NCBI GenBank assembly: GCA_946413985.1
Contig: CAMKMS010000005.1
Coordinates: forward strand, 1-54,849
DNA: 54,849 nt
Source: an uncultured Mycoplasmatota bacterium
GTDB lineage: Bacteria > Bacillota_I > Bacilli_A > RF39 > UBA660
Reading direction: 5' to 3'
Below are positions 1 through 54,849 of the stretch, one piece after another. The number at the start of each line of letters is the position of its first letter. Within the stretch, counting starts at the first letter, position 1. Position numbers and translations under genes: made by a program. The notes beneath the pieces are model-generated. The model did no database searches and was not told the DNA's origin. It saw only the letters and a list, made by a program, of their open reading frames with translations.

Positions 1-552
1 TTATTCATTACTATATTTGCTCCATCAATTTATTTATCACTAATTACCTATGATGAAGCTATGCTTCCAACTGATTTTTTAATCAACTTTTCACTTCAAA
101 GAAGTGGTGTTCCTTTTCCAGCTTTAATTGAAGCATTTTTACTTATGATAACTTTTGAAATTCTTTATGAAGCAGATGCATTAACACCAACTAATCGTGG
201 TACTTCACTTTCTATTTTAGGGGCTCTTGTTCTAGGTGATGCGGCTGTTAGTGCTGGAATAGTTTCCCCTATTATGGTTATAGTAGTTGCTATTACTGCA
301 ATTTCATCCATTATTTTTACATATCAAGATTTTCAATCATTTATAAGATTTTATAGATATATAATAATGATTCTATCTTCTTTATTTGGTATGATTGGAA
401 TATTTTTTGGATTCTTATTTTTAATAACTAATCTCTGTAGTATCAAAACATTTAATAGACCCTATATTAATTTATTTAATACTTTTAAATCAAAGAAAAA
501 ACTTATTAAAAATGGTTTGTTAAGTCAAAATACTAACAAAAATATTAAATAA
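1..552 (+). CDS. gerAA: Spore germination receptor subunit A (GerA family), 3' part
   Basis: The reading frame is open from base 1, so the start lies outside the window. The visible ~183 residues match the C-terminal membrane half of GerAA/GerKA-type germinant receptor subunits: hydrophobic helices, a conserved-looking stretch around FPALIEAFLLMITFEILYEA, then GTSLSILGALVLGDAAV, and a basic C-terminal tail. In spores this family sits in the inner membrane with B and C subunits and triggers germination when germinant binds. Downstream plus-strand genes at 1626 and 2642 encode the C-like and B-like partners, supporting the assignment. An opposite-strand gene and a hairpin separate it from them, which is unusual for a gerA operon. 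Family confidence is high; the germinant cannot be inferred. Confidence 0.9.
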   Translation, partial: LFITIFAPSIYLSLITYDEAMLPTDFLINFSLQRSGVPFPALIEAFLLMITFEILYEADALTPTNRGTSLSILGALVLGDAAVSAGIVSPIMVIVVAITAISSIIFTYQDFQSFIRFYRYIIMILSSLFGMIGIFFGFLFLITNLCSIKTFNRPYINLFNTFKSKKKLIKNGLLSQNTNKNIK

Positions 553-641
553 ATGTAAGTACTTCATGATAAGAAGTATTCATAGTGTAAGATATATAAA
601 ACTTCATTAATAATCACATCGCTTAAATTTTAAATCATATA

Positions 642-688
642 AAAAAGTAAGATTGTATTCTTTATTATATAAAGTAACCTTACTTTTT
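642..688. terminator. Long-loop hairpin between convergent genes
   Basis: A 10-bp inverted repeat (642-651 with 679-688) encloses a 27-base loop and ends in a T-run. It lies between the gerAA stop and the stop of the opposite-strand gene at 711, so it could end transcription from both sides. The long loop makes it weaker than the other terminators here. Confidence 0.5.
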
Positions 689-710
689 ATTTCAAATCTT
701 TTTAATGTAA

Positions 711-1487
711 CTATATTGCAACAGCAATAATTTCATCCATGCTTAGTCCTAAACCTTCATATTCATATTCATACTTTCCATTTGATACGTAGTAGTTTAT
801 TACATTTCCTTCATTATTAATAGTTATTGAATATGTATATCCTCCTGGTGCTCCAGCTAAATCACTATATGATTTGTCTCCAACTTCTAATATAGAATCT
901 TCAATCCATTTATTCTGAGCTATATGATATATTGCCTTTGCATCATTTATGAAATTATTTTTTTCAATAGTATCACTACTAACCCATTTTGCATAAAGTG
1001 TTATATTACCAGTTGTTCCCTTTTTAATACTTGTAATACTTTTTTTAAATTCACTATCTTTATACCTTCCTTTAAATGTATATCCTTTTTTAGTTGGATT
1101 ACTTAAAGCAAATGTCTTTGTTGTAACAGAATATTTTGATTTGTTATTTTCATTATTAGTACCACCATTTAACTCATAGTTAATTGTATATGTTATCTTT
1201 TTCCAATGAGCATATAATGTGTGATCCTTAGTTTTTCTTACCAATGTAGTTGAATCAACCAATTCGCCATCAGTTTCTTTAGTGTACCATCCTAAAAATT
1301 TATATCCTTTTCTCTTTGGTGTATAAAACTTTTTATAGTTTTCTCCTTGATACATATTATATGTTTCTGTAGGAGTTCCACCATTTGCGTCATAAGTTAC
1401 TTTATAACTTCCTTCATCGCATACTGCATATACTTTTGGTATAAACAAAAGCGTAATTAATAGTAATAAAACTATTTTATTTTTCAT
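711..1487 (-). CDS. Secreted InlB B-repeat (Flg_new) protein
   Basis: About 258 residues. An N-terminal signal peptide ends near VYAVC. Two tandem InlB B-type (Listeria-Bacteroides, Flg_new) repeats follow, at about residues 25-95 and 100-170. They are recognisable by YDANGG / YELNGG, then KGYKFLGWY / KGYTFKGRY, then TLYAHW / TLYAKW. The last ~85 residues are unassigned, with no LPXTG motif or C-terminal membrane anchor. A GTG at 1499 would add four residues, but the ATG at 1487 sits behind an AAGGGAA stretch and begins the hydrophobic leader cleanly, so I chose it. The gene lies inverted inside a germination operon, so it was probably inserted there. A role in surface binding is inferred from the repeat family only. 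Confidence 0.75.
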   Translation of the reverse strand: MKNKIVLLLLITLLFIPKVYAVCDEGSYKVTYDANGGTPTETYNMYQGENYKKFYTPKRKGYKFLGWYTKETDGELVDSTTLVRKTKDHTLYAHWKKITYTINYELNGGTNNENNKSKYSVTTKTFALSNPTKKGYTFKGRYKDSEFKKSITSIKKGTTGNITLYAKWVSSDTIEKNNFINDAKAIYHIAQNKWIEDSILEVGDKSYSDLAGAPGGYTYSITINNEGNVINYYVSNGKYEYEYEGLGLSMDEIIAVAI

Positions 1488-1625
1488 TTCCCTTATCACC
1501 TCTTATTATTATTGTAAATCTTTTTATTTTAAAAAACATGTTTTTATACCTTAGTTATTCTAATAATTTAATTATTATTTATACATTTTTAATCCAATAA
1601 TGCAAACACTAATACTAGGTGGAAT

Positions 1626-2642
1626 ATGAAGAAAATAATTATTGTTGTTGTTAGTATTTTATTACTTAGTGGTTGCTATGACTATAGTGAAATAGATGAT
1701 ATATCTATTATTACTGGAATATTACTAGATTATCATAACAATCAATATGAAATGATAAGCGAAGTTCTTGAAAATGAAAAGGAAAGCAAAATAAACATTT
1801 ATAAAACATCCTGTAAAAGTATTAACTTATGTTTATTAAAAATATCAGAAGAATCAAATAAAGAATTATTTATTTCACATTTAAAAGCATTAATACTAAC
1901 AGATAGAACAATTAATAAAGATACAAGTTTCTATGACTATTTTTTAAGGAATTCAAAATCTAAAATGAATTTTTATGTTTATTATATTGAAGATCAATAC
2001 ATAGATAAATTATTTAATAATAATAAAAACACATCACTTTTTTTAAAAGACATAATAGATTATAATACAAGGAATTACTCTTCATTAATAAAACTATCAT
2101 TTACTGATATGATTCAAAAAAATATTGAGTATGGAATTATTAACATTTATCCAAGCATAACTATTGATGATGAAAAAGTATATATTGATAAGCTTGTTTC
2201 ATTTAATAAAGAAAATAAAACTATTCTTAGTAATACAGAAAGTGTTATTTATAATATTCTTTTAAATAATGCTATTTCTTCTTATATTACTATTCCTTGT
2301 GATAATGAAAACTTCACATTAAAACTAAGTAAATCTAAGTCTAAATACAAATATGATAATAAATTAACAATAAACATTAATAATAATGCAATATTATCTA
2401 GTTATAATTGTAAATATGACTTAAATGAAAAAGAATCAATTAATATATTAGAACAATTATCAAATGATTATATAAAAAACAAATCATATGAATTACTAAA
2501 ACTATCTAAAAATAACAATACTGATTTTCTAGGAATAACAAGATATATTTACAAACATAATAAAGAAAAAATAAATTTAAATAATATTAATGAAGTTATT
2601 TATGTAAATACAAAAATAACTTCTATAGGAGAAAGTAGATAA
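1626..2642 (+). CDS. gerAC: Germination receptor lipoprotein subunit C, Ger(x)C family
   Basis: 338 residues with a lipoprotein signal: basic start, hydrophobic core and lipobox LSGC with Cys17. The mature start (YDYSEIDDISIITGILLDY) is typical of Ger(x)C proteins, which begin with a Trp/Tyr-Asp-x-x-Glu-Ile segment followed by an 'x-G-I-D' strand. Length is close to the family's usual 350-400 residues. The start is set by an AGGTGG site six bases upstream. The stop and the ATG of the next gene share a base, so it is translationally coupled to the B-like permease. The order here is A-C-B rather than the common A-B-C. In spores this subunit is an inner-membrane lipoprotein of the germinant receptor. 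Confidence 0.85.
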   Translation: MKKIIIVVVSILLLSGCYDYSEIDDISIITGILLDYHNNQYEMISEVLENEKESKINIYKTSCKSINLCLLKISEESNKELFISHLKALILTDRTINKDTSFYDYFLRNSKSKMNFYVYYIEDQYIDKLFNNNKNTSLFLKDIIDYNTRNYSSLIKLSFTDMIQKNIEYGIINIYPSITIDDEKVYIDKLVSFNKENKTILSNTESVIYNILLNNAISSYITIPCDNENFTLKLSKSKSKYKYDNKLTININNNAILSSYNCKYDLNEKESINILEQLSNDYIKNKSYELLKLSKNNNTDFLGITRYIYKHNKEKINLNNINEVIYVNTKITSIGESR

Positions 2643-3709
2643 TGAAAAATAATAAAATAAATAGTTTTGGTTTTTCAACATTACTATTATCACTTTCAAG
2701 TTCTGCTTTTTATGGAACATTTAGTTCTTATATAATATATAAAACAAAAACAGATTCATTTCTTACAATCATAATTGGTTTTATAATATCACTATTATTA
2801 TCAAAAATGGTTTTACATCTTTTTAACAAATATCCAAATAAAACATATATTGATAGAAATAAACCAAATAATATATCAATAATCTTATATATTATTTTAT
2901 CTATATTTACATATATTCTATTATCATTAAGATTATCTGTATTTTTATCAAATCAATATTTAGTAAATACACCAAATTATATTATATTATTAATGATATT
3001 ATTTATTACATACTATACAAGTACAAAAGATATTGTAACAATTACCAAAGTATCAATTATTACATCTTTTATATCAATTATAATTTTTATTTTTGACTTT
3101 ATTAGTTTAATCCCTGAAATTAATATTGAAAACTATTATCCATTATTTATTACAAATCCTAAAGATATAATAATTACTTCATTATTATTTTCTATTTATT
3201 TTACTACTCTAATTGTATTTTTAAATACATTTAAAAAAAGTCAAATATATGATTTAAATAATTATAATAAATATTATTATATTATGATGATAACATCAGT
3301 AACTATTATTATTTTAAATATTTTTACAACTATTGGAGTGTCAGGTTATAGTGTTAATAATTTATTTGATTATCCTGTATATACTACATTAAAGAGAATT
3401 CATTTATTCTCATTTTTGGATTCAATGGAAAATATAAGTATAATGCTTTGGATTCTTTTTATTATTAATTCATGTAATATTAATTTATTTTTTATTAAAT
3501 CTATAATAAAAGATTATTATAAAATATCTCAAAAGAAAAACAACATAATACATTTTATACTACTGATTATATCTTTCTTAATTTCTATATTTGTTTTTAA
3601 AGATGAATTTAATGAATCATATGACTATATATTAATTCCAACTATAATTTCTATATTACTATTGCTTTTACAATTTATTTCAAATATAAAAGATAGATTA
3701 AAATCTTAA
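2642..3709 (+). CDS. gerAB: Germination receptor permease-like subunit B
   Basis: 355 residues, almost entirely hydrophobic, with about ten predicted membrane helices. It belongs to the GerAB/spore permease family (APC superfamily), which forms the membrane core of germinant receptors and carries the ligand pocket in characterised members. It follows the C subunit with a one-base overlap and ends inside a strong inverted repeat that probably terminates the operon. The sequence is rich in Ile and Asn from A/T bias, so helix ends are approximate. The short segment SVFLSNQYLVNTPNYII near residue 100 and the N-terminal FSTLLLSLSSSAFYG fit the family pattern. Assignment rests on hydropathy plus gene context more than on a single motif. 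Confidence 0.8.
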   Translation: MKNNKINSFGFSTLLLSLSSSAFYGTFSSYIIYKTKTDSFLTIIIGFIISLLLSKMVLHLFNKYPNKTYIDRNKPNNISIILYIILSIFTYILLSLRLSVFLSNQYLVNTPNYIILLMILFITYYTSTKDIVTITKVSIITSFISIIIFIFDFISLIPEINIENYYPLFITNPKDIIITSLLFSIYFTTLIVFLNTFKKSQIYDLNNYNKYYYIMMITSVTIIILNIFTTIGVSGYSVNNLFDYPVYTTLKRIHLFSFLDSMENISIMLWILFIINSCNINLFFIKSIIKDYYKISQKKNNIIHFILLIISFLISIFVFKDEFNESYDYILIPTIISILLLLLQFISNIKDRLKS

Positions 3710-3717
3710 TCTATCTT
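3690..3717. terminator. Bidirectional terminator shared by two convergent genes
   Basis: A perfect 12-bp stem (3690-3701 with 3706-3717) and a 4-base loop contain both stop codons: gerAB at 3707-3709 and the opposite gene at 3711-3713. T-rich tracts lie on both sides. Confidence 0.85.
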
Positions 3718-4202
3718 CTTTTTCTAGTATTACCAATTTTACTTCTTAAATAATTTTCCATTTCTTCATCAGATTTTAAATTAACATATGCTTTAAATGA
3801 TTTATTATTTTTATAGATTGTTCTTCTTTCTACTTTATTTTTCTTAAAAGTAAATTGATCAGTTGATGAATATTCTTTTTCACTTCCAAATACTAAATCA
3901 AATAATCTATAGAAATTAGAATGAATATAATATTTATCATCTTTATTCAAAATAACACCATAATACATTTTATTTTCTTCTCCATTTGAAATAGCGCCAT
4001 TAAATCTAACTATACTACCTTCATTTTGTAATGTTAAAAAAACTAAATCATATTTTGTGGGTGAAGCACTAGTAAAATTATATATACTATCTGTTAATTC
4101 TTTTGAATTAATTATTAAATTTAAGTAAAAATTTCTATCCTCTTTATTCATATTAGAACATGGAAATAATTGTTCTATTAAAACTTCTTCTTCTTTGCTC
4201 AT
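3711..4202 (-). CDS. Hypothetical cytosolic protein
   Basis: 163 residues with no signal peptide or membrane helix, mixed alpha/beta composition and a very basic C-terminus (SKIGNTRKRR). I recognise no family. A GTG at 4211 would add three residues, but GGGGTGA sits six bases before the ATG at 4202, so that start is preferred. The gene is convergent with gerAB, shares its terminator, and lies upstream of khpA-rpsP in map order but on the same strand, so it is transcribed after them. The weak hairpin at 4264-4280 separates it from khpA. Repeated Lys/Arg near the end would be compatible with nucleic-acid or ribosome binding, but that is speculation. Confidence 0.65.
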   Translation of the reverse strand: MSKEEEVLIEQLFPCSNMNKEDRNFYLNLIINSKELTDSIYNFTSASPTKYDLVFLTLQNEGSIVRFNGAISNGEENKMYYGVILNKDDKYYIHSNFYRLFDLVFGSEKEYSSTDQFTFKKNKVERRTIYKNNKSFKAYVNLKSDEEMENYLRSKIGNTRKRR

Positions 4203-4263
4203 ATATTTCACCCCATCAAAGCATTATTTATTATACATAATATTTATTTTTTTGCAAGTAAAA

Positions 4264-4280
4264 AGGAACAAAATGTTCCT
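4264..4280 (-). terminator. Small hairpin after khpA
   Basis: A perfect 7-bp stem (AGGAACA / TGTTCCT) with an AAA loop overlaps the khpA stop codon. On the minus strand it is followed by TTTTACTTGC, a poor U-tract, so termination may be partial. Confidence 0.5.
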
Positions 4281-4521
4281 AAAATGAATCTATATTAACT
4301 CTAACTTTATTATTACCTTCATTATAAGCTTTAGCTTGTATCAATGTTTTTATACTTGAAGCTATCTTTCCTCTTTTACCTATTACACGACCCATATCTT
4401 CTTCACTTACAGCAATTTCAATGACAGTCTCCTCGTCATCTTCAAATTGTTGTACTTTAACTAGATCTGGTTCTTTAACAAGTTTTTTTACAATTAACTC
4501 AGAAAAATCAACTAAATTCAT
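4279..4521 (-). CDS. khpA: KH-domain RNA-binding protein KhpA (YlqC family)
   Basis: 80 residues consisting of a single KH domain. The RNA-gripping loop is visible as VIGKRGKIASSIKTL (GxxG = GKRG), preceded by the acidic strand typical of the family (IEIAVSEEDMGRVIG). It matches the length of KhpA/YlqC proteins, which partner KhpB in RNA binding and influence cell division and envelope growth in streptococci. It follows rpsP with a stop/start overlap at base 4521, the standard Bacillota arrangement (rpsP-khpA-rimM-trmD). Here rimM and trmD do not follow. Confidence 0.95.
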   Translation of the reverse strand: MNLVDFSELIVKKLVKEPDLVKVQQFEDDEETVIEIAVSEEDMGRVIGKRGKIASSIKTLIQAKAYNEGNNKVRVNIDSF

Positions 4522-4790
4522 TATTTACTCTTTTTAGAATTATGGAATTCTTCCATAACACCTACTTCACTTAAAATATTCTTAGCTGTATCTGTAGGTT
4601 GAGCTCCTTCCTTAAGCCATTTTAAAGCAGATTCCTTATTAACATTATACTTTTCTGCATCTAGTGGCATATAAGTTCCAATAGATTCAATTATATTTCC
4701 ATCTCTTTTAGCTCTAGAATCAGCAACTACTAAACGATAAAAAGGTCTTTTCTTAGCGCCCATTCTTTTTAATCTAATCTTAACTGCCAT
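4521..4790 (-). CDS. rpsP: 30S ribosomal protein S16
   Basis: 89 residues, normal for bS16. The N-terminus [20 protein letters not shown] and the following DSRAKRDG and [10 protein letters not shown] segments are diagnostic. It binds 16S rRNA early in 30S assembly. The start is set by a strong AAGGAGTG site, and a near-consensus promoter lies at 4817-4845. Together with khpA it forms a short operon. Confidence 0.98.
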
Positions 4791-4816
4791 AATACACTCC
4801 TTCCTTTGCTCTTACA

Positions 4817-4845
4817 ATAATACTATACTTTAATTGTTCTGTCAA
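4817..4845 (-). promoter_or_regulatory. Sigma-A promoter of rpsP-khpA
   Basis: On the minus strand a perfect TTGACA (4840-4845), a 17-base spacer and TATTAT (4817-4822) lie just upstream of the rpsP ribosome site. Confidence 0.85.
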
Positions 4846-4895
4846 CCTTTTTTTGTTTACAGAAGCAAAAAATCATTATTAATTTAAGTATTTAA

Positions 4896-4919
4896 AAAGT
4901 GATTATTAAAAATCACTTT
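4896..4919 (-). terminator. Terminator at end of the wall-polymer cluster
   Basis: A 9-bp stem (4896-4904 with 4911-4919) with a 6-base loop, read on the minus strand, spans the stop of the HAD gene and is followed by a short T/A-rich tract. Confidence 0.6.
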
Positions 4920-5518
4920 CTATTTTTAAATTTATAACCTCTTTTATATGTTACTATTCTATTTCCTTCAACAACATAACCTATTTTTGCCATTTCAAGC
5001 ATTGGTATATCTACTTCTGAATCAGTATATGCAGAAGCAATTGTAGCATTAGGAAGCATTTCTTTTAATCTTCTCATCTTTTCAGCTCCTTTACAATTAG
5101 ACCCCACAATATTTCCATCTGAATCTGTTTTTGTAGCAATAACACATTTTACACCAAGTCTTCTTGCAAAAACACTAACCCACAAATCATAAGATGCACT
5201 AACTATTACATCATTTACTGTTTTTCTAGAATTGTAAAATGGTTTAATCTTTTTCATATGTTTTGAAACAAAAGTATTAATAAATTTTGGATAATTAGGA
5301 ATTTTAAATATAAATGATAACATTGCAGTTTTAACACTTTCAAAACTAGCAAATCCAGCTTCATATTCTTTTTGTAGTTTTTTTGCTTCTTTTAATGATT
5401 TCATAGTAATAAATGGATGAGTCTTCAAACCATACATAACAATATCTCTACATGTATCCCCATCATAAATTGTTCCATCAAAATCATATATACAAATATT
5501 ACCATTATAATCGTACAT
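4913..5518 (-). CDS. HAD-IB family phosphatase (SerB-like fold)
   Basis: 201 residues with all four HAD motifs. Motif I is IYDFDGTIYDGDT (nucleophile and acid/base Asp), motif II is VSASYD (Ser), motif III is the Lys in NCKGAEKMRRL, and motif IV is YTDSEVDIPML. The cap between motifs I and II fits subclass IB (phosphoserine phosphatase-like). It is a soluble phosphomonoesterase; the substrate is not evident. It is the last gene after tagG-tagH, 15 bases downstream with AAGGGAG as ribosome site, so it is probably co-transcribed with the wall polymer genes. It may act on a phosphorylated precursor or by-product of that pathway, which is inference from position only. Confidence 0.8.
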   Translation of the reverse strand: MYDYNGNICIYDFDGTIYDGDTCRDIVMYGLKTHPFITMKSLKEAKKLQKEYEAGFASFESVKTAMLSFIFKIPNYPKFINTFVSKHMKKIKPFYNSRKTVNDVIVSASYDLWVSVFARRLGVKCVIATKTDSDGNIVGSNCKGAEKMRRLKEMLPNATIASAYTDSEVDIPMLEMAKIGYVVEGNRIVTYKRGYKFKNRK

Positions 5519-5533
5519 ATATATTTCTCCCTT

Positions 5534-6271
5534 TTAATCCATTTTCATAAAATCTTCATATTCAGTCATAATAGTTTGAGGATCTCCCTGATCTCTTATA
5601 ACTCCCTCATGTAACCAAATAACTTTATCGCATAATTCAACTAATGTTTTTGTACTATGAGATACTATTACAACTGTTCTATCATCTTGACTAATTAATT
5701 CTTTCATTTTGTTATAACTTTTTTGTTTAAATCTTACATCTCCTACGCTTAATACTTCATCAATAAGCATAATATCTGTTTCTAATATGGCTGTTATTGA
5801 AAATGCAAGTTTTGAATGCATTCCTGAACTATAACTTCTAACAGGTTTATAAATAAAATCACCAAGTTCAGAAAATTCAATTATTTCATCTAACTTTTCT
5901 TCTATCTCTTCTTTTGAATATCCAAGCAATAAACCAGACAAAAATATGTTTTCATAACCTGTTAATCTTTTTTGAAATCCTACTCCTATAGAAAGAAGAG
6001 ATATAGAATTTCCATGAAGATTAATTGATCCTTTATCTGGACTAAATATACCTGATATTGCTCTTAAAAGAGTTGATTTACCAGAGCCATTCTTTCCTGT
6101 AATACCAAGTATTTGTCCTTTAGGCACTTCAAAAGAAACACCTTTTACAGCTTTAAATAATTTTCCACTACCTTTACCTTTAAGACCATTCTTTTTTAAA
6201 GAGAATCTATTCATATCTCTATAATATACATGAAGGTCTTTAACAGTAATTGCTATTTCATCTTTTTCCAT
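5534..6271 (-). CDS. tagH: Teichoic acid ABC exporter, ATP-binding subunit TagH-like
   Basis: 245 residues. Walker A GKNGSGKS (~59-66), signature SYSSGMHSKLAFS and Walker B IMLIDEVLSVGD identify an ABC ATPase of the polysaccharide/teichoic acid export (TagH/Wzt, ABCA-like) subfamily, in which 'SSGM' and 'EVLSVGD' are characteristic. It powers transfer of lipid-linked wall polymer across the membrane with TagG. It lacks the long C-terminal extension of B. subtilis TagH. It overlaps the tagG stop by one base. Its place between the permease and ten polymer genes makes the role secure, though whether the polymer is a teichoic acid or a phosphate-containing capsule is not settled. Confidence 0.93.
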   Translation of the reverse strand: MEKDEIAITVKDLHVYYRDMNRFSLKKNGLKGKGSGKLFKAVKGVSFEVPKGQILGITGKNGSGKSTLLRAISGIFSPDKGSINLHGNSISLLSIGVGFQKRLTGYENIFLSGLLLGYSKEEIEEKLDEIIEFSELGDFIYKPVRSYSSGMHSKLAFSITAILETDIMLIDEVLSVGDVRFKQKSYNKMKELISQDDRTVVIVSHSTKTLVELCDKVIWLHEGVIRDQGDPQTIMTEYEDFMKMD

Positions 6272-7059
6272 TATTTCATCACCTTCACATATGTATTTTC
6301 ATATTTATATATTGTTCTAATACCTAATATACTTAATAAGACACCTACTGTAAACCACACAAATAGCCAAATTCCAACAGGAAATGATTTATATAACAAA
6401 ACATTTCTAGCATTATAAATAATATTTGCCATTGGATTTAATTCAAGAAGAATTGTTCTATAAACGACATTATGAATTTTAGCACTTAAGTCATAGAATA
6501 CACCAGTAAAATAGAACATCATTCTAAGTACTATTGAAGTAATGTTTGTTAAGTCTTCAACAAATACCCCAACATGCATCATTAATGTACAAACACCAAA
6601 TGTAAAAACTATTGCAGTTAATATAATTGGAACTATCCATAATATCGTCCATGAAATAGATACTCTATATATAATCATAAATATAGCACATAAAACAAAT
6701 GATACAAGCATCTTAAAACCATTTTCTGCTATTTTTACAATTAACAAAATATATTTAGGTAAATATACTTTAGTAACAGTTTCTTTATTTGTTTGAACTA
6801 ATCTCACACTAGCTGTAACAGTTTTATTAAAGAAACTCCATAATGTTAAACCTATAAAAATAAATACTGGCAAACATTCTACTTTTTGTTTGAAAATAAT
6901 GCCTGCTAAAAAAGTATATATTAGCATAAAACACAATGGTTCAAGTACTAACCATAACCATCCCAAATAAGAACCAATTACTTCTGATTTAAGGTTTGCT
7001 TTAGTAGAATATATAATATAATTCTTATATTTCTTTATATCTTTTATAAATCTTTTCAT
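6271..7059 (-). CDS. tagG: Teichoic acid ABC exporter, permease subunit TagG-like
   Basis: 262 residues in an ABC-2 type membrane domain with about six helices. The N-terminus (KYKNYIIYSTKANLKSEVIG-type amphipathic stretch, then LGWLWLVLEPL) is typical of TagG/KpsM/RfbA exporters, as are the segment NPMANIIYNARN and the C-terminal basic tail. The longer frame opens at 7098, but AAGGAG five bases before the ATG at 7059 gives the family-like start MKRFIKD. It pairs with TagH, overlapping it by one base, to flip undecaprenyl-linked polymer outward. Confidence 0.92.
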   Translation of the reverse strand: MKRFIKDIKKYKNYIIYSTKANLKSEVIGSYLGWLWLVLEPLCFMLIYTFLAGIIFKQKVECLPVFIFIGLTLWSFFNKTVTASVRLVQTNKETVTKVYLPKYILLIVKIAENGFKMLVSFVLCAIFMIIYRVSISWTILWIVPIILTAIVFTFGVCTLMMHVGVFVEDLTNITSIVLRMMFYFTGVFYDLSAKIHNVVYRTILLELNPMANIIYNARNVLLYKSFPVGIWLFVWFTVGVLLSILGIRTIYKYENTYVKVMK

Positions 7060-7106
7060 ACTATCTCCTTCAAGCACATACATTTTATCATAAAACAATT
7101 ATATTA

Positions 7107-8138
7107 TCAATTTAATGATTTAATATTTACTTTTCCAATTAGAATTGGTATATATTTCTTTACTAATAATGCAAACGGATACATAAAAATTGTTAATACA
7201 ATTGATAATCCTAACATACCCAAATTTGTAGTAAATATTTTTTTATAAAGATATAATACGACTAAAATAAAAGAATAATGATATCCTAGATAGAATAGAG
7301 TATTTTGACCAATTCCTTTAAAAAATTTTGATTTTTTCATAAATAAATTAACAAATATAATTAATGCTATTATTGTGCATAAACTACTAATGTAAAATAA
7401 TACAAATGAGCCATATAAATTAGAATACATACTAACTCTTCTATTAAAGAATTGAGTAATGAAACCAATTATTCCAAGAGCTCCTCCACTAATAAGCATT
7501 ATCATTTTATTATTAAATATAACTTTAAATTTATTAATATATTTCATAAACAAATATCCCAAATAATAGAATACTATTGCCGTAAATACTGTATTTAAAT
7601 GAAAAGGAATTGGATCATTATAACCAGAAACACTTATAACATAACCAATTAAACCACTTATTGATACACATATTCCTAAGTTAAAATCATTAGTTGAATA
7701 TTTCTTTAAAAAATAAAATATTATTTCGGATATAAATAAAGTTATAATAAACCATGTTTGACTTCCCGCACATGGAACTAAAGTTGCATGTGAGACAAAT
7801 ATTCCAAAGAAATAATCTAAAGCATCAAAATCAATGACAATATTATAATGGAATAACACTGCCCAAATAATATAACAAACAATATTAATAGCTAAATATG
7901 GAATTATTAGGCCTTTTATTCTTTTCTTTAAGTAATCTTTAAAAGATAATTTATCAGAATCCTTAAAAGTAAGCCCACTTATAAAAAAGAAAAGTGGCAT
8001 ATGAAAGGAATAAATGTATCTTCTAATTCTCCATTTATTTGTAGGAAAAACATGCCCCCATATTACAAGAAACATCCCAATTCCTCTTAATGTATCAATC
8101 CAATCAATTCTTTTAATTTCAATTTTTTTCATTTTCAT
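7107..8138 (-). CDS. Membrane acyltransferase, family 3 (OafA-like)
   Basis: 343 residues with about ten membrane helices. The N-terminus has the family signature DWIDTLRGIGMFLVIWGH, containing the His thought to be catalytic, then the Arg-rich IRRYIYSFHMPLFFFISG. Such proteins acylate (often O-acetylate) extracytoplasmic glycans or polymers, using acyl-CoA from inside. It overlaps the end of the glycerophosphotransferase-family gene by 20 bases, so it is co-translated with wall polymer enzymes. It lacks the SGNH domain seen in many OafA proteins. Predicted job: modifying the exported polymer or peptidoglycan. The start follows an AAAGG site six bases before the ATG; a second in-frame ATG lies two codons later. 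Confidence 0.88.
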   Translation of the reverse strand: MKMKKIEIKRIDWIDTLRGIGMFLVIWGHVFPTNKWRIRRYIYSFHMPLFFFISGLTFKDSDKLSFKDYLKKRIKGLIIPYLAINIVCYIIWAVLFHYNIVIDFDALDYFFGIFVSHATLVPCAGSQTWFIITLFISEIIFYFLKKYSTNDFNLGICVSISGLIGYVISVSGYNDPIPFHLNTVFTAIVFYYLGYLFMKYINKFKVIFNNKMIMLISGGALGIIGFITQFFNRRVSMYSNLYGSFVLFYISSLCTIIALIIFVNLFMKKSKFFKGIGQNTLFYLGYHYSFILVVLYLYKKIFTTNLGMLGLSIVLTIFMYPFALLVKKYIPILIGKVNIKSLN

Positions 8139-9246
8139 ATAAAACCTTTTTTATTTCATTTGCCATATTTTTTGAATAATTATCTATAGTTAAATCAACA
8201 TATTTACTAATCATATTTCTATTTTTATATTTTGAATAGTCAGGATTATCTAAGAATGATTTTAATTCCTTTTTATTTTTAACAATTGGACCTGGTACTT
8301 CTTTGTTATAATCAATAAAGAAATCCCTACTATCTTTATATTTATCTAAATCAAACGCATAGAATATCAAACTTTTATTCATTATACCTGCTTCATATAT
8401 AATAGAAGAATAATCACTTATAACATAGTCACTTATACTATACATTTCCATTGTAGAAAAATAATTATCCACAATCACTCCATCATAAGATATATTAATT
8501 TTTGAAAGTGGATGTAATTTGATAATAAGATTATATTTTTTATAATCAATACTATTAACTAAGTCATTAATAGCACCTTCCATTTTACTTTCATCTTTCC
8601 TCAATGTTGGAGCATATAAAATATTCTTTTTACCATTATTAAGTAATGGATAATAATCTATTATTTTCTTTTTATTTTCTTTTTGATATTTCTTATCTTT
8701 TAACAAATCTATTCTTGGAAGTGGAACACTTTTAATATACTTTTTATCATAATTAAATACTTTACTAAAAGCATCTATACATTCATTAGAAGAAGTATAT
8801 ATATAGTCATAATTCTTATGCATATTCATAAGTTGAGATTCCTTAATACCTCTTCCTTCACTCTTTCCAAGAATTGAATAACCAGCTTTTTTCATAAGAC
8901 CTAAAGCATGCCATATTTGAATCACTTTAAGTCCTTTTTTATGATGTAAAACACTAATTAATATACAATAAGTATCTAAAATAACAACCTTACTTCTAGA
9001 TATATGATACATTTGCTTTAACATATGAAAAGCATATAAAAACTTATTGTCCATTTTTTTGCACAATACTACTATTTTATAGTCTTTTAATTCATTTTTA
9101 AGTTCTTTTTCAAGTAAAGCAAAATCTACAGTAATATCATTTGATTCTCTACTAATTAATGTTATTTGATTTCTTCTTTTAAATAATTTAAAAAAAAGAT
9201 ATATAACATTTAATAGTCCTTTAATAACTTTTACAGCAAATGTCAT
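8119..9246 (-). CDS. CDP-glycerol:poly(glycerophosphate) glycerophosphotransferase family (TagB/TagF-like)
   Basis: 375 residues matching the Glyphos_transf family. Markers are the Rossmann-like N-half (SRVVILDTYCI-like strand, VIQIWHALGLMKKAGYS), ILYAPTLRKDES, LIIKLHPLS and ISDYSSIIYEAGIMNKS. The conserved WHALG and HP/SDYSS segments form the nucleotide site in TagF-type enzymes. It has a hydrophobic, basic N-terminus compatible with peripheral membrane attachment. Such enzymes add glycerol- or ribitol-phosphate from the CDP-donor to lipid-linked acceptors. A second family member lies at 11130, so primase/polymerase roles may be split. At 375 residues it is the shorter, TagB-like length. Confidence 0.88.
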   Translation of the reverse strand: MTFAVKVIKGLLNVIYLFFKLFKRRNQITLISRESNDITVDFALLEKELKNELKDYKIVVLCKKMDNKFLYAFHMLKQMYHISRSKVVILDTYCILISVLHHKKGLKVIQIWHALGLMKKAGYSILGKSEGRGIKESQLMNMHKNYDYIYTSSNECIDAFSKVFNYDKKYIKSVPLPRIDLLKDKKYQKENKKKIIDYYPLLNNGKKNILYAPTLRKDESKMEGAINDLVNSIDYKKYNLIIKLHPLSKINISYDGVIVDNYFSTMEMYSISDYVISDYSSIIYEAGIMNKSLIFYAFDLDKYKDSRDFFIDYNKEVPGPIVKNKKELKSFLDNPDYSKYKNRNMISKYVDLTIDNYSKNMANEIKKVLYENEKN

Positions 9247-9263
9247 ATTATCTCCTTTTAATA

Positions 9264-10310
9264 TTAGTCGTTAAAATAATCTACAGTATGTTTCATTCCC
9301 TTTTTTAATCTTATTTGAGGTTGCCATCCTAATGACTCTAATTTAGAAGTATCTAATCTAACAATCTTATATCCTAGATAACCTTTTTTTGTATTCTCAT
9401 CATTTTGATTAGCAAATGCAACTTTTAATCCTCTTTCTGGATATAAATCTACTAACATTTGAGCAACATCTCTAATCATATAAGGTTCTGTTTCATTAGC
9501 AAGATTATATGCTCCGTTTCTTTCTCCCCTCATCATTACATGCATAATACCTTCAACTGCATCTGTAACATAACAAAATGCTCTTATAGCAGTTCCATCA
9601 CTATTTAATAATATATCTTTATTATCAACAATAGCTCCAATAAAATCTGCCATAACTCTACCATCATTTCTAATTTCCATTCCAGGTCCATAAGTATGAG
9701 CAATTCTTAAAATATTAAAGTTAACTCCATATTGTTCACTATAACTCTTTAGTAGTGCTTCAGCTAAACGTTTACTTTCTGGATAACAATTTCTTGCATT
9801 CAATGGATCTAAAATACCCATATTATTTTCAGAAATATTTTCTATTCCTTCTACTTGACCATATATTTCTCTAGTTGATGGAAACACTACTTTACTTACA
9901 TTATGATCTTTAGCAAAATCTAAAACATTTATTGTACCAATGGTATTTGCTTTTATAATACCAACTGGATTTTTTCTTATAGCTTCAGCACTACAAGAAC
10001 CAGCAGCATGGAATATAAAATCAACATCCCCTTCATAATTTATTGGATCACATATATCCTGATTTAAATATATTAAGTAATCACTTTCAAAGTCCCTAAA
10101 CGTTTCTTTTGCTTTATTTAGATTTCTAACAAGAGCAATTACTTTAATATTTAGATTATATTTTTCATTTAATGATAGCAAAAACATTGTAAAATTTTTA
10201 GCTATTAATCCTGTTGCTCCTGTTACCATAATTGTTTTATTTTTTATTTCATCTTTATATGGAAATCTTTCACACAAATAGTCCATATCATTTTTAATTA
10301 TCTTGTTCAT
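9264..10310 (-). CDS. NAD-dependent epimerase/dehydratase (extended SDR)
   Basis: 348 residues. The N-terminal dinucleotide motif is VTGATGLIAKN, then DFIFHAAGSCS, and the catalytic Ser-Thr / Tyr-x-x-x-Lys is seen as FPSTREIYG and CYPESKR. It resembles UDP-glucuronate decarboxylase and dTDP-glucose dehydratase relatives within the extended SDRs. It overlaps the cytidylyltransferase by 17 bases, so the two probably act in sequence on one activated sugar or alditol. Two readings are possible: modification of a CDP-activated precursor, or reduction producing the substrate that the cytidylyltransferase activates. The sequence alone does not choose. Confidence 0.82.
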   Translation of the reverse strand: MNKIIKNDMDYLCERFPYKDEIKNKTIMVTGATGLIAKNFTMFLLSLNEKYNLNIKVIALVRNLNKAKETFRDFESDYLIYLNQDICDPINYEGDVDFIFHAAGSCSAEAIRKNPVGIIKANTIGTINVLDFAKDHNVSKVVFPSTREIYGQVEGIENISENNMGILDPLNARNCYPESKRLAEALLKSYSEQYGVNFNILRIAHTYGPGMEIRNDGRVMADFIGAIVDNKDILLNSDGTAIRAFCYVTDAVEGIMHVMMRGERNGAYNLANETEPYMIRDVAQMLVDLYPERGLKVAFANQNDENTKKGYLGYKIVRLDTSKLESLGWQPQIRLKKGMKHTVDYFND

Positions 10311-11103
10311 GTTTTTTTAACCTCAAAGTCATTGGATCACCACTCAATGATTCATAATAATCTTCAAGTGTTGGAATTCCAATTACAGCTTCATTATTCT
10401 TTTTAAATTCTAACCAAGCTTTAAATATATATAAATCGACTGGATTAGTTATTTTGATATTTCCTCTAACTCCTTCAGTCAAATAAGTTTGCTTTCCAAG
10501 TAGTCTATATAATGTACAACTATCAATTACATCTTTATAGTTTGGATTATATGATCTCATCTCTTCATGAGCAGCAATTATTTCACCCAAATGAAATGCT
10601 TGTGGAGCTTGCGCATTAAATGATTCTTTTCTAATTGGTACATCATCAATATTTACTCCATCTTTACTAATAATAAATGTTTCATTACATCCCGTAGATG
10701 TTATTGAATTACCTCTTAATTTAGCATCATTAATATTCCTTGTTATTAAGTCTTCACTAATAAATGGTCTAACACCATCATGAATTAATACTATGTCATC
10801 TTTAACACAATATTTTTCAGCTTCTTTAAGCCCTAAATAAATAGAATCTTGTCCTGTTACACCACCTGGAATAATTGATTTAATTTTTTGGAAATCTGTT
10901 TTAGATAATTTGAATTTCAAATAATCAATCCATGGTTCAATACATACAACATATATTTCATCAATATCTTTATGACGTTCAAAATATTCAATTGTATATA
11001 ATATTACTGGTTTTCCATCAACTTCTAAGAATTGTTTTGGAACATCTTTTACTCCCATTCTATTACCAGTTCCACCAGCAAATATTAATGCAATATTTTT
11101 CAT
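10294..11103 (-). CDS. Cytidylyltransferase of the IspD/TarI family
   Basis: 269 residues. The nucleotide-binding start is FAGGTGNRMG with PKQFLEVDGKPVILYT; later come IPGGVTGQDSIY, VLIHDGVRPF and NAQAPQAFHL. These are shared by IspD (MEP pathway) and TarI (ribitol-5-phosphate cytidylyltransferase). The Gly-Gly-x-Thr-Arg of IspD is GGVTGQ here (Arg replaced), and context favours a wall-polymer role making a CDP-activated alditol or sugar. IspD remains possible because no other isoprenoid gene is visible to test it. It is ~30 residues longer than usual, with a charged C-terminal tail. It overlaps the downstream SDR gene. Confidence 0.8.
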   Translation of the reverse strand: MKNIALIFAGGTGNRMGVKDVPKQFLEVDGKPVILYTIEYFERHKDIDEIYVVCIEPWIDYLKFKLSKTDFQKIKSIIPGGVTGQDSIYLGLKEAEKYCVKDDIVLIHDGVRPFISEDLITRNINDAKLRGNSITSTGCNETFIISKDGVNIDDVPIRKESFNAQAPQAFHLGEIIAAHEEMRSYNPNYKDVIDSCTLYRLLGKQTYLTEGVRGNIKITNPVDLYIFKAWLEFKKNNEAVIGIPTLEDYYESLSGDPMTLRLKKHEQDN

Positions 11104-11129
11104 AAACCCTCCTATAAAAATGATATTTT

Positions 11130-12338
11130 CTATTTAGTTAATTCTTTTATTTTTTCAACTACTTTTTTACTAGCGTCTCCTTTTTCATAACATCCTAGTC
11201 TTTTCAAGAAAGCATTAACATCTTTCTTATATTTCTTCTCATCGAAATTAAGGAGTTTATTATACAACTCATTATTACTTTTTGCAAGTGGAAATGGTGT
11301 TGAAGATAATTGATAATAAAAACCTCTTTCATCATTTGCATATTTATCTATATCACTTGCATATAAAAAACCAGGTTTTTTAGTTAATACAAAGTCACAT
11401 AACCAACTAGAATAATCAGTAATTCCTAAGTCACATACACAAAGTAGTTCTTGCATATCACCATAATTAGTTACATTAATTACATTTTTAAGATATTTTT
11501 TTGGCATTTCAAATTTTCTTAATCTAAAATGAAATCTAACCATTATAATCCATTTTCCACCAAATCTTTTTTCTAAAGCCTCTTTTAATTTATTGTAATC
11601 TAAATCATATGATTCAAATGAATAATCTTCTCTAAATGTTGGAGCATATAGTGCAATTTTTGTATCTTTATCTATTCCATATAATTTTCTTATTTTATCA
11701 TTATATTTTTTAAATTCTCCATGTTTATTAAATAACATATCATTTCTTGTATGACCATATTTTAAAAGTGGAGTATTTGGCCAATAACTGCCTCTGAAAA
11801 CATCTTCTTCAAATGTACTATTAGTTAATACATAATCGGTAACATCTGCAATACTTTGTGCTTTTTTAACCCATTCTTTATCTCTTACTGAATCAGGATC
11901 TAATCTTTTAAATCCTAAAGAACCATGCCATGTTTGTAATACTATTTGGCCTTTTCTTTTCTTTAAATTCATAAATGCAAATCCAGTAGAATTATCTATA
12001 AGTATTTTTGAAGTTGCTACAGCCATATGAAATTTAAAGCTTCCTCTTTTTACAATAATTAATTCTTTAGGATATTGCTCTAAATTTTCAAGATTTTCTT
12101 TTCTAACTGCCCAATATAATTTATAAGGTAGTTTTTCTTTAATAATTTCATCAGCTATTGCTCTTGGATTACAAGTATAACTTCCTTGAAAAGTTAAAAA
12201 TAATATTTGATTATTATTTATTTTTGCAAATCTTTTTATAAAAAATAACAAAAATTTTGCTATACGTGATTTAATTTTATGCCAAACTTTTGTTAAAAGT
12301 GTTCCTTCTTTTATTGCTATTTTAATCTTATCAAACAT
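11130..12338 (-). CDS. CDP-glycerol glycerophosphotransferase family (TagF-like)
   Basis: 402 residues. Family motifs are VLQTWHGSLGFKRLDPD, ALYAPTFREDYS, IMVRFHFRLRKFE and LGITDYSSWLCDF. Compared with the paralogue at 8119, the HP motif is replaced by RFHFR and the Ser-Asp-Tyr-Ser-Ser by TDYSSW, so the two probably differ in donor or acceptor. Two ATGs are possible. The first, at 12347, abuts the AGAGG ribosome site with no spacing, so the second at 12338, nine bases from it, is chosen. It likely elongates or primes the polyol-phosphate chain on the lipid-linked disaccharide. It lies between gpsA and the cytidylyltransferase in one strand-wise cluster. Confidence 0.88.
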   Translation of the reverse strand: MFDKIKIAIKEGTLLTKVWHKIKSRIAKFLLFFIKRFAKINNNQILFLTFQGSYTCNPRAIADEIIKEKLPYKLYWAVRKENLENLEQYPKELIIVKRGSFKFHMAVATSKILIDNSTGFAFMNLKKRKGQIVLQTWHGSLGFKRLDPDSVRDKEWVKKAQSIADVTDYVLTNSTFEEDVFRGSYWPNTPLLKYGHTRNDMLFNKHGEFKKYNDKIRKLYGIDKDTKIALYAPTFREDYSFESYDLDYNKLKEALEKRFGGKWIIMVRFHFRLRKFEMPKKYLKNVINVTNYGDMQELLCVCDLGITDYSSWLCDFVLTKKPGFLYASDIDKYANDERGFYYQLSSTPFPLAKSNNELYNKLLNFDEKKYKKDVNAFLKRLGCYEKGDASKKVVEKIKELTK

Positions 12339-12396
12339 ATTTACCATCCTCTAAATAAAATTTTATCATATTTTTTTATTACTTACAAACCTATTC

Positions 12397-13368
12397 TTAT
12401 TCTTTTTCTATTAAAAATCTAAGCATTTCTTCTTTTTCTTTTGTGCCATTAATTATTTCATATATTAAATCAATAATTGGCATTTTAACTCTTTTTTTTC
12501 TAACTAATTTATGAATAGATTTTAAAGTATACATGCCTTCAACAGTTGTATTTAATAGATATTTATCTATTTCTTGCTTACTAGCACCTTGCCCTATCAA
12601 AAACCCAAAACTAAAGTTTCTAGATTCTTTTGAAGTACAAGTCATAAGTATATCCCCAAACCCAGCAAAGCTAAGTATTGTTTTCTTTTTTCCTCCTAAA
12701 GCTTTTATCAAATTTTTAACATCATTCATACTTTCCGTTAAAAATAAAGCTCTAGTTGAATCACTGATACCCATTCCTTCTAACATACCAGATGCAATAG
12801 CCATTACATTTTTTATACTTCCACAGATTTCTACACCATTAATATCTCTACTTCTTCTAAACTTAGTCGCTTCATTCTCAAAGCATTTTCTAACCACTTT
12901 TTCTACTTTAGAAGAACTAGTTGCTAAAGAAAAACCAACAGGACTTATTTTTATAATATCACTTGCAAAAGTTGGACCTGATATTACACCAAATTTATTT
13001 TTAGAATAATTCTTAAAAACATCACTTAAAAACATACATGTATCTTGTTGGATACCTTTAGTAGCAATTAATACACATGTTTTTTTATCTAAAAAATCAA
13101 CTAATTTTTTAGTTGTTTCCTCAAATGCAAAAGCAGGAACTGCTATTACTATTAAATCTTTATCTAAAATAGAAGCTTCAATATCACTTGTTATTTTTAT
13201 ATTATCTGAAATTTTATAATCAATTAATCTTTTACTTACCCTATTATTTTGTAATTCTATTTCTTCCTCTTTTTTATGTGTCCATAAAGTTACATCAACA
13301 TTATTTCTTTCTAAAATACTAGATAATGCTAGACCATATGCTCCACATCCTAATATTGTTACTTTCAT
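12397..13368 (-). CDS. gpsA: Glycerol-3-phosphate dehydrogenase [NAD(P)+]
   Basis: 323 residues. The N-terminal dinucleotide motif is VTILGCGAYGLAL. Family signatures are SGPTFASDI, CGSIKNVMAIASGMLEG (the catalytic Lys lies in SIKN) and FAGFGDILMTCTS. It reduces dihydroxyacetone phosphate to sn-glycerol-3-phosphate, the precursor of phospholipids and glycerol-type teichoic acids. Its location between tagO and glycerophosphotransferase genes suggests dedicated supply to the wall polymer. A first ATG two codons upstream sits one base from GAGGG; the second ATG, with seven-base spacing, is preferred. Length is normal. Confidence 0.95.
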   Translation of the reverse strand: MKVTILGCGAYGLALSSILERNNVDVTLWTHKKEEEIELQNNRVSKRLIDYKISDNIKITSDIEASILDKDLIVIAVPAFAFEETTKKLVDFLDKKTCVLIATKGIQQDTCMFLSDVFKNYSKNKFGVISGPTFASDIIKISPVGFSLATSSSKVEKVVRKCFENEATKFRRSRDINGVEICGSIKNVMAIASGMLEGMGISDSTRALFLTESMNDVKNLIKALGGKKKTILSFAGFGDILMTCTSKESRNFSFGFLIGQGASKQEIDKYLLNTTVEGMYTLKSIHKLVRKKRVKMPIIDLIYEIINGTKEKEEMLRFLIEKE

Positions 13369-13436
13369 AAGCATACCCTCATAAAAATTGTATAATAAAA
13401 ACCATATAATTGCAAACTTTATATGGTTTTTTATAA

Positions 13437-14489
13437 TTATTTCTTTTTTCTTTCAAATATTACATTAGTTTTTAAAACTAAGAATAAAACAATTATTATT
13501 AAAATGACATAACATATTGAAACAATTTCTTTATATCCTAGAATATAAAATATAGTAGTTATTGAAAACATTATATTGATTGCATATATAACTAGTAGAG
13601 ATGTCCTCTTACTTAATATTTTTAAGAATTGATGATGAATATGTTCTTTATCTGCATGATCTATTGCTTCACCTTTAATTTTACGTCTTATTATTGCAAA
13701 TAAAGTATCCATAATAGGTATTGCAAGTAATAACATTGGTATTATTAATGAAGTTAGTGTTGTAGTTTTAAAACCTATTAAGAATATTACAGACATCATT
13801 AATCCTAAAAAAGTACTTCCAGCATCGCCTTGATATATCTTTGCTGGAGGAAAATTATGAACTAAATATCCAAGAGTACTTCCAAGCATAATTAAACTTA
13901 AAATAATATCAAGACCGCCAAATTTATTTAATACAAAACCTATTATTGCAATTGTTAAAAAATAAATTGAAGATATACCGGCACATAATCCATCAAGACC
14001 ATCAATTAAATTAACTGCATTTATTATAGCAACAATTATTATAATAGTGATAACTGGTGATAAAAATCCAAAGTCAACTGAAAGTCCAAACAAACTAGCA
14101 TGATTTAACTCAAGACCGCCATAAAAAACCACTATACAAGCTACTACCACTTGAACAACTACCTTATATTTATTAGGCATTGGTGTTTTACTTTTAGTCA
14201 TATCATCAAATAAACCTAAAAGCATTATCAAAAACGAAGATATTAATATCGATAACATCAAATTATTCTTAGGAGCAAATAACATATATCCAAGTAAAAA
14301 AGCTAAGAATATACCTATTCCTCCAAGTAATGGCATTGGTTTAGTATGTATTTTTCTCTTTTCATTTGGATAATCTAATACTTTCAAAAATATGGCAACT
14401 CTTTTCATCAACTCAACAAATACTAAGGACGCCAAAAAAGAAACACCTGTTATTAAAAATATATTATATCCATTTACGGTAAAATCCAT
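13437..14489 (-). CDS. tagO: Undecaprenyl-phosphate GlcNAc-1-phosphate transferase (TagO/WecA family)
   Basis: 350 residues with about eleven membrane helices. The family's Asp-rich active site elements are visible: LIMLLGLFDDMTKS, NAVNLIDGLDGLCAG, YQGDAGSTFLG and the basic/histidine loop DHADKEHIHHQFL. This pattern (HIHH loop) is TagO/WecA rather than MraY. It starts wall polymer synthesis by moving GlcNAc-1-phosphate onto undecaprenyl phosphate on the inner membrane face. It is the first gene of the minus-strand cluster, with a good promoter at 14510-14539, and the most direct support for a teichoic-acid-type pathway. Confidence 0.93.
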   Translation of the reverse strand: MDFTVNGYNIFLITGVSFLASLVFVELMKRVAIFLKVLDYPNEKRKIHTKPMPLLGGIGIFLAFLLGYMLFAPKNNLMLSILISSFLIMLLGLFDDMTKSKTPMPNKYKVVVQVVVACIVVFYGGLELNHASLFGLSVDFGFLSPVITIIIIVAIINAVNLIDGLDGLCAGISSIYFLTIAIIGFVLNKFGGLDIILSLIMLGSTLGYLVHNFPPAKIYQGDAGSTFLGLMMSVIFLIGFKTTTLTSLIIPMLLLAIPIMDTLFAIIRRKIKGEAIDHADKEHIHHQFLKILSKRTSLLVIYAINIMFSITTIFYILGYKEIVSICYVILIIIVLFLVLKTNVIFERKKK

Positions 14490-14509
14490 ATAATCACGTC
14501 CTATAGATA

Positions 14510-14539
14510 ATTATAAAACACTTCTTTACTATTTTTCAA
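14510..14539 (-). promoter_or_regulatory. Promoter of the wall-polymer cluster
   Basis: On the minus strand TTGAAA (14534-14539), an 18-base spacer and a perfect TATAAT (14510-14515) lie just upstream of tagO. The divergent surface operon begins at 14636 with TATAAT-like boxes near 14594-14604 but no clear -35. Confidence 0.75.
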
Positions 14540-14635
14540 CTGTAAACTATGTAAAGTCCAGTTCATTCTAATGAAATCGAAATTCATTTCTGTTATAATT
14601 ATAATAAATAAAAATTAAAGATGGAGGTGTGATTT

Positions 14636-16918
14636 ATGAAGAAAAAATTAATATTTTGTATATTAATAACTTTATTGTGCTTCCTACCTCTATCAGTTAA
14701 AGCTGACTTTGATGCTTATATTAATGATAATTATGTAAATATTAGAAAAAAACCAACTACAGATTCTACTTCACTATTTAAAGTTAACAAAGGAACAGAA
14801 ATAAAAGTAGTTAGTAAAAAACTATATTCTGGAAAAGGATGTTCAAATAAATGGTATAAAATAAAATATAATGATAAAACTTGCTACGTTTGCTCAACAT
14901 ATGTGAGTTTTAAAAGTTCAGCATTTAGTGGAATTAATGTTGTTGATTGGACAGCAAGAGTTGATTCTAATAATACTACTGTTAGAAAAAGTGCAACTAC
15001 TAATTCTGATGCTATTTCAACACTAACTCTTGGAGCAAATGTTGAAATTATTTCAACTGTTACTGCAAAAAATTCTGGATGTTCTACAGATACATGGTAT
15101 AAGATAAAATATTACATTAACAAAACAGGTTATATTTGCTCAAAATATGTTACAAAAAAAGAAAGTATAACTGCAACTGATGAAGAATATGCTCAAGTAT
15201 TAAAAGAAGAAGGATTTCCTGATAGTTATATTCCATATTTAACATACTTGCATAAAAAATATCCAAACTGGTCATTTAAAGCTAAAAATACAAATACTAA
15301 CTTTGCTGATGCTGTTGATGCAGAAGAAGGTTTAAATTATATGCAAACTACAAATAATAATTATAGAACTTCTACTGTACCAGCTGAAGGATCATCTTGG
15401 TATAGGATTAATGCAGGTGTAATTGCATTCTATATGGATCCAAGAAATTGGCTTTCAAGAGAAAGAATATTTATGTTTGAAAAACTAGATTATGCAAATA
15501 ACTACGAAGAAATATATTTAGACTTAGTTAAATCCCTATTTGGAGATGGAGCACTTGGTGATGAAAAATATACTGTACCTATGTGTACATATGGTAAACA
15601 ATATAAGGTAAGTCCTCTTCATATAGGAAGTAGAATAAGACTAGAAGTTGGTAAAAACGGAAGTCATTCAACTGATGGAAAAGAATTTACTTATAAAGGA
15701 AAAACATATAGCGGATATTATAATTTCTTTAATATAGGTGCCTATCCTCAAACTATTGATGGTGTTGAATATTCAGCTATCACAATGGGTCTTGTAAAAG
15801 CTAGAAGAAATGGATGGAATACAATAGAAAAATCAATTGAAGGTGGTGTTCAATTCCTAGCTAATGGTTATATTACTAAAGGTCAAGGAACACTATACTA
15901 TCAAAAATTTAATGTTTCACCTGATTCAGAAGAGTTTTCAACTAAGTACTTACATCAATATATGACAAATATTCAAGCTCCAGCTACAGAAGGAAATCAA
16001 AATTATAATTCATATAAAGAAGCAGAAATATTAAGTAATCCATTTATATTTGAAATACCAGTTTATAATAATATGCCGGATTATACTTCCCTACCTGCTT
16101 CAGGAGATGCAGATAATTCACTTAAATCATTAACTGTTGAAGGCTATTCAATTGAACCAACATTTGATCCAGACGTATTAAATTATGAAGTAAATATTCC
16201 AAGTAATATTGAAAAAGTAAAAGTAAGTGCAGCATCTACATCTAAAAAAGCAAAAGTTGTAGGAACTGGAGAAATCGAAATAAGTGAACAAAATACTATT
16301 GTTACAATCATTGTTACTTCAGAAGTTGGAGAAGAAAATAAATATGTATTAACAATTATAAGAAATGAAAGTGAAAACAATAACAATGATGATAATAATG
16401 GCAATAATAACAATAATGATGATAATAATGGCAATAATAGCAATAATGATAATAATAATCCAGCAGAAGAAATTCCAACTATTACTTATAAATCAATTAA
16501 AGATATATTAAAAGATTCTTCCATTGAAGTATCAAGTACAAATATTACAAATATAAAATATAATGTTAAAGCATCAACCTTATTAAATAAACTTACAAAA
16601 AATGGAGCAAATACAGTTGTAATTAAAGATAAAAATAATAAAAAATTAACTGATAGTGCTTTAGTTGGAACAGGATCAACTATTACAATAACTAGTGGAG
16701 ATGCAACTGAAACATATACATTAATAGTTATTGGGGATACTTCAGGTGATGGAAAAATCACTATGCTTGATTTATTACAAGTATTAAAGCACATAAAAGG
16801 TGATAAAAAATTAAAAGGTGTATATTTTAAATCAGCTGATACATCATTAGATAGTAAAATTACTATGCTTGATTTATTAAAAATACTAAAGCATATAAAA
16901 GGTGATAAAAAACTATAG
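14636..16918 (+). CDS. Secreted SH3/glucosaminidase autolysin with C-terminal dockerin
   Basis: 760 residues. Order: signal peptide (1-23), two bacterial SH3 domains (~24-90 and ~100-175), an endo-beta-N-acetylglucosaminidase domain (LytD/GH73-related, ~185-465) with INAGVIAFYMDPRNWLS and YYNFFNIGAYP, a cadherin-like beta-sandwich domain (~498-575), an Asn/Asp linker (~581-608), an unassigned beta domain, and a dockerin type I module (~700-760). The dockerin has two calcium loops, DTSGDGKIT and DTSLDSKIT, each followed by MLDLL-x-(I/V)LKHIKGDKKL. It should cut peptidoglycan glycan strands and be held at the surface through SH3 and dockerin contacts. The next gene, ten bases on, carries a cohesin-like domain. 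The start has a GGAGGTGTG ribosome site. Confidence 0.85.
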   Translation: MKKKLIFCILITLLCFLPLSVKADFDAYINDNYVNIRKKPTTDSTSLFKVNKGTEIKVVSKKLYSGKGCSNKWYKIKYNDKTCYVCSTYVSFKSSAFSGINVVDWTARVDSNNTTVRKSATTNSDAISTLTLGANVEIISTVTAKNSGCSTDTWYKIKYYINKTGYICSKYVTKKESITATDEEYAQVLKEEGFPDSYIPYLTYLHKKYPNWSFKAKNTNTNFADAVDAEEGLNYMQTTNNNYRTSTVPAEGSSWYRINAGVIAFYMDPRNWLSRERIFMFEKLDYANNYEEIYLDLVKSLFGDGALGDEKYTVPMCTYGKQYKVSPLHIGSRIRLEVGKNGSHSTDGKEFTYKGKTYSGYYNFFNIGAYPQTIDGVEYSAITMGLVKARRNGWNTIEKSIEGGVQFLANGYITKGQGTLYYQKFNVSPDSEEFSTKYLHQYMTNIQAPATEGNQNYNSYKEAEILSNPFIFEIPVYNNMPDYTSLPASGDADNSLKSLTVEGYSIEPTFDPDVLNYEVNIPSNIEKVKVSAASTSKKAKVVGTGEIEISEQNTIVTIIVTSEVGEENKYVLTIIRNESENNNNDDNNGNNNNNDDNNGNNSNNDNNNPAEEIPTITYKSIKDILKDSSIEVSSTNITNIKYNVKASTLLNKLTKNGANTVVIKDKNNKKLTDSALVGTGSTITITSGDATETYTLIVIGDTSGDGKITMLDLLQVLKHIKGDKKLKGVYFKSADTSLDSKITMLDLLKILKHIKGDKKL
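16376..16459 (+). repeat. Asn/Asp/Gly-coding tandem repeat
   Basis: A 30-bp unit encoding NNNNDDNNGN occurs twice and then partly a third time, forming the disordered linker before the C-terminal domains of the autolysin. AAT/GAT-type repeats of this kind can expand or contract in frame. Confidence 0.8.
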
Positions 16919-16928
16919 GAGGACATAA

Positions 16929-18386
16929 ATGAAAAAAATAATTAAAGGATTATTTATATTATTATTTGGATTATTAATTTCATTTTCTAACACTTCAAAA
17001 ATACTTGCTGCTTCTGCGTCTATAAGTGTTTCATCTTCTTCAAGCAAAGTTGTGATTGGAAATACATTTAAAGTATACTTTAGTGTTTCATCCTCTTCAC
17101 AAATAGGTACTGTAGAATTTACTCCTAGTTATGATAAAAATGTATTAAAACTTGTAAGTGGTGAAACTCATATTTATGATTATAAAATTGCTGGAAGCAA
17201 ATCAAAAACTTATACTTATACTTTTAAAGCAATAAGCAGTGGTTCAACAAAGATAAGTGTTAAGAGCTATGAAATAATTGGATATAATGAAAGTAGATTA
17301 TCAACAAATGTTTATAGCAAAACTATTAGTGTTATTACTCAATCACAATTAGAAGCATCATATTCAAAAAACAATGATTTAAAAAGTTTAAAAATTGAAG
17401 GACTAACTCTTAGTCCTAAATTTGATAAAAATACTCTTAAATACACAACTAATGCTGGCGCAAATACTACTAAAATAAAAATAACAGCAGTAGTAGATGA
17501 TTCTAGATCTAAAGTAAGTGGAACTGGAACAAAAAAAGTTAGTGAGGGAGAAAACGTATTTAAAATAATTGTTACAGCTCAAAATGGAAGTACTAAAACA
17601 TATAAAGTAGTCGTTAATGTAGTAGATCCAAATCCAATTGAAGTAGTAATAAATGATCAAAAATATATAGTTGTTAAAAGAGAATCTAATTTAGAAAAAG
17701 TAAATGATTTTCAAAAGAAAACAATTAAAATAAATGATCAAAGTGTACCTGCCCTATTTAATGAAGAGAACAATATTACTCTTGTCGGTCTTAAAAATAG
17801 CGAAGGTAGTATTGAATACTATATTTATAATAAAGAAGATAATACATATAAAAAATTTAATGATATTACTCTTTCAAAATTAAGAATTTTACCATTAGAT
17901 ATGGATAAAATGATTAATGATTATAAAAAAGAAGTAATTAAAATAGATAATATTGATGTTGAGTCATTAAATATAAATGATCACATATTTATTATTAAAG
18001 CTAAAAATTTTGATACAGCAGAAGACGACTATTACTTTTATGATATAGATAACAATTCTGTAATAAAATATTATGAAAGTGAAAAAAATGATAAACCAAT
18101 TATAGTTAATACAGATGTATCAAATTATAAAAAAATTATATTGCTCCTTGGAATAGAAACAGTTTTCATAATTTTTATACTAATATGTATATTAATTAAG
18201 AAAGTGATTAAAAATAAAAGAAAGAGAGCATATATACAAAGGAAAATAGAAGAAGAAAAAAATCGTATAGAAGAAGTTAACAAATTAAAAGATGAAATTA
18301 AAGAATTAGAAAATAAAAATAAATCTTCTAGAACAAGGAATAAAAAGAAAGAAGTGTCAAAGGATGAAATCAAGAAAAAGAAATAA
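16929..18386 (+). CDS. Membrane-anchored cohesin-like surface protein
   Basis: 485 residues: signal peptide (1-28), a Ser-rich beta domain (~29-135) resembling cohesins (IGTVEFTPSYDKNVLKLVSG, then SGSTKISVKSYEIIG), a cadherin-like beta-sandwich (~145-235) with NDLKSLKIEGLTLSPKFD, an unassigned region (~240-400), one membrane helix (~415-440) and a cytoplasmic, Lys/Glu-rich coiled-coil tail. Its cadherin-like domain is clearly related to that of the preceding autolysin. Adjacent dockerin and cohesin-like modules suggest that this protein docks the autolysin at the membrane. The start follows an AGGAGG site. Its 3' end overlaps the LCP gene by 23 bases. The cohesin call is by pattern and could instead be a generic Ig-like fold. 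Confidence 0.65.
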   Translation: MKKIIKGLFILLFGLLISFSNTSKILAASASISVSSSSSKVVIGNTFKVYFSVSSSSQIGTVEFTPSYDKNVLKLVSGETHIYDYKIAGSKSKTYTYTFKAISSGSTKISVKSYEIIGYNESRLSTNVYSKTISVITQSQLEASYSKNNDLKSLKIEGLTLSPKFDKNTLKYTTNAGANTTKIKITAVVDDSRSKVSGTGTKKVSEGENVFKIIVTAQNGSTKTYKVVVNVVDPNPIEVVINDQKYIVVKRESNLEKVNDFQKKTIKINDQSVPALFNEENNITLVGLKNSEGSIEYYIYNKEDNTYKKFNDITLSKLRILPLDMDKMINDYKKEVIKIDNIDVESLNINDHIFIIKAKNFDTAEDDYYFYDIDNNSVIKYYESEKNDKPIIVNTDVSNYKKIILLLGIETVFIIFILICILIKKVIKNKRKRAYIQRKIEEEKNRIEEVNKLKDEIKELENKNKSSRTRNKKKEVSKDEIKKKK

Positions 18387-20307
18387 ACTTATTAGATTAT
18401 TTGCAAGTTTCTTATTCATAGTTATAGAACTAATGTCATTAATATTAATTACATATTCTATAATACTATATAAGAATGTAGAAACATTTTATAGATGTTT
18501 TGCAATTCTAATATTAGTTTATTTCTTTTTCTTTTTATCTTACCTACTTTTACGAAGTATAAAATTACAAAGTAAAAAATCTATATTAATACCAGTAATT
18601 GTATCAATAATAATTTCATCTATTTCATTTGGAGGATATTATTATTTAAGTCAAATTTACTCAAAAATGAATCAATATGGTGACAGTAAAAATATGTACT
18701 ATAGTTTACTTGTAACATATAATACAGAATTAAATAGTGAAAAAGACTTAAAAAATATGAAAATTGGTATTATTAATGATACTAATGATATCATAGGAAA
18801 TATTCTTCCTAATGAAACAATTAAAAGTTTAAAATTAAATAAAGAAAATAAAATAGTTGAATATGAATCATATGTAGAATTATTACATGCCTTAAAAAAT
18901 AAAAAAATAAATGCAGCTTGGTTAAGTAAAGATTATGTTGAAAACTTTAGTGGAATGGATGGATTTGAAAAAATAAAAGAAGAAACTAAAGTTTTATACA
19001 CAGCTAAAAAAGAATACAATAGTAAAGATGAAGATATAAAAAGTGAAACTGCATCACTTGATAAACCATTTAGTATGTTATTAATTGGTGTTGACTCTGA
19101 AACTAGTGGAGTTACTTCAGGAGTAAATGCAGATGTATTACTCTTAGTTACTTTTAATCCTGAAACACTAAGAGCAACTCTAACTAGTATTCCAAGAGAT
19201 ATGTACATAAAAACAGCATGTTCAAATGGAAATTATAGAAGAATTAATACTACTACACTTGGAAGTGCATATACATGTGCTGTTGAAACAGTTGAAAACC
19301 TATTTGATGTAAATATAGATTATTATGCAAAAATCAACTTTAAAGGAGTTGTTAAATTAGTAAATGCTGTGGGCGGAATAGATGTTAAAGTTGACTACTC
19401 TATTTGTGAACAAAATAGTTCAAGGAAATGGGGAAACAAAACAGTATTTGTTGAAAAAGGAAATCAACATTTAAATGGAGAACAAGCATTGGCCCTAGCA
19501 AGAAATAGACATAAGCCTAATGATGGAAGTTATATAGGAGATAAAATGGCACAGTACTGCCCTACTTACAATAAAGGAACGAGAAATGATTTTACAAGAG
19601 GAAAAAATCAAATGAAAATAATAATGGGAATTGCTAATGCTGCTGTAAAAACGAAGGATCCAAATAAATTATTATCAATAATGGATTCCATAAAAAAGAA
19701 TTTTCAAACAAACATAACTAGTAAAGATATATTAAAATTATACAATTTAGCAAAATCTATGGTTATTTCTGATAGTACAAACTTAGTAAACATAGAAAGA
19801 TTACAACTTGCTGGATATAATGTTAATGTAACTGGTGGAATTACAATATTTGATCCTGTTTTAGGAAAATATAAAGAAGACTATGGTTATCCACAAGTAA
19901 CTATTCCATATAAAGGAAGTATAGAAGATATAAAAGATGCTATAAAGAATAATTTAAATAATACAAGTATTAAAGCAATAACAAAAATATCATTTGATAT
20001 TGATAATCCTTATACAATCACTATTATAGGTGATAAAACTTATAAAGAAGATAAAGTTACTACACTTAAAAACCTATCATCTTATTCACTTGATGAAATA
20101 AGAACATATGCTTCTAAAAATGGATTAAGTGTCAAATTTATTGATAAAGATACAAACAAAGAGATAAATGATTTGGATAGTTATACTTTTAGTTCTCAAA
20201 AAGAACATGTATATACAATACTAGATCAAATAGATACTTTAACAATTTATGTTAAACAAAAAATAACTTATAATGAGCAGATAGAAGAAACACAAAGCAC
20301 AGAATAA
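18364..20307 (+). CDS. LytR-CpsA-Psr (LCP) family wall polymer ligase with extra N-terminal domain
   Basis: 647 residues: three N-terminal membrane helices (~10-105), an extracytoplasmic segment (~125-215) that reads like a solute-binding-protein lobe (KIGIINDTNDIIG, ELLHALKNKKINAAWLS), then the LCP catalytic domain (~230-430). LCP hallmarks are LLIGVDSE, GVNADVLLLVTFNP, TSIPRDMY, NAVGGIDV and LNGEQALALARNRH; the Arg and Asp residues bind the pyrophosphate lipid. About 200 C-terminal residues follow with PASTA-like repeats uncertain. LCP enzymes transfer lipid-linked teichoic acid or capsule to peptidoglycan, matching the divergent polymer cluster. It is the last gene of a three-gene operon and is followed by a strong terminator. 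Confidence 0.9.
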   Translation: MKSRKRNKLIRLFASFLFIVIELMSLILITYSIILYKNVETFYRCFAILILVYFFFFLSYLLLRSIKLQSKKSILIPVIVSIIISSISFGGYYYLSQIYSKMNQYGDSKNMYYSLLVTYNTELNSEKDLKNMKIGIINDTNDIIGNILPNETIKSLKLNKENKIVEYESYVELLHALKNKKINAAWLSKDYVENFSGMDGFEKIKEETKVLYTAKKEYNSKDEDIKSETASLDKPFSMLLIGVDSETSGVTSGVNADVLLLVTFNPETLRATLTSIPRDMYIKTACSNGNYRRINTTTLGSAYTCAVETVENLFDVNIDYYAKINFKGVVKLVNAVGGIDVKVDYSICEQNSSRKWGNKTVFVEKGNQHLNGEQALALARNRHKPNDGSYIGDKMAQYCPTYNKGTRNDFTRGKNQMKIIMGIANAAVKTKDPNKLLSIMDSIKKNFQTNITSKDILKLYNLAKSMVISDSTNLVNIERLQLAGYNVNVTGGITIFDPVLGKYKEDYGYPQVTIPYKGSIEDIKDAIKNNLNNTSIKAITKISFDIDNPYTITIIGDKTYKEDKVTTLKNLSSYSLDEIRTYASKNGLSVKFIDKDTNKEINDLDSYTFSSQKEHVYTILDQIDTLTIYVKQKITYNEQIEETQSTE

Positions 20308-20331
20308 AAGATTCTATTAATTAGAATCTTT
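20307..20331 (+). terminator. Terminator of the surface operon
   Basis: A perfect 10-bp stem (20307-20316 with 20322-20331) with a 5-base loop is followed by TTATTTT, directly after the LCP stop codon. Confidence 0.85.
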
Positions 20332-20344
20332 TTATTTTAAAAAA

Positions 20345-20362
20345 AGAGTATAGAACTACTCT
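20345..20362 (-). terminator. Terminator after the ltaS-linked gene
   Basis: A 6-bp stem AGAGTA / TACTCT, read on the minus strand, overlaps the stop codon and is followed by a run of T residues. Confidence 0.65.
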
Positions 20363-20970
20363 CCTTTAACTATATATAATATATCATTATCTTTTATTAG
20401 TGTAAGTTTTATACTCTTTTCATAATCATTTTCTTTAGTATAAGTCCATTCTAAAGATACAATATATGCATCATATTCATTTTTATTATAAGTATATTTT
20501 GTATTAAATACATTTGTTACATCAATACTTGCAACTTCTGGTAATACTTGAGTTCTTTTTCCTTCAATATTACTTTTAACATTTTTATATAAAGTATCTC
20601 CCATATTTTCTTTAAAATTATCTTTTAAATCTTTATGAATAAACTCTAACCCACCAATATCAGTTCCAGTAAGCTTATTACTAAGAGTAAATAAGTCTAT
20701 TATAAAGAGTTTTGAGGCACTTTTAGCATATTCTTCATAATTTATAGGCTTTTCATTTAAAATGCGCTCTAAGTCCTTAAAATTGCTCTTATATAGTGAT
20801 GTATCTCTTTCTTTTAAAGAATAACCATATAAATCTAGTGATACTAGCTTTTTAGTAGGACTATTATTCTTAAAGAAATCATTATATGCTTTATATCCAA
20901 CAATCGAAAAAAGCATAACTCCTATCAATATAAACGTAATAATAATTTTAATATCTTGTTTTTTACTCAT
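20356..20970 (-). CDS. Single-pass membrane protein of unknown function, LTA-synthase linked
   Basis: 204 residues: a short basic N-terminus, one membrane helix (~9-27) and an extracytoplasmic alpha/beta domain of about 170 residues ending in beta strands (YIVSLEWTYTKEN, SIKLTLIKDNDILYIV), which could be an NTF2-like or cystatin-like cone fold. I recognise no named family. It overlaps the LTA synthase gene by eight bases, so the two are translationally coupled. Assistance to, or regulation of, the extracellular sulfatase-like enzyme is the simplest idea, from context alone. Confidence 0.6.
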   Translation of the reverse strand: MSKKQDIKIIITFILIGVMLFSIVGYKAYNDFFKNNSPTKKLVSLDLYGYSLKERDTSLYKSNFKDLERILNEKPINYEEYAKSASKLFIIDLFTLSNKLTGTDIGGLEFIHKDLKDNFKENMGDTLYKNVKSNIEGKRTQVLPEVASIDVTNVFNTKYTYNKNEYDAYIVSLEWTYTKENDYEKSIKLTLIKDNDILYIVKGE

Positions 20971-22972
20971 TTAAGCATTCTCCTATCTTCCCCTCTTCTC
21001 TCTTTATTAAATCATGCATAATTATTCCATTAGATACTTCTAATACTTTATTAGCATATATTTGTAATTTTTCAATATAATCTGTTTCAATAGGTTCACT
21101 AGTAAATGAAACATATTCTTCATTTAAATCACTATAATATACTTTATCAGTTAATACATTTCCATTTGGAAATACAACTATTCCTTCTGATCCACTAAAT
21201 ATATCATGACCTAAAGAATAATTCTCTTTAAATCCAAACATATTAGCAATAGTAGGAAGAACATCATACATACCCATTACTTTTTCAATTTGTTTATTAA
21301 ATGTTTCTTCCCCACTCCATATAATAAATGGAGTATTTTTAAGTAAATCATAATTGTAACCATATACATCATAGTAATCTTCACTATCACTTGATTTAAC
21401 TTGATTAGTAATCGGATCATAATTATATAATAAATTAAATTCACTCTTAGATAATCTTGCCTCATGATCTCCATATATTATAAAAATTGTATTTTCATAT
21501 AGACCATTTTCTTTTAATTCTTTAAATAAAAGTCCTAATGCTTCATCAGCATAATGAGAAGACTTTAAATAATTACCCATTGATGATGAAGTTAAATATG
21601 GTACATTACTAGTGACTTTTTTACCATACACATCTTCATAAGTATAATTCATACTTACATCAAAATCTCCATATTTTTCTAAATCTTTAAATGGTGAATG
21701 ATTAGATAATGTTATTATTGTCCCAAAATAGTTATTATTATAAGATTTAATATTATTAAGAATTGGAATTATTTGAGTAAAAAATGATTTATCAGATAGA
21801 CCAAGTCCAACTATATCTTCACTTTCATAATCATCTGGAATAACAAGATTATCTTTAGCATAAAAATCCATATATCCAAGAGTTTTATGCATTACATCTC
21901 TATTCCAATATTCTCTATTATTAGCATGCATTGAGAATGTATAATAACCCATTTTTTTAAAATAACTAGGCATACCATAATAAGTTCTATCAAAATAATT
22001 AACAAATACTGTTCCACTAGATGAAGGCATTAAACCTGTATTTAATGTAAATTCAGTATCAGAAGAAGTTCCAACACTTATTTGTGGATAAAACTTATTA
22101 AAATAGATTCCTTCATGAGCAAGTTTATTTAAATTAGGAGTAACATATTTATTATTAATTTTTAAATCAACTAAAAAATTTTGAAAACTTTCAGCATGAA
22201 TAAATATTAAATTTTTTCCTTTAAATATATTTGTATATTCATTAGCAGTATTATCTTCTTTTCTACATGAATAATACTCTCTAAATTTTAATGCAGCTTC
22301 ATCATATCCAAGGCTAATATTTAATTTTGGACTAACACTTTGTATTAAATCATTAATAGTATATACATATAATCCATATTTTCTAACAACAGATTCTCTA
22401 TTCCATAATTTTACAAATCTACTTCTATCTATACTACTCATAGATAAAGCTAAAAATACAAATATAACTGATGAAATAGCTAGTATACTTCTAAATACTA
22501 TTTTATTATTCTTATTCTTATCAACATAATTAAATTTTTTACCAAATTTATATATTAATACAAAAATAATAATAAATATTAAATATATAAACTGATGAAG
22601 ATGTATTTTAGCCCACAAAGAATCATTAACTTGTCCAACCATAGAAGATGTATCAAGTAAACTAATAGATACAAAAGAATGATAAAAATCATAATAAATA
22701 GTATTTCCTATTGCAAGAAAAGTATTAAATACTATAAAGAATAATAAATAATAATATCTATGATTTGGCTTAATTAAATAATAAATTGAACCATATAATA
22801 GTGCCACTAAAAGATTTGAAATAATAGATTTAATATTTCCTATTGATCCAATAGTCATAAGATTTAAGGTAGAACCAATTAAAATAGATATCACAATAAA
22901 AATAACAAATAATCTATTATTTATTATGAATAATTTCATATTATCTAATATTTTTTTTATTTTACTCTTCAT
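20963..22972 (-). CDS. Lipoteichoic acid synthase family (membrane sulfatase-fold phosphotransferase)
   Basis: 669 residues: five N-terminal membrane helices (~13-180) and a large extracellular sulfatase domain (~250-610). Metal and active-site signatures are LIFIHAESFQNF (Glu261), VGTSSDTEF (~300-308), YGDHEARL near residue 500 and MHANNREYWNRD. Members take glycerol-phosphate from phosphatidylglycerol and build lipoteichoic acid; some act as primases or add other phospho-groups. In S. aureus LtaS the nucleophile is a Thr in the GKTSD-type loop. Here the residue two before Asp305 is Ser303, a conservative but notable change. It overlaps the next gene, and no upstream partner is seen. Confidence 0.88.
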   Translation of the reverse strand: MKSKIKKILDNMKLFIINNRLFVIFIVISILIGSTLNLMTIGSIGNIKSIISNLLVALLYGSIYYLIKPNHRYYYLLFFIVFNTFLAIGNTIYYDFYHSFVSISLLDTSSMVGQVNDSLWAKIHLHQFIYLIFIIIFVLIYKFGKKFNYVDKNKNNKIVFRSILAISSVIFVFLALSMSSIDRSRFVKLWNRESVVRKYGLYVYTINDLIQSVSPKLNISLGYDEAALKFREYYSCRKEDNTANEYTNIFKGKNLIFIHAESFQNFLVDLKINNKYVTPNLNKLAHEGIYFNKFYPQISVGTSSDTEFTLNTGLMPSSSGTVFVNYFDRTYYGMPSYFKKMGYYTFSMHANNREYWNRDVMHKTLGYMDFYAKDNLVIPDDYESEDIVGLGLSDKSFFTQIIPILNNIKSYNNNYFGTIITLSNHSPFKDLEKYGDFDVSMNYTYEDVYGKKVTSNVPYLTSSSMGNYLKSSHYADEALGLLFKELKENGLYENTIFIIYGDHEARLSKSEFNLLYNYDPITNQVKSSDSEDYYDVYGYNYDLLKNTPFIIWSGEETFNKQIEKVMGMYDVLPTIANMFGFKENYSLGHDIFSGSEGIVVFPNGNVLTDKVYYSDLNEEYVSFTSEPIETDYIEKLQIYANKVLEVSNGIIMHDLIKREEGKIGECLNE

Positions 22973-23028
22973 CCTTATTCCTCGCTAGTATTATAGCACT
23001 ATATATGTTTTTTTTCAAACAAGAAAAA

Positions 23029-23044
23029 AAGAGCTTACGCTCTT
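23029..23044 (-). terminator. Strong terminator after the small membrane protein
   Basis: AAGAGC-TTAC-GCTCTT forms a G+C-containing 6-bp stem that, on the minus strand, runs directly into seven T residues. It separates the pilus-locus end from the LTA synthase gene. Confidence 0.85.
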
Positions 23045-23063
23045 AAAATACTTTTTTAATTTT

Positions 23064-23405
23064 TTAATCAGAGTTACCTGTACTACATCCCCATGGGTGA
23101 TTTACACACGTCATACACTCTTCATATGATTCATCACCAACAACTGTCATAATAACACCAACAAGTGATACTACAAGGAATACTAGAACTGCAGCAATAG
23201 CACGTTTAATAAGTTTTTGTTGTGCTTCTTTAATCTTATCTTCACTCTTTTCGCCTACAGCTTTTGCTAGGTCAACCATACCTACAACAATTAAGATAAT
23301 TGGAACAACAACTTTAATTCCCCAAACTACAATTCCAACAATTCTTAATACTGGCTCTAAACCACTACAAACTTCTCCTGCATCTAAAATATACATATTA
23401 AACAC
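23064..23405 (-). CDS. Small two-helix membrane protein, pilin/TrbC-like in size
   Basis: 113 residues: a short N-terminal segment (CSGLEPVLRIVG), a membrane helix (~18-48), a cytoplasmic-type loop rich in Lys/Glu (KAVGEKSEDKIKEAQQKLIKR), a second helix (~70-92) and a Cys-containing tail (YEECMTCVNHPWGCS). Two helices joined by a short charged loop recall VirB2/TrbC pilins and small membrane proteins of conjugation systems, but no family is certain. It has its own near-consensus promoter and a strong terminator, so it is a monocistronic, probably abundant product at the end of the pilus locus. It could be a structural subunit or an accessory protein of that machine. Confidence 0.7.
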   Translation of the reverse strand: MFNMYILDAGEVCSGLEPVLRIVGIVVWGIKVVVPIILIVVGMVDLAKAVGEKSEDKIKEAQQKLIKRAIAAVLVFLVVSLVGVIMTVVGDESYEECMTCVNHPWGCSTGNSD

Positions 23406-23421
23406 TCCTTTACTAAGTATA

Positions 23422-23450
23422 ATTTTACTTAATTATATTTTTTTTGTCAA
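23422..23450 (-). promoter_or_regulatory. Strong promoter of the 113-residue membrane protein
   Basis: On the minus strand a perfect TTGACA (23445-23450), a 17-base A/T spacer and TAAAAT (23422-23427) precede an AAAGGAG ribosome site. It lies between this gene and the TadZ-like gene. Confidence 0.8.
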
Positions 23451-23466
23451 TGAATCTTGACATTCT

Positions 23467-24462
23467 TTACAAACTTATCTTATTTGCAAATTTTCTAATT
23501 ACATCAATATTATCTTGCCTATCATCAACAGGAGGTATTGAAAATAAAACATTTAATTTTGTTTCAAATTCAAATGTAGTAATATCTTGACTACTTAAAC
23601 AACACTTATTTAATATAATCTTTTTATCACTTAATTTTTCTAAAATACCTTTATTCTTTTTCATCATACGATTAATCATTATTGTTGATGGTTCTATTAA
23701 ATAATATACTTCTGTACATATATCTACATCTTCATAACTATTTAAATCTACAAAAATAATATCACATGCATTTCTTTTCATTATTTCTTTTAAAAGGTCA
23801 CTTGAAGTTGCACTAACCATTTCTTTATCATTGAAATATAGAAAATCAACTTTATCAACCTCTACAGCAGCCACATTTCTATGACCATTTAATGCCTTTT
23901 TCAATAAATAAATTAATGTTGTACTTCCAGCATGCAATGTTACATTTTTAAATCCAATTATTCTTAGTTTTCTACTTCCAGTTTCAATAGGAGCAGGTGT
24001 TTCTGGAACTGAGATAAACTGTTCAACTACAGTTTGTTTTTTCTCTTCAACTGGAGCAGGTGCAATCTCTGGTTCTATATCTTGAAGACTATGAATATTA
24101 ACAACATCTCTATAAGTATGAGGGTGAACTAACAAATAATTGATGCCTTCAGCATTCTTCGTGAAATTATATATTCCTAATGAAATCAACTTAGATAAAT
24201 ATGATTTAGATTCTGTTTCAGGAGAATCATCTAATAACAAAATAACATTCTCCATATTAATATTCATAGCTAATTTTTGTAAATTATCAGTGTTTTGATA
24301 ATCTCTAATAGCAGTAATATCTAATATCATTTTATCATAATAGAAATTTGCAAAAGTATCTATAATTTCATCTACATTATAAACACCTTCTAGTGATTTC
24401 ATAACTTCAATATTCAATCCCATTAATAAATCTTTATATTTGTTATAAACCATTACATTCAT
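23467..24462 (-). CDS. tadZ: TadZ/CpaE-like pilus protein with degenerate P-loop
   Basis: 331 residues in three parts: an N-terminal receiver-like alpha/beta domain (~1-110), a Pro/Glu-rich linker (~128-163, PEIAPAPVEEKK, VPETPAPIE), and a ParA/MinD-like domain (~165-331). In TadZ and CpaE proteins the third part carries a P-loop KGGxGxTT; here the equivalent is FKNVTLHAGSTTLIYLL. The TT is kept, but the Lys-Gly-Gly start is lost, so ATP binding may be altered. TadZ positions the Tad pilus machine at the pole in other bacteria. The start has an AGGAGG site. It lies directly after a TadE-like pilin gene (14 bases apart). Confidence 0.72.
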   Translation of the reverse strand: MNVMVYNKYKDLLMGLNIEVMKSLEGVYNVDEIIDTFANFYYDKMILDITAIRDYQNTDNLQKLAMNINMENVILLLDDSPETESKSYLSKLISLGIYNFTKNAEGINYLLVHPHTYRDVVNIHSLQDIEPEIAPAPVEEKKQTVVEQFISVPETPAPIETGSRKLRIIGFKNVTLHAGSTTLIYLLKKALNGHRNVAAVEVDKVDFLYFNDKEMVSATSSDLLKEIMKRNACDIIFVDLNSYEDVDICTEVYYLIEPSTIMINRMMKKNKGILEKLSDKKIILNKCCLSSQDITTFEFETKLNVLFSIPPVDDRQDNIDVIRKFANKISL

Positions 24463-24476
24463 ATTCTTTTTTCCTC

Positions 24477-24992
24477 CTATTCTAAATTTTCAGTACAAGG
24501 ATAATTACTTTCATCTGTATATATTGTTCTTGTTTCACCACTAATTGGTATTTTAACTGTAATATCAATTATTGGTAATTTAAGCGCAATAAAAGTTGTA
24601 ATTTTATAGTGAACATTTGAATTATCAGCATCTGGACCATTAGGACAATATTTTACAACACAATATCCTCCAGTTTTAACATAATTAGTTGATCCATCTT
24701 GAGTACCTTCACACTCAATTCCTTTTGTACCAGAATAATTATACCCAGTATTTTTTATAAGTCTAAAAGCCATTCCTTCAACAGATTTACCTAAACTTTC
24801 ATCATCTAGAGAAAGTAAATCCCTCTCTTCACTAGTAGAATAACCTTCATATTGCTCTATATATGTAATAATATTATTTTTAACATTAAAAGCTTTAGTA
24901 TAACTAATAGAATATGCTAAAAAACCTGAAAAGAAAAATATGAATACAATTACTATTCCAAATAACCAAGCACCACCAATCGATTCTCTCAT
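24477..24992 (-). CDS. TadE-like pseudopilin
   Basis: 171 residues with an N-terminal leader MRESIGGAW followed at once by a hydrophobic helix (~8-30), the typical plan of type IV/Tad pilin-like subunits, then an extracellular domain with four Cys (CEG, YCVVKYC, YPC). The mature domain ends in a beta-rich stretch (LKLPIIDITVKIPISGETRTIY). The leader resembles those of the pilin-like proteins at 25079 and 30191 (M, K/R, E, S/A, ... G). No Glu at position +5 after a cleavage Gly is evident, so processing is uncertain. Context between the Flp-like pilin and TadZ-like genes supports a minor pilin. Confidence 0.68.
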   Translation of the reverse strand: MRESIGGAWLFGIVIVFIFFFSGFLAYSISYTKAFNVKNNIITYIEQYEGYSTSEERDLLSLDDESLGKSVEGMAFRLIKNTGYNYSGTKGIECEGTQDGSTNYVKTGGYCVVKYCPNGPDADNSNVHYKITTFIALKLPIIDITVKIPISGETRTIYTDESNYPCTENLE

Positions 24993-25026
24993 ACTTTATT
25001 GCTCCTTTTTAACTTCATTCTTAAAA

Positions 25027-25061
25027 AAACTATAAACTATAATCAATATAGTTTATAGTTT
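25027..25061 (-). terminator. Terminator after the major pilin candidate
   Basis: A perfect 15-bp stem (25027-25041 with 25047-25061) and a 5-base loop, followed on the minus strand by six T residues, lies 18 bases past the pilin stop. It would make the pilin mRNA short and abundant relative to downstream genes. Confidence 0.85.
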
Positions 25062-25078
25062 AATATTAACTTTATTTA

Positions 25079-25354
25079 TTAATTTCCAGCTGAACAACTA
25101 TTACCTGTATTCAATGAATAAGACTCAGTACCATTAGTACAGCACCAATCACTTGTTTTTGCTTGTCCAGTACCAAAATCAGTATCTGCCATTTGAGTAG
25201 CTCTAAAATCAGGACCATATGCAGTTTCACAGCTTCTAGATGCTAATGTTCTTTGAACCATTGGCCAAACTAGAAAATAGAATACTGCTCCTATTGCAGA
25301 AATTGCAACAAGTGTAATAACTGTCATGTTTAATTCTCCTGTAGCTTCTTTCAT
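25079..25354 (-). CDS. Flp-like major pilin candidate
   Basis: 91 residues: leader MKEATGELNMT, a long hydrophobic helix (~10-31), then a short extracellular part with four Cys (SRSCETAYG, WCCTN, SCSAGN). Size and layout fit Flp/TadE-class pilins. It lies immediately after tadC and has its own promoter (TTGAAT-17-TATAAT) and a strong terminator, the expression pattern expected of a major structural subunit. The ribosome site AAGGAGGA is near-consensus. The Cys-rich tail is unusual for Flp pilins and could give disulfide cross-links or a folded cap. Confidence 0.72.
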   Translation of the reverse strand: MKEATGELNMTVITLVAISAIGAVFYFLVWPMVQRTLASRSCETAYGPDFRATQMADTDFGTGQAKTSDWCCTNGTESYSLNTGNSCSAGN

Positions 25355-25392
25355 ATAATCAAATCCTCCTTAAACTATTATCTACTAAGATA

Positions 25393-25421
25393 ATTATATA
25401 ATAATAATAATTTATATTCAA
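25393..25421 (-). promoter_or_regulatory. Promoter of the major pilin candidate
   Basis: On the minus strand TTGAAT (25416-25421), a 17-base spacer and a perfect TATAAT (25393-25398) occupy the gap between tadC and the pilin gene. Confidence 0.75.
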
Positions 25422-25431
25422 TATTTTTTGT

Positions 25432-26256
25432 TTATACACTGCCAAACATTTGTAAAAGAGAGAATAGAATAATAGCCATAACCCCTGCTCCTGTTGCCAT
25501 AAGCATAGTCATAGTTTTCTTTTCCATTTTATCTAATCTTTCTTTATATTTAATATCTCTAGATTTTGCTTGTAAACTTGAAATAGTTCTAGAAAATGTA
25601 ATTAATTGTTCTTGTTTTCTTTCTTGACTTCCAAGACTAAGTCTATATAGAAGTCTCATCATACGCATTGAATCTCTTACAGGATAACGTCTAGCAAAAG
25701 CCATATATGGTTCAATACTTGAGTCTCCTGCATCGATAGAAGATATTAATTCACGAAGACCAGGTTTAAACATCTCTGGTGCTTCTTCTAAACTTCTGGT
25801 AATTGCAACTGGGACTGTATAGTGTTGAATTAATATTTCTAAACTTTTTAAATAATATGGTAATTTTAAATTAATTTCATGTAGATGAACTTTATAATAC
25901 TTTTTAACTTTATTATATCCATCTTTAAACATTAAATACGCAAAACCAAAAGCTATAACTAATTTAATTGCTATATTAATACTTGATACACTAGTAAGTA
26001 GTACTCCAAAAGCAATTACAAATGAAATTATTGCTGTCTTAACTCTTTTATTATACATTTCAGTTACATCTGCTTTTTCACCATATTTACTATTAACATA
26101 GAAATCGTAATCTTCTTCTTTTAATTTTCCAAATAATAATTTATTATCAGAAATAAATTTATTAAAACTAAATGCTCCAATATAATTGAATAATAATACT
26201 AGTATTATTCCAACGATTAAAATTTCAACTCCATTAAACATTAAACTTGATAACAT
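25432..26256 (-). CDS. tadC: Tad pilus inner membrane platform protein TadC-like
   Basis: 274 residues: an N-terminal helix, two helices (~70-105) and a C-terminal helix around a cytoplasmic type II secretion F domain (~125-235) with IEILIQHYTVPVAITRSLEEAP-like helices and RMMRLLYRLSLGSQERKQEQ. This is the smaller TadC partner of TadB. The platform couples the TadA ATPase to pilin extraction. The first base of its start overlaps the stop of tadB. Gene order tadA-tadB-tadC is the canonical one. Confidence 0.85.
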   Translation of the reverse strand: MLSSLMFNGVEILIVGIILVLLFNYIGAFSFNKFISDNKLLFGKLKEEDYDFYVNSKYGEKADVTEMYNKRVKTAIISFVIAFGVLLTSVSSINIAIKLVIAFGFAYLMFKDGYNKVKKYYKVHLHEINLKLPYYLKSLEILIQHYTVPVAITRSLEEAPEMFKPGLRELISSIDAGDSSIEPYMAFARRYPVRDSMRMMRLLYRLSLGSQERKQEQLITFSRTISSLQAKSRDIKYKERLDKMEKKTMTMLMATGAGVMAIILFSLLQMFGSV

Positions 26257-27155
26257 TATTCAGCACCTACATCCTCATGGTAATATATAATTCCTGTTAA
26301 TAGGAAGAATGTATTTATAAGTATTACCCCATGAAGTAATACTACTACATACCATTGTTCAAGTAGTTTTAAGTAACTATCATTTCCAAGTAACAATTGA
26401 ACTAGCAATACTAAAAAATATAGAGCTATACCAAATGAAACAAATTGTTTAAAGAAATTAGTTCTATCAATCCTATCACGATAAACGCTTTCAACTAGCA
26501 TATCTATGTCTTGACTCATTCCTTCTAATGCCTCACCTGAATCTTTAGAACCTTCTTTAGTTATTTGAATAAATAATTGATGCATATTCTTTATAATATA
26601 ATAATCATATTTTTCATTCATAAATCTAATTGCTTCATCAATTGTTCCATTATCATAAGCCATTTGAATCATTTCTTTAATATCACTTAAAAGAGGATCC
26701 TCAAGTACACCAGAGTCTCTTACACCTTCTAGTGATTTAACAAATGATTGAGTCGTATTATATTCCATAATAACATTAGTAGTATAAATTTGAATTTCTT
26801 CAAAAATATATTCACTATATGCTTTTTTACATCTTAGATATGCTAAATATGGAACAAATGCAATTGCGGCAACTGCATATACAATTGACCAAATAATACT
26901 ATAGAAATACAGATAAGCTACAAACGCAGCAACTACTCCAAATAATATTACTTGTCCAATATACTGTTTAGAAGTATATTCTTGCCCTAATTCTTTTGCT
27001 TTCTCCCTAACGACCTTAAATGAATATGGTGCATACCTTTCATAAGTATCGCCTATTGTTTTAGTAATAAACTTATAAGAATTATTTCCTGTATTCTTTC
27101 TATATATATAAACAAATATAAGAATTACAGCAACTACAAATATTTCTATATACAT
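26256..27155 (-). CDS. tadB: Tad pilus inner membrane platform protein TadB-like
   Basis: 299 residues: one N-terminal membrane helix, two adjacent helices (~68-105), a cytoplasmic T2SF domain (~120-235) containing EIQIYTTNVIMEYNTTQSF and GEALEGMSQDIDMLVE, and two C-terminal helices. The T2SF-domain layout and position immediately after the TadA gene identify it. It should form, with TadC, the membrane platform for pilus assembly. Its ribosome site GGAGGTG lies 12 bases after the tadA stop. Confidence 0.87.
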   Translation of the reverse strand: MYIEIFVVAVILIFVYIYRKNTGNNSYKFITKTIGDTYERYAPYSFKVVREKAKELGQEYTSKQYIGQVILFGVVAAFVAYLYFYSIIWSIVYAVAAIAFVPYLAYLRCKKAYSEYIFEEIQIYTTNVIMEYNTTQSFVKSLEGVRDSGVLEDPLLSDIKEMIQMAYDNGTIDEAIRFMNEKYDYYIIKNMHQLFIQITKEGSKDSGEALEGMSQDIDMLVESVYRDRIDRTNFFKQFVSFGIALYFLVLLVQLLLGNDSYLKLLEQWYVVVLLHGVILINTFFLLTGIIYYHEDVGAE

Positions 27156-27167
27156 TTATTACACCTC

Positions 27168-28418
27168 CTATATATCTACTATTTCTAATTCACTATTATT
27201 TTGCTGTGAATTATCTTCATTAACACTTGGTGGATTTAATGCTTCTTCAAGTGTCATTCCATTACTAACAGGAACTTGCGCTACTGTAGTATAATCAGTA
27301 GTTGATGATTCTAATTCATTATTAGTTTCACCTTCAGCTTTAGCTACAATTTCTTCACCTTTTGGAATGAATGGATCTTCTTGCATTACTACACCTTGAC
27401 TGGCTAAGTAATCAATCAAATGAGATGTTGGATTGTTATAAACTTCATGTTCTTGTAAATCTCTTTGATATAAAATATTTGTTTTTGCAACGTTATCCAC
27501 ATCATCCACATAAAATTCACACACTTGTGTTATTTCTCTTTGAAATCTTTCATATTTCTTTGAATAAAAACCTTTAACATGTATTCCAAGTTGAATATAT
27601 CTATGCATACTTTTAACAAATTGATCAATATCCTGGCTTGATTCTAATAGTGAATATAAACGCATTGGAATACTTGATGCCTTATCAGAGTGAATTGTAG
27701 ATAAGATATTGTGTCCTGAAGAAATACTATTTCTTACTGCGGTAACTGCTTCTGCACTACGAACCTCTGATAGTAAAATCCATCTTGGGTTTTGACGCAT
27801 ACAAGCGACTAATACATCTGAATAAGAAGCAATATTATTTGTTTTCATTGCTACAATATCTCTTGTTGGATATATCTTATCAAGGTGAAGTTCCAATGTA
27901 TCTTCTATTGTTATAATTTTTTCATCTTCTTTTATATGACTTGCTAAATACTTTACAAGCTCTGTTTTACCTGAACCAGTTTCTCCACTAACAATAATAT
28001 TGCAGTGTCCTTGAACACAAGTCATCAAAAACTCATGAAGTTTTAATGATACATAATCTTCTTTAATTAATTTTTCTTTATTTAATCTAATCATTGCTGG
28101 TGTTTTCCTAATCAAAACAGCAATTCCATTAGTTGCAATTGAATCATGAACAAAGTTAAGACGTAATTCAGCACTCTCAGCATCCAAAAGTGGATGAGCC
28201 ATATTAAATGTCTTACCCATAACATTTGAACATTGAAAAGCTAATTTTTCCATTACATCATTATTTAAACCTTCAATATGTTCTTGATAAACACCTTTAG
28301 ATAATGATTTAACCCACAATTGACCACCATTAGAATATGAAATATCTGTTATATCATCATTTTCCAAAAGTGGCATTAATAGCCCGAAATCAATTTGTGA
28401 AAATACAATTGCGTCCAT
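27168..28418 (-). CDS. tadA: Tad pilus assembly/secretion ATPase TadA (CpaF family)
   Basis: 416 residues. Walker A is SGETGSGKTE (~144-153), the Asp/His boxes include ITIEDTLELHLDKI, Walker B/Glu is WILLSEVRSAEA, and STIHSDKASSIPMRLY carries the conserved histidine. The N-terminal domain (~1-115) shows DITDISYSNGGQLWV, typical of CpaF. It is a hexameric cytosolic ATPase that drives pilus polymerisation. An unusual C-terminal extension (~350-416) is Glu/Ser/Asn-rich and probably disordered. It follows two CpaB-like genes and precedes tadB-tadC in one operon. Confidence 0.95.
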   Translation of the reverse strand: MDAIVFSQIDFGLLMPLLENDDITDISYSNGGQLWVKSLSKGVYQEHIEGLNNDVMEKLAFQCSNVMGKTFNMAHPLLDAESAELRLNFVHDSIATNGIAVLIRKTPAMIRLNKEKLIKEDYVSLKLHEFLMTCVQGHCNIIVSGETGSGKTELVKYLASHIKEDEKIITIEDTLELHLDKIYPTRDIVAMKTNNIASYSDVLVACMRQNPRWILLSEVRSAEAVTAVRNSISSGHNILSTIHSDKASSIPMRLYSLLESSQDIDQFVKSMHRYIQLGIHVKGFYSKKYERFQREITQVCEFYVDDVDNVAKTNILYQRDLQEHEVYNNPTSHLIDYLASQGVVMQEDPFIPKGEEIVAKAEGETNNELESSTTDYTTVAQVPVSNGMTLEEALNPPSVNEDNSQQNNSELEIVDI

Positions 28419-28459
28419 CTTTATTCCCTTTCAATTATTCTTTTTTGGTTTTTTATTTT

Positions 28460-29275
28460 TTATTCTATAACTGTTATACTACTATCTACATTTGTATTCT
28501 CAATTATATCTGATTCTAAATATTGAGAATTTGTATTAATAAATGATAATATTTTTTCATTTCCTAAAGTAGTTTCAGCATTATAATTTGCATTTCTAGG
28601 AACTGGTATGATTGATCCACCTGAAATATAACTAGCTCTTTTAATTATAGAAAACATATCATCTGGTACAGCAAATATTAATGCTGCAGCATTCTTTTGC
28701 TCAGAACTCTTTTTAAATATATGTGCCCCGTTTTCATCTTTAACTGCAAGTACTTCAATACCTTCAATCAAAGGACCAATAAACCAATTTCCTTCTTTTG
28801 AACTACTAGTACTTCTTAAAGTATTTTGATAATATAAATCAATTTTATCTCCTGGATAAATTGAATTTCCAAAAGTACTATCAGCATTTACTTTTAAAGA
28901 AAATATAGTATATCCTTCTTGAATATCAGCCCATGCTGAATCAGGCATCTTATCCCATGTAACAACTGCACTATCATAGAACATTGCTCCTTCTGGGATG
29001 AATGTATTATAGTTTACATATTTACCAATCAAATTTTTTTTATTTGTGATTATATTATTCGTAATCATTGATTGTGCAACTTTTACTGTTGTAAATGATT
29101 CTTCAGTAATTTCTTCTCTTGCTTCTAATTTCTTTGTTGCAATAGGAACATCTACAGCATTAATTGCAGTATTAACTCTATACCTATAAGCAAAAATCAA
29201 TATAGCAAAGCAAGCAACTAAAGATATTATTGTAACGATACTTTTATTATGAAATAATTTACTAAAAAATTTCAT
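28460..29275 (-). CDS. CpaB/SAF-domain pilus protein (second copy)
   Basis: 271 residues: N-terminal membrane helix (~13-30), then a SAF/antifreeze-like domain (~43-110) with VPIATKKLEAREEITEESF and FIPEGAMFYDSAVV, and a C-terminal domain with KINADSTFGNSIYPGDKID-like turns. The mature region aligns end to end with the upstream copy at 29275 (both 271 residues), so they are tandem duplicates that diverged. In diderms CpaB/RcpC works with the secretin and may modify pili; here there is no outer membrane, so the pair may act as an extracellular collar or wall channel. The two genes share one base at the junction. Confidence 0.82.
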   Translation of the reverse strand: MKFFSKLFHNKSIVTIISLVACFAILIFAYRYRVNTAINAVDVPIATKKLEAREEITEESFTTVKVAQSMITNNIITNKKNLIGKYVNYNTFIPEGAMFYDSAVVTWDKMPDSAWADIQEGYTIFSLKVNADSTFGNSIYPGDKIDLYYQNTLRSTSSSKEGNWFIGPLIEGIEVLAVKDENGAHIFKKSSEQKNAAALIFAVPDDMFSIIKRASYISGGSIIPVPRNANYNAETTLGNEKILSFINTNSQYLESDIIENTNVDSSITVIE

Positions 29276-30090
29276 TATTCACTACACCTCCCTGTTTCAG
29301 CTTTATCTAGTTGAAACAATTCATCATTAACTGCATAACTTCTAATATGCTGTTCAATAGTGCTATTTACAATTCTAGTTTCTTTAGGATTTTTTGAATA
29401 ATTTGAATTTCTTTGAACTGGAATTATTTTTCCGCCACTTCTTTCAGCAATCTTTAATAATCTGAATACTCGATTTGGTACAGCAAACAATAAGTGAGCA
29501 GGTGTTTTTGGATCTCCATTAGTCTCAAACACATTATTTCCTTGAGAGTCTGTTACAGATAATACTTGAATACTTTCAATAAATTTTCCAAACCAAACTA
29601 CTGGTTGTTTATTGACAACTTTACTTGTTTCATAATATAAATCTATATAGTTTCCAGGAAAAATTGAATTTCCATATGTAGTTTCTGAATCAACCTTTAA
29701 AGCATATACTGTATAGCAATCTTTAATGTTTTCAAACTCACTACTTGGCATATCATCCCATTCAACAACCATATCATTATAAAACAAACTGTTTTTTGGA
29801 ATAACAGCATCATTTGAAACATATTTTCCAACAATACTGTTTTTATTTACAATCGCATTACCTTTTACAACACCACCTGGTACTTTTTTTATAGCAACCA
29901 TATCGCTTGTAATTAAAGTTCTTGGTCCAATTTCTTTTGTAGCATAAGCGACATTGACTGGATCAGTAGCCTTCTTAATTCTAAAATGATATGCTGCATA
30001 TAATACACCTAAAGATGCTATGATAGCAAGAATTGTAACAGTATTCCTGTTTTTTAAAAATCTTTTAATAGCAATTAAAACACTTCCCAT
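29275..30090 (-). CDS. CpaB/SAF-domain pilus protein (first copy)
   Basis: 271 residues, paralogous to the next gene: membrane helix (~14-33), SAF domain with VNVAYATKEIGPRTLITSDM and AVIPKNSLFYNDMVV, then the C-domain with SETTYGNSIFPGNYIDLYY and RNSNYSKNPKETRIV. It ends in a short Cys-containing tail (TGRCSE) missing in the other copy. It is the first gene of the pilus assembly operon and has a good promoter at 30127-30156 and a GGAGGAAT ribosome site. Length and architecture fit CpaB/RcpC. Confidence 0.83.
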   Translation of the reverse strand: MGSVLIAIKRFLKNRNTVTILAIIASLGVLYAAYHFRIKKATDPVNVAYATKEIGPRTLITSDMVAIKKVPGGVVKGNAIVNKNSIVGKYVSNDAVIPKNSLFYNDMVVEWDDMPSSEFENIKDCYTVYALKVDSETTYGNSIFPGNYIDLYYETSKVVNKQPVVWFGKFIESIQVLSVTDSQGNNVFETNGDPKTPAHLLFAVPNRVFRLLKIAERSGGKIIPVQRNSNYSKNPKETRIVNSTIEQHIRSYAVNDELFQLDKAETGRCSE

Positions 30091-30126
30091 TTTTATTCCT
30101 CCATATATTCTAATCTATTCTAATTT

Positions 30127-30156
30127 ATTATAGCACATATTCAAATTATTTTTCAA
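30127..30156 (-). promoter_or_regulatory. Promoter of the pilus assembly operon
   Basis: On the minus strand TTGAAA (30151-30156), an 18-base spacer and a perfect TATAAT (30127-30132) with an extended TGTGC upstream of it. It should drive cpaB-cpaB-tadA-tadB-tadC. Confidence 0.85.
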
Positions 30157-30166
30157 TATAATAAAA

Positions 30167-30192
30167 AAAATATCTAATAAATTAGATATTTT
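30167..30192 (-). terminator. Terminator after the dockerin-bearing pilin-like gene
   Basis: A perfect 12-bp stem (30167-30178 with 30181-30192) overlaps the stop codon. The 2-base gap means the inner A-T pairs must open to form the loop. A T-rich tract follows on the minus strand. It isolates this gene from the assembly operon promoter just downstream. Confidence 0.75.
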
Positions 30193-31009
30193 AATTTGCT
30201 GGAGTTGCTGTATCAAGTACTTTTTCCATTTGGTCCAAATCACTTAAGTCTACTTTGCCATCATTAGTAACATCAGCAATAACAAATTGTTTAGGTGTTA
30301 AAGCAGTTTTACAATTAGAATTGTTAACACATTTTCTGATTATTTTAACATCTAATTCTGAAAATTCTCCATCTCCATTAACATCTAATGGTACTTCACT
30401 ATATAATGCTTTCTTTAATATAATCAAATCTTTATTATCACAATCTTTATCACCATTTACATTTATTACTGACGCATATTTTCCACAAGCTCCTCCATTA
30501 GTTCTAATGAATTGTTCTATTGAAGTAATATCAGCCTCACTAAAATTACCATCTCCATCATAGTCACCAGTTGATGTTGAATAAATTATATTATACTCTC
30601 CAGTTGATTCTGTTGTTTCTAAAATACCAGTAATAAAAGTATTAATTTCTAAATCAATACTATTATCTTTTATAGTAGTTTCTCCAGTAGTAGTTTTAAT
30701 CCTAATAGTAGCTTTAGGTGGATACTCATATATATCATAAAAATCTAGTTGATATGTTCTATCTGGATTTACACTTTCTGCAAATCTTCTAGTAAATACA
30801 GAAACGAATTTTTCTCTAGACATAACTAGTTTACCAGATTTCATATAAGTTCCATAATCAACAGCATCATACATAGATGCTCTTAGTATTTCTCTACTTA
30901 AATAATAATCTTGCTCATTTGTACTAGTTAAATTTTGCACTAAGAATAATATTACTACTATAAATACTCCTAAAGCAATAATTAAATAGCCCCACATGGA
31001 TTCTTTCAT
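30191..31009 (-). CDS. Pilin-like protein carrying dockerin-type calcium repeats
   Basis: 272 residues: short leader MKESMWG, one hydrophobic helix (~8-25), a beta-rich extracellular domain (~30-140), then four dockerin/EF-like calcium loops at about 148-265: DYDGDGNFSEAD, NVNGDKDCDNKD, DVNGDGEFSELD and DVTNDGKVDLSD, each followed by a helix. That is two dockerin type I modules in series, with extra Cys. The leader plus helix match the other pilin-like proteins of the locus, so this could be a minor or tip pilin presenting a dockerin. The partner cohesin might be the protein at 16929. No other family is evident. Confidence 0.72.
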   Translation of the reverse strand: MKESMWGYLIIALGVFIVVILFLVQNLTSTNEQDYYLSREILRASMYDAVDYGTYMKSGKLVMSREKFVSVFTRRFAESVNPDRTYQLDFYDIYEYPPKATIRIKTTTGETTIKDNSIDLEINTFITGILETTESTGEYNIIYSTSTGDYDGDGNFSEADITSIEQFIRTNGGACGKYASVINVNGDKDCDNKDLIILKKALYSEVPLDVNGDGEFSELDVKIIRKCVNNSNCKTALTPKQFVIADVTNDGKVDLSDLDQMEKVLDTATPAN

Positions 31010-31067
31010 ATATATACCTCTTCTCTATCTTAATGATAATATTATTATAACAAAAAATTTTTCATTT

Positions 31068-31700
31068 TTAAATACCATGTTTAACTTTTCTATATTTATC
31101 ATTAAATAATGAAATAGAAAATATAGTACTAATAACTGCTAAAGCAATTTTAATTCCCCAAGAAGTAATAAATGCTGTAAATTTTGAAGCAAAAGTTTCT
31201 TCTGTCTCTTCTTCTTTTTTATTATCAGTTGATTTTATACTATGATCATAATTATAAATTGCTTTTTCCAAAGTAGACCTAGTAACTTCAGTTGAAGTAA
31301 ATTGTGAAGAACACATAAGTAATTTATTTTCATAACCTTCACATAAACTAGATCCATAGTATTTATTATAATATGGTTCATTTACAATAATTCTTTTTAA
31401 AGAAGAACAATTATCTTTACCATATATATCTATATTAACATTTTCTCCACCTGGTATTTTTTCAATTGTAATTGTATTTTCATCATCTGGCTTATATGTT
31501 ACTTTATTATATTTAGCATACATTCCATCAAATACATTGTAAATCGTTATAGTAAACGAACTAGAACTTTTACTATAATTATTATCATATGTAATATTCT
31601 CTGATAATGTTAGAAACTCTTTATGCTTGTCCTTATCACATTCATCTGCATAAGCAATAAATGGAATTATTAATAAAATAAATAATAATGCTTTTTTCAT
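31068..31700 (-). CDS. Secreted, C-terminally membrane-anchored protein, paralogue of 37662
   Basis: 210 residues: signal peptide (1-18), an extracellular domain with six or so Cys, a membrane helix near 180-200 and a short basic tail. A shared pattern with the protein at 37662 is clear: an N-terminal Cys soon after the signal, VNIDIYG...C..LK, a P-x-[YF]-N segment, LCEGYENKLLMCSSQF, then an E-x-A-I-x-x-Y helix. Both are near the ends of a gene block containing a large Cys-rich secreted protein and a sortase. It overlaps the sortase gene by four bases. Role unknown; it may anchor or chaperone pilus-associated surface proteins. Confidence 0.65.
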   Translation of the reverse strand: MKKALLFILLIIPFIAYADECDKDKHKEFLTLSENITYDNNYSKSSSSFTITIYNVFDGMYAKYNKVTYKPDDENTITIEKIPGGENVNIDIYGKDNCSSLKRIIVNEPYYNKYYGSSLCEGYENKLLMCSSQFTSTEVTRSTLEKAIYNYDHSIKSTDNKKEEETEETFASKFTAFITSWGIKIALAVISTIFSISLFNDKYRKVKHGI

Positions 31701-33349
31701 TCTTTCTCCTTTTTATCTTCCTTCAATAGTACTGCATGGACAACAAGCCTTCTATTATTTCCGCCCGTACATGTTGACATTGTTAATATTTTATCATTAA
31801 CACCAACTTTAGTATTATTTCTAAAAAGGCTTCTTTTAGTAATCATATTAATATATTTTTCTTTTTCACTCTTAGAATTAAATTTAACTTTTAAATAATC
31901 AGTTGTATAATCTACTCTATATACTGAAAATATCTTAAATTTAAAAGTACCTTTTTCAGTTGTTAAAGACACAATTAAATTATCTTCATCTTCTCTCCAA
32001 CTACTATTAGCAGCACTTCTTAGAGTACCAAACATAGTACCATTTAACATACTATGTCCATATATTATAGTATTATCACTTAATTTTTTAATATTATTTC
32101 TATAATCAAAGAATAAAGATCCAATACTTGTCTTTCTTCCATATATATCATATTTTAAATAATAATTATTATCTGAATGTTGTGCAACTGGATAAGATAT
32201 TTTTGTATTTCTAATAATTAAATAACCTTTAATTTCTTTATTTATTTTTTTTAGTTTACTGATTGATGGTGTAAAAGAATATCTATTAGTTATTTCTTTT
32301 TCAGTCAACTTACTTGCATCTTCCATTCCTTCTTCTGTTACTGCCGGAACATATGTTTCTTCCTCTTCGCCCAAATCATCTATTTCATCATTAGAATTTT
32401 CAACAAAACCTATAGCGTCACTTAATATCGAATTTCTCATTTGTTCAACATTTATTTCTTCAATATAATCGTACGATTTAACAATAATTAAAGATACAAC
32501 ACACACATAAATACATAATACAGAAGCAAGCTTTAAATTATTAAAAGTTAGTTGCTTAAATAGATTTGACTTTAAAAAAGAATTTGCATAAATAATTCTA
32601 AATTCACATGTATAACTTTCCTTGCAACTATCACTTAATTTCTTTAACCATTCAAAATTGCTTACAATAAAATCGCCTTTGTCATATCCTTGATGTAAGT
32701 ATATAATAACATTTTTTGATTCATCATTTTTTACATAATTAACTATTGTTTCTATTAAGCTTTTTGAATATGTATATATATGTATAGCTTTTAGATTATA
32801 ATTAATCTTTAAAAAATCTCTTAAATCATCCATTACACCCGGATATTCTTCATTAATTTTTATTATTTTTTTATAATATAACGTATCATAATCAAAAGCA
32901 TCTTGCTGTAACATAAATCTATCACTTATTTTAATATTTTGATTCGTATTAATACTACATCCTTGCATTATAAATTCTTTTTTAACAGCCTTAGGCATAT
33001 AATAACAATATATTTGTTTAATAATATTTAATTCTAATAGTAAATTATAATCTGATAAACTCAAAGATGAATCAAATTCTAATACAACGTTTTCAATTTC
33101 TAATTTTTTTATTAATTCTACAGGATACTTAATAGTTACAAGTTTAATAATCTTTATGGAACTAATTTGAGCATTATGCAATAGTTCAACTATTTGCTTT
33201 ATATGTTTTTTATAATATTTTAAATCATAATAAAGAGAATCTTTATAATAATTATTCTTATTAATAAAGATAGTTTCTTCTTCCATAAGCGTTCTATAGT
33301 CAAACACCAATGTATTATCTATTATTGTTAATACAAAATACTCTTTCAT
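31697..33349 (-). CDS. Class B sortase with large N-terminal cytoplasmic domain
   Basis: 550 residues. The C-terminal ~190 residues are a class B sortase: IKGYLIIRNTKISYPVAQ, IIYGHSM (catalytic His), LTMSTCTGG (catalytic Cys) and NNRRLVVHAV (Arg). A single membrane helix lies near residue 280. The first ~260 residues have no signal peptide and look like an intracellular alpha/beta domain that I cannot assign. Most sortases have only a short tail there. The open frame begins at 33424, but GGAG before the ATG at 33349 sets a start that gives a cleaner domain. It sits between a thioredoxin-like protein and a paralogous anchored protein. No LPXTG or NPQTN substrate is evident in the window. Confidence 0.82.
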   Translation of the reverse strand: MKEYFVLTIIDNTLVFDYRTLMEEETIFINKNNYYKDSLYYDLKYYKKHIKQIVELLHNAQISSIKIIKLVTIKYPVELIKKLEIENVVLEFDSSLSLSDYNLLLELNIIKQIYCYYMPKAVKKEFIMQGCSINTNQNIKISDRFMLQQDAFDYDTLYYKKIIKINEEYPGVMDDLRDFLKINYNLKAIHIYTYSKSLIETIVNYVKNDESKNVIIYLHQGYDKGDFIVSNFEWLKKLSDSCKESYTCEFRIIYANSFLKSNLFKQLTFNNLKLASVLCIYVCVVSLIIVKSYDYIEEINVEQMRNSILSDAIGFVENSNDEIDDLGEEEETYVPAVTEEGMEDASKLTEKEITNRYSFTPSISKLKKINKEIKGYLIIRNTKISYPVAQHSDNNYYLKYDIYGRKTSIGSLFFDYRNNIKKLSDNTIIYGHSMLNGTMFGTLRSAANSSWREDEDNLIVSLTTEKGTFKFKIFSVYRVDYTTDYLKVKFNSKSEKEKYINMITKRSLFRNNTKVGVNDKILTMSTCTGGNNRRLVVHAVLLKEDKKEKE

Positions 33350-33410
33350 TATGTCTCCAATATTATCCATAATAATAATATCATATTTTTTAACAAAAAA
33401 AAATATGAAA

Positions 33411-33938
33411 CTATTCAATTCCATATTTAATTACTATATCTTGTAAAGTTTTATAATCTATCATTTTTTCACTACTATCTTTACAAGCAATCGCTTCACC
33501 ATTATTTATATATATTAATAGTGGTGCTTTATTAATATCTATTGCTATATTTGGAAATTTATTTCTTAACATTCCAATATATTCATTATTTTTTAAGTCT
33601 GTTACATTCCAATAAATTACCTTATCAATTAAATTATTTTTTTCAAGTTCTTTATATAACCTATTTTCCATTCTATCAATTTTTTTATTGCCAGTATAAC
33701 TAACATACATTAAAGCTTCATTTGTCTCAAGTATAGCGAAATTAAAATCATTTATACTTATTTTATTAATAACTCTATTATAGAATATACCACTTTCTAA
33801 TTCATTATTACTATAATTAAAATACAAAGCTCTTAAATAAAGAGATAAAGCAATTATAACGACTGATACTCCTAAAACAATATAATAATTCTTTGGAGGT
33901 ATTTTTTTATCTTCGATTTTTTTAAATATTTTTTTCAT
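33411..33938 (-). CDS. Membrane-anchored thioredoxin-like protein lacking CXXC
   Basis: 175 residues: cytoplasmic basic N-terminus, one membrane helix (~19-37) and an extracellular alpha/beta domain (~55-175). Strand-helix order and the APLLIYINNG segment (cis-Pro-like position) resemble thioredoxin fold proteins, but the redox CXXC is replaced by SYTGNKKI, so it cannot be a normal thiol oxidase. The only Cys is in AIACKDS. It lies 61 bases upstream of the sortase gene in a Cys-rich surface locus, hinting at a binding or folding role. The thioredoxin assignment is by fold pattern only. Confidence 0.55.
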   Translation of the reverse strand: MKKIFKKIEDKKIPPKNYYIVLGVSVVIIALSLYLRALYFNYSNNELESGIFYNRVINKISINDFNFAILETNEALMYVSYTGNKKIDRMENRLYKELEKNNLIDKVIYWNVTDLKNNEYIGMLRNKFPNIAIDINKAPLLIYINNGEAIACKDSSEKMIDYKTLQDIVIKYGIE

Positions 33939-33997
33939 ATTCTCACCTTTAAATATATGATTATTTTACCATATTATATATTTTTTTTAAATAAAAA

Positions 33998-34023
33998 AAG
34001 AGAAAGAATTAAATCTTTCTCTT
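33998..34023 (-). terminator. Terminator of the Cys-rich protein gene
   Basis: A perfect 10-bp stem (33998-34007 with 34014-34023) around a 6-base loop overlaps the stop codon. On the minus strand it is followed by a T-run. Confidence 0.85.
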
Positions 34024-37000
34024 ATTTTTTATTATCTGCATTAACATTACCATAATATCCAGTTGCATACTCAGAAGAGTTTCCTCTTAGAATATCTAAG
34101 AAATAACTATGGCAATTATAATAATATCCATCTTCTGAATCCTTTTCACAATTGTATATTAATTCATCAGAATAACTACCATTAAGAGCATTAAACTCTT
34201 TAATATTTTTTGTTTGTGTTGGATTTATTGTTACACTAAAATCTAAATATTCATTATCAGTACTATATTTATTAGAATTTGCTTCAATAAATTCTTTTAT
34301 AATTAATCCTTTAGCAGTACTCCAGTTTGATTTTTCTTTTACTCCTGAAGGGAATAAATTTGCTGGATCAACATTTCTATATAAAGCTGCTGATTTTTCT
34401 TCACATGTAGGTTTAGATGGATCATCACAATTAGGTTTTTTAACATCAACATAACATGTAAATGTATTATTCTCATTTATTGTTAATTTTCCAGCAGTTT
34501 CATTTCTATAGAAAGACAATGGATTTAGAACTTGTGAAACTACGCATCTATGATATACGCCATTTTCAAGAGAAGTTCTACATGCATCTAAATTATATGC
34601 ATTTTTATCAATTGGATAAGAGAAGCTTGGTAATGTCAATAAGCTAGAATTAGTATTTCCAGGTACTACTTTTCCACTTCCATAATCTGCTTGATATTTA
34701 TTATTGTTATAATAATTAATTTCTGATGTAACTGTAAATCTTGCATAATCATTTGTTGGAACATCTATATTCTTACCACCAAATAATGTATATGTTTTCT
34801 TTGATGCTGGTCTATTAGCTGGATAATTATATGATGCTGCATCATTATTAGAATCATATCCATAACACAAGTTACCACTTTTATCTTTACAATAACTTAT
34901 TGAAGATAGCTTACCAGTAAATACAGATGTATTACTTACATTATTTATTCGATTATTATTATCTTTATTTATTGCACCAAATTCATATTTAACATTATAT
35001 GCGTGAGTCTGAGCAGTTTTATTTCCTTCTCTATCAGAACCCAAACCATAATTATTGCTTTCTTTATATATATTCTTAACTTTACTTATTAAAGTTGTTT
35101 TATAATTCTTAGGTATTTCTACCCCAGCATCTTTGATAGTCTTTTCACTATAGAAGTTACAATTATATATATCATATATGATTTGATTTAATACTTCTTC
35201 TCTTTCATTTTCTGAAGAATATTTTTCTTTTAATACATTAAATAATCCTGCGAATGTTTTACTTTGTTTTAGTTTTGCAAATTCTTCATCTGTTAGACCA
35301 TAATCAGTCTTAAAGTCATCTAGATTATATAAATGACTATAATATATTTCAGATAAACATGTTCTCTTCTCTTTAACTACACTAGTCAATTTATAATTCA
35401 ATTCTTTTGTATTCTTTGCAGGGAATTCTATATCATACATAAATGTTCTTCCTGATATTGCTTTAACTTTATCAGCAAGTACATATTCTGCTTCATCACT
35501 ACAATAAACTCTACAGAAGTTAGTATTTACTCCAAAATAGCTACTATAATCATATCTATTTTTAGCAGAAGGCTCTTCTAAATTAACAATACATTTTAAT
35601 GATGGATCTTTTACTTTTGTACTATATATACCATTATAGTTATTTTGATCATTTTCACATGAATCTTTTCCTTCTATTCTTAAACTAGCATCATTACATC
35701 CACCATCACATTTATAATTTGTTACTGAGAATGTTGTTACTGCTTCGTCTCTTCCAACTTCTGTTGCCTCTCCTAAACCACTATCTGAATCATCATCATC
35801 TTTAAAGAATGCGAATAATGTTTGATTAACATTTGCATTTGCACATGAATAGTATTTTCTAACACTATAACTACTCTTTTCTCTTTGATATTTAACTTTT
35901 ATTTCAATATCTTTTCCACTATTATTCATAATATCACAAATTGCAAATTTAAATGTTGTAGTTCTACATCCAAAATGCTTAATACATTTCTTAATATCTT
36001 GTTCATCTACAATAACATTTCCATCTTCATCTGTAACAGTTACTTTTACTTGACAATAAGGTTTAATTTGATTAATTATAGCATCTGCTTCACTAGCAGT
36101 TTTACCTTCTCTAATTAATTTAGTTCTTAATTCAGCTAATTTAGCATCACTACACTCAACTTCTTCATCTTTGATTTCATCCCAGAACTCTTCATGTTCA
36201 AATGTAACTTCTACCCATGTTTCTACTGAAGAAGATGAAGTTGATTCTTCAAAACTATATTCACTTTGTAATGTTGCTGCTGTTGGTTTTGAACCATTAC
36301 CTCCACCATACAACTTACTCAAGTGATTTTTCATATATTGATTTCCAATTAAAGTATTAAAGTAAAGTTCAAATGCCACTCTGTAATCAGCATTTGGTTC
36401 AGTGCCACACATAACACCTCTCATCTTTTTAACTTTAGTCATATTACGTAACTCTGAAGTTGTTAAACATGCAATTGCTTCAAATGTATTACCATTTAAT
36501 TCTCCTCTTGTATTTCCATTTTCTTCAGGAGGAATATGATCCATTAGTCTTGCTACATCATAAAATTTATCTTTTGCTACAACCATTATATAATCATGAG
36601 TTTGTTTATAAACATTAACATAATCATTATTTTCATCAGTTGTAAAATATGTTACAGTCTTACAATCCTCACCAGTTAAATTAGCAACACCAGTTTTATC
36701 AAATCCAGTTTGACCTGAATGAACACTCCAAAGTCTTAAAGCAGTGTTAATTGCCTTATCACTTGTATTATAATAAGCTCCTTCAATTAATATATTTGCG
36801 TATCCACAATCTACTGTACTATAACTACTTGCACAGTCAAATACATTGAATGAATCATCATATTGATAGTTATCAGATTCACCATTTTGATAAAATGGTT
36901 GACTTGGGTTAACACAATAAGCTGGTTGACCTGCTATATCAAAATCTGGTGTACAAAGTGAAAAGTTTTTATAAGTTCTATCACATATATATAAAGGACA

Positions 37001-37657
37001 TTGTAATGTATAATCTGCAGTACATGTTCCATTTCCAAAATCAGCTTTTGCTTCTGCAACTACATCTTGACCTGCTGTAACTGGATCATAATTATATTCT
37101 TTTGTTCTTGTACAGGTAGTACTTGAAGATAAACGTCCACTTGGACTAAAGCCATCAGGACAAGTGTAATAATTATATCCATTATTTCCACCACAAGAGC
37201 CCGGAGTACTTTCATCTCCTGCATTCCAACTACAACCACCAGTACACTCACTTTGACTCTTAGATGAACAATCATTAGCTTTATAATGATGAGTTGATGT
37301 TACAGTTTCAACACAAGTCACCTTAGCAGTTACTTTTCTTTCTGGATCTTTACACAAAGGTACTTTTTGACCTACAAGGCTTTTTGCATCTAAACTCTCA
37401 ACATAATGAATTACAAGAGAATCTCCAGCAGCTAATGCAGCATCATAAGAACTATATCCACTATGAGGTCTATAACCTTCAGCTCTTCTCCACTTACAAA
37501 CTGGTAATGTTGCATCAAATCCGGCATCTGTAATTCCTGTCTCAGTAATAGTAACCTCTTCATCATCTGAATTACATCTTAATGAAGCGTTAACATTACT
37601 TGTAAAAACAAATAATAAAGCTAGGGAAATTAATACTTTTAAAGTCTTCTTATTCAT
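34022..37657 (-). CDS. Giant Cys-rich secreted surface protein
   Basis: 1211 residues with a signal peptide (1-24) and dozens of Cys spread over the whole length; no LPXTG, membrane anchor or wall-binding repeat at the C-terminus. Near residue 245 AYCVNPSQPFY, followed ~60 residues later by INTALRLWSVHSG, resembles a thioester adhesin domain (TED) layout, but the expected Gln of the thioester bond is not obvious, so I do not call it TED. Other parts read as beta-sandwich-like modules separated by Cys-x-Cys motifs. It is co-transcribed with the anchored protein at 37662 (four-base gap) and next to sortase and pilus genes, so it is a candidate adhesin or pilus-associated surface subunit. Confidence 0.7.
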   Translation of the reverse strand: MNKKTLKVLISLALLFVFTSNVNASLRCNSDDEEVTITETGITDAGFDATLPVCKWRRAEGYRPHSGYSSYDAALAAGDSLVIHYVESLDAKSLVGQKVPLCKDPERKVTAKVTCVETVTSTHHYKANDCSSKSQSECTGGCSWNAGDESTPGSCGGNNGYNYYTCPDGFSPSGRLSSSTTCTRTKEYNYDPVTAGQDVVAEAKADFGNGTCTADYTLQCPLYICDRTYKNFSLCTPDFDIAGQPAYCVNPSQPFYQNGESDNYQYDDSFNVFDCASSYSTVDCGYANILIEGAYYNTSDKAINTALRLWSVHSGQTGFDKTGVANLTGEDCKTVTYFTTDENNDYVNVYKQTHDYIMVVAKDKFYDVARLMDHIPPEENGNTRGELNGNTFEAIACLTTSELRNMTKVKKMRGVMCGTEPNADYRVAFELYFNTLIGNQYMKNHLSKLYGGGNGSKPTAATLQSEYSFEESTSSSSVETWVEVTFEHEEFWDEIKDEEVECSDAKLAELRTKLIREGKTASEADAIINQIKPYCQVKVTVTDEDGNVIVDEQDIKKCIKHFGCRTTTFKFAICDIMNNSGKDIEIKVKYQREKSSYSVRKYYSCANANVNQTLFAFFKDDDDSDSGLGEATEVGRDEAVTTFSVTNYKCDGGCNDASLRIEGKDSCENDQNNYNGIYSTKVKDPSLKCIVNLEEPSAKNRYDYSSYFGVNTNFCRVYCSDEAEYVLADKVKAISGRTFMYDIEFPAKNTKELNYKLTSVVKEKRTCLSEIYYSHLYNLDDFKTDYGLTDEEFAKLKQSKTFAGLFNVLKEKYSSENEREEVLNQIIYDIYNCNFYSEKTIKDAGVEIPKNYKTTLISKVKNIYKESNNYGLGSDREGNKTAQTHAYNVKYEFGAINKDNNNRINNVSNTSVFTGKLSSISYCKDKSGNLCYGYDSNNDAASYNYPANRPASKKTYTLFGGKNIDVPTNDYARFTVTSEINYYNNNKYQADYGSGKVVPGNTNSSLLTLPSFSYPIDKNAYNLDACRTSLENGVYHRCVVSQVLNPLSFYRNETAGKLTINENNTFTCYVDVKKPNCDDPSKPTCEEKSAALYRNVDPANLFPSGVKEKSNWSTAKGLIIKEFIEANSNKYSTDNEYLDFSVTINPTQTKNIKEFNALNGSYSDELIYNCEKDSEDGYYYNCHSYFLDILRGNSSEYATGYYGNVNADNKK

Positions 37658-37661
37658 AATA

Positions 37662-38318
37662 CTATCTTTCCCTTTCTTCTTTCTTAACTTTTTTAATCTT
37701 TTTAAAATAGAAAATACCTACAATTAAGACAGGAACAACTATAAATAATACATAACTTAATATTGTTGTTACTAGACTATTCATTCCAGTATCATTATCT
37801 TTAACATATTTATTTATTTCTTTACTAAATTCTTGATCTGTCATATCTTTAGTAGAATTAGTAAAAGTCTTACATATTTCAAGATCACTATTATTTTCAC
37901 ATCTTGCATCTTTTACTCTTCTATTAAATCTTGGAACAGTATAAGTAAGTTTTTTTAGTAAAACTCCATCACACTTACTTCCTTTTGCTCCATAAACATT
38001 AACTTTATATGTTTCTTCTTCAAGATTAGTAAATGCTCCTACACCATACAAGTCTACTTCCTCGAATTTTTCTCCTTCTGCTTTATTTCCTTTTTCATCA
38101 ATAACAATGATTTTTACATCCTCTCTATAAGGAGTAATTGATAAGAAATATGCATACTTAGCAATATTGCTACTCGTAAGAGTATTTTCAGTAAAAACCA
38201 CTTCTACTTTTGTAGCCCATTCATTTAATTCTTCATCATTACAATCAGCTTTAATGTAATTTAAAGATAATAAACAAACAAGCATAAAACCAAAAGCTAT
38301 TTTCATAATTTTTTTCAT
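37662..38318 (-). CDS. Secreted, C-terminally membrane-anchored protein, paralogue of 31068
   Basis: 218 residues: signal peptide (1-24), an extracellular region with several Cys (ADCND, SKCDG, DARCENNSDLEICKTF), a membrane helix (~182-203) and a basic tail (KKIKKVKKEERER). The block VNVYGAKGSKCDGVLLKKL aligns with the corresponding part of the protein at 31068, and the order of later Cys is the same. The tail plus helix would fit a sorting signal, and NDTGMNS precedes the helix, but this is not a recognised class B motif. It is the first gene upstream of the giant protein, so it may be its partner. Confidence 0.65.
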   Translation of the reverse strand: MKKIMKIAFGFMLVCLLSLNYIKADCNDEELNEWATKVEVVFTENTLTSSNIAKYAYFLSITPYREDVKIIVIDEKGNKAEGEKFEEVDLYGVGAFTNLEEETYKVNVYGAKGSKCDGVLLKKLTYTVPRFNRRVKDARCENNSDLEICKTFTNSTKDMTDQEFSKEINKYVKDNDTGMNSLVTTILSYVLFIVVPVLIVGIFYFKKIKKVKKEERER

Positions 38319-38460
38319 TTTCTATTCACCTACTATCTAATAAGTATTTTACCAAAAATAATTGTATTATTCAATAAAAAGAATATATTATTTTTTATAA
38401 GGTTATATATGTATAGATAAATAACAATAATTATTATATAATTATTATGAGGTTTTTATT

Positions 38461-39036
38461 ATGCATGAAATATTCAATAAAGAAATAAATTATATAAAAA
38501 GCAAAAGAATTCAGAATAGTTTAATCACTATGATTGATAAACTACCATCTTACTTTTTTGAAGTACCTGCTAGCAGTACTGGAAAATATCATCCTAGTTT
38601 TTCTCTTGGAAATAGAGGACTTGTAAGACATACAAAAGCCGCAGTAAGAATTGCTATTGAATTATTTGCTGATGAATCATTAAATAATTTTACAGATGAC
38701 GAAAAAGATTTAATAATAATGGCATTAACACTTCATGATGGTCTAAAAAGTGGACTTGTAAAAAGTGAATATACCACTTTTGAACATCCAATTCTAATTG
38801 CAAATTACATACAAGATAATAAAAAAGATTTAGAATTAAGTGAAGAAGAAGTAAACTTTGTTTGTGATATAATTAAAACTCATATGGGACCATGGACAAA
38901 AAATTATAAAGGTGAAGAAGTATTAGAAGCACCTACAACAAAATATCAAAGATTTGTTCATATGTGTGATTATTTAGCTAGTAGAAAATTCCTAGATATA
39001 AAATTTGATAAAAATGACAATATAAAAGATGAATAA
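38461..39036 (+). CDS. HD-domain hydrolase
   Basis: 191 residues with no membrane segment. HD superfamily metal ligands are in order: GLVRHTKAA (first His), TLHDGLKSG (His-Asp) and FEHPILIA (His) with a later HMCDYLAS. Such proteins are metal-dependent phosphohydrolases acting on nucleotides or signalling molecules; the substrate is not evident. The ATG follows GAGG by eight bases. It is convergent with the small gene at 39037 and shares a terminator whose stem includes its stop. It is divergent from the Cys-rich surface genes. Confidence 0.8.
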   Translation: MHEIFNKEINYIKSKRIQNSLITMIDKLPSYFFEVPASSTGKYHPSFSLGNRGLVRHTKAAVRIAIELFADESLNNFTDDEKDLIIMALTLHDGLKSGLVKSEYTTFEHPILIANYIQDNKKDLELSEEEVNFVCDIIKTHMGPWTKNYKGEEVLEAPTTKYQRFVHMCDYLASRKFLDIKFDKNDNIKDE

Positions 39037-39053
39037 TTAAAAATATTCATCTT
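39026..39053. terminator. Bidirectional terminator between convergent genes
   Basis: A perfect 10-bp stem AAGATGAATA / TATTCATCTT (39026-39035 with 39044-39053) around an 8-base loop, followed by CTTTTTT on the plus strand and A/T-rich sequence on the other side. It carries the HD gene stop. Confidence 0.8.
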
Positions 39054-39219
39054 CTTTTTTATTTTGTCCTTTTGAACCTTCTTTTAATAAATTAAACTCA
39101 TCATTACTGCTAAATAGTTCATTAGCTTTTTTTGAGTCATAAAAGCTCTTCACATATTTTTTTAGTGATGATTCATCTTTTTTCATTTCATCAATTTTAT
39201 TTTTTATTTTTTCAATCAT
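39037..39219 (-). CDS. Small charged hypothetical protein
   Basis: 60 residues, rich in Lys, Glu, Asp and Ser, with a helical N-half (KIKNKIDEMKKDESSLKK) and a disordered-looking C-half. No signal peptide or known family. It begins eight bases after the stop of the 863-residue protein, so it may be co-expressed, but its ribosome site is weak. It shares the terminator with the HD gene. Confidence 0.5.
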   Translation of the reverse strand: MIEKIKNKIDEMKKDESSLKKYVKSFYDSKKANELFSSNDEFNLLKEGSKGQNKKEDEYF

Positions 39220-39226
39220 ATTTCAT

Positions 39227-41818
39227 CTACTCACTTTGTATCTCTACTATTTTAAGATTATTATCTTTTGCTATTTCTACTAAATCAGAAGTTAATTTAC
39301 TTGTAATAACTATGTAAGATGCTTCCATTTTTTTTTCATCTATATTATCGCTATTAATTACAATAGTAGTTTTGTCATCTTCATTAACAAATCTTACACT
39401 TCTTCCTTCTAATAATCTATCATATGCATAAACATTTTTATTTAATTTGCTTACATTTATACATTCATATTTATTTCCATCATCATTTGTAGAACATAGT
39501 ATCCTAAAATCCTGACCAATAATCGTATAAACATCAACACCATCTCTTCTGTTTTTAATAACTAAATCTGGCCTTGTATCATATAGTTCCTCTATTTCAG
39601 CAAAAGAAACTATTTCATTATTAATTAATTCAACTCTATGTTCTTTTAATTTATTAAATAAATTCATAGAACTTAAAATATTTCTTCTAACTTTATTATT
39701 AATTACATTTTCTAAAAAAGATATTAATAAATCAAAATCATTTACTCCTAGTAATAATTTTGTCATAGTAAATAGATTTATTTCATCATCACTAAACAAC
39801 TTATTATTGTTCACTTCAAATGATCTTAATGATTCTGTTTCATATATATCACATACTTGCTTAATTGTATCAGTTTCTAACCATCCAATATCTCCTTTTT
39901 CATCATAAGATTTATTGAATAAATAATTACAAAGAATATTTTTATAAATTTCTTCATCTTTAATATTTGATAGTTCATTAACAATCTTTTTAAGTGCTAT
40001 TGTATCATATTCACTTAAAGAAGCTTTCTTTTCAATTTTATAAGGATTAAAGAATGTTGATAATAATATTACAAGATTTTCTAATTCTTCATTAGTTAAT
40101 TCTTTATCTTTTACTTCACTTAGTATTGATTTGTAATAATTAAAGTTTTCAATAATTCTATAAAGTATTTCCTTACTTTCTCCATATATATGTACTAGTA
40201 TTTCATAATACATTTTAAATAAATCATACATTAAATCTGATTTAATAATTAAAAGTAAATTAGAAATATTAACAAAATTATACTTCGAAAAATCATCAAG
40301 TAATTCTTTGTTAATAAATGATAATCTTTTATCAAATAATTCTAGAGAATTAATATTATATATTTCTTTATTATTTGTTATAGTAGTATCATATGCAGTT
40401 GATAAAATTTCATTTAATAATTTTATACACAACTTCTTAGTATTATCATCCTTATTTTTCTTATATGCTAGAGATGTACCAATAAACATTGCAATCTTAT
40501 CAACATTATTCTTCTCTATAATTGCTTTATTAAATAATACTTTTAATAATTCTAATATGCATTTATAATCTCTACTAAAAGTGTATTCTTCATAATTTTC
40601 TAAATATTCACTATATATTTTATTAATTATTTTATAATATTTAGAATAAATATCTTCTCCAAAATATGATTTAAATACATTTAAACACCTCAAATTAGAA
40701 TCTATTATTATTTGTTCTTTTTCATCTTTTGGAGTACTATCACTATATATAGGTGCAACATATGGGAGAACATAATTTGCATCAATCATAATAAGAGTAA
40801 TAATTTGATTAATTGAAAATCTTTGTATTCTAGTCATTATTCTTTTTGTATATTGATAACTAATATCATTACTTTTTGGATTAAACCTATACAATTTACC
40901 TTTTGCATTTAATACACATTTATTAACTAGAATATTTACTATTTCTTTATTTGATTTATTTTCTAGAATATCCATAACACTAGCTATTATTTCTTGTGTA
41001 TTATTTTCCTTGTTATTAGGCAAAGACAAATTAAGATACTTTATTAAATTAATATCATATTTTAATACATTAGAAATAATATTTGAATCCAAATAATTAA
41101 TAATATATGGTCTCTTTTTTATATATTCTCTTTGTATATCCACATCAGCTTCTTTTAATAGGTTTAAATCAACTTCTATTTTTTCTAATTGAGAATCTAT
41201 ATATTTATCTCTTGCTTCTCCATTTAAATACATTACGAACTTCTCATCGTCAGCTTTTTCCTTTTGAATATTTTGAGATGCATACTTAATAAACAATGGA
41301 TTAACTTCAATTATATATTCCCATTGTCTATCAATAAATTTATCTTTTAAACTTGCAATAATGCTTTCAGTTTGCTTTAAATCATAATCAGAAAGTACAC
41401 TAATTACTCTTCTTAAATCATCCATATAAAGTAAAACAATATCATTTGGCTGTTTAAAATATAATTTCAAGTACTCTTTTATTTCATCTTCTTTTAATCC
41501 AACATTACTAGCATTCATGAAAAACTTATTCCTGCTAATCCAGTTTTTTACTAATTCGATTTTTGCTTCATTACTTCCTTTACTAAACATTGTTAGATTA
41601 CTATTTATTCTTGATTTTTGAAACTCTATAGGTAAAATTCTTATTAATGATGGAAAATTAAAAAATAGGTAGCTTAATACTATCTCGTTATTTTCAAATT
41701 CTTTATTTCCAAGATAAGCTTTTTCAACCTCTTTTTCACTCATATTTTTAAGGCTTTTTATGAAACTATATGCTCTTCTTTGGATTTGTCTACTTTGTAA
41801 TTCTTTAAATAATGACAT
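39227..41818 (-). CDS. Large alpha-helical protein of unknown function
   Basis: 863 residues, almost all helical by composition, without signal peptide, membrane helix or a motif that I recognise. Repeated leucine- and isoleucine-rich helices suggest a superhelical (HEAT/TPR-like) scaffold, and the last ~110 residues look like a separate alpha/beta domain (DVYTIIGQDFRILCSTNDDG, TTIVINSDN, YIVITSKLT). The gene sits alone apart from the 60-residue partner, with pcrA and its terminator upstream. A scaffolding role is inference from helicity only. TGA stop codon. Confidence 0.6.
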   Translation of the reverse strand: MSLFKELQSRQIQRRAYSFIKSLKNMSEKEVEKAYLGNKEFENNEIVLSYLFFNFPSLIRILPIEFQKSRINSNLTMFSKGSNEAKIELVKNWISRNKFFMNASNVGLKEDEIKEYLKLYFKQPNDIVLLYMDDLRRVISVLSDYDLKQTESIIASLKDKFIDRQWEYIIEVNPLFIKYASQNIQKEKADDEKFVMYLNGEARDKYIDSQLEKIEVDLNLLKEADVDIQREYIKKRPYIINYLDSNIISNVLKYDINLIKYLNLSLPNNKENNTQEIIASVMDILENKSNKEIVNILVNKCVLNAKGKLYRFNPKSNDISYQYTKRIMTRIQRFSINQIITLIMIDANYVLPYVAPIYSDSTPKDEKEQIIIDSNLRCLNVFKSYFGEDIYSKYYKIINKIYSEYLENYEEYTFSRDYKCILELLKVLFNKAIIEKNNVDKIAMFIGTSLAYKKNKDDNTKKLCIKLLNEILSTAYDTTITNNKEIYNINSLELFDKRLSFINKELLDDFSKYNFVNISNLLLIIKSDLMYDLFKMYYEILVHIYGESKEILYRIIENFNYYKSILSEVKDKELTNEELENLVILLSTFFNPYKIEKKASLSEYDTIALKKIVNELSNIKDEEIYKNILCNYLFNKSYDEKGDIGWLETDTIKQVCDIYETESLRSFEVNNNKLFSDDEINLFTMTKLLLGVNDFDLLISFLENVINNKVRRNILSSMNLFNKLKEHRVELINNEIVSFAEIEELYDTRPDLVIKNRRDGVDVYTIIGQDFRILCSTNDDGNKYECINVSKLNKNVYAYDRLLEGRSVRFVNEDDKTTIVINSDNIDEKKMEASYIVITSKLTSDLVEIAKDNNLKIVEIQSE

Positions 41819-41890
41819 AACCTAACCTCTTTTATTCCATTCTATACTACATTATAGCATATTAAAAAATGAAAAAAAAGACGAATAATA

Positions 41891-41925
41891 AAAAACAAAT
41901 AAGTTATTATAGCTTATTTGTTTTT
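41891..41925 (-). terminator. Terminator of pcrA
   Basis: A perfect 13-bp stem (41891-41903 with 41913-41925) with a 9-base loop just after the pcrA stop, followed on the minus strand by TTATTATTCG. Confidence 0.85.
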
Positions 41926-41931
41926 TATTAA

Positions 41932-44022
41932 TTACTTCTTTGTTAAATATTTATGATTTATAGCAATCTGTTTTATACCAAATTTATGACTAAAAGCAAT
42001 TGTTCCAATTTTACCATTCACATTAATTACAACACCTTCACCAAATACATTATGAATAACTTTATCACCAGTTTTTATATCGCTAGAATTACTACTATTA
42101 TACATATTATTAATGAATATTTTTGTTTCATTATGAATTCCTTCTTTTCTAGTTTCATCAATAATATTCATTACATCTTTATCTATTTCTTTTATAAATC
42201 TACTTTCTATACACCCACTAGTATTTCCATATATTGTTCTTTGTCTTGCACTAAGTAAAAATAATTTTGATTTAGCTCGAGTAATACCTACATAACATAG
42301 TCTTCTTTCTTCCTCAAGTTCACTTTCACTTTCAAAACTTCTTACATGTGGAAATATACCTTCTTCCATTCCAATCATAAATACAACTTTAAATTCTAAT
42401 CCTTTAGCTGAATGAAGCGTCATTAAAGTAACAACATTATCTGAAGTAGAATATTGCCCAGTATCACTAACAAGCATAATATTTTCTAAAAATGTTTCTA
42501 AATCAAAAATACCATTATCTTCAAAGTTTATTGCTAAACTTTTAAATTCCTCTAAATCTTCAAGTCTTCTATCACTTTCAACTGACGAATCATTTTCATA
42601 TTCACTTCTCATACCAGTTTTAACAAGAACATCTTCAATCAAATCAGCTAAACTTAATTCTTTTGCATCTTCAATTAGTTCTAAAACAATTTTCTTCCAT
42701 TCTAATTCTTTCCCAGAACTAATAGCATCAAACATACTAACTCCTTCTAATAAGGCATTACCTCTAATAGAATCAATAGTCTTTGCACCAATTCCTCTTT
42801 TAGGAGTATTAATAACTCTTTCAAGACTCACTGAATCATTTGGATTATATATTAAGTTTAAGTATGCAATTAAATCTTTTATTTCTTTTCTATCTAAATA
42901 TTTATAAGAACCAATTACATTATATGGTATAGAATTACTTGTACATGTTTGTTCTACAACACGACTTTGAGCATTAGTTCTATATAAAACAGCAAAATCA
43001 CTATAATTGTATCCCATATCAACTAATTCTTTTATTTTATTAATAACATAGTTAGACTCTTTAATTTCATCATCAACTCTTATGTAATCTATTTTATCTC
43101 CATCACCACTACTAGTCCATAAATCAAGTCTTTTCCCCTCACTATTATTTTTAATTACGGAGTTAGCTGCTTTTAATATATTATTAGTACTTCTATAGTT
43201 TTCTTCAAGTAAAACAACATGAACATTATCATAGTCATGCTCAAAATTTAATATATTCTTATAATCTGCATTTCTCCAAGAATATATTGATTGATTATGG
43301 TCCCCAACTACAAATATGTTTTGATATTTTTTTGCTAATAGTTTACATAATTCATATTGAATACTATTTGTATCTTGATATTCATCAATTAATATATATT
43401 TAAATCTTTCTTGATAATGTGATAATATTTCATTATTCCTTTTTAATAATTCAACAGGTATTAATAATAAATCATCAAAATCAACAGAATTATTTTCTTT
43501 TAAAAGTTTAATATATTTTTCATATACTCTTGCAATTATTTTATCTTCTTCTCTTAAATATAATCTGTTATACTCGCTAGGACTAACCCCAGCATTTTTT
43601 GAAGAACTAATTCTTCCTATTATATGTTTAATATCATAATCTTTTGGATCAAGATCTTCTTCTTTTAGAATTCTTTTAACTAATGCCTTTGTATCATCTT
43701 GATCTAAAATTGTTATATTAGATTTAAACCCAGCTTCAAGGTGATTTTCTCTTAAAATTCTTAATCCAAAAGAATGAAAAGTTCCAATAAAGATTGAATC
43801 TGCAATACTTCCTAATTTTGATTCCACTCTACTTTTCATTTCACGAGCAGCTTTATTTGTAAAAGTAATAGCCAATATATTGTAAGGACTTACTCCATCA
43901 TCTATTAATTTAATAATTCTCTCTGTTAAAACTCTTGTTTTTCCAGAACCAGCTCCTGCTAAAACTAAACATGGTCCTTCTTTATGGTTTACCGCTTCAA
44001 TTTGTTTATCATTTAATGTCAT
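41932..44022 (-). CDS. pcrA: DNA helicase PcrA/UvrD family
   Basis: 696 residues. Superfamily 1 motifs are in order: LAGAGSGKTR (Walker A, ~22-30), AITFTNKAAREMKSR, ILIDEYQDTN (DExx box), VVGDHNQSIYSWR, ENYRSTNNIL, LMTLHSAKGLEFK and RLCYVGITRAK. The C-terminal ~50 residues (GDKVIHNVFGEGVVIN) match the PcrA tail that contacts RNA polymerase. PcrA is the essential ATP-dependent 3'-5' helicase of Bacillota for repair, recombination control and rolling-circle plasmid replication. It has a strong terminator. Usual partner ligA is not adjacent. Confidence 0.96.
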   Translation of the reverse strand: MTLNDKQIEAVNHKEGPCLVLAGAGSGKTRVLTERIIKLIDDGVSPYNILAITFTNKAAREMKSRVESKLGSIADSIFIGTFHSFGLRILRENHLEAGFKSNITILDQDDTKALVKRILKEEDLDPKDYDIKHIIGRISSSKNAGVSPSEYNRLYLREEDKIIARVYEKYIKLLKENNSVDFDDLLLIPVELLKRNNEILSHYQERFKYILIDEYQDTNSIQYELCKLLAKKYQNIFVVGDHNQSIYSWRNADYKNILNFEHDYDNVHVVLLEENYRSTNNILKAANSVIKNNSEGKRLDLWTSSGDGDKIDYIRVDDEIKESNYVINKIKELVDMGYNYSDFAVLYRTNAQSRVVEQTCTSNSIPYNVIGSYKYLDRKEIKDLIAYLNLIYNPNDSVSLERVINTPKRGIGAKTIDSIRGNALLEGVSMFDAISSGKELEWKKIVLELIEDAKELSLADLIEDVLVKTGMRSEYENDSSVESDRRLEDLEEFKSLAINFEDNGIFDLETFLENIMLVSDTGQYSTSDNVVTLMTLHSAKGLEFKVVFMIGMEEGIFPHVRSFESESELEEERRLCYVGITRAKSKLFLLSARQRTIYGNTSGCIESRFIKEIDKDVMNIIDETRKEGIHNETKIFINNMYNSSNSSDIKTGDKVIHNVFGEGVVINVNGKIGTIAFSHKFGIKQIAINHKYLTKK

Positions 44023-44076
44023 GTTTTTACCTCTAAAAGATATTATAACAAAATCTATTTATTTTTAATAGCAAAC

Positions 44077-44100
44077 AAAAAGAAAGTTTACTTTCTTTTT
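44077..44100 (-). terminator. Terminator after the YgjV-like gene
   Basis: AAAAAGAAAG / CTTTCTTTTT stem (44077-44086 with 44091-44100), TTTA loop, overlapping the stop codon. Its minus-strand T-run (TTTTTG) follows. Confidence 0.8.
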
Positions 44101-44621
44101 GAAATATTTATTTGTGACTTCATATCAGTTATTTCTTTATTAAATAATAAAACCGATATATTTGAAACAATTATTATGAGAGAAGTTAAAGCACCTGAAT
44201 ATGATTTATATGTTAAATCATAACAAATCCACAATATTGAAGATATAATTGAACCAATAAGAATTAATTTTTTATATTTTGTAAATATATAACCATCATT
44301 TATACTCGCTATTATTGGAAGAGAATCAATAAATTTAGAATAATTAAGTATTCCTATCCAAATATAAAATGGTGTAAAAAATAAAAATATTAATTTATCA
44401 TTAGTACTTTTATAGTACATAACATCTCTAAAAAAATCCAAAAGACATATTAAAAAACCACTATATGCTCCTAATAATAAATAGTGAACAACATAACAAA
44501 ATGAAGAGACTGCTTGCAACATTATTGTTTTGTTATTTCCTTTTTTCCTATAACTTATAATTGATAATAATAATGCTTCTAGTCCCAATAATTGTGCTAT
44601 CCAAAAATATATATCATTCAT
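44088..44621 (-). CDS. YgjV-like inner membrane protein
   Basis: 177 residues with about five membrane helices. The start (FWIAQLLGLEALLLSIIS) and the segment QAVSSFCYVVHYLLLGAYSGF are the recognisable features of the YgjV (Imp-YgjV) family, whose function is unknown. It is a single-gene unit ending in a hairpin and divergently oriented to the ABC transporter operon. Confidence 0.75.
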   Translation of the reverse strand: MNDIYFWIAQLLGLEALLLSIISYRKKGNNKTIMLQAVSSFCYVVHYLLLGAYSGFLICLLDFFRDVMYYKSTNDKLIFLFFTPFYIWIGILNYSKFIDSLPIIASINDGYIFTKYKKLILIGSIISSILWICYDLTYKSYSGALTSLIIIVSNISVLLFNKEITDMKSQINISKRK

Positions 44622-44725
44622 AAAAAAATTATATCATACCAAACAATTTATATCTTATTTATCTTATATACTTTACACACACATTTTAATAATAATGAAT
44701 ATAATAAAATGAAAGTGAGGATTCT

Positions 44726-45160
44726 ATGAAAAAAATTATAATATGTATTGTTTTTTTAATTATATTAATATTATCATTAATATACTTTATTAAACCTAAA
44801 AAAGATGATAACAAAATCATTGTTTCGGAAGTAACGCATTCTGTTTTTTATGCCCCATGGTATGTTGCTATTGAAAATAATTACTTTAAAAATGAAGGAT
44901 TAGATGTTGAAGTAATACTTACTCCAGGAGCTGATAAAGTTGCTGCTTCTATATTATCAGATGATGCACAAATAGGTTTATCAGGCCCAGAAGCGACAAT
45001 TTATGTATATAATAATTCAAAAGAAAAACTAATTACATTTGCATCACTTACTAAAAGAGATGGACAATTCATAGTTGGAGATTGTAAATTAAAAAATAAT
45101 TTTACTTTAGAAAAATTAAAAGGTAAAAAAGTATTAGCTGGACGAACTGCAGATAGTTAA
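44726..45160 (+). pseudogene. 5' fragment of an NMT1/SsuA-type binding protein, interrupted by the element
   Basis: The frame encodes an N-terminal membrane helix or uncleaved signal (~1-22, no lipobox Cys), then the periplasmic-binding-protein start ...VFYAPWYVAIENNYFKNEGL and IGLSGPEATIYV. It runs in frame to LKGKKVLAGRTA and then into the element at 45151, where it stops after Asp-Ser. The missing part is at 47277. Joining base 45150 to base 47273 restores A-G-R-T-A-G-M-P and an uninterrupted 327-residue protein. In the present arrangement no complete binding protein can be made. Together with the downstream ATPase and permease it would import a nitrate/sulfonate/thiamine-precursor-class substrate. 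Confidence 0.9.
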
Positions 45161-45172
45161 AAAAAGTTATAA
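45145..45172 (+). repeat. Predicted attL
   Basis: Core AACTGC followed by AGATAGTT, seven A, GTTATAA. The arm from GC inward (45149-45172) is the reverse complement of 47249-47272 except for one base. The left side is original gene sequence, the right side element sequence. Confidence 0.8.
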
Positions 45173-45199
45173 AAAAAATTGTTAAAAAACAATTTTTTT
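45172..45199 (-). terminator. Terminator of the WXG100-like genes
   Basis: A 12-bp stem of AAAAAAATTGTT and its complement (45172-45183 with 45188-45199), AAAA loop, followed on the minus strand by TTATAACTTTTTTT. It overlaps the stop of the gene at 45198 and touches the attL arm. Confidence 0.75.
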
Positions 45200-45524
45200 A
45201 CATTCTTACAAGATCTTGATTAATTGTCTCGGTTTTATGTTCTAAAGTAGTTTCATGTGTCTCCATTATATTTGCAGCTTTTCTATATTCCTCTTCAAAT
45301 TGCTTTACTAATTGAATAAAATCTTCAAACTGACTTTTTAATGTCGCATAATCACTTCCAACTGCATCAGCAGCAACACCAGCAAAAACCTCTGGATTTA
45401 AAACTTTTGACATTGAACTATCAAACTCACTAAAAATTGAAGACATCTTATTAGCAATTTCGTCAATTTTATTTACTCCATCACGAACTACTTGATATTT
45501 AATTGTAGTAGAATCATTAGTCAT
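45198..45524 (-). CDS. WXG100-like (ESAT-6-type) protein, cargo of the element
   Basis: 108 residues, all-helical. Around the middle, FAGVAADAVGSDYATLKSQF matches the WXG100 hairpin turn W-x-G-x-A-A-x-A, with Phe in place of Trp. Near the C-terminus FEEEYRKAAN fits the Y-x-x-x-D/E-like secretion tail. No signal peptide, as expected for type VII substrates. Pairs with the gene at 45537, 12 bases upstream, as ESX-type heterodimers do. No EssC-like ATPase is in the window. Ribosome site AAGGAGG. It could be a secreted effector partner or a factor supporting the element. Confidence 0.72.
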   Translation of the reverse strand: MTNDSTTIKYQVVRDGVNKIDEIANKMSSIFSEFDSSMSKVLNPEVFAGVAADAVGSDYATLKSQFEDFIQLVKQFEEEYRKAANIMETHETTLEHKTETINQDLVRM

Positions 45525-45536
45525 ATTATTTCCTCC

Positions 45537-45839
45537 TTATTGAATTTTTACCCCATCAGCAATAGATTCATCAGTTCTAATTGTTGTTGCACCAGAATTA
45601 ATCATATAATTTCCATAATTATTTAAAGTCTTTGCAACTCCATCTAGAACAGGTCTCTTTAATTGAATCTTAGCATAGATTTCTCTAGCAGCTGGTGAAG
45701 TATAACCTGTTTCTAATAAACTATCTACAGTATTATATAAATCATTAGTTTGATGAATAAAATCACCTGCTTGAGCAATTTGTTTTTGTCCTTCTCTTAT
45801 TGAATCAGATGGTGATAATCTAAACATATCATTTCCCAT
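45537..45839 (-). CDS. WXG100-like protein, second cargo gene
   Basis: 100 residues, helical. The turn is TSPAAREIYAKIQLKRPVL, which keeps the small-residue AA but not the Trp-x-Gly. The C-terminus lacks the Tyr-x-x-x-Asp tail and ends with a polar segment (RTDESIADGVKIQ). Its neighbour has the better secretion motif, consistent with one partner in a dimer carrying the signal. Ribosome site AGGAGG before the ATG. The gene follows the recombinase after a 91-base gap. Confidence 0.68.
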   Translation of the reverse strand: MGNDMFRLSPSDSIREGQKQIAQAGDFIHQTNDLYNTVDSLLETGYTSPAAREIYAKIQLKRPVLDGVAKTLNNYGNYMINSGATTIRTDESIADGVKIQ

Positions 45840-45930
45840 AATTTCCTCCTATAATCTAAACTAATTGTATCATAATAATTATTACTAGTAAATAAAAATG
45901 GCAACTACTAAGTAAAGAAAAAGTAAAGTT

Positions 45931-47142
45931 TTATACTTTAAACCTATAGAATATTTCAATTTTTTTATTTTTAGAAATACTTACCTTATCAATTAACTCG
46001 AATTTTTTTTCTTTTATTAAATAATCAATATTTTTTTTATCTAAACAATACTTTCTTAAAAGCTTGTTAATATTCTTTACTACTATTATTTCCAAATCAT
46101 CATAATTAATCGTATTAGAAACACATTTTTTACATGATAGATATCTACTACAGCAAACATATCTTCTATTATTTATAAACATCATAGTCATAAGATGATT
46201 ACAATTACTGCATCTAATAAGACCTTTTAGTATATAACTATTTGTATTTCTAATATACTTTTTCCTTCTCAGCATTTCATTTGATTTTATAAATAATTCC
46301 TTACTAATAATTGGTTTATGTGTATTATTAACTACAATCCAGTCTTTGATAGGAATTCTGATTTCTTTTTTCGATTTATAATTAATTTTCTTTCTTTTTC
46401 CTTGAGTTATGTTTCCTATATATGTTTCATTTTTAATCATTTCTTCAATTGTTTTATAACACCAATCATATTTATTTATTCCTTTAATATAACTATCTGG
46501 ATTTTTTATTTTCTTTTCTTTTAATATAGAGCACACATCATTAATACTATATCCATTTGCTATTAAATTAAAAATTAATATTACATTATTTTTTACTTTC
46601 TTATCTATTACTAGATGATATTTATCATTTTTATCTTTTTTATATCCATAAACTGCTTTTTTCCCTAAAAACTTTCCCCTCTCTTTTTTATTTTTTAATA
46701 CTCTTCTAATCTTTTTTGATGTATCTTTTAAATAATAATCATTAAATACTAATTTAAATTGTAAAAACTCTAATCCTGGTGTTTCCTTTAAAGTATCAAT
46801 ATCATCATTAATAGCTATAAATCTAATATTATTTTCTGGAAATATTCTTTCTATGTATTCACCCATACAAATATAATCTCTACCCATCCTTGATAAATCT
46901 TTTGTAATTATTGTATTTATTTTTTTATTATTTATATCTTCTATCAATTTCTTCCATGCTGGTCTATTAAAATTTGATCCACTATATCCATCATCAACAT
47001 ATTCATCAATATATTCAAATGATTCATGAAATGACTTTAAAAAACTATTTAAAATATCTCTTTGATTTTTAATGCTTTCACTTTCAATATTATCACCATC
47101 TTCTTTTGATAATCTTATATAAAAAGCTATTTTATTTTTCAT
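45931..47142 (-). CDS. Serine recombinase of the element
   Basis: 403 residues. The N-terminal resolvase domain (~1-145) has the catalytic Ser12 in FYIRLSKEDG, plus YVDDGYSGSNFNRPAW, ITKDLSRMGRDY and other conserved Arg residues. A recombinase domain follows (~165-260), with KRERGKFLGKKAVYGYKKD-like KGK segments, then a zinc ribbon (RCSNCNHLM, CCSRYLSCKKC). It is shorter than phage-type large serine integrases (450-600) but close to the TndX/TnpX-like compact group. It lies just inside the right att site, as integrases do. The start overlaps the 29-codon ORF by 11 bases. Confidence 0.9.
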   Translation of the reverse strand: MKNKIAFYIRLSKEDGDNIESESIKNQRDILNSFLKSFHESFEYIDEYVDDGYSGSNFNRPAWKKLIEDINNKKINTIITKDLSRMGRDYICMGEYIERIFPENNIRFIAINDDIDTLKETPGLEFLQFKLVFNDYYLKDTSKKIRRVLKNKKERGKFLGKKAVYGYKKDKNDKYHLVIDKKVKNNVILIFNLIANGYSINDVCSILKEKKIKNPDSYIKGINKYDWCYKTIEEMIKNETYIGNITQGKRKKINYKSKKEIRIPIKDWIVVNNTHKPIISKELFIKSNEMLRRKKYIRNTNSYILKGLIRCSNCNHLMTMMFINNRRYVCCSRYLSCKKCVSNTINYDDLEIIVVKNINKLLRKYCLDKKNIDYLIKEKKFELIDKVSISKNKKIEIFYRFKV

Positions 47143-47221
47143 AGTTATTATCCTTTAATAATTCTTTAATTAACAACTTTATACTTTTACCATCTTTATT
47201 AAACACATTTATTATTTTCAT
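47132..47221 (-). CDS. Tiny ORF overlapping the recombinase start
   Basis: 29 residues beginning MKIINVFNKDGKSIKLL and ending EKDNNYEK-like (LLKDNNYEK); amphipathic, Lys-rich. Its 3' end contains the recombinase ribosome site (AAAGGATAATAAC) and overlaps its start, so it may couple translation or make a small recombination-control peptide. No convincing ribosome site of its own is visible. Too short to assign. Confidence 0.45.
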   Translation of the reverse strand: MKIINVFNKDGKSIKLLIKELLKDNNYEK

Positions 47222-47248
47222 AATTAATAATATGATAATAGTTTATCT

Positions 47249-47272
47249 TTATAACTTTTTTTAACTAACTGC
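47249..47272 (-). repeat. Predicted attR arm
   Basis: TTATAAC, seven T, AACTAACTGC, the mirror of the left arm. After the core the sequence continues as the binding-protein gene (TGGTATGCC). Confidence 0.8.
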
Positions 47273-47276
47273 TGGT

Positions 47277-47831
47277 ATGCCACTAATGATGTTTAAATAT
47301 GCTCTAAATGTAGAAAAAATAGAAGAAAGTGAATTAACAATAGATACAAGTGTAGATTTTGCATCCCTATCTGGTGCATATATTGCTCATCAAGGAGATT
47401 TTGTTAATTTATTTGAACCAAATGCAACTAATATTGAAAAAGAAGGATATGGTTGCATCCTAACTTCTTTAGGGCAAATAACAGGTGTAGTTCCTTATAC
47501 CGCATTTTATTCAAAAGAAAGCTTTATAAATAATAATAAAGATAAAATAACAAAATTTAATAATGCTCTAAATAAAGGCCTTGAATTTGTAAAAAATAAT
47601 ACGTCTTCAAAAATTGCTGAAATAATACTACCAGAATTTCCTGACATCTCATTAAATGAACTAACAGTTCTAGTTGAAAGATATAAAGAAAGTGATGCTT
47701 GGTATGATAGTACTTATGTAAACATAGATGATTATAAAAGACTTGTTGATATAATGATTTATGGAAAAACTATAGAAAAAATTCCACCTATTGAAATATT
47801 AATGACTAATGAATTTAATAACAATAAATAA
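47277..47831 (+). pseudogene. 3' fragment of the NMT1/SsuA-type binding protein
   Basis: The fragment encodes the second lobe of the binding protein: MPLMMFKYALN, VDFASLSGAYIAHQGDFV, EPNATNIEKEGYGCILTSLG and a C-terminal helical region. The ATG at 47277 is an internal Met of the original gene and has no ribosome site. The reading frame continues upstream only to the element core, where it matches the 5' fragment at 45150. It overlaps the ATPase gene by 23 bases, as in an intact operon. Confidence 0.9.
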
Positions 47832-48510
47832 TCTTTACAAATCATACTATTCGATAAAGGAAGAAACAAAAGTACTTGATAATATATCATTTAATGTTAC
47901 AGAACATGAACATCTAGGCATTATTGGCCCATCTGGATGTGGAAAAAGTTCCTTACTTAATATTATTTCAAAACTTGATAAAGACTATAATGGTAAAATA
48001 CAATATAAAGATAATTTAATAATTGGATATATGTTTCAAAATGATCTTTTATTTGATCATTTAACTATATATGAAAACTGTATACTTGGTTTAAAAATTA
48101 AAAATATTTTAAAAGAAACTAATAAGGAATATGTTAAATACTTATTAAAAAAATATAACTTATATAAATATAAAAACAAGTATCCAAATGAATTATCAGG
48201 TGGTATGAGACAAAGAGTATCTTTAATTAGAACACTTGCTATTAAACCGGATTTACTATTATTAGATGAGGCTTTTTCAGCATTAGATTATCAAACTAGA
48301 ATTAATGTAAGAAATGATGTAATGAGAATAATAAATGAAGAAAAAAAAGCATTTATTATAGTTACACATGATTTAGAAGAAGCATTAGAAATTTGTGACA
48401 CCATAATAGTATTATCTAAAATACCATCCAAAATTATAAATACTTATAAGATAGATAAAAATAATATAAAAGAATACTATAATTTAATTTGGAAAGACTT
48501 ACAAAATTGA
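47809..48510 (+). CDS. ABC transporter ATP-binding protein (SsuB/TauB/ThiZ type)
   Basis: 233 residues. Walker A is GPSGCGKSS (~41-49), Q-loop FQNDLLFDHLT, signature LSGGMRQRVSL, Walker B LLLLDEAFSALD and H-loop VTHDLEEAL. This matches the nitrate/sulfonate/taurine and thiamine-precursor import subfamily. It overlaps the binding-protein 3' fragment and the permease gene, so all three are one operon. With the binding protein broken by the element, the transporter should lack its receptor unless the element is excised. Confidence 0.92.
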   Translation: MNLITINNLYKSYYSIKEETKVLDNISFNVTEHEHLGIIGPSGCGKSSLLNIISKLDKDYNGKIQYKDNLIIGYMFQNDLLFDHLTIYENCILGLKIKNILKETNKEYVKYLLKKYNLYKYKNKYPNELSGGMRQRVSLIRTLAIKPDLLLLDEAFSALDYQTRINVRNDVMRIINEEKKAFIIVTHDLEEALEICDTIIVLSKIPSKIINTYKIDKNNIKEYYNLIWKDLQN

Positions 48511-49274
48511 TGTCATATAGAAAATATCTAAAAAAAATAAAAATAGAAAAATTATTAGTTTTATTCTTTCAATTATTAATTCTTATATTATTTATAATCC
48601 TATGGGAGTATTTATCTGATAATAATTATATAAATTCATTTATATTTAGTTCACCATTAAAAATACTAAAAACGCTATTAAACCTATATAAAGATAATAA
48701 TCTCTTCAATCACATTTATATAACTATAAAAGAAACAATCATTTCTTTTACTATAACTACTCTACTATCAATATTAATATCAATATTATTATATAATTTT
48801 AAAATACTTTCAAAAATTATAGACCCTTATTTAACAGTTTTAAATTCTCTTCCTAAAGTAGCTCTTGGTCCAATAATAATTATATGGTGTGGAGCTAATA
48901 CAAAAAGTATAATATTAATGTCTATACTGATCTCTATAATTGTTAGTATTCAAAATATATATACTGGATTTGAATCCACTGATAAAAACAAAATAAAACT
49001 TCTTAAAATGTTTAATGCTTCTAAAATAGATATACTTTACTATTTAGTAATTCCTTCGAATAAAAAAACAATACTTAATACTTTAAAAATAAATATCTCA
49101 ATGTGTTTAATAGGAGTTGTAACTGGAGAATTCTTAACATCAAAAGCAGGCATTGGTTATCTAATATTATATGGAAGTCAAATTTTCAATTTAAATCTCG
49201 TAATGAGCGGTATTTTCTTATTAATGGTTATTTCCATAATAATGTATAAAATAATCACTTTTATATCAAAATAG
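48489..49274 (+). CDS. ABC transporter permease (SsuC/TauC/ThiX type)
   Basis: 261 residues with six membrane helices. The EAA-loop region is seen around TKSIILMSILISIIVS and FNASKIDILYYLVIPSNKK, and LNSLPKVALGPIIIIW and GVVTGEFLTSKAGIGYLI are typical of the SsuC/TauC/ThiX permeases. It overlaps the ATPase gene by 22 bases, is the last gene of the operon, and ends in a hairpin. Confidence 0.9.
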   Translation: MERLTKLMSYRKYLKKIKIEKLLVLFFQLLILILFIILWEYLSDNNYINSFIFSSPLKILKTLLNLYKDNNLFNHIYITIKETIISFTITTLLSILISILLYNFKILSKIIDPYLTVLNSLPKVALGPIIIIWCGANTKSIILMSILISIIVSIQNIYTGFESTDKNKIKLLKMFNASKIDILYYLVIPSNKKTILNTLKINISMCLIGVVTGEFLTSKAGIGYLILYGSQIFNLNLVMSGIFLLMVISIIMYKIITFISK

Positions 49275-49291
49275 TTTTTTACTATTTTGAT
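49265..49291 (+). terminator. Terminator of the ABC transporter operon
   Basis: A perfect 11-bp stem ATCAAAATAGT / ACTATTTTGAT (49265-49275 with 49281-49291) with a TTTTT loop, followed by TTTTT, and overlapping the permease stop. Confidence 0.85.
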
Positions 49292-49329
49292 TTTTTATGC
49301 TAAAATATTTTAATTATAAGGAGATAAAT

Positions 49330-49842
49330 ATGAATAAAACAAAAATAAAAAAAATTATTTTATTCATTACAACATACTTTGCTATTTTATTAACCGCTAA
49401 AGCTAAAACAAATAATAAAAATGAACTCTATCCATATAATGAAAAAGCATTATATGATATTTCACCTTATTCAAGTTATAGTAATGGATATATTTATATA
49501 TCTGATATACAAACCATAAAAGATATTATCGTTGATTCAAATGATTTATATATTATTGATTTTAGAAATCTAGATGACCCAGATATATGTATATGCAATT
49601 CATATAAAATTAAATCTTGCGAAGAAATAAAAGAAATAATAAATATATTATTAGAATATGAAAAAGAAAATCCATCTTCATGGAATAGAAGTAAAGAATC
49701 TTTATATAATGAATGGATTATGCATAATATAGGATTTGAACTTGGAATAGAAATACATAGAACAAGAAATGTTGATTTAAACAATGCAGATCAAGAAAAA
49801 TTTGAATCTTCTATAATAAAGATGATTTTAAATAAAAAATAA
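49330..49842 (+). CDS. Secreted hypothetical protein
   Basis: 170 residues after choosing the ATG at 49330, preceded by AAGGAGATAAAT. A signal peptide (1-~23, ending LTAKAK) is followed by a mostly helical domain with several Tyr, a Cys pair (DICICNSYK...SC) and a closing segment SLYNEWIMHNIGFELGI with DVDLNNADQEKFE. The NEW-x(2)-HN and DVDLN pattern looks conserved, but I cannot name the family. Monocistronic, in its own terminator-bounded unit. An upstream in-frame ATG at 49297 is not preferred. Confidence 0.6.
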   Translation: MNKTKIKKIILFITTYFAILLTAKAKTNNKNELYPYNEKALYDISPYSSYSNGYIYISDIQTIKDIIVDSNDLYIIDFRNLDDPDICICNSYKIKSCEEIKEIINILLEYEKENPSSWNRSKESLYNEWIMHNIGFELGIEIHRTRNVDLNNADQEKFESSIIKMILNKK

Positions 49843-49863
49843 ACTATAAATAGTTTATTTTTT
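49834..49863. terminator. Bidirectional terminator between convergent genes
   Basis: A 13-bp A/T-rich stem (49834-49846 with 49851-49863) with a 4-base loop contains the stop of the 49330 gene and abuts the end of the signal peptidase gene. Confidence 0.75.
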
Positions 49864-50471
49864 TATATTGAATTAGGACTATATTTATCTAATTTCTTCT
49901 TTACCATTATTAGTTTTATTAATTTATAAATATCATATATCAAAATAACAACAGCTGGAATCAAAATAGCAACTAACCAACCAGTTTTTGATGCCAAAAA
50001 GAATTGTAGTTTTCCAAGATTAGGAATTCTAAATAAAACTTTTCCTATAACATTACTTGGAAGTACTTTTTCTTCATCAGCATCTTCATTTGCATCTCCT
50101 TTAACTCTGTACATTGTACCACTTTCAGGCACATCTAGTATTTCAACTATTCTATGTGTTATAGGAGTTCCTCCAAAAAAAGCATTTGTTGAATAAAAAG
50201 TGATTACATCATTTACTTTTAAATTATTAGTATCAACTTTCTTAACAAAAACAACATCATATACTTTAATATTTGGAGTCATACTTGGGCTAATTATTGT
50301 GTATAATCCAAATGGTGGTGTTTTACCTTGTTTTTCTGCTAACTTACCACTAATTACATAGAATATAAAAAATGATGCAATTATCATTAAAATAATAATT
50401 ATAGTATAACTAATTGTTTTAGTGATAGTTTTCCAAATTCTTTTACGTTTTATAGATTTATCTTCTTCCAT
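49863..50471 (-). CDS. sipW: Signal peptidase I, SipW/ER type
   Basis: 202 residues: N-terminal membrane helix (~17-41), catalytic Ser63 in TIISPSMTP, and His106 in TPITHRIVE where classical bacterial enzymes have Lys. This Ser/His arrangement defines the SipW (ER-type) subfamily. YRVKGDANEDADE is the conserved third box. A C-terminal helix follows. In Bacillus SipW processes TasA and TapA fibre proteins. The two genes transcribed ahead of it encode TasA/camelysin-like proteins, so its substrates are likely those. The start follows GGTGAAAAA after the upstream gene stop, nine bases away. Confidence 0.92.
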   Translation of the reverse strand: MEEDKSIKRKRIWKTITKTISYTIIIILMIIASFFIFYVISGKLAEKQGKTPPFGLYTIISPSMTPNIKVYDVVFVKKVDTNNLKVNDVITFYSTNAFFGGTPITHRIVEILDVPESGTMYRVKGDANEDADEEKVLPSNVIGKVLFRIPNLGKLQFFLASKTGWLVAILIPAVVILIYDIYKLIKLIMVKKKLDKYSPNSI

Positions 50472-50479
50472 TTTTTCAC

Positions 50480-51025
50480 CTAATCAGCATTTATTACTTT
50501 TATTCTAACTGAAAAAATATTTTCAGAAGGATATTTCTTTGCCCCTTTTTTTAGATTAAATACTATTTTATAACTATGAGTATTTTTAGGAGTAATAATA
50601 GCTGTCCCTAAATCTTTATTTACAACTGGTATTGGTGTTTCACTTACATTTATTACTTTATTTGATGTATCATTGCTAATAGAATTACCCACTATTTGAT
50701 AAACAAAATTTTCATCAATCATATTTGAAAGAGGTGTTACTATTTCAAGAATTATTTTATACTTTCCAATAGTATCATTACTGTAATTTTCAATAGTAAA
50801 TTCTCTTGATTCACTCCATCCATATTTAATATTATGTGCATTAATTTGATTATCTTTATTAAACATTAATAACATAGAAAATTTGTTAACAATTGTTTCT
50901 TTATTAGATGGTTCCACAATCTTTTTTTGATACAAAAAATAAAAAGAATAAACCATTATTACCATTGATAAAAGAACAATACTATAAAGTACAATACTAA
51001 ATTTTTTACTCTTTTTATTCTCCAT
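50480..51025 (-). CDS. Camelysin/TasA-like membrane-exported protein
   Basis: 181 residues: basic N-terminus, membrane/signal helix (~9-31), then a beta-sandwich-like region with REFTIENYSNDTIGKYKI, VYQIVGNSI and SHSYKIVFNLKKG-like strands. These strands (NYS / YKI / YKIVF) resemble TasA-camelysin (peptidase M73-like) domains, where Ig-like beta sheets assemble into fibres. It overlaps nothing; SipW begins nine bases later. It is likely SipW-dependent but has no classic Ala-x-Ala site that I can place with certainty. Confidence 0.62.
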   Translation of the reverse strand: MENKKSKKFSIVLYSIVLLSMVIMVYSFYFLYQKKIVEPSNKETIVNKFSMLLMFNKDNQINAHNIKYGWSESREFTIENYSNDTIGKYKIILEIVTPLSNMIDENFVYQIVGNSISNDTSNKVINVSETPIPVVNKDLGTAIITPKNTHSYKIVFNLKKGAKKYPSENIFSVRIKVINAD

Positions 51026-51089
51026 ACAATACCCTCATTATAAAACAATCATAACAAATTTGATTATTCTTATCAATAAAACCAAATAA

Positions 51090-51111
51090 AAAAGTGAATT
51101 ACTTCACTTTT
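51090..51111 (-). terminator. Terminator after the TasA-like gene
   Basis: A 9-bp stem AAAAGTGAA / TTCACTTTT (51090-51098 with 51103-51111) with a TTAC loop, read on the minus strand after the TasA-like stop. The SipW transcript may begin downstream or depend on read-through. Confidence 0.7.
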
Positions 51112-51121
51112 ATTTTACAAA

Positions 51122-51700
51122 TTAATTATTACTTTGAATTCCATCATTTGTTAATACTACTGATAAATATCCAGAAAACGTTTTTCCTTGAGCAGCATTT
51201 TGATTTATATTTAAGTTTTTAAGTCCAATAGTATATTCATATCTATGAGATTCATAACCTTCAATTATTCCACTACCAATTATATAGCTATTCTCAGGAA
51301 CAAGAGTTTCACTTAATGAAGCAAGAGTTCCACCATTATTATTACCACTTGATTTTAAGGAATGTACAAATGCACCTTCACTAACAGGAGACAATGTATT
51401 AGATTTAACATTTAATACGATATTGTATGAAATCTTACCAGTTGCAGAAGGATCAGTTTGACTAACTGTAAACGTTTTAGTTGTAAATGTTCCAGGCATC
51501 AAGCTTTTTATATCTATTGTTGTACCATCATTAAAATTAACCTGTCCCAAAGTTCCAGAATTAATTATTATATCTGTAGGATTTTCATTACCAGTTACAG
51601 TAATACTAAACCAAGCAAAAGTAGCACCAACAATAGCAACCAATAGTGTGCAAATACCAACAATAGATAAGAAAATTGTCTGACCCTTTATTTCACCCAT
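51122..51700 (-). CDS. TasA/camelysin-like biofilm fibre protein
   Basis: 192 residues: a short basic start, a hydrophobic helix (~8-28) ending in VGATFAWFSITVTG, the typical SipW-substrate signal with GAT-x-AWF, and then a beta-rich mature domain (TFTVSQTDPSATGKISYNIVL, GYLSVVLTNDGIQS). The pattern is that of TasA/CalY/CotN-like fibre proteins. It has its own promoter (TTGAAT-17-TATTAT at 51727-51755) and a terminator. Together with the neighbour at 50480 and SipW it forms a biofilm-fibre module. Confidence 0.82.
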   Translation of the reverse strand: MGEIKGQTIFLSIVGICTLLVAIVGATFAWFSITVTGNENPTDIIINSGTLGQVNFNDGTTIDIKSLMPGTFTTKTFTVSQTDPSATGKISYNIVLNVKSNTLSPVSEGAFVHSLKSSGNNNGGTLASLSETLVPENSYIIGSGIIEGYESHRYEYTIGLKNLNINQNAAQGKTFSGYLSVVLTNDGIQSNN

Positions 51701-51726
51701 AAGGTATCCTCCTACTATATAACATA

Positions 51727-51755
51727 ATAATAACTGATTTTCACTAAAAATTCAA
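51727..51755 (-). promoter_or_regulatory. Promoter of the TasA-like gene
   Basis: On the minus strand TTGAAT (51750-51755), a 17-base spacer and TATTAT (51727-51732) lie just before an AGGAGG ribosome site. It almost touches the stop of the upstream gene. Confidence 0.7.
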
Positions 51756-51756
51756 G

Positions 51757-52914
51757 TTATTTGTTAACAATTATAACCGGCTTGATATCCAATTTATTAG
51801 TAGGATTTTCTAAAATATAATAATCAAAATTATTTAAAATAGAAGTACCATTTTTATAATTTATTGAATTTATTGACCAATAATTTCCACCTAAAACTTC
51901 TTTATTCTTACTTTTTACATATGCATAATTAAACTCATCATATGATATTAGTTTAACTTTACTATTAATATAAACTGAACACATATAATTGTTTTCTTCC
52001 ATTTCTTCTTTACTTCTTCCACCACATACTTCATTATTACAGTTTGTACTATCATAATCATCACATATTTCTGTAGAAATAAGATTATTTATAGTATCAC
52101 TAGATAATTCATTAATAAATTCGCTATTTAAATAATAATTAATACTTGAAGTACTCCATCTAAAATCATTTTTATTAGTTGTAAATTCCATCTTTTTATC
52201 TAAAGGCATATATTTCATTAATTTTATATTAGTATTACTATCCTTAATAACTATCCATTTAATATCATCAAGTATAATAGTAGAGCCACTGCAATAAAAA
52301 ATATTACTCTTATATCTGGCATTATTTGTATCTAAACAATCTATACTGAAAGTATATGTCTTACTAAGATTACCATCACTATCCTTAAACCAAATATAGT
52401 TTTTTCCTTCGCTATAAGAATTGATAATAATATTTTTATTGTCTTCTTGTTTCTTCCAAATTCCTTTAAAATCATCTTTGTCAGATACCATATATTCCAA
52501 AATATCATTTGTTTCAAAAGCAATATAATTATTATTCTTTGTCATTTGTACACTAATTTTTTTATAATCAGTACAATGATTTTTCTCAAATTTAATATTA
52601 CCTAATGAAGTCTTACTTATACATGAATTATCTATATTTAATTTAAATCTAACATTCAAATATTTATCAACATAAATAATTCCAGATGCCTTAATATATT
52701 CTTTATCATTTACTCTTTCTTTATTTGAATTAAAAAGTAAACCATTTTTTAATTCATACTCTCCACTTTTTAAAGAATATATATCACCTAATAATTCTTT
52801 ACTTTCATTAACTATACCAGTATTATTATATCTATTATAAAAATATGATAATACAAGAACCATTATCATTAAAAAAATCATTAAAACTAAAAAATACTTA
52901 TCTCTTTGTTTCAT
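51757..52914 (-). CDS. Membrane-anchored DUF6273-like protein
   Basis: 385 residues: N-terminal membrane helix (~8-27), an extracellular domain of ~190 residues with paired Cys, then a C-terminal region (~210-385) with DIKWIVIKDSNTNIKLM, FRWSTSSINYYLNSEF, LISYDEFNYA, NYWSINSI and IKPVIIVNK. That order (W-x-V strand, W-S-T-S-x-I-x-x-x-L, Ser/Tyr-x-Glu, W-S-I, K-P-V-I) resembles DUF6273 domains found in Bacillota surface proteins. No function is known. It lies between metG and the TasA-like gene, each side with its own transcription signals. Confidence 0.6.
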   Translation of the reverse strand: MKQRDKYFLVLMIFLMIMVLVLSYFYNRYNNTGIVNESKELLGDIYSLKSGEYELKNGLLFNSNKERVNDKEYIKASGIIYVDKYLNVRFKLNIDNSCISKTSLGNIKFEKNHCTDYKKISVQMTKNNNYIAFETNDILEYMVSDKDDFKGIWKKQEDNKNIIINSYSEGKNYIWFKDSDGNLSKTYTFSIDCLDTNNARYKSNIFYCSGSTIILDDIKWIVIKDSNTNIKLMKYMPLDKKMEFTTNKNDFRWSTSSINYYLNSEFINELSSDTINNLISTEICDDYDSTNCNNEVCGGRSKEEMEENNYMCSVYINSKVKLISYDEFNYAYVKSKNKEVLGGNYWSINSINYKNGTSILNNFDYYILENPTNKLDIKPVIIVNK

Positions 52915-52954
52915 AATAATTATTATATGATATAAACTAATAAAATTAAAGAAA

Positions 52955-52978
52955 AAACTAAGTAATATTACTTAGTTT
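52955..52978 (-). terminator. Terminator of metG
   Basis: A perfect 11-bp inverted repeat AAACTAAGTAA / TTACTTAGTTT (52955-52965 with 52968-52978), overlapping the metG stop and followed on the minus strand by TTTC TTT. Confidence 0.75.
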
Positions 52979-54500
52979 CTATCCTTTGAAATAATATCTC
53001 AGCATCATTTAATTTATTCCCTGTTTCAAGAGAAGCAAAATCCAATGTATCAAATCCAGTATTTTTTGTGTTTAACATTCTAAATATTTTATCACAAGTT
53101 TCTGGAATGAATGGTCTTAACAATACTGCACTTACTCTAATTGATTCAAGTAAATTATATAAAACTGTTTTTAATCTATCAGTTTTAGCTTCATCTTTTG
53201 CAAGAACCCAAGGAGTAGTATCATCAATATATTTATTACTTCTTTTTAATAATTCAAATATATCTTCAATTGCTTCACTAATTTTAAGTGAGTCCATTTT
53301 AGTTTTTACAATGCTTGGTAACATTTTAGCATAACTTATTAAGTTATCATCAACACTCTCATATATATTCGGATTTTCTATATTTGAATCAAAGTATTTC
53401 TTATCCATTGCTAATGTTCTATTAACCAAATTACCAAGAATATTAGCTAAATCAGAATTATATCTTTCTTCTAATAATTCAAGTGTAATATTACCATCAT
53501 TAGCAAAAGGAGTTTCACTTAATACATAGTATCTTACTGCATCTACACCATATTTACTAACTAAATCATCCGCGTATATTGCATTTCCTCTTGATTTACC
53601 TATTTTATCATTATTTGAAAGTAACCATGGATGACCAAATATTAAATGGGGTAATTCAAGATCTAAGCTCCATAAAAATGCTGGCCAATATATACTATGA
53701 AATCTAACAATATCTTTTCCAATTAGATGTAAATCAGCTGGCCAATATTTTTTAAATTCTTTGCTAGGAGAATCAACATCGTATCCAAGAAAAGTAATAT
53801 AATTTGTAAGTGCATCTAACCATACATATACAACATGTTTATCATTAAATGGAACCTTAATTCCCCAATCAAATGATGTACGAGAAACACATAAATCTTC
53901 AAGGCCTGGTTTAATAAAATTATTTAACATTTCATTTCTTCTTGATTCTGGCTTTAAAAAATCAGCATTCTCACTAAATAATTTTTCTAATTTATCTTGA
54001 TATTTTGATAATTTAAAGAAATAAGCTTCTTCTTTTCTCAAAGTAACTTCTCTACCACAATCAGGACATTTTCCATCTATTAATTGTGATTCAGTCCAAA
54101 ATGATTCACAAGGGACACAATAATTTCCTTCATATTCCCCAAGATAAATATCACCTTTATCGAACATTTTCTTAAATATTTTTTGAACTTCTTGTTCATG
54201 AATCTTATCAGTAGTTCTTATAAATTTATCATAACTGATATTCATTATATCCCAAATTCTTTTAATCTCTCCTGCTACTTCATCAACAAATTCTTTTGGT
54301 GTTTTATTTTGTTCCTTTGCTTTAGTTTGAATTTTTTCACCATGTTCATCAGTTCCAGTTTGAAAATAAACGTCATACCCTTCTAGTCTTTTATAGCGCG
54401 CAATAGCATCAGCCAAAATAATCTCATAAGTATTACCAATATGAGGTTTTCCAGAAGTATATGCAATTGCTGTACTGATGTAATATTTTTTCTTTTTCAT
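52968..54500 (-). CDS. metG: Methionyl-tRNA synthetase
   Basis: 510 residues. Class I signatures are AYTSGKPHIGNTYE (HIGH-type) and KIGKSRGN (KMSKS-type, written K-I-G-K-S). Zinc knuckle CVPCESFWTE...CPDCGRE marks the single-knuckle class. The anticodon-binding helical domain follows. It charges tRNA-Met and initiator tRNA. There is no C-terminal tRNA-binding (EMAP) domain, so it is the short form. The ATG at 54500 is nine bases after AAGGAG, while the upstream ATG at 54533 would start in the T-box terminator. It is controlled by the T-box leader. Confidence 0.97.
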   Translation of the reverse strand: MKKKKYYISTAIAYTSGKPHIGNTYEIILADAIARYKRLEGYDVYFQTGTDEHGEKIQTKAKEQNKTPKEFVDEVAGEIKRIWDIMNISYDKFIRTTDKIHEQEVQKIFKKMFDKGDIYLGEYEGNYCVPCESFWTESQLIDGKCPDCGREVTLRKEEAYFFKLSKYQDKLEKLFSENADFLKPESRRNEMLNNFIKPGLEDLCVSRTSFDWGIKVPFNDKHVVYVWLDALTNYITFLGYDVDSPSKEFKKYWPADLHLIGKDIVRFHSIYWPAFLWSLDLELPHLIFGHPWLLSNNDKIGKSRGNAIYADDLVSKYGVDAVRYYVLSETPFANDGNITLELLEERYNSDLANILGNLVNRTLAMDKKYFDSNIENPNIYESVDDNLISYAKMLPSIVKTKMDSLKISEAIEDIFELLKRSNKYIDDTTPWVLAKDEAKTDRLKTVLYNLLESIRVSAVLLRPFIPETCDKIFRMLNTKNTGFDTLDFASLETGNKLNDAEILFQRIETK

Positions 54501-54522
54501 GATTATCATCTCCTTATAAAAT

Positions 54523-54720
54523 AAAAAAATCATAAATAAAGGACGATTCTTAACCGCGGTACCACCTTAATTCATGATTTACATGCTCTTTAATTCTTAT
54601 TGCGAATCACACAAAATTGACTCCAGAACCATTTTTGAGAATTCACATTTTAGTTTCCACCAACCACTAAATCTCTATAAAGCAAAATTTCTCTCTCTTT
54701 CCTTCTCCATCAATGAAATA
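54523..54720 (-). promoter_or_regulatory. Met T-box riboswitch leader of metG
   Basis: On the minus strand the conserved T-box core AAGGTGGTACCGCGG lies in 54551-54570. Stem I material (GGTTGGTGGAAAC, AGAGAGAGA) lies upstream between about 54640 and 54710. ATG codons that could be the specifier occur near 54632 and 54643; the loop cannot be fixed by eye. The terminator pairs 54565-54579 with 54528-54542 and is followed by five T. Uncharged tRNA-Met should stabilise the antiterminator and allow metG expression. An extended -10 element (TGTGTTAAAAT) lies at about 54722-54732. Confidence 0.9.
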
Positions 54721-54771
54721 AATTTTAACACATTTTTTTAAAAAAATCTATAATAATTAACACAAAAACAA

Positions 54772-54798
54772 AAAATTATGTATAAAATACATAATTTT
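54772..54798 (-). terminator. Terminator after the probable 5S rRNA
   Basis: A perfect 12-bp stem AAAATTATGTAT / ATACATAATTTT (54772-54783 with 54787-54798) with an AAA loop, followed on the minus strand by a T-run. It lies between the 5S-like end and the metG leader. Confidence 0.75.
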
Positions 54799-54812
54799 AT
54801 TGCAAAAAAAAA

Positions 54813-54849
54813 TTGGCAACTTGCTATCTTCGCTTACACTATTTTCGCC
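54813..54849 (-). rRNA. rrf: Probable 5S rRNA, 3' end
   Basis: Read on the minus strand, the last 37 bases end in GATAGCAAGTTGCCAA and contain GCGAAAATAGTGTAAGC. This resembles the end of Bacillota 5S rRNA (loop E/helix IV region and the 3' ...GTAGGACGTTGCCAAG strand that pairs with the 5' end). A T-rich run and a terminator follow directly. Only the 3' third would be in the window, so the call is tentative. Confidence 0.5.

Follow-up and report, generated by a model that had tools for sequence, protein, structure and literature searches.

Two adjacent genes of an uncultured Mycoplasmatota bacterium probably (we put it at about 80%) encode a two-part, membrane-tethered, SagB-like peptidoglycan glucosaminidase, in which the dockerin of the secreted enzyme is held by the cohesin of the adjacent membrane protein, here called the receptor. 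Domain identities, gene adjacency, co-divergence, coupled interface residues, the co-fold of a homologous pair and the swapping of the catalytic domain all support this reading, and from them we infer actual binding, its calcium dependence, the location of the activity and the physiological role of the pair. Cohesin-dockerin pairs are familiar as what holds together cellulosomes and certain complexes of secreted glycosidases, and the unit described here is most likely a new, non-cellulosomal use of this known module pair. Positions refer to the window, the whole stretch of 54,849 nucleotides that was analysed.

14636..16918, +, dockerin-bearing peptidoglycan hydrolase gene, 760 aa
15191..16075, +, glucosaminidase catalytic region of the hydrolase, residues 186-480
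16121..16363, +, Cadherin-like beta-sandwich (PF12733) of the hydrolase, residues 496-576
16733..16897, +, type-I dockerin of the hydrolase, two calcium loops DTSGDGKITMLD and DTSLDSKITMLD
16929..18386, +, cohesin-bearing membrane receptor gene, 485 aa
16929..17012, +, receptor signal peptide, about residues 1-28, position inferred from sequence
17013..17336, +, receptor cohesin domain, residues 29-136 (PF00963 match, homologue matches, profile against PDB cohesins, homologue fold)
17382..17618, +, receptor Cadherin-like domain (PF12733), residues 152-230, E 1.4e-9
17634..18104, +, conserved extracellular receptor region of two similar halves without a Pfam name, residues 236-392, from alignment conservation
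18132..18203, +, single transmembrane segment of the receptor, about residues 402-425, position inferred from sequence
18204..18383, +, Lys-rich, coiled-coil-like cytoplasmic tail of the receptor, not conserved in relatives
18364..20307, +, LCP (LytR-CpsA-Psr) glycopolymer transferase gene, 647 aa, overlapping the receptor gene by 23 bp

The hydrolase and its dockerin

The hydrolase is composed, in this order, of a signal peptide, two SH3_3 domains, a SagB-like glucosaminidase domain, a Cadherin-like domain, a linker and the dockerin; a Pfam search found SH3_3 in two stretches and Cadherin-like PF12733 alongside the dockerin. Residues 241-452 matched the NCBIfam SagB model (NF052642) with E 9.6e-13, but the 47.9 bits lie far under the model cut-off of 425, so that the enzyme does not qualify as a SagB equivalent, although its domain is similar. 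Dockerin_1 (PF00404) was matched at residues 700-754 (E 8.6e-8) with 32.7 bits, exceeding the cut-off of 22.9. The loops are of the EF type: Asp occupies loop positions 1 and 12, the recognition residues are paired, and both repeats carry an identical ML at loop positions 10-11. Judged by profile match and loop residues, the C-terminus is a genuine two-loop type-I dockerin, as the first-pass annotation had read it. Recognition residues of repeat 1 and repeat 2 agree to 0.89 within a protein and to 0.47 between proteins, and the presence of the same residues in both repeats predicts dual-mode binding. Two calcium loops, recognition residues 10/11 and internal symmetry are likewise features of the cellulosomal type I pairs of C. 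thermocellum (1ohz/2ccl) and C. cellulolyticum (2vn5/2vn6, with a dual binding mode).

The membrane receptor and its cohesin

The receptor gene begins ten bases after the hydrolase gene (gap 16919-16928) on the same strand, and both proteins contain PF12733, in agreement with the gene spacing and the shared cadherin-like domain annotated earlier. In the full-length receptor this Cadherin-like domain is the only Pfam family above its cut-off. A Cohesin match (PF00963) at 17037-17279 reached 19.4 bits (E 8e-4) in the single-genome search, under the cut-off of 24.1; searched alone, the domain had Cohesin as its best family with 22.3 bits (E 1.6e-4), slightly under the same threshold. Cohesin was also matched in 33/33 aligned homologues (best E 2.2e-10) as the sole Pfam family common to all of them, in many above the Pfam cut-off within the same protein, and a profile built from the aligned homologues retrieved solved cohesins from the PDB. 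Hence the earlier label "cohesin-like" was right, since Cohesin is the best family of the lone domain and all 33 homologues match it. The predicted cohesin fold of a homologue is nearest to the non-cellulosomal cohesins of Clostridium perfringens (2jh2, 2vo8; Z 13.4, rmsd 2.2 over 110 residues), which are also single cohesins, and is the same as that of cellulosomal type I cohesins (1ohz_A, Z 11.5); the homologue comparison further gave Z 13.0 for the dockerin 8x39. By these profile matches and the homologue fold, the N-terminal domain is a divergent but real cohesin, and in the window's class it scores as such with cohesin models rather than as merely generic Ig-like.

A basic stretch directly after the transmembrane segment places the C-terminus in the cytoplasm by the positive-inside rule. 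The membrane anchor with a coiled-coil tail, noted at first pass, is present in the window, but across homologues the tail is variable in length and missing in some, which rules out a conserved signalling tail.

Coevolution and co-folding of the two domains

Among 147 pairs, divergence of the dockerin followed that of the adjacent cohesin (r 0.733) more closely than that of its own catalytic domain (0.371) or of the adjacent cadherin domain in the receptor (0.326). The partial correlation between dockerin and cohesin was 0.65, with a permutation maximum of 0.12, and stood at 0.50 within the main class and 0.62 in a thinned set. Canonical cohesins contact the dockerin through the 8-3-6-5 sheet. 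The strongest couplings ran from strands 3, 5 and 6 of the cohesin to positions 10, 17 and 18 in both dockerin repeats, and pairs between this face and the recognition positions made up 14 of the top 40 couplings, with 2.3 expected; the control domains had no such enrichment. Furthermore, the dockerin and cohesin of a 40%-identical homologue (L037), co-folded as a single chain made by reading through the stop (209 residues, disordered linker), gave pLDDT 91.4 and pTM 0.81, where we would expect a pTM of about 0.5 if they were undocked. In the window the two genes lie in different reading frames. The co-folding that had been proposed as a check was confident for the homologue pair; its score is a pTM, without coordinates, and it is the residue couplings that point to an interface at the dockerin helices.

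In the window's class, homologue profiles, fold and interface couplings together rule out a chance match or a generic Ig domain. Correspondingly, it is very improbable that the receptor domain serves just as a generic Ig-like spacer while the dockerin forms a cap stabilised by calcium and has no partner: the window's cohesin does lie under the Pfam cut-off and a divergent class of relatives resembles generic Ig domains, but such a spacer would hardly match Cohesin in every aligned homologue, fold with Z 13.4 (homologue), co-diverge with the dockerin and be coupled to it at the interface, or co-fold with it at pTM 0.81 (homologue). The dockerin of the hydrolase and the cohesin of the adjacent receptor are therefore strongly supported, by sequence comparison and modelling, as the predicted docking pair that the first-pass annotation had proposed.

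Conservation among relatives

The protein encoded just upstream of the receptor has a C-terminal dockerin in 79/80 loci. At E<=1e-15 the receptor profile matched 241/288 genomes of the order, some of them with cadherin-only matches. The SagB-like catalytic domain was found in 76/80 receptor-positive pair loci and, with the same query, in 0/22 receptor-negative genomes, which indicates that the pair is gained or lost as a unit. Moreover, in other families of Bacilli the unit is kept with the catalytic domain swapped for GH73 or GH25.

The physiological partner of the dockerin might instead be another cohesin, for example on a second membrane protein or on surface adhesins, with the receptor binding something else and the adjacency reflecting a shared wall function. 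The bacterium's own genome (77% complete) indeed encodes a second cohesin-like/cadherin/transmembrane protein, L289, and, in P0003, another dockerin-like protein, which makes the 1:1 exclusivity of the pair a candidate property; the cohesin-like domain of L289 showed no convincing match to the cohesin profile of the pair. Several relatives have large proteins with cohesin and dockerin matches, and in one genus (G066, G294) the receptor with its cohesin-like domain stands beside a hydrolase without dockerin; a dockerin search across G066 gave no match. Against such a partner stand the co-divergence specific to the adjacent cohesin, the coupled residues on the interface, the single dockerin match in 63/109 dockerin-positive genomes and the joint absence of cohesin and dockerin in relatives L252 and L254. 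We therefore regard a different partner as quite improbable.

Wall-polymer neighbourhood

The LCP gene ends the operon as annotated, and TagF-like, IspD-like, GpsA-like and TagO-like teichoic-acid genes lie divergent to the pair in the window. From this arrangement it had been suggested that docking localises wall cutting to sites of polymer attachment. An LCP gene adjoins the pair in only 32/80 loci, however, and on differing sides (upstream and divergent in 19 matches, downstream in 13); a TagO-like gene is near it in 19/80, a TagF-like, IspD-like or GpsA-like gene in 0-2/80, and wall-polymer genes other than LCP and TagO-like in 0-9/80. The neighbourhood is not conserved, and the suggestion found no support beyond the window, where the overlapping LCP gene and the divergent teichoic-acid genes still argue weakly for it. 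A real pair whose receptor serves chiefly to bring the hydrolase to polymer attachment sites, with LCP as partner, is accordingly unlikely.

Proposed role and relation to known systems

With hydrolase and receptor inherited and diverging together over hundreds of uncultured gut bacteria, the cell probably holds a wall-cutting enzyme at its membrane by a cellulosome-type lock. The hydrolase would be secreted via its signal peptide and would probably contact the wall through its SH3 domains, while its C-terminal calcium-loop dockerin would plug into the cohesin that forms the outer end of the receptor, possibly in two modes through its equivalent repeats. The receptor stalk, formed by the cadherin-like and the duplicated domain, would keep the enzyme close to the membrane, so that glycan strands could be trimmed near their site of synthesis and the enzyme would not diffuse away. 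The integral membrane protein SpdC belongs to the CAAX protease family. In Staphylococcus aureus a glucosaminidase is held at the membrane in the SagB-SpdC peptidoglycan-release complex (PMC12272431), which the pair resembles in its SagB-like catalytic domain and the proposed membrane retention; the pair would be its functional equivalent, assembled from modules of the cellulosome type. The adjacent partner here is, in contrast, a cohesin/cadherin/single-TM receptor and not of the SpdC type, and the predicted contact is between cohesin and dockerin.

A cellulosome is ruled out: the own genome (77% complete) has one Cohesin match, the sole cohesin of its protein, and dockerin matches only in the hydrolase and a pilus-locus protein, and searches of it found neither a multi-cohesin scaffoldin nor dockerin-bearing plant-polysaccharide enzymes. 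Unlike in cellulosomes, one cohesin on a single-pass membrane protein lies here beside one peptidoglycan hydrolase. In C. perfringens, secreted glycoside hydrolases themselves bear cohesins or dockerins (PMC12997984), whereas in the present pair a dedicated membrane receptor bears the cohesin and peptidoglycan is the predicted substrate of the enzyme. The remark at first pass that a link between cohesin-dockerin pairs and peptidoglycan hydrolases is rare outside cellulosomes was fair, but cellulosome producers are reported to have peptidoglycan hydrolases fused to dockerin, discussed as the "lyticome" (R. champanellensis lysozyme) (PMC6403190). Those enzymes associate with scaffoldins of cellulosome-producing species, in contrast to the present unit, which consists of two genes on their own in small genomes of about 1.2 Mb, the majority of which have a single dockerin match. 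The "lyticome", together with one relative in which a second receptor is paired with an M6 peptidase-dockerin protein, would be compatible with a miniature lytic cellulosome that anchors a secreted enzyme against other bacteria or food glycans and not the own wall. The single cohesin, the single anchor near the membrane, the catalytic domains of autolysin type (SagB-like or GH73) and the occurrence of just one pair in the genomes of most relatives make such a function improbable and fit the tethered wall enzyme better.

Read as the latter, the pair is a stand-alone, apparently one-to-one, vertically conserved module for the own wall with an exchangeable catalytic domain in >100 genomes of mostly uncultured gut bacteria, and hints at how these bacteria may control wall cutting near the membrane. 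It also suggests that the cohesin-dockerin lock need not have originated for plant-fibre degradation, and the about 150 co-evolving pairs are a natural set for studying and engineering binding specificity. We see an even chance for a wider proposal, that a calcium-dependent cohesin-dockerin lock serves wall growth and not food degradation as a general membrane tether of an exchangeable peptidoglycan hydrolase in a broad group of gut Bacilli with small genomes, and in related families of that class, with co-evolving specificities and, in some lineages, a socket that is an Ig-like domain unrecognisable as a cohesin and would represent a new dockerin-binding fold variant. In the divergent class (L089), fold comparison of the partner domain did not favour cohesin, with a comparable resemblance to generic Ig-like domains (Z about 10) and to cohesin (9.0).

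Results and discussion

In the window, which is contig C5 of a metagenome-assembled genome (1.19 Mb, 77% complete), three genes stand in a row on the forward strand:

14636-16918, + strand: secreted hydrolase gene (open reading frame and Pfam/NCBIfam domain scan); signal peptide, two SH3_3 stretches, SagB-like glucosaminidase region, Cadherin-like PF12733, Asn/Asp-rich linker and C-terminal type-I dockerin
16929-18386, + strand: receptor gene, starting ten bases past the end of the hydrolase gene; signal peptide, cohesin, Cadherin-like domain, conserved duplicated region, one transmembrane segment and basic tail
Third in the row, + strand: LCP glycopolymer transferase gene, overlapping the receptor gene by 23 bp

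We propose, as the most likely mode of action, that the enzyme is held near the membrane by a dockerin/cohesin lock. The hydrolase is secreted, its SH3 domains may touch the wall, the receptor's cohesin would take up its dockerin, and glycan cutting would thereby stay near the membrane. The nearest functional analogy is SagB-SpdC of S. aureus, in which the glucosaminidase, bound to a membrane partner, determines glycan length and is proposed to free nascent strands (PMC12272431). The proposed likeness lies in a membrane-held glucosaminidase: the catalytic domain here is no more than SagB-like, and its partner bears no relation to SpdC. Non-cellulosomal cohesin-dockerin pairs are known from C. 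perfringens (PMC12997984) and wall hydrolases with dockerins were noted in cellulosome producers (PMC6403190); our searches of the open-access literature turned up no account of a peptidoglycan hydrolase with its own dedicated, one-to-one membrane receptor.

The first-pass annotation had called the receptor cohesin-like, and profile searches uphold this. The window copy lies just below the Pfam cohesin threshold (cut-off 24.1 bits; 19.4 bits in the genome search and 22.3 bits for the domain alone), and in many relatives this very receptor protein scores above it. All 33 of the 33 aligned members of the receptor N-terminal domain match Cohesin (best E 2.2e-10), and the profile of these sequences retrieved almost only cohesins as top matches among PDB sequences (ScaB 3l8q, E 3.5e-5). 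Over about 110 residues, the predicted structure of a homologue resembles C. perfringens cohesins (Z 13.4) and cellulosomal cohesins (Z about 11-12.4). Despite the sub-threshold score in the window, the family matches, the PDB search and the homologue fold thus identify the domain as a divergent cohesin.

Among 145 genomes of the same family, receptor matches occur in 110, about 90 of them near full length. In 79 of the 80 receptor loci taken for neighbourhood reading, the gene directly upstream ends with a two-loop dockerin, usually less than 30 bp away or overlapping. The exception is L082 (G066), and L291 (G294, same genus) shows the same loss; at both loci the receptor keeps the cohesin-like domain and the adjoining hydrolase stops right after its catalytic domain, without a dockerin. 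The catalytic domain was undetectable in all 22 receptor-negative genomes with a query that detects 76 of the 80 receptor-positive loci; in the remaining four a GH73 glucosaminidase domain (PF01832) replaces it and the dockerin is retained. Further loci came from a collection of uncultured Bacilli, Tenericutes and Erysipelotrichaceae MAGs, for the most part of animal-gut origin, and brought the distinct receptor loci to 152. Across the order, the profile search gave matches, some of them cadherin-only, in 241 of 288 genomes.

We compared distance matrices for 147 hydrolase/receptor pairs. Dockerin distances correlate with those of the partner cohesin at 0.733, against 0.371 for the dockerin's own catalytic domain and 0.326 for the receptor cadherin domain beside the cohesin. 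Given the other three domains, the partial correlation is 0.65 (permutation maximum 0.12), and the signal persists when the main class is taken by itself (0.50) and with close relatives thinned (0.62). The strongest inter-protein couplings link loop positions 10, 17 and 18 of both dockerin repeats with cohesin strands 3 (L130, G131, W133, Y135), 5 (V153) and 6 (Y168, F170); L146 (strand 4) and K143 are also among the coupled cohesin residues (numbering of the construct from L037, a homologous locus, 40% identical). Pairs of the cohesin face with dockerin recognition positions make up 14 of the top 40, with 2.3 expected. Coupling p-values ignore phylogeny, and the better yardstick is given by two receptor control domains, for which recognition positions enter 11 and 8 of the top 40 pairs versus 24 for the cohesin. 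Recognition residues of repeats 1 and 2 agree at 89% within a protein and 47% between proteins (other loop positions, 51% and 33%), a sequence pattern that fits dual-mode binding. When a crude class label is followed over a tree of the remaining domains, it changes 14 times for the dockerin, 11 for the cohesin and 16 for the joint label, and therefore many dockerin and cohesin changes coincide.

Since the two genes of the window lie in different reading frames, co-folding was performed on L037, with dockerin, stop, signal peptide and cohesin read as one chain via NCBI table 6, a device to model both together. For the 209 residues, AlphaFold2 (78 aligned rows) gave a mean pLDDT of 91.4 and a pTM of 0.81; confidence is low in the linker, at about 70-97. 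As this pTM is well over the roughly 0.5 that we estimate for domains without relative placement (the larger domain's share), the near-maximal value indicates confident predicted docking for this single cognate pair. The docking pair predicted in the first-pass annotation agrees with the model, where docking is read from the pTM and the interface from residue couplings. For L089, a locus of a divergent pair class with a shorter, Ig-like sandwich as the partner domain, the chain (pLDDT 90, pTM 0.75) is consistent with docking; the sandwich cannot be called a cohesin because it resembles a cohesin (Z 9.0) about as well as it does generic Ig-like domains (Z about 10).

The further proposal that docking brings wall cutting to sites of polymer attachment came from the window's neighbourhood and is not supported beyond it, since this neighbourhood is not kept in relatives: among the 80 loci, an LCP gene adjoins the pair in 32, on either side, a TagO-like gene is nearby in 19, and other wall-polymer genes in 0-9.

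In two further families of the class, a dockerin-bearing peptidoglycan hydrolase precedes the same receptor type. Its catalytic domain is PF01832 in 8 of 10 scanned proteins (one of the eight just under cut-off), GH25 in L241 and SagB-like in L250. The receptor homologues L252:4349-5395 and L254:3521-4501 have neither the N-terminal cohesin nor a dockerin gene alongside; lock and key are missing together. In G149, a second receptor copy adjoins a dockerin-bearing M6 peptidase (L257). C-terminal dockerins are carried by this M6-type peptidase (L257:422-3358) and a subtilase (L256:4894-7815), beside or near cohesin-like/cadherin membrane proteins; these would be proteases in the same docking scheme.

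Elsewhere in the window, a DUF5411 protein (P0003; 30191-31009, - strand) has a transmembrane segment followed by three dockerin-like calcium loops, in a Tad/Flp pilus-type locus with T2SSE ATPase and RcpC/CpaB neighbours, and is possibly a second dockerin-type system. Near this Tad-type cluster, 34022-37657 (- strand) encodes a protein of 1,211 aa that matches no Pfam family at E 0.01. Contig C2 of the same genome encodes a second protein with signal peptide, cohesin-like and Cadherin-like domains and a single transmembrane segment, with no adjacent dockerin gene (L289:1237-2358); P0003 or something else could be its partner. In relatives (G010, G126, G083, G131 and others), very large surface proteins of about 2,800-3,000 aa have cohesin and dockerin matches on one chain.

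Follow-up and report, generated by a model that had tools for sequence, protein, structure and literature searches.

The closest described system to the locus analysed here is a Tad pilus. In Myxococcus xanthus, the Kil pilus carries interchangeable minor-pilin tips (the TadEFG-like KilLMN) that expose variable C-terminal domains, which have been proposed to customise the pilus (PMC12075869). The domain DUF5411, by comparison, was placed beside CpaF and a GspF-like protein in a predicted secretion operon, in the description of which it figures only as an uncharacterised domain (Nat Commun 2022, PMC9523054). Tandem dockerins have been described on a cellulosome-linked protease of C. thermocellum, Clo1313_0689, which carries a double dockerin (8x39; reviewed in PMC12484212). 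Finally, the peptidoglycan hydrolase LytF of S. sanguinis aids extrusion of the competence pilus (PMC13192262). No dockerin-bearing pilin was found by title or abstract among open-licence papers, in agreement with the statement in the initial annotation of this DNA that no characterised pilin presents dockerins.

The window, i.e. the whole stretch of 54,849 nucleotides of an uncultured Mycoplasmatota bacterium that was analysed, contains a gene at 30191–31009 (minus strand) for a pilin-like subunit in which a DUF5411 core is followed by dockerins. The reading frame is intact, starts with ATG and encodes 272 residues. Residues 1–133 (30611–31009, minus strand) match DUF5411 in Pfam (E = 6.3e-49, 165.8 bits), and the rest of the protein matches Dockerin_1 over two stretches (49.4 bits, with the cut-off at 22.9; E = 5.1e-13). 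The first residues of the calcium loops are 149, 183, 209 and 246, and these four loops make up two dockerins. Dockerin 1 encompasses approximately residues 147–203 (30401–30571, minus strand; loops at 149 and 183; phmmer match to 2vn5_B, E = 3e-4), and dockerin 2 approximately residues 207–268 (30206–30391, minus strand; loops at 209 and 246; detected by Pfam). As in type I dockerins, the tail consists of paired calcium loop–helix repeats with Asp or Asn ligands at positions 1, 3, 5, 9 and 12.

An AlphaFold2 model of the protein was built from a 51-sequence alignment and had a mean pLDDT of 84.4, with values mostly between 82 and 95 in the dockerin part. The predicted order is a long hydrophobic helix (residues 3–48), two short helices, a three-stranded sheet and the dockerin helices, with a poorly predicted linker at approximately residues 134–143 between core and dockerins. 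When the model was compared with solved structures using VIA-align, residues 205–270 matched 1ohz_B (Z 10.4, rmsd 1.5 Å over 56 residues) and residues 144–204 the dockerin of C. perfringens NagH, 2ozn_B (Z 6.8), so that both modules of the tail adopt a dockerin fold in the predicted model. The two dockerins with four calcium-loop repeats that the initial annotation had read from the letters were thus borne out by the Pfam matches, the loop positions and the model, structure prediction having been named there beforehand as a check.

Dockerin tails are present in five species of the window's genus, with two dockerins in the window's species and in G393, and three in G390, G395 and G391. In a tree computed from the core only, the five dockerin-tailed proteins form one group (support 84/86, 81% of bootstrap trees), consistent with one gain, and this clustering was matched in 0 of 500 shuffles. 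Outside the genus, no dockerin-tailed DUF5411 was seen among the full-length matches listed from 385 genomes of the order. The dockerin tails are therefore inherited within a single clade. Simple NG86 estimates of dN/dS for two close pairs were approximately 0.48 and 0.40 in the tail, compared with 0.08 and 0.13 in the core, so the tail is under purifying selection that is weaker than that on the core. Chance or an assembly artefact as the origin of the tail was dropped, since a homologous tail in five species is neither; a chimeric MAG as the source of the gene was likewise considered and dropped. Cysteines 175, 190, 227 and 233 of the tail are common to both two-dockerin species and could form disulfides; as a set, they are missing from the three-dockerin species.

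DUF5411 itself was detected in 315 of the 385 genomes of the order, approximately four in five, and is usually bare, with a length of ~135–150 residues. Clear matches are almost confined to the source family in a sample of 392 genomes from the phylum, and weak relatives occur elsewhere in the sampled class. Frames of at least 200 residues numbered about 29 among the ~160 DUF5411 matches listed. Scanning of the tails of 32 extended proteins yielded M15/VanY-type peptidases (nine), C39_2 (three), M23 (one) and a Flg_new repeat (one), and most of the remaining tails belonged to no clear family. Members of the genus devoid of dockerins terminate either without any tail or in a C39-like peptidase, in repeats or in tails of no clear family. 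Since non-homologous tails are attached at one and the same point of the protein in different species, the C-terminus of DUF5411 is, judging from the sequences, an exchangeable display site, with dockerins as one cargo. This alternation of unrelated tails had escaped the initial annotation, whose interpretation, taken whole, is partly supported.

Pairs of DUF5411 genes ~4–8 kb apart on one contig were observed at L098 (8001–8441 and 13462–13902), L101 (1717–2157 and 9117–9557), L105 and L145. Several of these have identical scores, each gene adjoins a large surface protein, and such tandem cassettes could allow recombination. At L145, from genome G392, a bare 138-residue DUF5411 protein is accompanied by a closely related copy (3–722) with what by eye is a Flg_new-like repeat tail, suggestive of a recent gain or loss of the tail.

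The dockerin-tailed gene heads a Tad-like pilus operon on the minus strand. It is followed by two genes for CpaB/RcpC-like proteins, the first of which (29275–30090) scores 25.9 bits against PF16976, just under the cut-off, and is conserved beside DUF5411, and the second of which (28460–29275) scores 34 bits, over the cut-off. Thereafter come a CpaF/TadA-type secretion ATPase (27168–28418; PF00437, E = 4.6e-29, with matches to the TadA/VirB11 family), two conserved membrane proteins that take the TadB (26256–27155) and TadC (25432–26256) positions, names given by position only because neither has a Pfam match, and two small pilin-like proteins recognised by their leaders, MKEATG followed by EL (25079–25354) and MRESIG followed by GA (24477–24992). 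CpaF and RcpC by Pfam, TadB and TadC by position only, and the small pilins thus compose a Tad machine within one operon. Upstream, also on the minus strand, lie genes for a secreted, membrane-anchored protein of 210 residues (31068–31700), conserved in the four other dockerin-tailed species, a sortase with an N-terminal extension (31697–33424; PF04203, E = 1.3e-13) and a secreted, Cys-rich protein of 1211 residues with no Pfam match (34022–37657), along with a DUF6568 protein and a 218-residue protein. The order large upstream protein, DUF5411, CpaB, CpaF, TadB/C-like proteins and small pilins is conserved in most of the related loci compared, and some extra DUF5411 copies are found outside Tad genes, adjoining a large secreted or surface protein. 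In most loci, the gene immediately preceding DUF5411 encodes such a large protein, which makes the Cys-rich protein a candidate partner.

Some further features of the region were recorded. In the closest relative (L091), a multi-spanning membrane protein of 845 residues (8895–11432), missing from the window, is encoded between DUF5411 and CpaB. Just past the DUF5411 stop codon (window 30150–30195), the minus strand has an AT-only palindrome followed by T, and a promoter-like site precedes CpaB; together, they may split the transcription unit. The promoter scan gave a signal hardly over that of shuffled sequences. Elsewhere in the window, two small adjoining frames of ~100 residues (45198–45839) look by eye like secreted proteins of the WXG100/ESX type, and a 144-residue frame that looks like the N-terminal part of an ABC-transporter substrate-binding protein is found near a serine recombinase (45931–47142), perhaps as an insertion scar (44726–47142).

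The leader of DUF5411 reads M-[KR]-E-S-x-W-[G/A] followed by Y, which in the window protein is MKESMWG, and has no Glu at +5. Of the 96 distinct DUF5411 proteins compared, 94 have Trp at residue 6; in these 94, residue 2 is Lys or Arg in 92, residue 7 is Gly in 77, Ala in 11 and Thr in six (Gly or Ala in 88/94, so that Gly is not invariant), and residue 8 is always aromatic (94/94). A short charged leader ending in Gly or Ala is thus followed by an aromatic residue and the hydrophobic helix 3–48, as in pilins, and the helix and three-stranded sheet constitute a pilin-like topology in the AlphaFold2 prediction. The pattern M[KR]E[SA]xxG is common to DUF5411 and the two small operon proteins, which start with MKEATG followed by EL and MRE[SA]IG followed by G or A, and only the first ~20 residues or columns of DUF5411 and the sibling pilin-like family were aligned by hhalign. 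A prepilin peptidase gene is present in 18 of 18 genomes of the genus, and the window's own genome has a single one, which encodes 255 residues and is apparently full length.

Against a canonical pilin, the Glu at +5 that characterises type IV and Tad pilins is found at that place in none of the 51 aligned DUF5411 sequences. Some tip pseudopilins, such as GspK, also lack Glu+5, so that its absence would fit a place at the tip. Among the same 51 members, Pfam returned no match to a pilin family (TadE/F/G, Flp or others), no solved pilin in the PDB matched DUF5411 by sequence, and a fold search with the whole 272-residue model retrieved no pilin among its structural matches. Leader, predicted fold and context thus support DUF5411 being a pilin, whereas homology to known pilin families lends no support. 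We use the term pilin-like subunit because leader, topology and peptidase speak for a pilin, and homology, Glu+5 and fold matches against one. The pilin-type leader proposed initially is reasonable as regards the charged leader, the aromatic residue 8 and the hydrophobic helix, but is not canonical, as Glu+5 is missing.

The window further encodes, on the plus strand and ~14 kb from the pilin-like gene, a cohesin and a second dockerin protein. The latter is a glucosaminidase with SH3, cadherin-like and C-terminal dockerin domains (14636–16918, dockerin at 16733–16897; PDB autolysin matches, E = 8e-12), and its gene lies directly upstream of that for a membrane-anchored protein of 485 residues (16929–18386), which has a cohesin domain (17007–17378) and ends in a membrane helix and a basic tail. 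Against PF00963, the cohesin domain scored 19.4 bits, below the cut-off, which some orthologs of the genus exceed. Its model (pLDDT 92.4) best matched cohesins (2jh2, Z 13.3, rmsd 2.2 over 110 residues; Foldseek E = 1.7e-6), with some non-cohesin sandwich folds also matching at Z >11, and its profile retrieved only cohesins from the PDB, at a borderline E of 0.012. The protein is accordingly predicted to carry a true cohesin fold, with the adjoining dockerin as its partner, and the cohesin-like protein noted in the window at the outset is confirmed by these fold matches.

Nearly all genomes of the genus contain this adjoining pair, irrespective of whether the pilin-like subunit bears dockerins, and it lies 13–17 kb from the gene for that subunit in most genomes of the genus with both on one contig. 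A profile search of the five dockerin-tailed genomes, several of which are incomplete (the window's own is at 77%), retrieved no second convincing copy of the window cohesin. In the sister species G397, contig C42 (L110) encodes a stronger cohesin (51 bits) alongside dockerin proteins, and G399, G400, G397 and G398 have frames of 2400–3050 residues with both cohesin and dockerin matches, which are possible community partners.

The two kinds of dockerin were compared at positions (e.g. 10–11 and 17–18) that we took as the recognition positions of type I dockerins. In the glucosaminidase dockerin, residues 10–11 are identical in both repeats within every species (ML, MV, SL or IL), and residues 17–18 are [LQ]K, except for RK in one G394 repeat. 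The pilin dockerins have EA, NK, EL, LS and EQ, KK, RK, EK at 10–11 and 17–18, which vary by repeat and species. Between the window and G393, 10/32 recognition positions are kept in the pilin dockerins, compared with 13/16 in the glucosaminidase dockerin. Pooled over two species pairs, identity in the pilin tail amounts to 39/50 at calcium positions, 34/80 at recognition positions and 111/188 in the remainder; calcium and recognition positions differ at p = 1e-4, and the deficit of recognition positions relative to the remaining tail has p = 0.006 in one pair and 0.39 in the other. The pilin dockerins thus keep their calcium ligands and do not have the symmetric cohesin-recognition signature of the glucosaminidase dockerin.

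On this evidence, we favour with moderate confidence a reading in which the 272-residue protein serves as a minor pilin-like subunit of a Tad-like pilus, probably at its tip. The C-terminus of the subunit would be an exchangeable display position, which in this clade of five species carries two or three tandem, calcium-loaded dockerins. The short leader would be cut by the single prepilin peptidase of the genome, and the DUF5411 helix would pack alongside the two small sibling pilins within the pilus, the missing Glu+5 fitting an initiating or tip subunit. The tail would then be pushed outside the wall, where calcium would stiffen the dockerins so that they form a head for binding. Its partner would probably not be the membrane cohesin of the window, which would serve the neighbouring glucosaminidase. 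Candidates are a different protein of cohesin type, which could belong to another cell, and the large upstream-encoded Cys-rich protein.

The rival explanations concern either the anchor or its tail. DUF5411 could be no pilin at all but a membrane-anchored accessory of a Tad-like machine that keeps the tails within the wall or close to the membrane, in keeping with its lack of homology to pilins, with a leader whose Gly is not invariant and which has no Glu+5, and with the extra copies that adjoin large surface proteins outside Tad operons; wall-active tails, moreover, would act at the wall. The leader shared with the two small operon proteins, the predicted topology and the prepilin peptidase of every genome in the genus make this rather unlikely. 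A possible though doubtful reading of the tail is that the repeats have no protein partner and act only as a spacer or cap, stabilised by calcium, by which the subunit is stiffened or locked. The calcium ligand positions are indeed the best kept of the tail and the recognition positions the least, the number of dockerins varies between two and three, and DUF5411 has no tail in most species. The excess change at recognition positions is clear in one pair only, however, and many sister tails can be assigned to enzyme families, as would suit cargo better than a spacer. To our knowledge, partnerless dockerins have rarely been described, which also counts against a spacer.

The initial annotation had brought the window cohesin into play. 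In a reading built on this cohesin, the dockerins would dock on it and so tether the subunit, or the base of the pilus, to the cell or the complex of the glucosaminidase. Both folds appear genuine, the genes are near each other in most genomes of the genus with both on one contig, and each of the five dockerin-tailed species has one convincing copy of this cohesin. The glucosaminidase dockerin, however, adjoins the cohesin and is symmetric at 10–11 (ML/ML, SL/SL, IL/IL), which the pilin dockerins are not, its recognition positions are better kept between the window and G393, and the linkage of cohesin and pilin is also found in species that have no dockerins on the pilin. Because the cohesin is paired genus-wide with the glucosaminidase and the signature is missing from the pilin dockerins, docking between them is unlikely from the sequence comparison, and we consider tethering of this kind quite improbable. 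It was dropped as the main explanation, another partner or a calcium-stiffened head being more likely. The missing signature would argue against this cohesin only, and not against others. Of the original idea, a pilus displaying dockerins remains plausible in general, given the Tad-like operon, the true dockerins and the retained calcium loops, and the window cohesin as its target is unlikely. A more far-reaching version of the favoured reading, which we regard as speculative and unlikely, is that the Tad pilus has a universal mount for tools. The tail of a DUF5411 tip would be swapped in evolution among wall-lytic enzymes, adhesive repeats and dockerins, and in this clade the dockerins would capture proteins with cohesins, either from nearby gut bacteria or from the own community.

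The exchangeable DUF5411 tail is a more important result than the presence of dockerins or the idea of local docking. If the favoured reading is correct, a hitherto uncharacterised family, carried by approximately four of five sampled genomes of this large uncultured gut order, would gain a role as a pilus subunit carrying swappable outer domains, the peptidase tails would suggest how the pilus crosses its own wall, and dockerins would move beyond enzyme complexes onto a pilus. The neighbouring pair of cohesin and glucosaminidase-dockerin provides an internal control for dockerin specificity.

The comparison with the described systems can be specified as follows. The predicted secretion operon likewise places DUF5411 next to CpaF and a GspF-like protein, and the passages on the domain there mention neither tails nor dockerins. 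With Clo1313_0689, the window protein shares tandem dockerins, and 8x39 matches its dockerin 2 at Z 10.1, but here they sit on a pilin-like anchor instead of a cellulosome-linked protease. The non-cellulosomal modules of C. perfringens NagJ and NagH (2ozn; 2jh2) rank near the top of the fold matches for both the window cohesin and dockerin 1; unlike the window protein, they belong to secreted glycosidases and have no pilus. LytF, as a wall hydrolase that helps a type IV pilus to cross the wall, illustrates a possible role for the enzyme-tailed relatives of DUF5411, although it is a separate secreted enzyme and their enzymes are fused to the pilin-like subunit. The Kil pilus differs in that DUF5411 has no detectable TadE/F/G homology, derives from uncultured gut Bacilli and carries, by sequence, dockerin or wall-type peptidase tails. 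It shares the Tad-type machine and the variable C-terminal domains on minor subunits, and appears by analogy to be the closest known system. If the favoured reading holds, the idea of an adaptable tip would extend from predatory myxobacteria to gut Bacilli with reduced genomes.
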